Below are positions 1-32,487 of a stretch of 32,487 nucleotides of DNA, piece after piece. A program made the position numbers and the translations under genes. Where the stretch lies: contig NZ_JAKFHA010000002.1 in assembly GCF_021502675.1 (NCBI RefSeq), positions 79,173 to 111,659 of the forward strand, written 5' to 3'. The number at the start of each line of letters is the position of its first letter. The stretch's first letter is position 1. The notes under the pieces are model-generated. The model did no database searches. It was not told the DNA's origin and saw only the letters and a program-made list of their open reading frames with translations. The stretch is from Yinghuangia soli. Its GTDB lineage: Bacteria > Actinomycetota > Actinomycetes > Streptomycetales > Streptomycetaceae.

Positions 1-63
<63 letters not shown>

Positions 64-66
64 GGC

Positions 67-1446
67 TCAGCCCGCTTTGGCCGCGCTGCGGGCGCGGTCG
101 ATGCGGACCAGGGCCAGGGTGCCGAACGCCGAGGCGGCGAAGGCGAACAGCGTCGCGGAGGTCCACGACTGCGGGTGGATGTGCAGGGCGTCCTGCGCGG
201 CCGTCCAGAAGTCCGCCCACCAGCCGATCGAACCGGGGTTGATCAGCTGGTACACGGAGAAGCCGAGGATCCAGGGCAGCAGCATCGCCCAGCGTGCCGG
301 GGCGTCCTCGGCGAGGTTCCAGGAGGTGCGGCCGCGGCCGAGGAACCAGTCGACGGCGGTGACGCCGAGCAGCGGCACGAAGACCGAGCCGATCAGGTAC
401 AGGAAGCTCTCGTACTTGGAGAAGTCGTCGATGAGCAGCGCGAATCCGGTGACCAGCGCGCCGACCGCGAGGCACACGATGCGGCGGTCCAGGCGCGGCG
501 CGAGGTTCTGGATCGACATCGCGGTGGAGTAGACGTTCGCGAAGCTCTGGTCGACCTCGCGGATCACCAGGATCGAGAAGAACAGCCAGCCCGCGGTGAT
601 GCCGAGCAGTGTGTCGAAGACGTCGCCCCCCTTGGGGGTCTGCGCGAAGGCCAGGATGCCGAGCAGGCTGCACCAGATACCGGTGCTTGCGTAGCCGGTC
701 ACTGCACCCCAGAACGCGGACTTCTCGTCGCGCGAGTGGCGTGTGTAGTCCGCAGCGAGCGGCACCCATGAAACGGCGAGAGCGACGGATGCGTCGACGA
801 CCGGCAGGAAGCCCCTCCAAGAGCCTTCCGTCAGGTCCGGCACCCCGGCCCGGACCAGCTGCACGGTGAAGTAGAGCATTGCGATGCCGACCGCGATGGT
901 GACGTAGCGGCGCAGGATGCGCAGCATGCCCAGCGGGCGCAGCGTCATGGCGGTGGTGAGCGCGCCGGCCAGCACCACGTACAGCCAATCCGGGCCACGG
1001 CCGTCGGTGAGCTGCTCGCCGCCCATCGCAATGACCTTCAGCTCGAACACACCCCAGCCGATGCACTGGATGATGTTCATGCCGGTCGGCAGGTACGACA
1101 GCTTGGTGCCGAACAAGCCGCGCAGCAGCGCCATCGAGGGGGCGCCGGTGGCCGCGCCGGGCAGGCCGGAGACCGCGACCATGGCGGTGCCCACGAGGGT
1201 GCCGAGCGCGATCGCCACGGTCGCGGCGATCAGCGACATCTGCGGATAGCCGACCGGCTGCATGAACGCGAACGCGGTGCTGAAGCCGATGAGGCTGACG
1301 CCGAGGTTGGCCCAGAACGAGAACTGGTCGCGGAAGCCGAGCGGCTTCGGCGGGGTGCTCGCGGTGTCGAGCACGAGCGGTGCTTCGGGCGGACCGGATA
1401 TACCACCCGAATTCGGGCGTGGTTCGGTCGCAACAGGAGCCGTCAT
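67..1446 (-). CDS. cytX: CytX-like NCS1 permease, predicted thiamine-precursor (HMP) transporter
   Basis: A 459-residue integral membrane protein of the nucleobase:cation symporter-1 (purine-cytosine permease) family. After about 40 cytoplasmic residues it shows roughly twelve hydrophobic segments. The first carries the family-like stretch SFWANLGVSLIGF, and a later loop has VDWFLGRGR. Length fits NCS1 carriers (about 420-500). The TPP riboswitch directly upstream points to uptake of a thiamine precursor, most likely hydroxymethylpyrimidine, as assigned to CytX by comparative genomics. Substrate is inferred from this regulation, not read from the protein. The ATG at 1446 is supported by AGGAGAG a few bases upstream. 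The stop sits four bases from the homopolymer edge, so no downstream partner can be seen. An allantoin or cytosine carrier is the alternative but would not explain the riboswitch. Confidence 0.85.
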   Translation of the reverse strand: MTAPVATEPRPNSGGISGPPEAPLVLDTASTPPKPLGFRDQFSFWANLGVSLIGFSTAFAFMQPVGYPQMSLIAATVAIALGTLVGTAMVAVSGLPGAATGAPSMALLRGLFGTKLSYLPTGMNIIQCIGWGVFELKVIAMGGEQLTDGRGPDWLYVVLAGALTTAMTLRPLGMLRILRRYVTIAVGIAMLYFTVQLVRAGVPDLTEGSWRGFLPVVDASVALAVSWVPLAADYTRHSRDEKSAFWGAVTGYASTGIWCSLLGILAFAQTPKGGDVFDTLLGITAGWLFFSILVIREVDQSFANVYSTAMSIQNLAPRLDRRIVCLAVGALVTGFALLIDDFSKYESFLYLIGSVFVPLLGVTAVDWFLGRGRTSWNLAEDAPARWAMLLPWILGFSVYQLINPGSIGWWADFWTAAQDALHIHPQSWTSATLFAFAASAFGTLALVRIDRARSAAKAG

Positions 1447-1458
1447 GGCTCTCCTCTT

Positions 1459-1557
1459 CTCCCTACGCCGGCATTACCCGGTCAGGTTCGAGCGGTCGGC
1501 GGCACCGGAAGCGTCGCTTCCAGCCGCCCTCTCAGCCCGGTTCGCCCGAGCTCCCGC
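1459..1557 (-). promoter_or_regulatory. TPP riboswitch (THI element)
   Basis: Read on the minus strand, the leader contains the conserved TPP aptamer blocks in order. CTGAGAG lies at 1535-1529, GAACCTGA at 1489-1482, then the TAATGCCGGCGTAGGGAG block at 1476-1459. A variable stem occupies the middle. The aptamer ends only a few bases before the ribosome binding site of the permease gene (AGGAGAG, about 1456-1450). Translation is therefore probably shut by TPP, as is usual in actinomycetes. A possible -10 box, TACTCT, lies at 1579-1574 on the minus strand. Confidence 0.93.
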
Positions 1558-1645
1558 GTTTGGTGAGGAGGGCAGAGTACGCGTATCCCGGATCTCCTCC
1601 CAGGGGTGGGGTACCGCGGCGGCGTTCCGCGAGTACGTTGGCGGC

Positions 1646-2074
1646 ATGAATTCGCTGACCTGTCCGCGCTGCCGCGGCATGATGCAGACGTTCCAGCGCG
1701 TGGGCGTGACCATCGACCAGTGCACCAACTGCCGGGGGATCTTCCTCGACCACGGCGAGCTGGAGGCCATCCTCAACGCCGAGAAGAGCTGGGGTGCGCA
1801 GCAGGGCTACCCGCAGCAGGGGTACCCCCAGCAGGCGCCGCCGCCGCAGCCCGGCTACGGCGCGCCCGCGCCCGGCTACGTCGCCCCCGTGCCGATGCCC
1901 GGCGCGCACCAGGCCGGCCACGGCCACGCGTACTACGGCCACGGCAAGCACGGCTCGCACGGCCAGCAGGGCGCCTACTACGGCCACCGGCGCAGCGGCT
2001 CGCACGGCTACTACGGCCACGGACGGCACGGCTACGGCCACCGCAAGAGCTTCATCCAGCAGCTCTTCGACTAG
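1646..2074 (+). CDS. TFIIB-type zinc-ribbon protein with Gly/His/Tyr-rich tail
   Basis: A 142-residue protein. The N-terminus has two CxxC pairs, CPRC at residues 6-9 and CTNC near 26-29, followed by GIFLDHGELE. This matches the short zf-TFIIB domain (PF13453). From about residue 50 come PQQGYPQQ repeats and a Pro/Gly linker, then a tail of repeated GHG, YYGH and GSHG units rich in His, Gly and Tyr. It ends in a short FIQQLFD segment. The tail could bind metal or be disordered; its role is unknown. No Shine-Dalgarno is seen. TACGTT at 1635-1640 lies just before the ATG, which fits a leaderless mRNA. The gene diverges from the riboswitch-controlled permease. Confidence 0.85.
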   Translation: MNSLTCPRCRGMMQTFQRVGVTIDQCTNCRGIFLDHGELEAILNAEKSWGAQQGYPQQGYPQQAPPPQPGYGAPAPGYVAPVPMPGAHQAGHGHAYYGHGKHGSHGQQGAYYGHRRSGSHGYYGHGRHGYGHRKSFIQQLFD

Positions 2075-2118
2075 AAACCGCCTGAACTTCGGCAGCTCCA
2101 CGGCGGCCCAGCGGCGGC

Positions 2119-2142
2119 CGGCCGGCCCATCCGGGCCGGCCG
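2119..2142 (+). terminator. GC hairpin after the zinc-ribbon gene
   Basis: Arms at 2119-2128 and 2133-2142 pair over 10 bp around the loop ATCC, 45 bases after the stop. There is no U-run. The U-less form is common in actinomycetes. Confidence 0.6.
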
Positions 2143-2299
2143 CTGCTCCGTTCGCATGCACCGCGCGGCGCCCCGGCCCGGGACGTCGGATAATCGCGGG
2201 ATAAAGAACCCTGCCCCCTCGGGGGCCCGGCGCTAACCGTGTTCCGACAGGTCATCGGGAACCCTGGACGAGCAGAGTTTGCCGATGAGTGGAGGATCC

Positions 2300-3877
2300 G
2301 TGAGCGACGCTCGCGAGGAGACCGGCGGTCAGCCGGTAGTGGGGGACGGCGGTCACCCCGTGCCGGCCGAGCCCGAGGCGTTCCCGGCGACTCCGCCGCC
2401 CAAGCCCGCGCAGCCGCCGACGGCCGCGTCGACCCCCGCCGCGGCTCCCGCGGAGCCCGCGGCCGCCGACACCCCGGCGCCCGCCGCCGGCCAGGACGCA
2501 CCGCCCGAGCAGGCGGAGAAGCCCGAACCGGTCGCGCAGCCCGATCCGGTCGCGGCCGCGCACGCCGCGCCCGCCCCGGCCGCGCACGACTCCGACCCGT
2601 TCGCCGTCGCCGCGGCCGCGGGCAGCGCCCCGGGCACGGCCGCCGGGGCCGGCGGCGCGGGCACCCCGCCGTACGGCTTCCCGGCCGCCCCGTACCCCGG
2701 CTACCCGGGCTACGGCGCCCCGGTCCAGCCGCGCAAGAAGCGCCGCCCGAACCCCCTCGTCGCCACCGCGGTGCTCACCGCTCTGCTGGCCGGCGGCGTG
2801 GGCGGCGGCATCGGCGCATGGATCGCGGACCGCGACGACAACCCGTCCTCGTCTGGCATCAACGCCCCGCAGTCGCCGGTCGACCCGGCCTCGGTGAACC
2901 GGGCCCCCGAATCGGTCGCCGGGATAGCGGCGAAGGCGCTCCCCGGCACCGTCACCATCAAGACCAAGAGCGGCTCGGGGCAGGGCGCCCAGGAGGGCAC
3001 CGGCGCCGGCTTCGTGCTGGACGACCAGGGCCACATCCTCACCAACAACCACGTCGTCTCGCTGGCCGCGAACGGCGGCGACCTCACCGTCACCTTCCAG
3101 GACGGCACCACGGTGCCCGGCAAGATCGTCGGCCGCGCCGAGGGCTACGACCTGGCGGTCGTGAAGGTCGACGGCGTGCAGAACCTCAAGCCCCTGCCGC
3201 TGGGCGACAGTTCGAACGTCGCGGTGGGCGACGCGGTGCTCGCCATCGGCTCGCCGTACGGCCTGGACGGCACGGTGACCACCGGCATCGTCAGCGCCAA
3301 GAACCGCCCGGTCGCGTCCGGCGACCAGCAGCAGACTTCGTACATGAACGCGCTGCAGACCGACGCCTCGATAAACCCGGGCAACTCCGGCGGCCCGCTG
3401 CTCGACGCGCAGGGCCGGGTCATCGGCGTCAACTCCGCGATCCGCTCCGCGGGCAGCGGCGCCGACCCGTTCGGCGGCCAGCAGTCCGCGGGCAGCATCG
3501 GCCTCGGCTTCGCCATCCCGGTCAACCAGGCGAAGTGGGTCGCGGACACCCTGATCAAGACCGGCAAGCCGGTCTACGCCCAGGTCGGCGTGATCCCCGA
3601 CCCCGAGTACCGCGGCCCCGGCGCGCGCATCCGGCAGAACACCGTGCAGGGCCAGGCCCCGGTCACCCCGGGCGGCCCGGCCGACCAGGCCGGCCTCAAG
3701 GCCGGCGACGTCATCACCAAGCTCGGCGACCGCCCGGTCACCGGCTACGAGGAACTGTTCAGCGAGATCTGGAGCCACAAGCCCGGCGAGAAGGTCAAGG
3801 TGACCTACCTCCGGGACGGCAAGGAAGCCACCACCGAGCTCACCCTCGGCCAGCGCGAAGGCGACCAGTCCCGCTGA
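2300..3877 (+). CDS. HtrA/DegP-like membrane-anchored serine protease with PDZ domain
   Basis: A trypsin-fold envelope protease of about 525 residues that degrades or trims misfolded exported proteins. Residues 1-150 are a disordered Pro/Ala-rich cytoplasmic arm. One membrane segment (about 154-177, VATAVLTALLAGG...) follows KKRR, so the protease lies outside. The catalytic triad is readable: His251 in TNNHVV, Asp284 in GYDLAVVKVD and Ser363 in NPGNSGGPLLD. A PDZ domain fills about 430-510, with GGPADQAGLKAGDVI. Length and layout match actinobacterial HtrA/PepD proteins. The GTG at 2300 is chosen because GGAGGA lies three to four bases upstream; an in-frame ATG at 2285 is the alternative. Upstream are AT-richer stretches (GGATAATCG, GGGATAAAG) and a small GCCCCC/GGGGGC hairpin near 2213-2226. 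No linked two-component system is present. Confidence 0.93.
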   Translation: MSDAREETGGQPVVGDGGHPVPAEPEAFPATPPPKPAQPPTAASTPAAAPAEPAAADTPAPAAGQDAPPEQAEKPEPVAQPDPVAAAHAAPAPAAHDSDPFAVAAAAGSAPGTAAGAGGAGTPPYGFPAAPYPGYPGYGAPVQPRKKRRPNPLVATAVLTALLAGGVGGGIGAWIADRDDNPSSSGINAPQSPVDPASVNRAPESVAGIAAKALPGTVTIKTKSGSGQGAQEGTGAGFVLDDQGHILTNNHVVSLAANGGDLTVTFQDGTTVPGKIVGRAEGYDLAVVKVDGVQNLKPLPLGDSSNVAVGDAVLAIGSPYGLDGTVTTGIVSAKNRPVASGDQQQTSYMNALQTDASINPGNSGGPLLDAQGRVIGVNSAIRSAGSGADPFGGQQSAGSIGLGFAIPVNQAKWVADTLIKTGKPVYAQVGVIPDPEYRGPGARIRQNTVQGQAPVTPGGPADQAGLKAGDVITKLGDRPVTGYEELFSEIWSHKPGEKVKVTYLRDGKEATTELTLGQREGDQSR

Positions 3878-3938
3878 CCCGCCCCCGGCGCGCCGCCCGA
3901 ATCCCCGGTGATCGCACGGCCCGCCCGTGAGACACTGT

Positions 3939-3973
3939 CCAGGCCCGCGACCCCCTGGGGGCTGCGGGCCTGG
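3939..3973 (+). terminator. Hairpin between htrA-like gene and tRNA-Ser
   Basis: CCAGGCCCGC (3939-3948) pairs perfectly with GCGGGCCTGG (3964-3973), with a further CCCCC/GGGGG core inside. It is probably the terminator of the protease gene. Its last two bases are the first two bases of the tRNA acceptor stem, so the two structures compete for the same nucleotides. Confidence 0.6.
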
Positions 3974-4060
3974 AGGACTCGCCTAGCGGCCGATGGCGGC
4001 AGTCTTGAAAACTGCTAACTGGGGTGACCTAGTTCGTGGGTTCGAATCCCACGTCCTCCG
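3972..4060 (+). tRNA. tRNA-Ser (anticodon UGA)
   Basis: The acceptor stem GGAGGAC (3972-3978) pairs with GTCCTCC (4053-4059), with discriminator G at 4060. The anticodon loop CTTGAAA is closed by GCAGT/ACTGC and gives TGA at 4006-4008, reading UCA and related serine codons. A long variable arm of the class II type (AACTGGG-GTGA-CCTAGTT) and the T arm GTGGGTTCGAATCCCAC follow. The 3' CCA is not encoded. Confidence 0.96.
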
Positions 4061-4190
4061 CAGACCGGGGCGACCCGGGTGGAACCGCCGGTGCCGTACC
4101 GGGGCTCGTGGACGAGTCCGGGGTGCGGCGCCGGCGGTTTCTGCATGCGGGGCCGGAGTGCGGCGAACTGCCCTCGGGCAGGGCTGCCGA

Positions 4191-4614
4191 TCAGAGGCCG
4201 AAGTCGTCGTCGAGTGCCGCTGCGGCGGCCTTGGAGACCGTGCTGCCGATGAGCCAGAGGACGGCTTTGCCGACGGCCTTGGCGGCGCGGCGACTTCGGC
4301 CGGGCGGTGCGGGAGCCGGGCCGCCGGGTGCGGTCCCCGGGCCGGGCGGGAATTCCGTGTTCGCGGAGCCGGTCGCGGCCGGACTGCTGGACGGCGTCCT
4401 CCGCATCCGCTCGGTTCCGCGTGATCGCATAGGCGTGGCGGTAGAGGGGTGCGTGGTGCGCTGCGTACCAGTTCGCGATGTCGGCCCGGGTCTCCGGGGC
4501 TATCGGGGTCGTCGGCAACTGCTGTTCCAGTGCCGTGCAGTCCGGTAGTTCGGCCAGGACGGCCTCGGTGATGGGAACCGAGGCAGCCTCGGGTCCGGTC
4601 GGTTCCCCGTTCAT
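4191..4614 (-). pseudogene. Frameshifted remnant related to sigma-factor region 2
   Basis: The ATG at 4614 has a strong site, GAGGAGG, six bases upstream. The first 75 or so residues include LYRHAYAITRNRADAEDAVQ, which matches region 2 of sigma-70-family (ECF/SigE-type) factors. Around 4390-4430 coding character (high GC3) moves to another frame. It then runs to a stop at 4191, giving a Pro/Ala-rich stretch and a tail ending KAAAAALDDDFGL. The first frame otherwise runs on through the tRNA with poor codon use. A one-base insertion would explain this. It could be sequencing error, true decay, or less likely programmed frameshifting. Even if corrected, the product (about 140 residues) has no recognisable region 4, so it would be an incomplete sigma factor. 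Confidence 0.6.
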
Positions 4615-4618
4615 GCGC

Positions 4619-4654
4619 CGCCTCCTCGTCCCGGGGGTTCCGGGAGACGAGGCG
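4619..4654 (-). promoter_or_regulatory. Imperfect hairpin that buries the start-site SD of the sigma remnant
   Basis: On the minus strand the arm CGCCTCGTCTCCCGG (4654-4640) can pair, with small bulges, with the arm at 4634-4619. The second arm holds the GGAGG Shine-Dalgarno at 4625-4621. Translation of the 4614 start could therefore be held down by RNA structure. The rest of 4655-4880 shows no gene and no convincing promoter. Confidence 0.45.
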
Positions 4655-4880
4655 GACGGCGCCGGCCCGTCGGGGGTAGGCCGTCGGACAGGCGTGGTGC
4701 GCCCTCCCCTTGCGTCCGGGCCCGCCGCTCGGTGCCCGCAGGCTGCGACGCGCAAGCGCGTGCGCGGCCCCGGGTACTTCGCCGTGCGGTCCGGCGCTGA
4801 GGAACGTGCTTTGCGATGTACGGTCGCCCGTCATCAACACGTTTCGCCGGTCCGGGGCATCACATTTCTGTTGTCCTGCC

Positions 4881-4909
4881 CCAACAGCCTTCAGAGGCAA
4901 GGCTGTTGG
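4881..4909 (-). terminator. Terminator hairpin of the sigma/membrane-protein operon
   Basis: CCAACAGCCT (4881-4890) and AGGCTGTTGG (4900-4909) pair perfectly over 10 bp around a nine-base loop. The hairpin touches the stop codon of the upstream minus-strand gene. No U-run is present. Confidence 0.7.
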
Positions 4910-4910
4910 A

Positions 4911-5813
4911 TCATGGGCGGAACCAGGCGGTGGACATGCCCATGGTCTTGAGGCCCGACTCGGTGAGCGGGTGGGCAGGCAGAGGCGGGTCGTAGCCCTT
5001 GGCGTTGAAGAGGCCGCGGGTGACGTAGATGCTCACGTAGCGGCCGTCGGCGTAGGTCACCGCGATGCTGTAGCCGCCGGTGTTGGTGTGCGGAGAGCCG
5101 GGTTCCTGCCCGTTGGGCGGGGCGGTCCAGGTCTTGGCGATGCCGCCGTCCGCGAGGTCCTCGGATTTGCAGTCGTAATTGTCCGGCCCCACACCGTCGG
5201 CCTCGCAGTAGTTCCATGCACGGGCCTTGGCCAGGGACAGGTTGGGCTGGTCGGGGTTGACCTTGGGGTCGATTACCACGACGTCGATGTAGCCCATGCG
5301 GCCGTCCTTGGCGATCAGGAAGCGGCCGCTGTACGGGTTCACCGTGTACGAGGGGGTGTTCGAGAACTTCTGCTCGCGCACGGTGCCCGTGTCGGGCGGG
5401 AGGAAGGACGCCACCAGGTCTTCCGCGCTCATGGGGGTCGCCGGGGTGTTCGGGCGGGATGCGGACGAGGCCGGTGCGGTGCTCGGTGCGCTGGTCGCGC
5501 GCCCGGTGGCAGGGGACGTCGTCGGATCGGCCGACGGGGTACCGGTGGCCGGGCCGGTGGTGGCCGAAAGCGTCGGGAGCGGGCCCGCGGCGTGGGAGTC
5601 GGGGCCGCCGGTCCAGGTCGGGACCAGTGCGGCCGCGGCCACCACGGCAGCGGCGGCGGCCCCCGCGGCGACGGCGGCAGCGCGGCGGCGACGGCGGCGG
5701 AGCACGTCGACCCGGGTGAAGACCGCGTCGGGTTCGGTCCCGGCCGCGGTGCCCGGCGGGTCCAGGTCGGGGAGGGCCTGCGCCAGCAGGTTCCGCATGT
5801 CGGAGTCGTTCAC
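4911..5813 (-). CDS. Single-pass membrane protein, putative anti-sigma partner
   Basis: A 300-residue protein with a short cytoplasmic N-terminus (about 1-44, ending in six arginines). One membrane segment (about 45-66, nearly all Ala/Val) is followed by a Thr/Ser/Pro-rich linker (about 70-130) and an extracytoplasmic domain of about 170 residues. That domain has only one close cysteine pair (YCEADGVGPDNYDC). No known domain is recognised. The GTG start at 5813 overlaps the sigma gene stop as GTGA, so the two are translationally coupled. This position and topology are those of anti-sigma or signal-sensing partners of SigE-family sigma factors, but no ZAS motif (HxxxCxxC) is seen. The role is inferred from context. 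Confidence 0.75.
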   Translation of the reverse strand: MNDSDMRNLLAQALPDLDPPGTAAGTEPDAVFTRVDVLRRRRRRAAAVAAGAAAAAVVAAAALVPTWTGGPDSHAAGPLPTLSATTGPATGTPSADPTTSPATGRATSAPSTAPASSASRPNTPATPMSAEDLVASFLPPDTGTVREQKFSNTPSYTVNPYSGRFLIAKDGRMGYIDVVVIDPKVNPDQPNLSLAKARAWNYCEADGVGPDNYDCKSEDLADGGIAKTWTAPPNGQEPGSPHTNTGGYSIAVTYADGRYVSIYVTRGLFNAKGYDPPLPAHPLTESGLKTMGMSTAWFRP

Positions 5814-6349
5814 AGGCGGGCTGCCTCTTCCGGGTCGGCGAACCGCGCCCCGGCGTCCGGCAGCGCGGCGCGCAGTGCGGCCCGCATGGTGGCGAGGCCC
5901 TTGGCGTTCTGGCTTTTCACGGTGCCTTCGCTGACGCCCAGGACGTGCGCGGTCTCCTCGACGCTCAGGTCTTCCCAGTGCCGCAGGACCAGGACGGCGC
6001 GCTGTCGCGGCGGCACCGCGGACAGGGCGGCCCGTACCGCGAGGGCGAGTTCGGGGTCGGTGCCGGGGGCGGGCCGGTCCGGGACCGTGGCGTGCGGCTT
6101 CTCGCGGTGCCAGCGGCGGCGCCGCGAGCCGATGAACACGCTCATGAGCGCTTTGCGGGTGTACGCCTCGACGTTGTCGAGGCGTTCCAGGCGCCGGCCC
6201 GCCATCACCACTTTGACCAGGGTGGTCTGCACGAGGTCCTCGGCTTCGTGCAGATTCCCGCACAGCAGGTACGCGCTGCGCAGCAGTGCGCGCCGCCGTG
6301 CCTCGATGAACGCGCGGACGGTCTCGTCCCGCTCGTTCACCGCAGGCAT
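5810..6349 (-). CDS. SigE-family (ECF-like) RNA polymerase sigma factor
   Basis: A 179-residue sigma factor. Region 2 covers about residues 8-75 (RSAYLLCGNLHEAEDLVQTT), with the promoter-melting part around AYTRKALMSVFI. Region 4 covers about 115-165, with LPPRQ-like SAVPPRQRAVLVLRHWEDLSV and the helix-turn-helix VEETAHVLGVSEGTVKSQ. Length and motifs match the Streptomyces SigE family (TIGR02983 type). The ATG at 6349 has GGGAGA five bases upstream; a longer upstream reading adds only basic, unmatched residues. It is the first gene of a two-gene unit with the membrane protein below it. A CRP-like palindrome lies about 110 bases upstream. Confidence 0.92.
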   Translation of the reverse strand: MPAVNERDETVRAFIEARRRALLRSAYLLCGNLHEAEDLVQTTLVKVVMAGRRLERLDNVEAYTRKALMSVFIGSRRRRWHREKPHATVPDRPAPGTDPELALAVRAALSAVPPRQRAVLVLRHWEDLSVEETAHVLGVSEGTVKSQNAKGLATMRAALRAALPDAGARFADPEEAARL

Positions 6350-6452
6350 CTGCGTCTCCCGGCCCCCGCCCGCTGTCCCTGCATGCCGCCCCCGCTTCCC
6401 CGGTCCTCGATTCCCCAAAGGGTCGGGCCTGCGGGTGCGTTGCCTGCAGACA

Positions 6453-6470
6453 ATGTGACCTGAGTCACAT
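6453..6470. promoter_or_regulatory. CRP/FNR-type palindrome between ligD end and sigma gene
   Basis: ATGTGAC and GTCACAT form a perfect 7-bp dyad around CTGA, and the core fits TGTGA-N6-TCACA. It lies about 113 bases upstream of the sigma start and 21 bases after the ligD stop. It could therefore be a CRP-family operator for the sigma operon or a weak ligD terminator. The 11-base string CCTGAGTCACA recurs at 9566-9576. Confidence 0.5.
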
Positions 6471-6490
6471 CAGATGCGCCGGGAGCGGCG

Positions 6491-8344
6491 TCAGTCGCCG
6501 CGGAGGCGTACGAACCGTACGTATGGCGTGCGCCCGGGGTCGCGCAGCACTTCGGCGGGGAGCGGGTCGACGGGGTGCAACGGGCCGTGCTCGGGGTCGT
6601 CCTCCGGCGGCCGGCTGCGGCCCGCGGCCGCCTCGGCGATCTCCCTGGCCTGCCGGGCGTCGAGCTGCGGCGCCGTCAGGGCACGCGTCCCGTCGGCGAG
6701 TTCGGCGATCAGCGCGCGCGGGCGGCGCGGTGTGCCGGTGTAGGCGACGACCAGGGCGTCGACGGTGTCGGTGTCGCGGATCTTGACCCAGCCGGGCCGG
6801 GCCTTGGGCCGGTACGCCGTGTCGAGGCCCTTGGCGACCAGCCCCTCCACGCCGGTGGGGGCGAGCGCCTCGCGCCAGGTCAGGGCCTCGGCGCGGTCGG
6901 TGGTGGCCAGCACGATCTGCAGCGGCGGCCCGGTGCCGGCGAGTGCGGCCTGCAGCAGGCCCCAGCGCTCGCGCAGCGGGCGGTCGCGGACGTCGTGCCC
7001 GGGGATCGCGAGCAGGTCGAAGGCGACGTACGCGACCGCGACCTCGTCGCGAGCCCGGGCGCGCGACGACCGGACGAGCTGGCCGAACGCGAAGCGGCCC
7101 TCGTGCCACGCGCACAGTTCGCCGTCCAGCACCAGGCCGTCGGGCAGCGCGGCCAAGGCCCGGGCGATGTCCGGGAAGTCCGGGGCGAGGTCGCGCTCCG
7201 AACGCGACTGGAGCACGGCCGGGGCGCTGCCGCGCGCGAATGCGACGGCCCGGAACCCGTCGAGCTTGATCGAGTACTGCACCCCGCCGGGCAGCGCGTC
7301 CGCGGCTGGGACCTCGCGCGCCGCCTTGGGCCGCATGACCGCGACGGGCGGCGCCAAGGCGCGGGCGCCCGCCCCGGATTGCGGCGGTGCGGCCGGCGGC
7401 GGGCGGTCGGCGCGTCCCGCGGCAGGCGCGGCCGGCCTCGCCGCCCGAGGAGCCGCTGCCCCGGCGGCGGGCAGGCGCCCGGCCTTCGCCGGGTTCAGCA
7501 TCGCGGCGAGCAGGTCGCCGTGCCGGGCCATCCGGTCCGGCATGTCGTCGATGGTGAAGGAGAGCTCGGCCGGGTCGGCGGCCGCGGCGAGCTCGTCCCA
7601 GGTCACCGGGGCCGAGACCGTGGGGGTCGCGCGGGCGCGGGCGGTATAGGGGGCGGCGGTCGTCTTGGCCGCGGCGTTCTGCGAGAAGTCCAGGAACACC
7701 CGCCCGGGCCGCCGGGCCTTGGCCATGCTGGCCACGATCAGCTCCGGGTACGCCGCGGCCAGTTCGCCGGCCAGGCCCTTCGCGTACGCGGTGACCTCCT
7801 CGGCCGGCGTCGGCACGATCGGCACGAGCAGGTGCAGCCCCTTCGAGCCGGAGGTCTTGGGGTACGCGGCGAGCCCGTCCGCGGCCAGCCGCTCGCGCAG
7901 CAGCGCGGCGACGTCGCGGCAGGCCAGGATGTCGGCCGGCGCCCCGGGGTCGAGGTCGAGCACGAGCCGGTCCGCGGCGCCCGGCTCGTCGTCCCGCCAC
8001 TGCGGGGTGTGCAGCTCGGCGACCAGGTTCGCGGCCCACACCAACGTGGCCAGGTCCTGGATCACCACTTGGCGGATCGGTTCGGTCCGGCCCGGCGTGT
8101 CACTCGTATGGACCCACGGTGGTGTGCCGGGCGGAAGGTGCTTGGTGACGAACTGCTGCCCCTCGCTGCCGTCCGGATAGCGCACGAACGACACCGGCCG
8201 GTCGCGCAGATGCGGCAGCAGCGCCGAGGCGATGGCGGTGTAGTAGTGCACCAGTTCGCCTTTGGTGGTCCCGGTCGCCGGATACAGGACCTTGTCGAGG
8301 TGGGTGAGGCTCAGCCGACGCCCCTCGACCATGGTGACCGGCAC
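6491..8344 (-). CDS. ligD: LigD-type polymerase-ligase for non-homologous end joining
   Basis: About 617 residues that fill and seal DNA double-strand breaks with Ku. The N-terminal primase-polymerase domain covers about 10-285. It holds the metal-binding DLD at 130-132 (LVLDLDPG) and SGSKGLHLLVP. An Ala/Pro-rich linker (about 290-350) leads to the ATP-dependent ligase domain. Its nucleotidyl-acceptor Lys360 lies in YSIKLDGFRA, with later ligase motifs DGELCAW and EGLVAKGLDT. No 3'-phosphoesterase domain is present. That differs from the three-domain Pseudomonas and Mycobacterium LigD but is common in Streptomyces-like genomes. The GTG at 8344 has GGAGG five bases upstream and leaves a normal LigD N-terminus. 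An ATG at 8386 is possible but has no SD. It is divergent from ku across 97 bases. Confidence 0.93.
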   Translation of the reverse strand: MPVTMVEGRRLSLTHLDKVLYPATGTTKGELVHYYTAIASALLPHLRDRPVSFVRYPDGSEGQQFVTKHLPPGTPPWVHTSDTPGRTEPIRQVVIQDLATLVWAANLVAELHTPQWRDDEPGAADRLVLDLDPGAPADILACRDVAALLRERLAADGLAAYPKTSGSKGLHLLVPIVPTPAEEVTAYAKGLAGELAAAYPELIVASMAKARRPGRVFLDFSQNAAAKTTAAPYTARARATPTVSAPVTWDELAAAADPAELSFTIDDMPDRMARHGDLLAAMLNPAKAGRLPAAGAAAPRAARPAAPAAGRADRPPPAAPPQSGAGARALAPPVAVMRPKAAREVPAADALPGGVQYSIKLDGFRAVAFARGSAPAVLQSRSERDLAPDFPDIARALAALPDGLVLDGELCAWHEGRFAFGQLVRSSRARARDEVAVAYVAFDLLAIPGHDVRDRPLRERWGLLQAALAGTGPPLQIVLATTDRAEALTWREALAPTGVEGLVAKGLDTAYRPKARPGWVKIRDTDTVDALVVAYTGTPRRPRALIAELADGTRALTAPQLDARQAREIAEAAAGRSRPPEDDPEHGPLHPVDPLPAEVLRDPGRTPYVRFVRLRGD

Positions 8345-8378
8345 GGTGTCCTCCACGTCCTCCACCGAGCGGCGCGAA

Positions 8379-8395
8379 TGTCGCATATATCGACA
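8379..8395. promoter_or_regulatory. 17-bp near-palindrome in the ligD/ku divergent promoter
   Basis: TGTCG-N7-CGACA with an AT-rich centre (CATATAT) lies between the divergent ligD and ku starts. It is the most AT-rich spot nearby, with GATACT at 8401-8406 as a possible ku -10. It has the size and place of a shared operator. Confidence 0.5.
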
Positions 8396-8441
8396 AATGG
8401 GATACTCAAGGCTACTCCGGGGACCGACGATCGGAGCACTC

Positions 8442-9506
8442 GTGCGCGCCATCTGGAAAGGGGCGATCAGCTTCGGGCTGGTCAGCATCCCCGTCAAAGT
8501 CGTCTCGGCGATCGGCAGCGAGCACGCGGTCAAGTTCCACCAGATGCACCGGGCGGACCAGGGCCGGGTGCGCTACCGCAAGGTGTGCGAACTGGACGGC
8601 GAGGAGCTCGCCGCGGGCGACATCGTGCGCGGCTACGAGGCGGCCGACGGCCGGGTCGCGGTGGTGACCGACGAGGACCTGTCCGAGCTGCCGCTGCCGA
8701 CCTCGCGGAGCATCGAGGTGCACGGCTTCCTGGCCGGCGACGACGTCGACCCGATCCAGCTCGGCAAGCCGTACTACCTGACCCCGGACACCGCGGGCAC
8801 CAAGCCGTACGTGCTGATGCGCGAGGCGCTGCGCCGGTCCGGCAAGGCCGCGGTGGCGAAGCTGGCGATGCGCGGCCACGAGATCCTCGCGCTGGTCCGG
8901 GTGCAGGACGACGTCCTGGTGCTGCACCAGCTCTACTGGCCGGACGAGATCAACTCGACGGACGGAGTGGCGCCCACCGAACGGGTGACCGTCACCGACG
9001 CCGAGCTCGACATGGCCGACACACTGATCGACACGCTCGGCACCGCGGACCTCTCCGCTTTCCACGACGACTACCAGGCCGCGGTGGAGGACATGGTCAC
9101 CGCGAAACTGGACGGCGCGGAGCCGCCCGCGGCCGAAGGCGGGGCCGGCGGGGGCGGCGCCCAGGTCATCGACCTCATGGCCGCGCTGCGGCAGAGCGTC
9201 GCCGAGGCGCAGGGGGCGCGGAAGGCGGTCCGGTCCGCGCCTGCGCCCAAGGGGTCGGACGCGAAGAAGACCGTCTCGCGCTCCGCGAAGGCGACGGCGG
9301 CCGCTCCGGCGCGGAAGTCCACCGCGAAGACCGCGGCGAAATCCGCGGCCAAGGCGCCGGCCAAGAGCACCGCCAAGAGCACCGCCAAATCAGCGGCGAA
9401 GAGCACGGCGGCGGGCTCCGCCAAGGGGGCCGCCAAGCCGGCCGCGAAGAGTACGAAGTCGGCCGCGAAGGCACCCGCGAAGCGGCCCGAGCGGAAGACC
9501 GGCTGA
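8442..9506 (+). CDS. ku: Ku protein, DNA end-binding factor of NHEJ
   Basis: A 354-residue bacterial Ku homodimer subunit that threads onto broken DNA ends and recruits LigD. The start VRAIWKGAISFGLVSIPVKV is the classic Ku N-terminus, and the beta-barrel core runs to about residue 250. The tail (about 260-354) is low complexity, built of repeated KSTAK, SAAK and APAK units. It is very Lys/Ala-rich and resembles histone H1-like tails known to aid DNA binding in actinobacterial Ku proteins. The GTG at 8442 has GGAG six bases upstream. It is followed three bases after the stop by a perfect 14-bp palindrome. The divergent ligD neighbour confirms the role. Confidence 0.95.
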   Translation: MRAIWKGAISFGLVSIPVKVVSAIGSEHAVKFHQMHRADQGRVRYRKVCELDGEELAAGDIVRGYEAADGRVAVVTDEDLSELPLPTSRSIEVHGFLAGDDVDPIQLGKPYYLTPDTAGTKPYVLMREALRRSGKAAVAKLAMRGHEILALVRVQDDVLVLHQLYWPDEINSTDGVAPTERVTVTDAELDMADTLIDTLGTADLSAFHDDYQAAVEDMVTAKLDGAEPPAAEGGAGGGGAQVIDLMAALRQSVAEAQGARKAVRSAPAPKGSDAKKTVSRSAKATAAAPARKSTAKTAAKSAAKAPAKSTAKSTAKSAAKSTAAGSAKGAAKPAAKSTKSAAKAPAKRPERKTG

Positions 9507-9509
9507 GCT

Positions 9510-9523
9510 CCCCTATATAGGGG
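9510..9523. repeat. Perfect 14-bp palindrome after ku
   Basis: CCCCTATATAGGGG, starting three bases after the ku stop. As RNA it would form only a 5-bp stem, so it may be a weak terminator or a protein-binding dyad. Confidence 0.5.
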
Positions 9524-9546
9524 GCCTACGTCCCGGGATCCGAGAT

Positions 9547-9562
9547 CTTTCCCCGGGGAAAG
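9547..9562. repeat. Perfect 16-bp palindrome
   Basis: CTTTCCCCGGGGAAAG, followed directly by TGTCCTGAGTCACA, a degenerate relative of the palindrome at 6453-6470. A similar CTTTCCCGGGGGC string is found at 9632-9644. Confidence 0.45.
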
Positions 9563-10003
9563 TGTCCTGAGTCACAGATTTCGGGGGCGTACGGAATCAT
9601 CGCGGGGGATTGCGGAAGCGTGATCGTCTTCTTTCCCGGGGGCGGATATTCGCAGTTGGGCGCGGGGGTGCGCGGGAGCGCGGAGGCATTAATACCTCCG
9701 GGCGCCGACGGCAAGCTCGAGGTTTATGTGAGCTCGGTCACGCTGCGATCACAACACGGGCATAAGCGGACGTTGGGCCCATCCCAAATGGTCGGTCGGC
9801 GAAAGCGGCAGCGTGTCCGCGCAGCCACTTTCGGTCAGCACGCTGCATATTGTCACCGTTCGACCACGTTGCGTGGAACGCCACGCCGCAAACCGGGCCT
9901 TTCGTCCCCGGTCCTGCGGTGCGACAAACGCCGAAGCACCCGAAAACACGCCGCCGACTGCACCGGAAAAACGCGGGCTGACCTGCATAAACATCGAAGG
10001 AGG

Positions 10004-10033
10004 TTGATAACGACTGGATAACCTGTTTATGGT
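10004..10033 (+). promoter_or_regulatory. Housekeeping-type promoter for the Rpf-like gene
   Basis: TTGATA (10004-10009) and TATGGT (10028-10033) are spaced 18 bp. This predicts a transcript start near 10040 and a leader of about 185 nucleotides. Confidence 0.55.
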
Positions 10034-10039
10034 CTCGGC

Positions 10040-10985
<946 letters not shown>

Positions 10986-11024
10986 CCCGGCACTGCCCCA
11001 CGGCAGCCGCCGCAGGACCGCAGA

Positions 11025-11070
11025 CCCGAAGGGCCCGGCCGCACCGCAAGGTGCGACCGGGCCCTTCGGG
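11025..11070. terminator. Strong bidirectional terminator hairpin
   Basis: About 20 bp of nearly perfect stem. CCCGAAGGGCCCGG (from 11025) pairs with CCGGGCCCTTCGGG (to 11070), with GCACC/GGTGC next to a GCAA loop. It lies 40 bases after the Rpf-like gene and 25 bases from the end of the convergent small gene, so it can serve both. Confidence 0.85.
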
Positions 11071-11094
11071 CTTGACCGGCTTCGGGGACGGGCG

Positions 11095-11334
11095 TCAGTG
11101 GGCGGTTCGGCCCCGCTTGCCGGTCACCTGGTCGTCGGCGAGGTTTCCGCAGACCCGCTCGATGCGCCGGGCTATGTCACCGGCCCGTTCCAGCAGCAGG
11201 CGGGCGCGTTCGCGGTCGCGCTCGCGCCACAGCAACTCGTCGTGGCCGTCCGGGGCGGCGTGCGCGTCGCGCGCGCCCGACCCGTCCGGCCCCTCGGTGC
11301 CGGGGGCGCGACGTGCGGGACCGTTCTCGTTCAT
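11095..11334 (-). CDS. Small charged hypothetical protein (79 aa)
   Basis: Not a family I recognise. Residues 1-32 are Gly/Pro/Ala-rich. About 33-62 is a strongly charged helix (LLWRERDRERARLLLERAG) that may form a coiled coil, and one cysteine follows. GC3 is high throughout and the frame ends 25 bases from a strong shared terminator, which argues for a real gene. The SD is weak (GGA about 17 bases upstream), so the start could be wrong. It is divergent from the nitrilase-like gene, and the dyads at 11351-11407 lie between them. Confidence 0.5.
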   Translation of the reverse strand: MNENGPARRAPGTEGPDGSGARDAHAAPDGHDELLWRERDRERARLLLERAGDIARRIERVCGNLADDQVTGKRGRTAH

Positions 11335-11350
11335 GTTCGGTCGGTTTCCA

Positions 11351-11407
11351 CATCCTTTGGATGGTCATTCATCTTCTGATGGATCATCATGCGTGATTCC
11401 GATCACG
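11351..11407. promoter_or_regulatory. Three adjacent dyads in a divergent promoter region
   Basis: CATCC-TTT-GGATG (11351-11363), TGATG-GAT-CATCA (11377-11389) and CGTGAT-TCCG-ATCACG (11392-11407) are each perfect. They lie between the small charged protein and the nitrilase-like operon. A possible operon promoter, TTGACC-N18-TGTACA, lies at 11448-11477. They are candidate operators; no regulator is encoded next to them. Confidence 0.45.
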
Positions 11408-11547
11408 TCACTCAACGTCAGGAAACATCACCGGTACGGGTGTTGCCTTGACCGGCCGGTTCGCGGTCTCGTGTACAGGGGCAACTGCGGCTGGTAGATT
11501 CCGGCTTGCGGAACAGCGTTCCAGAACTCCGGCTGCGTGGGGGCGCG

Positions 11548-12618
11548 ATGGACGGGCACGACGACGACCGCGGCGGTACGGCGGCCACCGCCGATCCGCA
11601 CTACCGGGCCCTCGCCCTGCAGTCCCGCTGCGATGCGGTGAACACGCTGGGCGCCGGCGAGGCCCGGGCCGCGATCGCCCGCGGCATCGCCCGGGTCCGT
11701 GCCGAGGCGGCCGCCAGCATCGCCTTCATCGGCCCCGACGTCCGCCTCGTGGTGCTGCCCGAGTACCTGTTCACCGGCTTCCCGATGGGCGACACCGTGC
11801 CGGGCTGGGCGGCCAAGGCCGCGCTGGCCCCGGACGGACCCGAGTACGAGGCGCTCGGCGCGATCGCCCGCGACCTCGGCATCCACCTCGCGGGCAACGC
11901 CTACGAGACGGACCGGCACTTCCCCGGGCTGTACTTCCAGGCGTCGTTCGTGGTCGGCCCGTCCGGCGACGTGGTGCTGCGCTACCGCCGCCTGCACTCG
12001 ATGTTCGCGCCCACGCCGTACGACGTGTGGGACCGCTACCTCGACGTCTACGGCATCGACGGCGTACTCCCGGTGGCCCGCACGCCGCTCGGCAACCTCG
12101 CCGCGGTCGCCTCCGAGGAGATCCTCTACCCGGAACTGGCCCGCGCGCTGATGATGCGCGGCGCCGAAGTGCTGTGCCACAGCACGTCCGAGGCGGGCAG
12201 CCCGCGCCCGACCGCGAAGTCCGTGGCCCGCCTGGCCCGGGCCGCCGAGAACCTCGCGTACGTCGTCTCGGCGAACACCGCGGGCATCACCGGCATCGCG
12301 ATCCCGGGCAACTCGACCGACGGCATGTCGCAGATCGTCGACTTCACCGGCAGCGTGCTCGCCGAGGCCGGACCCGGCGAGAGCATGGTCGCGCACGCCG
12401 AACTGGACCTGGCCGCACTGCGCCGGCACCGCCGCCGCCCCGGCATGGGAAACCTGCCGGCCCGCGGCAAGCCGGGCTTATGGGCCGCCGAATACGCCCG
12501 TGCCGAGGGCGAGCGCCCCAACGGCCTGGCGTCCGGCGCACCGCCGGACCGCGCCTGGTTCGCGCGGCGCCAGGCCGAGACGCTGGAACGCCTGCTCAAG
12601 GCCGGGGTGATCACGTGA
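11548..12618 (+). CDS. Nitrilase-superfamily protein with altered catalytic residues
   Basis: A 356-residue carbon-nitrogen hydrolase fold protein. Nitrilase/amidase enzymes use a Glu-Lys-Cys triad. Here the Glu is kept (Glu72 in VVLPEYLFTGFP). The Lys position in the usual YRKLH motif is Arg148 (LRYRRLHSMF). The nucleophile position of the usual CYExxFPE motif is Ser189 (AVASEEILYPEL). The flanking motifs are well kept, so the fold is surely intact, but ordinary Cys-dependent hydrolysis is not expected. It may be a diverged enzyme, a binding protein or a scaffold. The ATG at 11548 has GGGGG five bases upstream; an in-frame TTG at 11506 is less likely. It leads a unit with the aldehyde dehydrogenase ten bases downstream. 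Confidence 0.85.
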   Translation: MDGHDDDRGGTAATADPHYRALALQSRCDAVNTLGAGEARAAIARGIARVRAEAAASIAFIGPDVRLVVLPEYLFTGFPMGDTVPGWAAKAALAPDGPEYEALGAIARDLGIHLAGNAYETDRHFPGLYFQASFVVGPSGDVVLRYRRLHSMFAPTPYDVWDRYLDVYGIDGVLPVARTPLGNLAAVASEEILYPELARALMMRGAEVLCHSTSEAGSPRPTAKSVARLARAAENLAYVVSANTAGITGIAIPGNSTDGMSQIVDFTGSVLAEAGPGESMVAHAELDLAALRRHRRRPGMGNLPARGKPGLWAAEYARAEGERPNGLASGAPPDRAWFARRQAETLERLLKAGVIT

Positions 12619-12628
12619 GGGGCCGCAT

Positions 12629-14077
12629 ATGAGCGCCGTCTTCGCCCGGGATGCCGCCTTGCGGGTCCGGGACCCCCGCACCGGCGCCGACGTCCGCGCA
12701 CTGGCCCCGCCCACCCCGGAGGAGTTAGACGCCGAACTCGCCCGGCTGCGGGCCGCCCAGCCCGCCTGGGAGGCGCTCGGTCCGGCCGGGCGGGCCGAGG
12801 CCCTGCGCGCCTGGGCCCAGGAACTTGGGGCAATACAGGGCGAAATGGTCGAGGCGCTGATCGCCGACACCGGCAGGCGCACCGAGTCGGTCATGGAGCT
12901 CCAGGTCCTGCAGAGCGGCATCGCCCGCTGGGCGGCCGCGATCGGCGGCCGGGCCGACGACGACGCGGGTGCGGACACCACCACGTCGCTGCCGTGGATC
13001 GCGGTGCGGTCCGGGGCCCGCCCGTACCCGCTGGTCGCGGTGATCAGCCCGTGGAACTTCCCGCTGCTGCTCGGCACCATCGACCTCGTCCCGGCGCTGG
13101 CCGCGGGCTGCGCGGTGGTGCTCAAGCCGAGCGAGGTCACCCCGCGCTTCCTGGCGCCGCTGCGCCGCAGCCTGGCCGCGGTCCCGGAACTCGCCGCCGT
13201 GGTGGGTCTGGTGGAAGGCGCCGCGGAGGTCGGCGCGGCCCTGGTCGACCGGGTGGACGCGGTCTGCTTCACCGGCTCGGTGCCCACCGGCCGCGCGGTG
13301 GCCGAGCAGGCCGCCCGCGCGTTCGTCCCGGTCCACCTCGAACTGGGCGGCAAGGATCCGGCGATCGTGCTGCAGGGCGCCGACCTGGGACGCGCCGCCT
13401 CGGCGATCCTGTGGGGCGCGACGGCCAACGCCGGGCAGTCGTGCCTGTCCATCGAGCGCGTGTACGTGCACCGCAAGGTCTTCGACGAGTTCACCGGCCT
13501 GCTCTCCGACCGGGCCGCCAAGGTCGGCCTGGCCTGGCCCGACCTGGACGCCGGCCAACTCGGCCCGATCATCGACCCTGCGCAGGCCGGGGTGATCCGC
13601 GCGCACCTGGAAGACGCGTACGCGCAGGGCGCGACCGCGCTCACCGGCGGCGAGGTCGAGGAACTCGGCGGCGGTCTGTGGTGCCGCCCGACCGTGCTCA
13701 CCGCGGTGCACCACGGCATGCGCGTGATGACCGAGGAGACCTTCGGTCCGGTGCTGCCGCTCATGCCGTTCCGCGATGCGGACGACGCGGTGCGGCTCGC
13801 CAACGACACCGACTACGGCCTGTCCGCCGCGGTGTTCGGGCCGGACGAGCACACCGCGATGGCGGTCGCGCGGCGGCTGGAGGCGGGCGCGGTGAGCATC
13901 GACGACGCCGGCCTGACGGCGTTCGTGCACGAAGGCGAGAAGCAGTCGTTCGGACGCTCGGGCCTGGGCGCCTCGCGGATGGGCCCGGCGTCGATCCGGC
14001 GCTTCCTGCGCCGCCAGGCGTTCCTCGTCAACCGCGGCCCGGTCGACGACCCGTGGTGGTGGGACGCCGGCGACTGA
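12629..14077 (+). CDS. NAD(P)-dependent aldehyde dehydrogenase
   Basis: A 482-residue ALDH-superfamily enzyme that oxidises an aldehyde to an acid. Landmarks are cofactor-binding ISPWNFPLLL and KPSE, general base Glu238 in LELGGKDP, nucleophile Cys272 in GQSCLSIERVYV, and MTEETFGPVLP. Length is normal. The ATG at 12629 follows GAGGGG by about six bases and lies ten bases after the nitrilase-like stop, so they are one transcript. The substrate is not readable. The next-door nitrilase fold would fit amide, nitrile or oxime chemistry, but that neighbour looks altered in its active site. Confidence 0.93.
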   Translation: MSAVFARDAALRVRDPRTGADVRALAPPTPEELDAELARLRAAQPAWEALGPAGRAEALRAWAQELGAIQGEMVEALIADTGRRTESVMELQVLQSGIARWAAAIGGRADDDAGADTTTSLPWIAVRSGARPYPLVAVISPWNFPLLLGTIDLVPALAAGCAVVLKPSEVTPRFLAPLRRSLAAVPELAAVVGLVEGAAEVGAALVDRVDAVCFTGSVPTGRAVAEQAARAFVPVHLELGGKDPAIVLQGADLGRAASAILWGATANAGQSCLSIERVYVHRKVFDEFTGLLSDRAAKVGLAWPDLDAGQLGPIIDPAQAGVIRAHLEDAYAQGATALTGGEVEELGGGLWCRPTVLTAVHHGMRVMTEETFGPVLPLMPFRDADDAVRLANDTDYGLSAAVFGPDEHTAMAVARRLEAGAVSIDDAGLTAFVHEGEKQSFGRSGLGASRMGPASIRRFLRRQAFLVNRGPVDDPWWWDAGD

Positions 14078-14144
14078 CCGCTCGGGACAGAGCACACCGA
14101 AGCAGCCCGAAAGACAGAAGACGCAGAGAGGTTCGGGACCGCGC

Positions 14145-14588
14145 ATGTCCATCAAGGAAGAGATGCCGCTGCTCGCCCGGCACGAGGGCGAGTGGGAAGG
14201 CGAGTACATCTGGGTCGATGCGGACGGCACCGTGACCGACCGGCACGCCACGCACCTGGCCTGCACCTTCCCGGAGTCGGGGGAGTGGCCGTACTACCAG
14301 ATCAACACCTACACGTGGCCGGACGGCCGCACCGAGGTCATCCACTTCCCGGCGACCTACAAGGACCGCAACATCTGGTTCGACACGGACCGCATCAACG
14401 GCCACGCGTGGGAGGTCGACGAGCGCACGATCTGCCTGACCTGGACGCGCAAGGACGACCCCGGCGGGTTCTTCTACGAGATGATCCAACTGGACGAGAC
14501 CGGGACGAAGCGCTCGCGCGTGTGGCAGTGGTTCGAGGGCGGCGTGTGCACCAAGCGCACCCTCATCGACGAACACCGCGTCGCCTGA
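14145..14588 (+). CDS. Small lipocalin-like/DUF3598-type protein
   Basis: A 147-residue protein with alternating beta-strand patterns rich in Trp, Tyr and Phe (HEGEWEGEYIWVDADG, WPYYQINTYTWPDG, GGFFYEMIQLDETG). It has no signal peptide or membrane segment. This looks like a small beta-barrel of the calycin/lipocalin kind. Start and middle resemble DUF3598-like proteins, but the assignment is tentative. It could bind a hydrophobic ligand or the product of the two enzymes before it. It starts 67 bases after the aldehyde dehydrogenase, with GAGAGG upstream, and is probably the last gene of that unit. Confidence 0.7.
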   Translation: MSIKEEMPLLARHEGEWEGEYIWVDADGTVTDRHATHLACTFPESGEWPYYQINTYTWPDGRTEVIHFPATYKDRNIWFDTDRINGHAWEVDERTICLTWTRKDDPGGFFYEMIQLDETGTKRSRVWQWFEGGVCTKRTLIDEHRVA

Positions 14589-14667
14589 CGCGGCCCGGCC
14601 CTTTCCCCAGGGGTGAATTCCCGCCCCGGTCTGCGGGAGTGCCCCCGCTGCGGTCACACTGCTGTCC

Positions 14668-16200
14668 ATGACGACGACCCTCAGCGCCGGTGCCAACGTT
14701 CCCGTCCACCACGGGCAGCTCACCTTCGCGATCCGCTGGGACGCGGGCCCGCAGGGCTACGGCGCCAATGCCGTGGACGGGTCCGCCTTGATGGTCACCG
14801 CGGCCGGAAAGGTGCGCTCGGACGCCGACTTCGTCTTCTACAACCAGCCGCACAACCACAACGGCTCGGTCACGCACATGATCGGGGAGCCGGGCGCCGA
14901 GTTCATCCGGGTGCAGTCGGCCGGCCTTCCCGAGGAGATCGAGCGCGTCGTCATCGCCGCGTCCGTGCACGCGGGCACGTTCGGGTCGGTGCCCGGACTG
15001 ACGCTCGACGTCACCGACGCCTCCGGTGAGGTGCTGGCGACCTACCCGGTGGAGGCGCGCGGCACCGAGACGGTGATGGTGCTGGGCGAGCTCTACCGCC
15101 GCCAAGGCGACTGGAAGTTCCGGGCGATCGGGCAGGGCTACGACTCGGGCCTGGCCGGTCTGGCCACCGACTACGGCGTGTCCATCGCCGAGGACGACGC
15201 CGCCGAGACGGCTCCGCAGGCCGCGGCACCGGCCGCCGCCCCGCCCGTGGCCGCGCCGCCCGCGTTCGCCCCGCCTGCGTTCGCGCCGCCGGCCACGCCG
15301 CCCGGCGTCCTCCCGGTGCAGCCGCCGGCGCCGGCCGGCGGATGGACGCCGCCGCCGTACGCCGAGGACCCGACCATGCGGCTGCCCAACCCGGCACCCG
15401 TCACCGCCGCGGCACCGCAGGCCGCGCCCGCGGCCCCGGCCGCCGACCCGGACGTCGCCGGACTCCCGCCGCAGATGGGCGCGATGGTCTCGCTGCGCAA
15501 GGAGACCGTGCGGGTCACGTTGGAGAAGAAGGGCATCAGCGGAGTCCGGGCCCGCGTCGCGGTGGTCCTGGACCGCTCCGGCTCGATGAAGGCGCTCTAC
15601 AACGGCGGCACGGTCGGCCGGCTCATCGAGCGGATGGCGCCGATCGCCGCCAAGCTGGACACCGACGGCTCGCTGGACGCCTGGATCTTCGCCGACGACT
15701 TCTCCCGCATGCCGTCGCTGCGCGTGCCGGACCTGGCGCGCTGGATCGACGGCAACGTCTTCATCATCTCCAAGGGCAACCAACTGCCGCCGCTGCCGGG
15801 CGGTGGCAGCCGGCACCCCGACCCGTACCCGCACGTGCGCGGCGGCAACAACGAGCCGCTCGTCATCCGCGACATCCTGGACTTCTACGCGGCGCAGCCC
15901 GGCGACCCGGTGCTGGTCATCTTCTACTCGGACGGCGGCGTCAACCGCAGCCGGCAGATCAGCGAACTCCTCATGGAGGCCTCCGGGAAGCCGATCTTCT
16001 GGCAGTTCGTGGGCCTCGGCCGCGCCGAGTACGGCATCCTCGAGCGCTTCGACACGATGCCCGGGCGCGTGGTCGACAACGCCGGGTTCTTCTGCGTCGA
16101 CGATTTCGACAAGGTCTCCGACGCCGAGCTGTACGACCGGCTGCTGGGCGAGTTCCCGCAGTGGCTGGCCGCCGCCCGGGCGCACGGCATCCTGCGCTGA
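14668..16200 (+). CDS. TerD-family protein fused to a VWA domain (TerF-like)
   Basis: A 510-residue cytoplasmic protein. Residues 1-178 are a TerD domain (LSAGANVPV at the start, DADFVFYNQP, QGDWKFRAIGQGYDSGLAGL), a calcium-binding fold linked to tellurite and stress responses. About 185-270 is a Pro/Ala-rich linker. About 285-510 is a von Willebrand A-type domain with MIDAS start Asp302 (LDRSGSMKAL) and a later IFYSDGGVNRS. The order TerD-linker-VWA is that of TerF-like proteins. It stands alone here, with no other ter genes. The ATG at 14668 has no clear SD; CACACT ends eight bases upstream, and a leaderless mRNA is possible. A terminator hairpin follows. Confidence 0.88.
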   Translation: MTTTLSAGANVPVHHGQLTFAIRWDAGPQGYGANAVDGSALMVTAAGKVRSDADFVFYNQPHNHNGSVTHMIGEPGAEFIRVQSAGLPEEIERVVIAASVHAGTFGSVPGLTLDVTDASGEVLATYPVEARGTETVMVLGELYRRQGDWKFRAIGQGYDSGLAGLATDYGVSIAEDDAAETAPQAAAPAAAPPVAAPPAFAPPAFAPPATPPGVLPVQPPAPAGGWTPPPYAEDPTMRLPNPAPVTAAAPQAAPAAPAADPDVAGLPPQMGAMVSLRKETVRVTLEKKGISGVRARVAVVLDRSGSMKALYNGGTVGRLIERMAPIAAKLDTDGSLDAWIFADDFSRMPSLRVPDLARWIDGNVFIISKGNQLPPLPGGGSRHPDPYPHVRGGNNEPLVIRDILDFYAAQPGDPVLVIFYSDGGVNRSRQISELLMEASGKPIFWQFVGLGRAEYGILERFDTMPGRVVDNAGFFCVDDFDKVSDAELYDRLLGEFPQWLAAARAHGILR

Positions 16201-16219
16201 CCGGGCCTCGTCCCGCCCT

Positions 16220-16244
16220 CCCCGGCCGCGCGCGGCGGCCGGGG
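16220..16244 (+). terminator. GC hairpin after the TerD-VWA gene
   Basis: CCCCGGCCGC (16220-16229) pairs perfectly with GCGGCCGGGG (16235-16244) around a five-base loop, 20 bases after the stop. Confidence 0.7.
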
Positions 16245-16254
16245 ATGATCCATG

Positions 16255-16280
16255 CCCTTTCGCTCCGCGGAGCGAAAGGG
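16255..16280. repeat. Perfect 26-bp palindrome
   Basis: CCCTTTCGCTCCG and its exact reverse complement meet without a spacer. As RNA it is a second terminator hairpin behind the GC one. As DNA it could be a repeated palindromic element. It is the longest perfect palindrome noticed in the window. Confidence 0.7.
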
Positions 16281-16302
16281 TACAAAGGCTCCAGAAAATG
16301 AA

Positions 16303-16317
16303 ACAGCGAACCGCTGT
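16303..16317. promoter_or_regulatory. 15-bp operator-like palindrome before the catabolic operon
   Basis: ACAGCG-AAC-CGCTGT lies about 86 bases upstream of the first operon gene, in the only AT-richer patch there (about 16281-16330). It differs from the TetR operators at 25027-25091, so a different regulator is implied. A second dyad, ACCGG-N8-CCGGT, follows at about 16325-16342. Confidence 0.4.
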
Positions 16318-16402
16318 GCGAAACAACCGGCCGTTCCGCCGGTAGGCACGCGCACCACCGAACCACCGCACGCAAGTTGCCCGCGCGACGGAGGTGCTTC
16401 CG

Positions 16403-17014
16403 GTGACCCGGCTGCGGATCACGTACGGCCCGTGGGGCGAGACCCTGGACGAACTGTGCACCGCCGGAGCCGCCGCCGAAGCGGCCGGCGCCGAGGTGCT
16501 GTGGGTCCCCGAACTGCACCGCAGCGCCACCGTCACAGCCGCCGCCCTTGCCGCGCGCACGAGTTCGGCGCGCATCGGCACCGGAATCGCGCAAAGCGGC
16601 CGTACCTGGAACGAGTTCGACGTCGTCGTGTCGGCCCGCTGTTCGATCGACGACGACCGCGCGGCCGTCCGCCGCCGGGCCGCCGGACTGGTCGGGTTCT
16701 GCGCCTCGGTGCGCACCTACGCCGATCTCTTCGCGGCCCATGGTCTGTCCGCCGCACAGGAAGAGGTGATACGACAGTTCAGAGCCGGTGCGGGCGCCGA
16801 CGATCTCGCCGCCGCGGTACCGGCTCCGATGGTCGACGCCCTGACGCTGTCCGGGCCGGCCGCCGAGGTCCGGGAACGCGTGCTCGCCTACGAAGGGATC
16901 GCCGGCACCGTCAAGCTCACCCCGCCCACCCACGGACTGCCCGCCCCGGAGATCCGCGCCGCCCAGCAACGCATCCTCGCCCTGATCGCCGAGCTCACCG
17001 GGGAGCGCTCATGA
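16403..17014 (+). CDS. LLM-class flavin-dependent oxidoreductase, internally deleted
   Basis: A 203-residue ORF made of the two ends of a luciferase-like (F420/FMN) oxidoreductase that is normally about 330-360 residues. The first 60 residues give the N-terminal barrel strands (AGAEVLWVPELHRS ... RIGTGIA). From QSGRTWNEFDVVV onward it matches the C-terminal third (DDDRAAVRRRAA, VRTYADLFAAHGL, LSGPAAEV). The middle of the barrel, where cofactor and substrate bind, is missing. The frame is kept across the join near 16588-16596. GTG at 16403 has GGAGG eight bases upstream. It overlaps the next gene as ATGA. Catalysis is unlikely. It may be a natural deletion or a collapsed assembly. Confidence 0.75.
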   Translation: MTRLRITYGPWGETLDELCTAGAAAEAAGAEVLWVPELHRSATVTAAALAARTSSARIGTGIAQSGRTWNEFDVVVSARCSIDDDRAAVRRRAAGLVGFCASVRTYADLFAAHGLSAAQEEVIRQFRAGAGADDLAAAVPAPMVDALTLSGPAAEVRERVLAYEGIAGTVKLTPPTHGLPAPEIRAAQQRILALIAELTGERS

Positions 17015-18240
17015 CATCCGCGCGCAGGCCGCTCGAAGACGTCCGCATCATCGCCGTCGAGCAGTACGGGGCCGGCCCGTTCGGCTCGCTGAACCTGGCC
17101 GACCTGGGCGCCGAGGTGGTCAAGGTCGAGGACCCGGGGTCGGGCGGCGACGTGAGCCGCTACGTGCCGCCGTTCGCCGAGGGCGAGGACTCGCTCTTCT
17201 TCGAGACGTTCAACCGCAACAAACGCAGCCTGAGCCTCGATCTCGCCAACCCCGAGGGCCGCGCGGTGTTCGAGGACCTGGTGCGCGGCGCCGACGCCGT
17301 CTACTCCAACCTGCGCGGCGACGTCCCGGAGAAGATCGGCATCACGTACGCGCAGCTCAAGCACCTCAACCCGGCGATCGTGTGCTGCTCGCTGACCGGC
17401 TTCGGGATGACCGGGCCGCGGCGCACCGAGCCCGGCTACGACTACATCCTGCAGGGCCTGGCCGGCTGGATGGAACTGACCGGCGACCCGGACGGCCCGC
17501 CCACGAAGTCCGGCCTGTCGGTCGTCGACTACTCGGGCGGCTTCGTGGCGGCGATCTCGCTGCTCGCCGGGCTGCACGCGGCCCGGCGCGACGGCGTCGG
17601 CCTGGACTGCGACGTCAGCCTGTACGACACCGCGATCGGGATGCTGGCGTACGTGGGGGTCTGGCACCTCAACGCCGCCTACCGGCCCGCCCGCACCCGC
17701 AACTCGGCGCACCCGTCGATGGTGCCCTTCCAGAACTTCGCGACGAAGGACGGCTGGATCGTGGTGGGCTGTGCGAAGGAGAAGTTCTGGCAGCGCCTCG
17801 CCGCCGTCGTCGGCCGCCCCGAGTGGGGCGAACCCGATGGCAGATACGGCACGTTCGCCCGGAGATCCGAACACGCCGAGGAGCTGCTCGGGCAGCTCGG
17901 CGGCATCTTCCGGTCCCGCACGTCGGCGGAGTGGCTGGCCGAACTGGGCCCGGCCGGGGTGCCCTGCGCGCCGGTCAACTCGGTGGCCGAGGCGCTCGCC
18001 GACCCGCACGCCGAGGCCCGCGGGCTGCTGGTCGAGACCGGGCATCCGCATTACGGCACGCTGCGGAACCTGGCCTCGCCGGTGCGCGTCGGGGATCTGC
18101 CGCCGAAGTACCGGCGGGCGCCGCGGCGCGGCGAGGACCAGGCCTATGTGCTCTGCGACTTGCTCGGGTACGACGCCGACCGGATAGCCGCGCTGGCCGA
18201 AGGCGGCGCGTTCGGGGCCGCGGCGAGGGAGCGGGCATGA
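17011..18240 (+). CDS. Family III CoA-transferase (CaiB/BaiF type)
   Basis: A 409-residue enzyme that moves CoA from one acyl-CoA to another carboxylic acid, the usual activating step of such operons. It shows the family N-terminus (PLEDVRIIAVEQYGAGPFGS, LADLGAEVVKVEDPG), NRNKRSLSLDL, SLTGFGMTGP and the nucleophile Asp173 in SVVDYSGG. Length is normal. It overlaps the LLM fragment before it and the MmgE/PrpD gene after it by four bases each, so expression is coupled. The acid it activates cannot be read. Itaconate-, mesaconate- or branched-acid-like substrates are suggested by the CitE-like lyase later in the operon. Confidence 0.93.
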   Translation: MTSARRPLEDVRIIAVEQYGAGPFGSLNLADLGAEVVKVEDPGSGGDVSRYVPPFAEGEDSLFFETFNRNKRSLSLDLANPEGRAVFEDLVRGADAVYSNLRGDVPEKIGITYAQLKHLNPAIVCCSLTGFGMTGPRRTEPGYDYILQGLAGWMELTGDPDGPPTKSGLSVVDYSGGFVAAISLLAGLHAARRDGVGLDCDVSLYDTAIGMLAYVGVWHLNAAYRPARTRNSAHPSMVPFQNFATKDGWIVVGCAKEKFWQRLAAVVGRPEWGEPDGRYGTFARRSEHAEELLGQLGGIFRSRTSAEWLAELGPAGVPCAPVNSVAEALADPHAEARGLLVETGHPHYGTLRNLASPVRVGDLPPKYRRAPRRGEDQAYVLCDLLGYDADRIAALAEGGAFGAAARERA

Positions 18241-19613
18241 GCATCGCGACCCGCTTTGCGCTGTGGGGCCTCGGGCTTGGGAACGACAACACCCCCGACG
18301 AAGTCCGCGATGCGGCCTGCCGGCACCTTCTGGACGGGGTGGGCAACGCGGTGGCCGCGGTCCGGCTGGGCGCCGCGGAGCCCGCGCTCGCGGTGGCCGC
18401 CGCGCTGGGCGGCCCGCGCAAGGCGTCCGTGATCGGCTCGTCCGGTCCGCGGATCTCCGCACCGGCCGCCGCGCTGGCCAACGGCACGCTCGTGCACGCC
18501 CTCGATTTCGACGACACGCATCCGGGCGGCCTGGTGCACGCCACCGCCCCGGTGCTGCCGGCCGCGTTCGCGGTCGGCCAGGAGATGCGGGCGTCCGGCT
18601 CCGAAGTGCTGCTGGCCGCGGTCGCCGGAATGGAGGCAGTGTGCCGCATCGCGGCCGCGGCGCCGCATGCGTTCCATGCCCGCGGGCTGCACGCGACCGG
18701 CATGGCCGGGGTCTTCGCGGCGGCGCTCACCAGTGCGCGGCTGATGCGCCTGGATGTCGCCCGTACGGTCAATGCGCTGGGCATCGCGGGTAGTTCGGCG
18801 GGCGGTCTGCTCGAGTTCCTCAACACCGGGTCGTCCACCAAGCAGTTGCATCCCGGCATGGCGGCGGCCAACGGCATCCTCGCGGCCCGGCTGGCCGCGG
18901 CCGGGGCGACCGGCCCGGACACGGTGTTCGAGGGGGAGTTCGGCTTCTACCGTGCGCATGCCGACCGGACGCTGAGCCCGCATCAGCTGCTCGGCGGGCT
19001 CGGCGAGCGCTGGGAGCTGCTGGATCTCGTGGTCAAGCCGTATCCGTGCTGCCAGCTGATCCATGCGTCGCTCAACGCGGGTGCGGCCGTGGTGGAGCGG
19101 ATGGCCGAGGCCGGCCTGCAGGCCGCGGACATCGAGTCGATCAAGGCCACGGTGCCGAAGGAGGCGCTGCCGCTGGTGTGCGCGCCGGACAAGGCGTACC
19201 CGCGGACCGTGTACGAGGCGAAGTTCTCGCTGGCCTGGTCGCTGGCCGCGATGCTGACCGACGGATCGGTGGGCGTGGACACCTACTCGGAAGGCTGCAC
19301 GCGGCGGACCCAGCTGAGCACGCTCGCGCAGCGGGTGCGGTTCGTCACCGCACGCGGGAGCGGCCCGGCCGCCGCCGAGCCGGGGCGGCTGACCGTGCGC
19401 TTCCGCGGCGGCCGCCAACTGCGGGTCGAGGAACCCGCGGCAAAGGCAGTGACGGACACCGCGCTGATGGCGAAGTTCCATGCGAACACCGGCGGCATCA
19501 CCCCGGAGTCCCAGCAGTTGGCCGCCCAGCTGCGCGCGCTGGGCACGGTCCGGGTTCTCGGACCGCTGCTCGACCTGACCGCCGCGGTGGCCGCCCGGAA
19601 GGAGGCCGGGTGA
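18237..19613 (+). CDS. MmgE/PrpD family protein
   Basis: A 458-residue member of the MmgE/PrpD family, which includes 2-methylcitrate dehydratase, cis-aconitate decarboxylase and iminodisuccinate epimerase. It has the helical N-terminal domain with ALDFDDTHPGGLVHATAPVLPA, and the C-terminal part with LVVKPYPCCQLIHASLNA and KFSLAWSLAAML. It is full length. The family acts on small carboxylated, often tricarboxylic, substrates. That fits an operon handling CoA esters of a branched or dicarboxylic acid. Four-base overlap upstream; its TGA and the next ATG share one base (TGATG). Confidence 0.92.
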   Translation: MSIATRFALWGLGLGNDNTPDEVRDAACRHLLDGVGNAVAAVRLGAAEPALAVAAALGGPRKASVIGSSGPRISAPAAALANGTLVHALDFDDTHPGGLVHATAPVLPAAFAVGQEMRASGSEVLLAAVAGMEAVCRIAAAAPHAFHARGLHATGMAGVFAAALTSARLMRLDVARTVNALGIAGSSAGGLLEFLNTGSSTKQLHPGMAAANGILAARLAAAGATGPDTVFEGEFGFYRAHADRTLSPHQLLGGLGERWELLDLVVKPYPCCQLIHASLNAGAAVVERMAEAGLQAADIESIKATVPKEALPLVCAPDKAYPRTVYEAKFSLAWSLAAMLTDGSVGVDTYSEGCTRRTQLSTLAQRVRFVTARGSGPAAAEPGRLTVRFRGGRQLRVEEPAAKAVTDTALMAKFHANTGGITPESQQLAAQLRALGTVRVLGPLLDLTAAVAARKEAG

Positions 19614-19786
19614 TGGCGTACGAGCCGATCCGGCCCGCCGAGTTCCCGTGGTTCCGGTACGACGGCTGCACCTTCTCGCTGGGCCTGATGCGCAAGCTGC
19701 CGGGCAGGCGGACCGAGGCGGTGCTGTCCGGGCACTCGGCGTCCGAGTACGACTCCGAGGCCGGGCGCACGGCGGTCGCTTCATGA
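19613..19786 (+). CDS. N-terminal fragment of a RidA/YjgF-like protein
   Basis: A 57-residue ORF, FRYDGCTFSLGL ... AVLSGHSASEYDSEAGR. It resembles the start of RidA-family proteins found in CoA-catabolic operons, which normally continue for another 70 or more residues. The rest is absent: the ORF stops right after AGRTAVAS inside the next gene's start (ATGA). Translation signals at both ends are intact, so a short peptide may still be made. No continuation is seen in other frames, because the next gene starts cleanly. Confidence 0.55.
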   Translation: MAYEPIRPAEFPWFRYDGCTFSLGLMRKLPGRRTEAVLSGHSASEYDSEAGRTAVAS

Positions 19787-20301
19787 GCCTGCCGTTCGAC
19801 GACGTGCGCAAACTGGTCGGGCGTACCGCGGTCTACACCGCCCCGGAGGAGCTGGGCCGGGCCCTGGTCCGGCAGTTCGCGCTGGGGACCGGCGACGACA
19901 ACCCGCTGTACTCGGATGCGGACCTCGCGAAGGCGTGGGGCCACGACGACGTGGTCGTGCCGCCCACGCTCATCTGCGATACGAACCAGTACACGGGGCT
20001 GCTGCCGGACGCCGACGGATTCCCCGGGCATTCGTGGGGCATCGAGATCCCCGGCACCCGCAAGATCCGCGGCGGGAACGCTTACACGTTCCACCGGCCG
20101 GTGCACCCCGGCGACGTGGTGACCGCGCACTGGACGCTGACCGGCGTGAAGGAGCGCACCAACGCGGCCGGCCGGGCGATGCTCATCGTCACCTCGGTGG
20201 TCCGCTACACGAACCAGCACGGCGACGCTCTGGCGGACAACGAGGAAACCGTCATCTGGGCCGAACTCCCGTCCGCGCCGAGCCCGGAGGGGCCGTCGTG
20301 A
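19783..20301 (+). CDS. FAS1-like/MaoC-type hotdog dehydratase subunit
   Basis: A 172-residue single hotdog-fold protein of the MaoC-like N-terminal dehydratase type (PF13452-like): FALGTGDDNPLYSD, VVVPPTLICDTNQ, GGNAYTFHRPVHPGDVV. These proteins pair with a second hotdog that carries the Asp/His active site. In this one the His position of the D-x4-H motif is Tyr (DDNPLY). It is therefore probably the structural, substrate-pocket half of a heteromeric enoyl-CoA hydratase like ChsH1-ChsH2. The expected catalytic partner is the next ORF, which is truncated. Starts by ATGA overlap with the RidA-like fragment. Confidence 0.85.
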   Translation: MSLPFDDVRKLVGRTAVYTAPEELGRALVRQFALGTGDDNPLYSDADLAKAWGHDDVVVPPTLICDTNQYTGLLPDADGFPGHSWGIEIPGTRKIRGGNAYTFHRPVHPGDVVTAHWTLTGVKERTNAAGRAMLIVTSVVRYTNQHGDALADNEETVIWAELPSAPSPEGPS

Positions 20302-20332
20302 GCGGGCCGCCGAACAGGGCCTGCCCGCACCG

Positions 20333-20593
20333 GTGGTGGACGGCCAGGTATTCGGTGCCCTGCCGGCCGAGCAACTTCAGGACTGGCTCGGGCCGGGCAC
20401 GCGCCTGGCCACGCTGCACTTCAGATTCCGCGAACTGGTCTTCGTCGGCGAAGAAGTGCGGTGCACCGGCCGGGTCACCGCGATCGAGGGGGAACTAGTG
20501 ACCGTCGTCCAGCAGATCGCCGTCGTGGGGCCGGACGCGCGCGTCGCGGTCGCCCCGGCGGGCGCGACCCTGACCGTGCGGGAGCGGCCATGA
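20333..20593 (+). CDS. MaoC-type hydratase, N-terminally truncated
   Basis: The readable protein (86 residues from GTG 20333) is the C-terminal half of a MaoC hotdog: LPAPVVDGQVFGAL, LATLHFRFRELVFVGEEVRCTGRV. The same frame extends upstream to about 20300 with ERAAEQG. This should sit just after the catalytic D-x4-H motif, but that motif and the first 50 or so residues are gone. A GTG at 20298, where a normal start is expected after the previous stop, is in a different frame. A deletion with frame loss near 20298-20310 explains this. No SD precedes 20333. The partner hotdog lacks the His, so hydration may be lost. Confidence 0.65.
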   Translation: MVDGQVFGALPAEQLQDWLGPGTRLATLHFRFRELVFVGEEVRCTGRVTAIEGELVTVVQQIAVVGPDARVAVAPAGATLTVRERP

Positions 20594-21747
20594 CCGTCGC
20601 GATCGTGGGAGTGGCCGAGTCCGACCTCGGCGTCACCGGACGCTCGATCCTCGGGCTCCAGACCCAGGGCATCACCCGAGCCCTGGCCGATGCGGGACTC
20701 GCGCTCGCGGACGTCGACGGGCTGGCCACCGCGGGGGTGGCCCGCTTCTCGGCGACGCAGCTGGCGGAGTACCTGGGCATCGAGCCCGCCTGGACCGACT
20801 CCACCTTCGCGGGCGGCAGCGCGTTCGAGATGTACGTGGCCCGCGCGGTGCAGGCGATCGATGCCGGGCAGTGCACGACCGCGGTGATCTCGTACGGCTC
20901 GAACCAGCGCTCGGCCCGGTCCCGCAAGCTCGGCGGGAACGTCGACGCGCACACGCCCGAGGCGCAGTTCGAGGTGCCGTACGGGCCGCTCTACCCGATC
21001 TCCTACTACGCGATGGTCGCGCAGAAGTACCTGCACGCCTACGGTGCGAAGCGCGACAGCCTCGCCGAGATCGCCGTCGCCGCCCGCGAGTGGGCGCTGC
21101 TCAACCCGGCCGCGTTCCGGCACGGCGCGGGCCCGCTGACCGTCGACGACGTGCTCTCCGCCGACCAGGTCGCCTCGCCGCTCGGCACGCTGGACTGCTG
21201 CCTGGTGACCGACGGCGGCGGCGCGATCGTGCTGACCTCGCTCGACCGGGCCCGCGACCTGCGCGCCGACCCGGTGGTGGTGCTGGGTTACGGGGAGTCC
21301 ACGACCAATTCCGGGATGGGGGCTGTGGATAACTTGCTGCGGCCTGGCTCGTTCGACTCCGCCGCCCGGGCCTACCGGATGGCCGGACTCGGCCCGGCCG
21401 ACGTGGACGTGGCGGAGGTCTACGACTCCTTCACCATCACCGCGCTGCTCAGTCTGGAGGCGCTCGGCTTCTGCGCGCCCGGAGAGGGCGCCGACTTCGT
21501 CGCGGACGGCCGGCTGCGGCCCGGCGGAGCGCTGCCGTTCAACACCAGCGGCGGCGGTCTGTCGTACAACCATCCGGGCATGTACGGGCTGTTGCTGCTG
21601 GTGGAAGCGGTGCGGCAACTGCGCGGCGAGTGCGGGGACCGCCAAGTGGCGGATCCTGCGGTGGCCTTGGCTCATGGCACCGGCGGCATCTTCTCGACCC
21701 ATGCCACAGTGCTCCTGGGGCGGGACGGACGAGGCGAGTGGGGATGA
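20590..21747 (+). CDS. Thiolase-fold protein of the lipid-transfer/retro-aldolase (Ltp2-like) type
   Basis: A 385-residue thiolase-superfamily protein. It has the N-terminal VAIVGVAESDLG, DVDGLATAG, VAEVYDSFTITALLSLEALGFC and NTSGGGLSYNHPGMYG. The nucleophilic Cys of degradative thiolases is not present at the expected place (FAGGSAFEM). It also sits directly before a DUF35 gene. Both points match SCP2-thiolase-like proteins such as Ltp2, which work with a DUF35 partner as retro-aldolases on beta-hydroxyacyl-CoA. ATGA overlap with the truncated hydratase upstream and with DUF35 downstream. Substrate unknown. Confidence 0.85.
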   Translation: MTVAIVGVAESDLGVTGRSILGLQTQGITRALADAGLALADVDGLATAGVARFSATQLAEYLGIEPAWTDSTFAGGSAFEMYVARAVQAIDAGQCTTAVISYGSNQRSARSRKLGGNVDAHTPEAQFEVPYGPLYPISYYAMVAQKYLHAYGAKRDSLAEIAVAAREWALLNPAAFRHGAGPLTVDDVLSADQVASPLGTLDCCLVTDGGGAIVLTSLDRARDLRADPVVVLGYGESTTNSGMGAVDNLLRPGSFDSAARAYRMAGLGPADVDVAEVYDSFTITALLSLEALGFCAPGEGADFVADGRLRPGGALPFNTSGGGLSYNHPGMYGLLLLVEAVRQLRGECGDRQVADPAVALAHGTGGIFSTHATVLLGRDGRGEWG

Positions 21748-22169
21748 TGGAGTCCACTGATACGTACGAGGTCCCGCCTCCCGACGAGGTGACCGGCCCG
21801 TGGTGGGACGCCACCCGGGAGCGCCGCCTGGTGGTGCAGCGATGCGCGGACTGCGGGCACCGGCAGCACTATCCCCGGGCGTTGTGCACAGGCTGTGGAA
21901 AACTCTCCGGGGAATTCGCCGAAGTCACCGGGCGTGGCCGGGTGGACACATTCTCGGTGGTGCACCGGGCACCGCGCGGCGGCCTCGAAGTCCCTTATGT
22001 CCTGGCACGCGTGCGGTTGGCCGAAGGGCCGGTGCTGGTCACGAACATCGTCGGCTGCCCGCCCGGGGACGTGGTCTGCGATCTGCCCGTGGTCGTCGAC
22101 TGGCGGCCGCTGCCGGACGGCCGCGCCCTGCCCGTGTTCCGTCCCGACCCGTCGGCGCGATCGGTGTGA
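21744..22169 (+). CDS. DUF35 Zn-ribbon/OB-fold protein, partner of the thiolase-like protein
   Basis: A 141-residue protein with a rubredoxin-like zinc ribbon, CADCGHRQHYPRALCTGCG (about residues 37-55). An OB-fold follows (VDTFSVVHRAPRGG, VPYVLARVRLAEGP, VVVDW). DUF35 proteins bind thiolase-fold enzymes and carry the acyl-CoA; in steroid side-chain loss the equivalent is the C-terminal domain of ChsH2, which binds Ltp2. Here it is a separate gene. It overlaps the thiolase-like gene by ATGA, consistent with a fixed complex. Confidence 0.9.
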   Translation: MMESTDTYEVPPPDEVTGPWWDATRERRLVVQRCADCGHRQHYPRALCTGCGKLSGEFAEVTGRGRVDTFSVVHRAPRGGLEVPYVLARVRLAEGPVLVTNIVGCPPGDVVCDLPVVVDWRPLPDGRALPVFRPDPSARSV

Positions 22170-22176
22170 GGTTCCG

Positions 22177-23343
22177 GTGGATTTCGAACTGAGCGACGAG
22201 CAAAAGCTGTTCCGCAGCACGCTGCGCGACTTCGTGCACAAGGAAATCGACCCGGTCGCCGCCGAATGGGAGCGTACCGGGCGCTATCCCACCGAAATCG
22301 TCGCCACGATGCGCTCGTTGGGCCTCTTCGGGCTCACCGTGCCCGAGGAGTACGGCGGCCTGGCCGTCGACATGGTGTCCTTCGCGCTGGTCTTCGAGGA
22401 GATCTCGCGCGGCTGGATGGGCGTGGCCGGCATCCTCGGCTCGCACTCCCTGGCCTGCTGGATGATCGCCCGGCACGGCACCGAGGAGCAGCGCGCGCAC
22501 TACCTGCCGCGGCTGGCCGCCGGCGAATGGCGCAGCGGCATCGCGCTGACCGAACCGGATGCGGGCACCGACCTCCAGGGCATCCGCACCACCGCGCGCC
22601 GCGAGGGCGACACGTACGTCGTGGACGGTGCGAAGACGTGGATCACCAACGCCCGGCACGCGAACGTCCTGCCGGTCCTGGTGAAGACCGATCCGTCCGC
22701 GGTCCCGGCGCACCGCGGCATGAGCGTGCTGCTGATCGACACCGACACCCCCGGCTTCGAGGTGCTGCGCGACCTGCCCAAGCTCGGCTACAAGGGCACC
22801 GAGTCCTGCGAGTTGCTGCTGACCGGGGTGCGGGTGCCGGCCGACCAGCTGCTCGGCGGCGTCGAAGGCGTCGGCATGAAGCAGGCGCTGTCCGGGCTGG
22901 AGACCGGCCGCATCAACGTGGCGGCCCGGGCGGTCGGGGTGGCCCAGCGGGCGTACGACGAGGCGCTCGCTTATGCGCGGCAGCGCGAGGCTTTCGGGCA
23001 GCCGATCAGCTCGTTCCAGGCGATCCAGCTGAAGCTTGCCGACATGGCGGCGAACCTGCAGGCCGCGCGCCTGATGGTCTATTGGGCAGCGTCGCGCGCG
23101 GATGCCGGGAAGCGCGTCGACATGGAGTCGGGCATGGCCAAGCTCCTGGCCTCGGAGACCGCGCTGACCAACTCGCTGGACGCGATGCGCATCCACGGGG
23201 GCTACGGCTACTCGCAGGAGTTCGTGGTCGAACGCCTCTACCGCGACGCCCCGTTGATGGCCATCGGCGAAGGCACCAACGACATTCTCCGGACCGTCAT
23301 CGCGAAGTCCCTGGTGGCGGGCGTCGAAGCGATCGGAGGCTGA
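22177..23343 (+). CDS. Acyl-CoA dehydrogenase
   Basis: A 388-residue FAD enzyme that introduces an alpha-beta double bond into an acyl-CoA. Landmarks are FELSDEQKLF at the start, ALTEPDAGTDLQ and KTWITNA (flavin contacts), QREAFGQPISSFQAIQ, and IHGGYGYSQEF. The catalytic base is Glu365 in IGEGTNDILR. Length is that of short-chain and branched-chain family members. GTG at 22177 follows GAGG by about six bases and lies seven bases after the DUF35 stop. It would supply the enoyl-CoA for the hotdog hydratase pair. Confidence 0.95.
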   Translation: MDFELSDEQKLFRSTLRDFVHKEIDPVAAEWERTGRYPTEIVATMRSLGLFGLTVPEEYGGLAVDMVSFALVFEEISRGWMGVAGILGSHSLACWMIARHGTEEQRAHYLPRLAAGEWRSGIALTEPDAGTDLQGIRTTARREGDTYVVDGAKTWITNARHANVLPVLVKTDPSAVPAHRGMSVLLIDTDTPGFEVLRDLPKLGYKGTESCELLLTGVRVPADQLLGGVEGVGMKQALSGLETGRINVAARAVGVAQRAYDEALAYARQREAFGQPISSFQAIQLKLADMAANLQAARLMVYWAASRADAGKRVDMESGMAKLLASETALTNSLDAMRIHGGYGYSQEFVVERLYRDAPLMAIGEGTNDILRTVIAKSLVAGVEAIGG

Positions 23344-23348
23344 GCGGC

Positions 23349-24185
23349 ATGAGTGCGCGCAGCTACCTCTATGTGCCGGGGGACGCCCCCGGCAAGCTTG
23401 CGAAGGCGTTCGACCGGGGAGCGGACGCGCTCATCGTCGACCTGGAGGACGCCGTCGCACCGTCCGCCAAGGAGGCCGCGCGGCGCAACGTGGCCGCCTG
23501 GCTGGCGGACGCCCGGCCCGGCGACACCGAGATCTGGGTGCGCGTGAACGCACCCAGCGACGTGCGCAAGGCCGATGTCGCGGCGGTGGCGGTCAGCCCG
23601 CTGCTGACCGGGATATTCCTGCCCCGGGTCGAGCACCAGTGGCCGATCATCCGGGTGGTCCGGCAGCTGCGGAAGCTGCGTTCGGAGGCCGTGCTCTGCC
23701 CGATGATCGAGACCGCGACGGCGCTGTCCCACATGGAGCTGATCGGCAGCGGGCCGCGGGTCGCCCGGCTGCAGCTCGGCGAGGTGGACCTGTGCGCCGA
23801 GCTCGGCGTCACGCCCGGCGACGACGGGCGCGAACTCCTGTATGTGCGGACCCGGTTGGTGATCGACTCGATGGCGGCCGGGATCGGACCGCCGCTCGCC
23901 CCGGTGGACACCGACTTCCGCGACCTGGACCGGCTGCGGACCACCAGCGAGGAGTTCAAGCGCATGGGGTACCGCGGGCGTGCCTGCATCCATCCGGCGC
24001 AAGTGCCGGTGGTCAACGAGGCGTTCACGCCCACGCAGGAGGAACTGGCCCGGGCCTGGGACATCGTCGAGCGGCACGGCGCAGCGGTCGCGGCGGGCAA
24101 CGGCGTCTGCCTGGATGCGGAAGGACGCATGGTCGACGAGGCGGTCGTCCGCAGGGCCCGCTCGGTGCTGGACCTGCGGCGGTGA
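23349..24185 (+). CDS. CitE-like HpcH/HpaI-family CoA-ester lyase
   Basis: A 278-residue TIM-barrel lyase of the citrate lyase beta/malyl-CoA lyase family: SYLYVPGDAPGKLAKAFDRGADALIVDLEDAV at the start (Arg and Asp-Glu metal site), WVRVNAP, CPMIETATAL, GEVDLCAELG and CIHPAQVPVVNEAF. It cleaves a beta-hydroxy acyl-CoA such as malyl- or citramalyl-CoA. With the CoA-transferase and hydratase it mirrors the itaconate route (transferase, hydratase, citramalyl-CoA lyase). It starts six bases after the acyl-CoA dehydrogenase. Confidence 0.92.
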   Translation: MSARSYLYVPGDAPGKLAKAFDRGADALIVDLEDAVAPSAKEAARRNVAAWLADARPGDTEIWVRVNAPSDVRKADVAAVAVSPLLTGIFLPRVEHQWPIIRVVRQLRKLRSEAVLCPMIETATALSHMELIGSGPRVARLQLGEVDLCAELGVTPGDDGRELLYVRTRLVIDSMAAGIGPPLAPVDTDFRDLDRLRTTSEEFKRMGYRGRACIHPAQVPVVNEAFTPTQEELARAWDIVERHGAAVAAGNGVCLDAEGRMVDEAVVRRARSVLDLRR

Positions 24186-24207
24186 TGCCTGCGCGGAGTG
24201 GGCCGCG

Positions 24208-24402
24208 ATGAGCCCGCCCGGTCCTGGACTGCGGTGGCGGGACTTCCGCATGCCCTTCACCGAGGTGCCGGTGACGGTGCCGGGCGGCACCGCGCGGTGC
24301 GCGTCCCGAACCCCGCGCGGCGCGGTGGCGCTTGCGTGGTTCGCCGGGGATCCGACCGCGGTGACCCGGCTCGCGGAGCCGGGGTGTGCGTCAGGCGCGT
24401 GA
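24208..24402 (+). CDS. Short ORF of unknown function at the operon end
   Basis: A 64-residue frame from an ATG with GGAG about ten bases upstream. The sequence (FRMPFTEVPVTVPGG ... VALAWFAGDPTAVTRLAEPG) matches no family I know. GC3 is moderate. It overlaps the convergent TetR gene by 12 bases and ends without a terminator. It could be the stub of a further deleted operon gene. A nine-codon frame (24185-24211) bridges it to the lyase gene by start-stop overlaps. Confidence 0.4.
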   Translation: MSPPGPGLRWRDFRMPFTEVPVTVPGGTARCASRTPRGAVALAWFAGDPTAVTRLAEPGCASGA

Positions 24403-24999
24403 TCCCAGGGTGCCGTGGGCCAGTTCGGCCAGGCCGGTGCTGATGCGTTCCAGGCTCGTGCCGTTCTCCCGCTGGTAGCGGTACAGCTCCGGGGCGAGCG
24501 GGGCGAGCAGCAGATCGGCGAGCGTGTCGGCGTCCGCGGCGCCGGCCTGCTGCGCGAGGTGCCGCACATGCAGGCGCCAGAACCCGTACGCGCCGGTCGA
24601 GTAGCGCGCGCTGCCGGTCTCCGCACCGAGCAGCAGATGGACGTGCGTCTCCAGTAGGTCGATCATCGCCGCGTAGAAGGCCGCGAGCCGGTCCGCGGGG
24701 CCGACGTCCTCGCCCGGTCCGAGCGGCGGAGCGCCGCGCATCAACTTCTCCTGCAGTGCGCGCTCGTGCTCGTCGAGCAGCGCGCGGGCGATCGAGACCC
24801 GGTCGGGATAGCGGCGGTAGAGCGTGCCGCGCCCGATGCCGGCCGCCTTGGCGATGTCGTCCATCGTCACGCTCGCCGGGTCGCGCTCGGCGAACAGCTT
24901 CTCCGCGGCGGCCAGCACACGCGCCCGGTTGCGGGCGGCGTCGGCCCGCTCGCGCGGCGCCGGTTCTTCGGCGAGCGGCAGGTCGGGGCGTCGAGTCAT
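24391..24999 (-). CDS. TetR-family repressor
   Basis: A 202-residue regulator. The N-terminal helix-turn-helix covers about 20-65 (RVLAAAEKLFAERDPASVTMDDIAKAAGIGRGTLYRRYPDR). The remainder is a helical ligand domain. ATG at 24999 follows a GGGGGG run; an upstream extension would run through the operators and is rejected. Two copies of a 21-bp dyad lie between this gene and the divergent azoreductase gene, so it very probably represses both itself and the azoreductase-sugE unit. It is convergent with the catabolic operon, and nothing ties it to that. Confidence 0.93.
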   Translation of the reverse strand: MTRRPDLPLAEEPAPRERADAARNRARVLAAAEKLFAERDPASVTMDDIAKAAGIGRGTLYRRYPDRVSIARALLDEHERALQEKLMRGAPPLGPGEDVGPADRLAAFYAAMIDLLETHVHLLLGAETGSARYSTGAYGFWRLHVRHLAQQAGAADADTLADLLLAPLAPELYRYQRENGTSLERISTGLAELAHGTLGSRA

Positions 25000-25026
25000 G
25001 CCCCCCACTCTAGTGCGCTCCGATAG

Positions 25027-25047
25027 AAGTGGACAGGACGTCCACTT
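25027..25047. promoter_or_regulatory. TetR operator, copy 1
   Basis: AAGTGGAC-N5-GTCCACTT, a perfect 21-bp dyad, 28 bases upstream of the TetR start. Confidence 0.85.
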
Positions 25048-25070
25048 GTGCGTATGGTCGTCGCATCGGC

Positions 25071-25091
25071 AAGCGGACAGACTGTCCACTT
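25071..25091. promoter_or_regulatory. TetR operator, copy 2
   Basis: AAGCGGAC-N5-GTCCACTT, the same dyad with one mismatch. Its centre is 44 bp from copy 1, about four helical turns, so two dimers would bind on one face. It lies 58 bases upstream of the azoreductase start. Confidence 0.85.
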
Positions 25092-25148
25092 AGTCGGAAG
25101 ATCGTCGGCGCACTGCCGCCGCCGTGCCTGTGACCAGGGGGTTCCGCC

Positions 25149-25817
25149 ATGTCCCAGCTGCTCCATCTCGACAGCAGCGCCCGTACCGACTCGTTCTCGC
25201 GACGCCTCGGCGAGGTCTTCGCGACCACCTGGCAGGCCAGCGGCGGGGGCGGCTACACGTACCGCGACCTCGCTGCCGATCCGCCGCCGCCGATCCGCGA
25301 GGGCTGGACGGCCATCTGCGACACGATGCTGCGCGAGGGCATCAGCGAGATCGACCGGTACGCCGAGGCGGTCCGCACCGACGCGGAACGCGAGGCCTGG
25401 GCGGTGGTCGAGCCGCTGCTCGCGGAACTGGTCGCCGCGGATGTCGTGGTGATCGGTGCGCCGATGTACAACTTCGGCGTCCCGGCCGCCCTCAAGGCGT
25501 GGATCGACCAGGTCACCTTCCCCAAGATGGTGCTCGCGCCCCGCAAGTTCGTGGTCCTGTCGGCGCGCGGCGGGGCGTACGGCCCCGGCATGCCGCGCGA
25601 GCCGTTCGACCACCAGGAGCGCTACCTGCGCGACTTCTTCCAGGGGCACTACGCGGTGGACGAGGCCGATGTGGTCAACGCCGAACTGGTCAACGCACTG
25701 GTCGATCCGGGGCTCGCCGACCGCCTGCCGCAGCACGAGGCCTCCTCGGCGGCCGCCCTGCTCGCCGCGCGGGAACTGGCCGTCAAGTACGCCGACTTCA
25801 GCATCCGCAACTACTGA
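25149..25817 (+). CDS. FMN-dependent NADH:quinone oxidoreductase / azoreductase
   Basis: A 222-residue flavodoxin-fold enzyme of the AcpD/azoreductase family. It has LLHLDSSARTDSFSRRL (FMN phosphate loop), VVIGAPMYNFGVPAALKAWIDQV (FMN ring contacts) and LSARGGAYGPG. It reduces quinones, azo dyes or other electrophiles by two electrons at the expense of NAD(P)H. Control by the divergent TetR through two operators, and a downstream small multidrug exporter, point to a response to quinone-like or cationic toxicants. ATG at 25149 has a GGGGG run nine bases upstream. Confidence 0.92.
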   Translation: MSQLLHLDSSARTDSFSRRLGEVFATTWQASGGGGYTYRDLAADPPPPIREGWTAICDTMLREGISEIDRYAEAVRTDAEREAWAVVEPLLAELVAADVVVIGAPMYNFGVPAALKAWIDQVTFPKMVLAPRKFVVLSARGGAYGPGMPREPFDHQERYLRDFFQGHYAVDEADVVNAELVNALVDPGLADRLPQHEASSAAALLAARELAVKYADFSIRNY

Positions 25818-25843
25818 GACAGCAGCGAACCGGAGGGACTGCC

Positions 25844-26164
25844 ATGCCGTGGATCTGGCTGCTGCTGGCCGGCGCCGTCGAGGTCGCCTGGTCGCAGAGC
25901 ATCAAGCCGACCGAAGGGTTCACCAAGATCCCGCAGACCGCACTGTGCATCGCGCTGATGGCCGGTGCCGTGTTCCTGCTCTCGATGGCGATGCGGGACC
26001 TGCCGGTCGGCACGTCGTACGCGGTCTTCACCGGCATCGGCACGGTCGGCGCGATCGTGCTCGGCGTGGTGATCCAGAACGACGCGCTCAACCTGGGGCG
26101 GGTCGCCGCGCTCACCCTGATCATCGCGGGCCTGACGCTGGCGAAGCTGACCACCGCGTCCTGA
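25844..26164 (+). CDS. SMR-family transporter, SugE/Gdx type
   Basis: A 106-residue, four-helix small multidrug resistance protein. The essential membrane Glu13 is present in LLAGAVEVAW. SIKPTEGFTK and the later MAMRDLPVGTSYAVFTGIGTVGAI are typical of the SugE/Gdx branch, which exports guanidinium or quaternary ammonium ions. It works as an antiparallel dimer and may need no partner. ATG at 25844 has GGAGGG six bases upstream, 26 bases after the azoreductase stop, so both are under the TetR switch. A rho-independent terminator follows. No guanidine riboswitch is visible. Confidence 0.9.
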   Translation: MPWIWLLLAGAVEVAWSQSIKPTEGFTKIPQTALCIALMAGAVFLLSMAMRDLPVGTSYAVFTGIGTVGAIVLGVVIQNDALNLGRVAALTLIIAGLTLAKLTTAS

Positions 26165-26257
26165 GCTGTGTCCTGAGTCATGTCCGGTTCCGCGAGTGGA
26201 CGGGGCCGCGTCAGGCGGTCCTGCGAGCGTCCGGGCCTGCGTCGGGCGGCCCGGTTG

Positions 26258-26299
26258 CGGACGGCCCCGGGAATATCCCCGGGGCCGTCCGGCGTTTTT
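26258..26299 (+). terminator. Rho-independent terminator with U-run
   Basis: CGGACGGCCCCGGG (26258-26271) pairs perfectly with CCCGGGGCCGTCCG (26278-26291), followed by five T at 26295-26299. It is the only terminator in the window with a clear U-run, and it ends just seven bases before the next start codon. Confidence 0.9.
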
Positions 26300-26306
26300 G
26301 CCCGTC

Positions 26307-26771
26307 ATGCCCGTAGGACTGCTGATCGTCGTCGCCGTGCTGGCCGCCGCGACGTCCGTCGGGCTGTGGCGGCGCCGCACCGACGGGAAGATGCGTACCG
26401 TGCCCCAGCTTGCCGACGACACCGCAGAGCCGCAGCTCACCGCCGCCGAGATCGGCACCGAGCTGGGCAGCAAGGCGACCTTCGTGCAGTTCTCCACCGC
26501 CTTCTGCTCGCCGTGCCGGACCACGCGGCTGCTGCTCGGCCAGGTGGCCGGCGAGCTGGACGGCGTCGTGCACGCCGAGATCGATGCGGAGAACCACCTC
26601 GACCTGGTCCGCCGCCTCGACATCACCCGCACCCCGACCGTCCTGGTCCTGGACGGCACCGGCCGCATCGTGCGGCGGGCCACCGGAGTGCCGCGGCGCC
26701 AGGACGCCCTTGCCGCCGTCGCGCTCGCGGTCACGGCCGGGGCCCCGGTGGCAGACCCTGCCGCGGACTGA
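26307..26771 (+). CDS. Membrane-anchored thioredoxin-family protein
   Basis: A 154-residue protein. Residues 1-20 are an N-terminal membrane anchor (LLIVVAVLAAATSVGLW, then RRR). A thioredoxin fold follows from about residue 45, with the redox pair CSPC in FSTAFCSPCRTT and the cis-Pro loop RTPTVLVLD. After the anchor the basic RRR suggests that the thioredoxin domain stays on the cytoplasmic side. A DUF4395 membrane protein follows; this pairing is common in actinomycetes and is thought to serve sulfur or thiol transfer. There is no SD, and a terminator sits directly upstream, so this start must be leaderless or served by readthrough. Confidence 0.87.
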   Translation: MPVGLLIVVAVLAAATSVGLWRRRTDGKMRTVPQLADDTAEPQLTAAEIGTELGSKATFVQFSTAFCSPCRTTRLLLGQVAGELDGVVHAEIDAENHLDLVRRLDITRTPTVLVLDGTGRIVRRATGVPRRQDALAAVALAVTAGAPVADPAAD

Positions 26772-26838
26772 GCCGCGGCCTGTGAGCCGGGGGAGCACCT
26801 CGATCCCGTCGCTTCATCTCGTTGCCACGACCAAGGCT

Positions 26839-26844
26839 TAATCT
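26839..26844 (+). promoter_or_regulatory. -10 box of a leaderless start
   Basis: TAATCT, then seven bases, then the ATG at 26852 with no SD. That is the standard spacing for transcription starting at the A of the start codon. The -35 is poor. Confidence 0.55.
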
Positions 26845-26851
26845 CGTCGTC

Positions 26852-27295
26852 ATGAGCACCCCCGCACCCGGCGCATCCGGTCCCGGCCTGGACCCGCGCG
26901 GCCCGCGCTTCGCGGCCGCGGTGACCTCGGCCGTGCTGGCCGTCGTCCTCATCACCGGGAGCGGCTGGCTGCTCGCGGTCCAGGCGGTCGTCTTCGCGGT
27001 CGCGGTCTTCGCCGGGCCCGGCAAGGCGCCGTACGGACTCGTCTACCGGCACTTCGTCGCCCCGCGGCTCGCGCCGCCGACCGAGCGCGAGGACCCGCGT
27101 CCGGTGCGGTTCGCGCAGCTTGTCGGCCTGGTCTTTGCGGTGGTCGGGATGGTCGGCTACCTGGTCGGCCCGGAGGCGCTGGGCATCGTGGCCACCGCCT
27201 TCGCGCTCTTCGCGGCCTTCCTCAATGCGGTGTTCGGGCTGTGCCTGGGCTGCGAGATGTACCTGCGTATCCGGCGGCTTACTGCCGCGCGGTGA
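26852..27295 (+). CDS. DUF4395 membrane protein
   Basis: A 147-residue protein with four predicted membrane segments. Paired helices lie at about 24-55 (VTSAVLAVVLITGSGWLLAV) and at about 95-140. A cytoplasmic loop between them has HFVAPRLAPPTEREDPRPVRFAQ, which is characteristic of DUF4395. A conserved Cys pair lies in the last helix (FGLCLGCEMY). The family usually sits next to thioredoxin or sulfurtransferase genes, as here, and the Cys pair could pass electrons or sulfur. Its 3' end overlaps the convergent hydrolase gene by 17 bases. Confidence 0.88.
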   Translation: MSTPAPGASGPGLDPRGPRFAAAVTSAVLAVVLITGSGWLLAVQAVVFAVAVFAGPGKAPYGLVYRHFVAPRLAPPTEREDPRPVRFAQLVGLVFAVVGMVGYLVGPEALGIVATAFALFAAFLNAVFGLCLGCEMYLRIRRLTAAR

Positions 27296-28064
27296 AATCG
27301 CGGACCAGCTTGACCAGTTCCGCGGCCTTCTCGAAGAGCACGAGGTGCCCCGAGTCGAGCTCGGCGTACGTGCTGCCCGCGATGCCCGCGTGCAGCGCCT
27401 TCGCGCCGGCGACCGGGACGAGGTAGTCGGCAGTCGAACCGATCACAAGCGTCGGCGCGGTGATCTGCGGCAGGGCGGCCGAGACGTCCGCGCGGAGTCC
27501 CAGTTCGATTTGCCGGGCGGTGCCCGCGGGGGGCTCGCCGGCCTGTATCTGCTTGATCCCTGCGTCGCCGAGCCCGGTCAGGAACGCGGGAGCGAAGCCG
27601 ATCGCGGACGCAAACGCGGGGGCCAGTTCCGGCTCGTCCGCGGTCAGTTTCCGCCACAGCTCGAAGACCATCGTGTGCCGCGGGTCGGCGTTGTCCACCC
27701 AGCCGTTGAGCAGGATCAGGCGCCGGATCTTCTCGGGGCGGGCCGCCGCGGCAGTGGCCGCGATCAGCGCGCCGAGCGAGAAGCCCAGCAGGTCGACCGG
27801 GCCGTCGACGGCGTCGTCCGCGGCAGCCAGGACCTGTGCGGCAAGCAGTTCGAGACCCAGGTTCCCGCCGGGGTCGCTTGTCTCTCCGCTGCCCGCGAAG
27901 TCGGGAGTGACGACGGTGTGCCGGTCGGCGAAATGCTCGACCAGGTGGCCGAAGTTGGTACGGGAGTCGCCGCCGGTGCCGTGCACGAGGACGAGACCCG
28001 GGCCGGTGCCTGCCACGGAGTAGTGGACCGTGCCGACGGCGGTGGATGTGACCGTACGGTTCAT
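27279..28064 (-). CDS. Alpha/beta-fold hydrolase
   Basis: A 261-residue alpha/beta hydrolase with oxyanion-loop HGTGGDS, nucleophile elbow GFSLG (Ser near residue 98), acid Asp in GSTADYLVP, and His in SGHLVLFE. No lid domain is recognisable. It is an esterase, lactonase or C-C hydrolase-like enzyme; the substrate cannot be read. ATG at 28064 follows GGGGAGGG on the minus strand. Its promoter is of the MerR-controlled type, so it is probably induced by a small-molecule or redox signal. Convergent overlap with DUF4395. Confidence 0.9.
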   Translation of the reverse strand: MNRTVTSTAVGTVHYSVAGTGPGLVLVHGTGGDSRTNFGHLVEHFADRHTVVTPDFAGSGETSDPGGNLGLELLAAQVLAAADDAVDGPVDLLGFSLGALIAATAAAARPEKIRRLILLNGWVDNADPRHTMVFELWRKLTADEPELAPAFASAIGFAPAFLTGLGDAGIKQIQAGEPPAGTARQIELGLRADVSAALPQITAPTLVIGSTADYLVPVAGAKALHAGIAGSTYAELDSGHLVLFEKAAELVKLVRDFTARQ

Positions 28065-28109
28065 GATGGTGCCCTCCCCGGAAAGTGCCCGGAATCTCCG
28101 GGTTCCCGG

Positions 28110-28141
28110 ACGGTACGGCCTGACACCGGTGTCAGAGTCAA
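28110..28141 (-). promoter_or_regulatory. MerR-type promoter with palindromic 20-bp spacer
   Basis: On the minus strand, -35 TTGACT (28141-28136) and -10 TACCGT (28115-28110) are 20 bp apart. The spacer holds a perfect 16-bp palindrome, CTGACACCGGTGTCAG (28120-28135). Overlong spacers with a central dyad are the signature of MerR-family activation. No merR gene is in the window. Confidence 0.8.
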
Positions 28142-28285
28142 GCGGAAGGACGGACGAGAATGCGCATCGGGCGTCCCAGGGCATCCTGGCGGCCGTGATC
28201 GGCGCCGACGTGCGGGGGAAAGCTGCGTAGCCGGGCGCATCAAGGGTGGTTCCGGCAGTACCAGGCCCGCGGGGGTGCTGGGTGG

Positions 28286-28308
28286 AACTCTGCGGACCAG
28301 GCAGAGTT
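28286..28308 (+). promoter_or_regulatory. Inverted repeat in the alcohol dehydrogenase leader
   Basis: AACTCTGC and GCAGAGTT pair perfectly around GGACCAG, 46 bases upstream of the start. It may be an operator or a leader hairpin. The rest of 28142-28354 shows no gene. Confidence 0.45.
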
Positions 28309-28354
28309 GATCAGGTAAGAACCGCTCCCGCGAACGAACCGGAGAAGACCCTCC

Positions 28355-29410
28355 ATGAGCAACACCGACGTCACCACCGTCGCCGCGTACGCCGCCCCCG
28401 CTCCGCAGTCCCCGCTGGCGCGCACCACCGTGCCGCGGCGTCCGGTCGGCGACAACGACGTCCTGATCGAGATCAAGTACTGCGGTATCTGCCACTCGGA
28501 CATCCACCAGGTGAACGAGGACTGGGGGCAGGCGCCGTTCCCGATGGTCCCGGGCCACGAGATCGCCGGCATCGTGACCCAGGTCGGCTCCGCGGTCACC
28601 CGCCACGAGGTCGGCGACCGGGTGGGCGTGGGCTGCTTCGTGGACTCGTGCCGCACATGCGAGAACTGCGTCGCGGGCCTGGAGCAGTTTTGCCTGAACG
28701 GCGCGACCGGCACGTACCCGATCGGCCCGGACGGTGAGCCGACCTACGGCGGCTACAGCACGCACATCGTGGTGGCCGAGGACTTCGCGCTGTCGATCCC
28801 CGAGGGCATCTCCCTGGAAGAGGCCGCGCCGCTCCTCTGCGCCGGCATCACGCTCTACTCGCCGCTGACGCGCTGGAATGCCGGGCCGGGCAAGAAGGTC
28901 GCCATCGTCGGCCTGGGCGGCCTCGGCCACATGGGCGTGAAGATCGCGAACGCGCTGGGCGCGGACGTGACGGTCCTCAGCCAGTCGCTGCGGAAGAAGG
29001 ACGACGGGCTGCGCCTGGGCGCGAAGGCATTCCACGCGACGTCCGACCCGGAGACGTTCACGAAGCTCGCGGGCACCTTCGACCTGATCGTCAGCACGGT
29101 CTCGGCGAACATGGACCTGGACGCGTACCTGGGCCTGCTGCGCAGCGGCGGCACGTTCGTGAACGTGGGCGCCCCGGGTGAGCCGAACTCGATCAACATG
29201 TTCTCGCTGATCGGCGGCAACAAGAACCTCGCCGGCTCGATGGTCGGCGGCATCGCCGAGACGCAGGCCATGCTCGACTTCTGCGCGCAGCACAACCTCG
29301 GCGCCGACATCGAGGTCATCCCCGCGGACAAGATCAACGAGGCCTACGAGCGCGTGCTGGCCGGCGACGTCCGCTACCGCTTCGTCATCGACACGGCGAC
29401 GATCGCCTGA
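28355..29410 (+). CDS. Zinc-dependent NAD(P) alcohol dehydrogenase (YahK/CAD type)
   Basis: A 351-residue medium-chain dehydrogenase. Catalytic zinc ligands lie in [10 protein letters not shown] and PGHEIAG. The structural zinc has four cysteines in [16 protein letters not shown]. The Rossmann motif is [10 protein letters not shown], and the loop SLRKKDDG with its basic residues favours NADPH. It probably reduces aldehydes to alcohols with broad range, as YahK and cinnamyl-alcohol-type enzymes do. ATG at 28355 has GGAG about 11 bases upstream. Two tandem hairpins close the single-gene unit. Confidence 0.95.
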
Positions 29411-29422
29411 CTCCCGCAGTGA

Positions 29423-29491
29423 ACTCCGCCCACGCGGAGTGAGAGACCTCCAGGTGTCCGCGGCAGTGCTCCTTGCTGTCGCGGACACCTG
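29423..29491 (+). terminator. Two tandem hairpins after the alcohol dehydrogenase
   Basis: First, ACTCCGC-N4-GCGGAGT (29423-29440). Second, CAGGTGTCCGCG (29451-29462) pairs perfectly with CGCGGACACCTG (29480-29491), extended by GCAG/CTG-type pairing inside. No U-run. The stretch 29492-29638 shows no gene. Confidence 0.75.
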
Positions 29492-29650
29492 CGTATCGGG
29501 GAAGACCCGCAACATCGCCGCAGCCGTTGTCTCCCGCCGAGACCGCCCGTCGGTCCACAGCCTGTGGAGTGGCGCCCAACTTCCGCGACGGTGAACAGGT
29601 TTGGTTCGCCCTCTGCCTCTGCCGTCGGAGTGCGTCACTACGCTCGCCGC

Positions 29651-30226
29651 ATGTCCCTCACCCTCGCCGGACTGACCGGCTACATCGACCGCGACCTCGA
29701 CGCCGACCTCGCGCGCTGGTTCCCCGACGCGCCGCGGGTCGACGTGCCTGCCGAGACGCCGCCGATCGCCCCGTTCCTCGCGAAGCTCCCCGCGGAGGCG
29801 GCCACCGCGCTGGCCGCCTTCGACCGCCGCGTACGATCCGGCGACCTGGCGTACTTCCTCGACATCGAGGACTGGTCGTACGCCTTCGACTTCGAGGACA
29901 ACGGCTGCCAGATCCTCGACACCGACTACGAGACCGAGATCCCCAGTGAGGACGTGTGGTCCCTGGGCGCCGACGGCGGCGGCAACTACTACGTCGTCCT
30001 CACCGACGGCCGCGTGGCCCTCTGGTTCCACGAAGAAGAAGTCATCGAAGCCGACACCCACTTCGACACCGTCGATGCCTTTGTCTGGTCCCTCGTCCGC
30101 TACCGGGCCATCCGCAACGGCGCCCTCGCCCTCGCGGACGTCGAAGCCGACTTCCACTCGCTTGCCCAACCCGGCGTCCTGGCCCCGCAACTCGGCCTCC
30201 TCGCCACGCTGAAAGCCACTGCATAA
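29651..30226 (+). CDS. SUKH (SMI1/KNR4)-like protein
   Basis: A 191-residue acidic cytoplasmic protein. The central part (about 95-160) reads SLGADGGGNYYVVLTDGRVALWFHEEE ... FDTVDAFVWSLV. That is the pattern of the SUKH superfamily, with an acidic GGGNYY turn and a final FxxFxxxL helix. Many SUKH proteins are immunity proteins against secreted toxins, but no toxin gene is next to it. TACGCT lies six bases before the ATG and no SD is seen, so a leaderless start is likely. Assignment is by pattern only. Confidence 0.65.
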   Translation: MSLTLAGLTGYIDRDLDADLARWFPDAPRVDVPAETPPIAPFLAKLPAEAATALAAFDRRVRSGDLAYFLDIEDWSYAFDFEDNGCQILDTDYETEIPSEDVWSLGADGGGNYYVVLTDGRVALWFHEEEVIEADTHFDTVDAFVWSLVRYRAIRNGALALADVEADFHSLAQPGVLAPQLGLLATLKATA

Positions 30227-30300
30227 GCGGTCGAATTCCTCCGCTTTCCGCCGGGCCGAAGTCGGCGAATGATGACCGAACGGCAGGCTATTTCGTTCGG

Positions 30301-30306
30301 TAATCT
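30301..30306 (+). promoter_or_regulatory. -10 box of a leaderless start
   Basis: TAATCT, then seven bases, then GTG at 30314. The spacing is identical to that before the DUF4395 gene, and the -35 is again weak. Confidence 0.5.
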
Positions 30307-30313
30307 CGGCGCC

Positions 30314-31483
30314 GTGTCAGGGGCGGGGAGCGGGTTTCGGACGGGTGGGGCCGACGGCGCAGGGGGACGCGACCGGGCGGCCGGCTGCGGCACGAGCACC
30401 CGCAAAGACCCTCCGGCGGAGCCGGCCCTGAGCGGTTCCGTGACCACCGCCCTGGGACGCTTCACGGTCGCCGCCGCACGCGACGCGGGGATGACCGCGG
30501 ACCGCCTCGGCCGCCTCCCGCAGGTCTCCGACGACGTCCTGCACGACGACTACTCCCGGGTGCAGACCGATGCGGTCCTGGCCCTCTGGGAGCAGGTGAC
30601 GCTCGCCGACACCGGCTCCGGTGTGGGCGCGTTCGCCGTGGCACGGGCCGAGCTCGGGACGTTCGGCGTGTGGGACCAGATCTTCGCGGCGAGCCCGGAC
30701 CTGATGGCCGCGTTCGGCACGGCCGGCGAGTACATCGGCGCCATCGGAGACCCGTCCACCTGCGCATTCTCGGTCGTCGAGAACGGCGCCCTGGTGGGCG
30801 TCCGCTACCGCACGGGCCCTGCCGAGCAAGACGTCGTGACCGCGGTCGAGCAGTTCGGCGTCGGACTCATCGCGACCCGCGCCCGCGCCGCCGCACGCCG
30901 CGACGTACGCCCGCTCCGCGTCGCGTTCTGCCACCCCGCACCCGAACGCACCAGCCCGCTGGCCGAGTTGTTCGGCACCCGCAACCTCGACTTCGGGGCC
31001 GAGGCGAACGAGATCGTCTTCGCCCGCGCCGACCTCATCGGCCCGCTGCCCGGCGGCACCCCCGGACTCCTGCCCATCCTCCGCGCACACGCAGACCACA
31101 CCCTGCAGACGGCCCGACCGGTCCGCGACTGGCGCAGCGCCTTCCGCACCGCCCTCCGCGCGGCCGCCGACGACCCCGGCGTCTCCCTGGCCGCCGTCGC
31201 AGCCCGCCTGGCGACCACCCCGCGCACCCTCCAACGCCGCCTTGCCGAACACAACACCACCTGGCGCACCGAACTCGACGAAGCCCGCGCCGACCGCGCA
31301 ACCGAACTGATCCGCAGCACCCATCTCCCGATGCACACCATCGCCACCCGCACCGGCTACAGCGACCCCCGAGCCCTCCGCCGCGCCGTCCACCGCTGGC
31401 ACAACACCACCCCGGCCGCCCTCCGCGGAACCGGTCAGCGCGGGGCGTCCGCCCGATCGGAGTCGAACACGGTGGACGCGTAG
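30314..31483 (+). CDS. AraC-family regulator with arabinose-binding-like sensor domain
   Basis: A regulator of about 389 residues. After a low-complexity N-terminal 40 residues comes the helical sensor domain of the PF12625 kind (about 45-235: VTTALGRFTVAAARDAGM, WEQVTLAD, FGVWDQIFAASPDL). The double helix-turn-helix DNA-binding domain lies at about 295-375 (VSLAAVAARLATTPRTLQRRL and IATRTGYSDPRALRRAVHRW). The GTG at 30314 is chosen for the leaderless -10 spacing. ATG 30269 and GTG 30441 are in frame and also possible. Its target is not evident; the SUKH-like gene and the methyltransferase are candidates by position. Confidence 0.88.
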   Translation: MSGAGSGFRTGGADGAGGRDRAAGCGTSTRKDPPAEPALSGSVTTALGRFTVAAARDAGMTADRLGRLPQVSDDVLHDDYSRVQTDAVLALWEQVTLADTGSGVGAFAVARAELGTFGVWDQIFAASPDLMAAFGTAGEYIGAIGDPSTCAFSVVENGALVGVRYRTGPAEQDVVTAVEQFGVGLIATRARAAARRDVRPLRVAFCHPAPERTSPLAELFGTRNLDFGAEANEIVFARADLIGPLPGGTPGLLPILRAHADHTLQTARPVRDWRSAFRTALRAAADDPGVSLAAVAARLATTPRTLQRRLAEHNTTWRTELDEARADRATELIRSTHLPMHTIATRTGYSDPRALRRAVHRWHNTTPAALRGTGQRGASARSESNTVDA

Positions 31484-31553
31484 TCGTAGCGCAACACCGA
31501 GCCGAACGCGCAGACCCCGGGCGGGATCGTGGACGCGTACGGCTGCGTGCGGG
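31435..31553 (-). pseudogene. Possible C-terminal gene fragment, antisense to the AraC tail
   Basis: About 38 codons on the minus strand (QPYASTIPPGVCAFGSVLRY ... ending DRADAPR, then TGA) have consistently high GC3 and a protein-like composition, unlike shadow frames. There is no start codon with an SD, and the frame upstream is noise. It may be the leftover end of a deleted gene. It overlaps the AraC gene by 49 bases. I do not recognise the family. Confidence 0.3.
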
Positions 31554-31582
31554 AGTGCCGTGGGATTCCCCCGGGCCCTGCC

Positions 31583-32245
31583 TCAGCTTGCCGGGATGGA
31601 AGCGCGGACCAGCAAAGTCCCCACGTCGTCAGGGTCGGGGGCTTCGAGCACTGCGGCGTCGACGTCAAGGAACCCGTAGTTCCGGAGGATCCCCACCCAC
31701 ATCTCCGGTGTGTAGTTCCAGCGGGTGATGCCGCCCTGCTTCCCTTTGAACCCGTTCACGTGCATACCCTGCGCGCCGTAGCAGCCCTCGACGGCCGGCG
31801 CCTGCGAGAACGCGAGCACGCCGCCCGGGTTCAGCCGCGCCCGCACCAACGGCACCAGCTCTGCCGGGTTGGTGAACCACATGGCTGCCCAGACCGAGTA
31901 CACCGCGTCGTACGTCTCGTCGGTTCCGGCGAGGTAGTCGCGCACATCGGCGAGTTCGAATCGCAGACCGGGTACGTGATCCCACATCCGGCAGGCGCGT
32001 CCGTGCTGTACCGGGGAGACGTCGACCCCGATGGTCGGCACGCCCTTGCTGGCGAGGTACGCGGCGTGCGCCCCGAACCCGCAGCCGAGTTCGAGGGCAT
32101 TGTCAGGCTGCCGCAGATACCCCTCGTCGGGGCCGTGATGGTCCCACTGCGTCCACGAGAAGCCTTTGCCGAGCAGCTCGTCGGGAGCGTTCTCGTCGAG
32201 GCTTGGGTAGTAGGTGTCCCAGTAGTCGGCCACGCTGATGCTCAT
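31583..32245 (-). CDS. Class I SAM-dependent methyltransferase
   Basis: A 220-residue Rossmann-fold methyltransferase. Motif I ALELGCGFGAHAAYLASKG (about 60-78) binds SAM. Motif II has the acidic Asp in IGVDVSPVQ, LADVRDY marks the adenine contact, and YDAVYSVWAAMWF is motif IV. It resembles small-molecule or ubiquinone/UbiE-type enzymes (VRARLNPGGVLAFS); the acceptor is unknown. ATG at 32245 gives the natural N-terminus ISVADYWDTYY. A GGGTTG upstream is a weak SD. A longer frame to 32377 lacks homology-like sequence. Confidence 0.9.
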   Translation of the reverse strand: MSISVADYWDTYYPSLDENAPDELLGKGFSWTQWDHHGPDEGYLRQPDNALELGCGFGAHAAYLASKGVPTIGVDVSPVQHGRACRMWDHVPGLRFELADVRDYLAGTDETYDAVYSVWAAMWFTNPAELVPLVRARLNPGGVLAFSQAPAVEGCYGAQGMHVNGFKGKQGGITRWNYTPEMWVGILRNYGFLDVDAAVLEAPDPDDVGTLLVRASIPAS

Positions 32246-32391
32246 AGGCAACCCGCATGATTCGGGGGCGACATCGATGTCGGATGAACGTCGACGCGGA
32301 CACGGTACCCACCCCGATCCGTGATCGCCGAAGACTCGCTCAGGTTCCCTCGAACGTGTTCTGACCTGCGGAAACACGCAGGCATGCAGAA

Positions 32392-32419
32392 CCGGCGGCG
32401 CCCGCGTGGGCGCCGCCGG
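32392..32419 (-). terminator. Terminator hairpin near the right edge
   Basis: CCGGCGGCGCCC (32392-32403) and GGGCGCCGCCGG (32408-32419) form a perfect 12-bp stem with loop GCGT. Confidence 0.7.
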
Positions 32420-32434
32420 CCGGCGGGTTCAGTT

Positions 32435-32467
32435 GTGCGGCCGGGGCCCGTCTGGCCCCGGGCGCAC
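32435..32467 (-). terminator. Second terminator hairpin at the right edge
   Basis: GTGCGGCCGGGGCC (32435-32448) pairs, with one mismatch, with GGCCCCGGGCGCAC (32454-32467). Two hairpins in a row just inside a possible minus-strand stop (TCA at 32478-32480) suggest a gene entering from beyond the window. Too little is present to call it. Confidence 0.6.
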
Positions 32468-32487
32468 GGCGCGCCGGTCAGCGCAGC

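Follow-up and report, generated by a model that had tools for sequence, protein, structure and literature searches.

Genes and features of the window

The window, the whole stretch of 32,487 nucleotides of Yinghuangia soli that was analysed, carries a close-packed series of genes, all on the + strand. An earlier note on this DNA had named a CoA-transferase, MmgE/PrpD, thiolase, DUF35 protein, acyl-CoA dehydrogenase and CitE lyase at 17011–24185, and Pfam and NCBIfam profile searches recover each of these families there. The genes placed in that interval stand, but the operon extends further: it begins with an LLM gene at 16394, upstream of 17011, a RidA remnant (19613–19786) had gone unlisted, and a nitrilase-ALDH-DUF3598 triad (11506–14588) accompanies it. 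The predicted features are as follows.

11506–12618, + strand: nitrilase-family amidase (CN_hydrolase), 370 aa; PF00795, 101.7 bits
12629–14077, + strand: aldehyde dehydrogenase (ALDH); best NCBIfam model succinic semialdehyde dehydrogenase, 339.5 bits, below its cut-off of 521
14145–14588, + strand: 147-aa relative of a DUF3598_N protein; itself without a Pfam match, 52% identical to its relative in locus L190
16394–17014, + strand: LLM-class oxidoreductase remnant, 206 aa; Bac_luciferase, 64 bits
17011–18240, + strand: CaiB/BaiF family III CoA-transferase (CaiB; CoA_transf_3); PF02515, 400.4 bits
18237–19613, + strand: MmgE/PrpD protein (PrpD) of an operon-specific clade; PF03972/PF19305 and tree
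19613–19786, + strand: triple-RidA (RidA3) gene remnant, 57 codons; matches the first RidA domain of ~400-aa relatives
19783–20301, + strand: MaoC1, FAS1_DH/HadA-like hotdog; PF13452, 70.5 bits
20303–20593, + strand: MaoC2 hotdog remnant; PF01575, 20.7 bits, below the Pfam cut-off of 27
20590–21747, + strand: thiolase-like protein (THL) of Ltp2/Sal type; Thiolase_C_1, 197 bits, Thiolase_N below cut-off
21744–22169, + strand: DUF35 protein (zf-ChsH2 + OB_ChsH2_C); PF12172, 48.7 bits, and PF01796, 62.3 bits
22177–23343, + strand: acyl-CoA dehydrogenase (ACAD); Pfam
23349–24185, + strand: CitE-type CoA-ester lyase (HpcH/HpaI); RipC/Ccl-like, 161.7 bits, below the cut-off of 375

A conserved operon and its decaying copy

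In intact relatives the operon has up to 11 genes: MaoC3, LLM, CaiB, PrpD, triple-RidA, MaoC1, MaoC2, THL, DUF35, ACAD and CitE. Co-occurrence of these families, which the earlier note had proposed as a check, is strong. Among the 27 loci with a THL of at least 60% identity and room upstream, 25 also carry CaiB at 60% or more; the exceptions, with THL at 60–62%, are L114, which lacks the gene set, and L116, which has DUF35 and CitE only. PrpD, RidA3, MaoC1, MaoC2 and DUF35 are each found in all 25 loci with THL and CaiB, ACAD in 23, CitE and MaoC3 in 21 each, and LLM in 20. The contig-end loci L074, L088, L104, L105, L108 and L110 lie outside the 25, and the matches of L105 to MaoC3 and LLM (26–28%) were left uncounted; the duplicates L136, L094 and L109 were dropped from the identity table across loci. 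The 25 loci include Thermomonospora, Micromonospora, Nonomuraea, Nocardia, Dactylosporangium, Streptosporangium, Actinomadura, Actinoplanes, Catellatospora, a Nanopelagicales MAG, and MAGs titled Saccharospirillum and Ectothiorhodospiraceae. Streptomyces-type THL relatives are mostly 45–50% identical (at 1e-60 they turn up in 124 of the 197 order genomes, including that of the window) and were set aside as operon homologues, both loci examined (L092 and L093) being without the operon.

Short operons without the extension also occur. CaiB is 64–77% identical across actinobacterial-type long and short operons, and ACAD 66–77%, the short ones having no THL. The short operons nest within the long ones in three trees (rows below 80% coverage or 45% identity were removed from those of CaiB and ACAD), so the core appears able to stand alone.

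Judged by its gene content, the window very probably holds a decaying copy of this conserved actinobacterial operon, with four of the 11 genes lost or truncated. MaoC3 is absent, and a TerD/TerF-type gene lies at its place both in the window and in L189, the syntenic copy in a genome of the same genus (G551). The LLM gene has lost ~140 codons internally in a deletion that preserves the reading frame, and matches the LLM of L075 in two pieces 420 bases apart, while the RidA gene is down to 57 codons of ~400. MaoC2 has lost both its start codon and the catalytic N-terminus with the YAGATWDWHRxHYD motif, of which WDWHRxH or a near variant is kept in 16 aligned relatives and L189; the matches of intact relatives begin no earlier than residue 35–56 with the window, but at residues 1–10 with L189. 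In an active hydratase subunit the MaoC catalytic motif has a His (Asp-His). In the alignment MaoC1 has Tyr at that place (GDDNPLY) and is probably a non-catalytic subunit. Neither hotdog of the window thus presents a catalytic Asp-His, and the pair proposed earlier, although both genes are present, is predicted not to be a working one. The predicted route is interrupted at LLM, RidA3, MaoC2 and MaoC3, and a working pathway in the window is not supported.

L189 is broken at other places: its MaoC2 is full length, its nitrilase is split into two pieces, and the lesions of the window are not common to it. The loss of other parts at the syntenic place in G551, which also holds an intact operon copy (L190), suggests that the locus is decaying in the genus. 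That faulty assembly produced the gaps and the strain itself carries the whole operon is highly improbable. The draft state of the genome (91 contigs), the in-frame LLM deletion and the absence of the window's lesions from L189 lend this reading something, but against it stand the different losses in an independent genome, the replacement of MaoC3 by a TerD/TerF-type gene in both, and the lack of any ambiguous N in the decayed stretches. The window's genome has no second close THL (next best 42%), and its MaoC3-like matches have 45% identity along the whole protein and, at a contig end, 51% in a stretch of 80 residues. Compared stretches give dN/dS of 0.05–0.34 against L189 (ACAD 0.105, the 147-aa DUF3598 relative 0.05), i.e. 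purifying selection, and some window genes may therefore still serve singly. The window copy as a whole is a relic with broken genes, and the intact relatives are the proper experimental material.

Nitrogen-related genes and a putative route to C4 dicarboxylates

The nearest solved proteins to LLM are F420-dependent Mer-type reductases (97 bits), not ring-opening monooxygenases. A flavin reductase lies at most about 4 kb from LLM in L106, L112 and L113, and the RutC model matches RidA3 in three stretches (84.9 bits, cut-off 169). In the Rut pyrimidine pathway, RutA is an LLM protein, RutC a RidA protein and RutF a flavin reductase. The operon is similar in bringing LLM and RidA together, in some relatives with a flavin reductase and an amidase, but its LLM is of another subfamily and CoA-ester enzymes predominate.

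A nitrilase orthologue is present in 7 of 394 class genomes, and 6 of the 7 carry the long operon, i.e. 6 of 12 long-operon genomes versus 1 of 382 others (Fisher p = 1.3e-9, or 3.6e-8 with 5 of 11 when the window's genome is omitted; the test ignores relatedness). Only 5 of the 25 long loci have it inside the fetched stretch, and it could be part of a neighbouring pathway. ALDH is found near the nitrilase in L189, L190, L097, L267, L268, L271, L272 and L273, and the L190 relative of the 147-aa protein is a fusion of DUF3598_N (37.6 bits) and DUF2470 (59.3 bits). Some operon genomes carry a dihydropyrimidinase-like amidohydrolase. Urease and a urea transporter lie beside one locus only (L111).

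From its families and context, the intact operon likely encodes a CoA-dependent C4-dicarboxylate pathway; for a nitrogen-containing precursor upstream of the dicarboxylate the balance is even. The substrates would be alkyl-substituted C4 dicarboxylates from nitrogen-containing rings, perhaps tetrapyrrole fragments. A nitrogen-containing ring or amide would be opened and denitrogenated by LLM, the nitrilase-family amidase (in some genomes the dihydropyrimidinase-like amidohydrolase in its place) and the triple-RidA protein as an imine/enamine hydrolase. PrpD would isomerise the freed dicarboxylate, CaiB would activate it and ACAD would oxidise it, with hydration by the RipB/Ich-like MaoC3 and a MaoC1–MaoC2 heteromer. 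Where a branch rules out thiolysis, the THL–DUF35 pair would cleave by a retro-aldol reaction, and CitE cleavage would yield acetyl-CoA-type and pyruvate-type products. The small branched acid proposed earlier fits this route; the nitrogen-containing ring upstream, possibly heme or bilins as the context in relatives suggests, had not been considered. Taken together, a decaying copy in the window and a route from nitrogen ring to C4 dicarboxylate in the intact operon is the best explanation, and we consider it slightly favoured. Such a catabolic operon would unite, in many actinomycete genera, a thiolase-like aldolase/DUF35 pair, a C4-dicarboxylate CoA pathway and a triple-RidA protein.

In a more specific form, the operon would act once heme oxygenase has opened the ring and would mineralise monopyrrolic heme or bilin fragments (alkylmaleimides, hematinic acid, BOX-type lactam acetamides), which is possible, if doubtful. 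A heme oxygenase, a NuoF-like protein and a ferredoxin occur together in three of the 23 operon genomes tested: adjoining the operon, 17 kb away, or beside the nitrilase module. In L190 the three genes come after LLM in that order and share its strand (heme oxygenase at 184.8 bits, ferredoxin with Fer4_15 at 59.7 bits), with gaps of 272, 22 and 26 bases (start codons chosen by the analyst). On one contig of G567, ~17 kb separate the operon from two heme oxygenases, ferredoxin, NuoF and an SBP_bac_5 ABC transporter. In G391, DUF2470-DUF3598-ALDH-nitrilase adjoins heme oxygenase-NuoF-ferredoxin-VIT1 and an SBP_bac_5 ABC transporter, with the operon on another contig. DUF2470, fused to the DUF3598 protein in L190, is near generic heme oxygenases in 6 of 12 loci. 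In a control covering 30 of the 67 NuoF-matching class-sample genomes, heme oxygenase adjoins one of the 30 best NuoF loci, that of G391. Against this, the arrangement is confined to those three of 23 genomes, heme oxygenase is present in 19 of 22 genomes but mostly unlinked, the nitrilase module of G319 and G283 lies near NMT1/THI5-like transporters with no heme oxygenase match seen there, and the window matches none of these heme genes except DUF3598.

The heme-oxygenase neighbours in three lineages suggest, tentatively, that the ring opened by the intact operon is a tetrapyrrole fragment. Abstracts on bacterial heme opening see it as a means of acquiring iron, and two papers derive hematinic acid and maleimides in leaves and sediments from tetrapyrroles (PMC7318184, PMC8669743). 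On the whole it is doubtful that a pathway using heme-type tetrapyrroles as food, beyond their role as an iron source, has the intact operon as its carbon-recovery end. Ring opening would fall to heme oxygenase, served by a ferredoxin and a NuoF-like reductase of its own; LLM, RidA3, amidase and ALDH would split the bilin into monopyrroles and strip the nitrogen; and CaiB, PrpD, ACAD, MaoC, THL/DUF35 and CitE would convert C4 units that bear methyl, vinyl or propionate groups, branches that make retro-aldol cleavage necessary, to compounds of central metabolism. The end module of other genomes would instead be fed with maleimides that decaying chlorophyll supplies ready-made. If the heme link is true, the operon would be a candidate route for soil and water bacteria from heme and chlorophyll remains to carbon and nitrogen.

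Comparison with known CoA-ester systems

Two papers present the five-gene Ict-Msi-Mcd-Ich-Ccl combination as a methylsuccinate/itaconate cluster, with P. aeruginosa PA0878–PA0883 and C. necator E6A55_22580–22600 as members; it brings CaiB, MmgE/PrpD, ACAD, an itaconyl/mesaconyl-CoA hydratase and CitE together (PMC12290011, PMC9875883). By enzyme class the operon's core, whose transferase and lyase the earlier note had called itaconate-type, appears to parallel this set: MaoC3, ACAD, CitE and PrpD accompany CaiB in the relatives in the numbers given above, the window being without MaoC3. The same note knew the combination as no described pathway, which applies to the long operon (no published account was found in the open-licence PubMed Central literature) but not to these five genes. 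The operon has six genes of its own (LLM, RidA3, MaoC1, MaoC2, THL and DUF35).

Orthology with the characterised cluster is not supported, and equivalence with that of C. necator or P. aeruginosa was dropped on PrpD signature and identities. L191, in a genome with the title Cupriavidus necator SHC 2-3, was identified as the apparent C. necator cluster through gene content and PrpD signature and not through a locus tag; it is only 29% identical to the window in CaiB, 34% in PrpD, 32% in ACAD and 34% in CitE, and its hydratase is of another kind (FAS1_DH, 288 aa). In alignment and tree, from which the L108 PrpD (36%) was excluded, the operon PrpD forms a supported clade apart from the Msi lineage, with long branches meeting at the Msi side. 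His87, His101, His152, Lys202 and Lys267 are kept in all 36 rows, covering the carboxylate ligands and catalytic His102, and Asp90 is also conserved across them. Phe-His replaces the second-base Tyr148 of the isomerase and Asp replaces Glu91 in these rows; the L191 PrpD carries HxxE and Tyr-x3-His.

It is accordingly unlikely that the core is an actinobacterial methylsuccinate/itaconate pathway to which the THL/RidA/LLM extension supplies methylsuccinate from a larger branched dicarboxylate. Besides the five shared classes and the near-equal similarity of CaiB and ACAD between long and short operons, this reading has the best NCBIfam models on its side (dicarboxylate CoA-transferase for CaiB, RipC/Ccl for CitE, and RipB_Ich at 197 bits for the L107 MaoC3), but every such score is below cut-off, and the PrpD lineage, the low identities and the different hydratase all speak against it. 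RipC model NF038242, which has no match above cut-off in any of 9 genomes, does not help to place the cluster. The closest non-actinobacterial core seen is an uncharacterised Burkholderiales cluster, MaoC3-PrpD-ACAD-CaiB-CitE (Bordetella hinzii, L136/L192; Caballeronia, L176). Its MaoC3 (57–59%), ACAD (55–57%) and CaiB (48–51%) resemble those of the operon, and in Bordetella a THL (55%) directly adjoins the core, whereas PrpD (36–37%) and CitE (33–35%) differ and RidA3 and LLM find no match there.

The thiolase had been called a non-Cys type, and by visual reading of the alignment Phe73 indeed stands at the Cys of 7yvy; none of 11 aligned operon thiolases has Cys at the nucleophile stretch. 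Among solved proteins THL matches the uncharacterised 4u4e (352 bits), then Sal (9myr, 212 bits) and Ltp2 (6ok1, 173 bits), and the DUF35 protein has ChsH2-DUF35 (6ok1_B, 102 bits) as its best match, in keeping with the ChsE/ChsH/Ltp2-like logic proposed earlier. The AlphaFold model of THL is poor (pLDDT 46).

A steroid-like or branched fatty-acid side-chain pathway, with a hydrophobic acyl-CoA as substrate of ACAD, MaoC, THL and DUF35 and with the remaining genes incidental, would agree with these matches and with a weak one of MaoC1 to ChsH1/ChsH2 (24 bits, against 31 bits for the best other MaoC). It is improbable given that CaiB accompanies THL in nearly every testable locus, always with PrpD and RidA3, that ACAD is also present in short operons without THL, and that only 13 of 28 loci have an AMP-binding CoA ligase in the cluster.

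The BbsAB benzoylsuccinyl-CoA thiolase (7pxp) is likewise a thiolase-like/DUF35 pair, and in its pathway a CaiB-type transferase and an ACAD act on a substituted succinate. The operon THL differs in having YDSF where BbsAB has HDAF, scores 137 bits with the BbsB equivalog (cut-off 750), and its DUF35 partner matches at 26 bits only. The likeness to Ltp2-ChsH2(DUF35) (6ok1) and Sal-Shy(DUF35) (9myr) comprises the thiolase fold, the lack of a Cys nucleophile, a base Tyr in YDxF/Y and a DUF35 partner. Tyr278 of YDSF aligns with YDHF (Ltp2) and YDCY (Sal), and the DUF35 gene adjoins THL and encodes an OB fold and, as in ChsH2, a Cys4 zinc ribbon (CX2CX10CX2C). The catalytic acid is Tyr344 in Ltp2 and Cys304 in Sal; THL has Ser280 at the Cys304 position, and its invariant Tyr326 lies near the Tyr344 stretch, where an alignment gap leaves the correspondence ambiguous. 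In contrast, Ser280 replaces the His/Cys of YDHF/YDCY, with SY[NC]HPG and His328 retained, no steroid genes are recognised, and the partners are of dicarboxylate type. By residue and partner, the THL–DUF35 pair thus appears to resemble the Ltp2/Sal retro-aldol aldolases.

Gene content and decay of the window operon

The best-supported reading of the window (contig C12, 79173-111659, in a 9.7 Mb actinomycete genome) is that an operon for breaking down an alkyl-substituted C4 dicarboxylate in a CoA-dependent manner lies there as a decayed copy. For 17011-24185, the earlier note had proposed a steroid-type retro-aldol module joined to an itaconate-type transferase and lyase, and the families it named are borne out by the ORFs and their Pfam/NCBIfam matches. 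The same analysis places the first operon gene, encoding an LLM-class oxidoreductase (LLM), upstream of that interval, and several of the operon genes are incomplete.

67-1446, minus strand: permease of the cytosine/purine/allantoin family (83.5 bits), 10 kb from the nitrilase gene
6491-9506: LigD primase-polymerase/ligase and Ku genes, back to back (a non-homologous end-joining set)
11506-14588: nitrilase-ALDH-DUF3598 triad, upstream of the operon
14668-16200: TerD and vWA-TerF-like gene, occupying the MaoC3 position of relatives and common to L189 by DNA alignment
16394: LLM, first operon gene

The window LLM aligns to relatives as two pieces, between which the compared locus L075 has 420 bases. 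After PrpD, 57 codons are left of a triple-RidA gene (RidA3) of about 400 codons. MaoC2 has its first in-frame start only at GTG 20333 and is without the segment that bears YAGATWDWHRxHYD, or a near variant, in 16 aligned relatives; MaoC3 has no match in the window. Same-genus genome G551 holds both a region syntenic to the window (L189) and an intact operon (L190). In L189, LLM, CaiB, RidA3, MaoC1 and the non-Cys thiolase-like gene (THL) are truncated, the nitrilase is split in two pieces, CitE and MaoC3 have no match, and PrpD, MaoC2, DUF35 and the acyl-CoA dehydrogenase (ACAD) are full length. The pattern of damage is thus not the same in the two genomes. The sequences of the window, L189 and L190 contain no N. 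A search at 1e-100 found no THL in G552, the third genome of this genus. The window's own genome has no second close THL (next best 42%), and its MaoC3-like matches reach 45%, or 51% across 80 residues at the end of a contig.

Between the window and L189, dN/dS is 0.05-0.30 for PrpD, ACAD, DUF35, ALDH and a 147-aa protein, all of which are full length in the two copies, 0.09 for the THL part and 0.34 for the MaoC2 part. Most of the divergence thus arose under selection, and the damage is comparatively recent.

Long and short operon forms

With the window PrpD as query, 21 of 394 class genomes, the window's own among them, gave a match at 1e-70. Window genes were searched by tblastn against stretches from PrpD-matching and other genomes, and against at least 80 loci from a named-genome scan with a thiolase alignment; the gene set is collinear across the compared loci. 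Among the matches listed, CaiB (≥60%) was present in 25 of 27 loci having THL at ≥60% and room upstream, the two others being L114 (THL and DUF35 only) and L116 (THL, DUF35 and CitE). PrpD, RidA3, MaoC1, MaoC2 and DUF35 each occurred in all 25 loci with THL and CaiB at ≥60%, ACAD in 23 (one cut by a contig end), CitE and MaoC3 in 21 each, and LLM in 20. Where THL was ≤57%, the set was absent among the matches listed, with the sole exception of Bordetella hinzii, in which a 55% THL adjoins MaoC3-PrpD-ACAD-CaiB-CitE.

A short form that lacks the extension and consists of MaoC3-CaiB-PrpD-ACAD-CitE was found at six loci, which come from two Rhodococcus plasmids and three genomes (five sources in all, one of the genomes having two copies). 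The short forms cluster together, nested among the long forms, in the trees of CaiB, ACAD and PrpD; the extension was therefore probably lost there, and the core can act by itself. On the Rhodococcus plasmids (L069 and L177), the short operon adjoins hydantoinase A/B and amidase genes, and L177 also carries a second PrpD-cyclase-CitE set. The long operon in MAGs titled Saccharospirillum (L099) and Ectothiorhodospiraceae (L107), with THL identities of 73% and 64%, reflects either horizontal transfer or misbinning.

Neighbouring genes and candidate substrates

At 1e-40, 7 of 394 class genomes have an orthologue of the triad's nitrilase, six of them among the 12 long-operon genomes (G000, which is the window's own, G200, G275, G283, G391, G417, G433, G478, G485, G492, G519 and G539) and one outside (G319). 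Taking both sets as the same class sample, this co-occurrence gives a Fisher p of 1.3e-9 (3.6e-8 without G000), both values uncorrected for relatedness. Dihydropyrimidinase-like genes lie close to six operon loci (L095, L097, L101, L109, L112 and L113), a flavin reductase close to L106, L112, L113 and L116, and a urease with a urea transporter close to L111. L087, L095, L097, L101, L108, L109, L112, L113 and L190 have a second PrpD close to the operon (PrpD2, with 63-73% identity to the L190 copy), in several cases with a second CaiB or a dihydropyrimidinase-like gene. The window's genome also has a second cluster (L267, C17 72500-92400) of dihydropyrimidinase-like, IclR, CaiB2, PrpD2, CitE, nitrilase, ALDH, DUF3598, cupin, Amdase-family and M20 peptidase genes.

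In the best-supported reading, the dicarboxylate would come out of a nitrogen-containing ring. Among natural substrates, tetrapyrrole-derived alkylmaleimides and hematinic acid would match the complete set; in the part of the matching literature searched for it, no pathway from these compounds through such an operon was found. In L190, LLM is followed on the same strand by heme oxygenase, a NuoF-like protein and ferredoxin; the DUF3598 protein there carries a fused DUF2470. G567 has, on the contig of the operon and about 17 kb from it, a pair of heme oxygenases together with ferredoxin, NuoF and an SBP_bac_5 ABC transporter. In G391, the triad with DUF2470 adjoins heme oxygenase-NuoF-ferredoxin, with a VIT1 protein and an SBP_bac_5 ABC transporter alongside, the operon being on a different contig. 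DUF2470 is close to 6 of 12 generic heme oxygenases. Against a heme link, however, only 3 of the 23 operon genomes tested have heme oxygenase next to NuoF, and the triads of G319 and G283 are close to NMT1/THI5-like transporters. In L232, L235, L236, L244-L250, L252-L256 and L258, a NuoF-like protein lies close to a distantly related thiolase-like gene, frequently accompanied by DUF35 and ferredoxin.

Comparison with known CoA-ester systems

THL can be aligned with 4u4e, Sal (9myr) and Ltp2 (6ok1); it retains the base tyrosine (Tyr278 of YDSF) and has Phe73 at the position of the nucleophilic cysteine. DUF35 shows the canonical Cys4 pattern, with ChsH2-DUF35 as its nearest match. In the alignment, MaoC1 is missing the motif histidine, which MaoC2 supplies in relatives. 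The heteromer logic of the earlier note is therefore plausible for relatives; in the window it is dead.

The operon core is made of the same enzyme classes as a five-gene cluster described in PMC12290011 and PMC9875883, which comprises itaconate CoA-transferase, an MmgE/PrpD methylsuccinate isomerase, methylsuccinyl-CoA dehydrogenase, itaconyl-CoA hydratase and citramalyl-CoA lyase. However, core identities are only 29-34% to L191, a locus of the same composition whose genome is titled C. necator. The PrpD of L191 has the published HxxE and Tyr-x3-His signature, whereas the operon PrpDs have HxxD and Phe-His, and the hydratase-like gene at L191 belongs to the FAS1_DH type. Judged by these sequence comparisons, the operon core is not orthologous to the published cluster, and, with the classes shared but these features different, it would best be named "methylsuccinate/itaconate-like", without naming the exact dicarboxylate.
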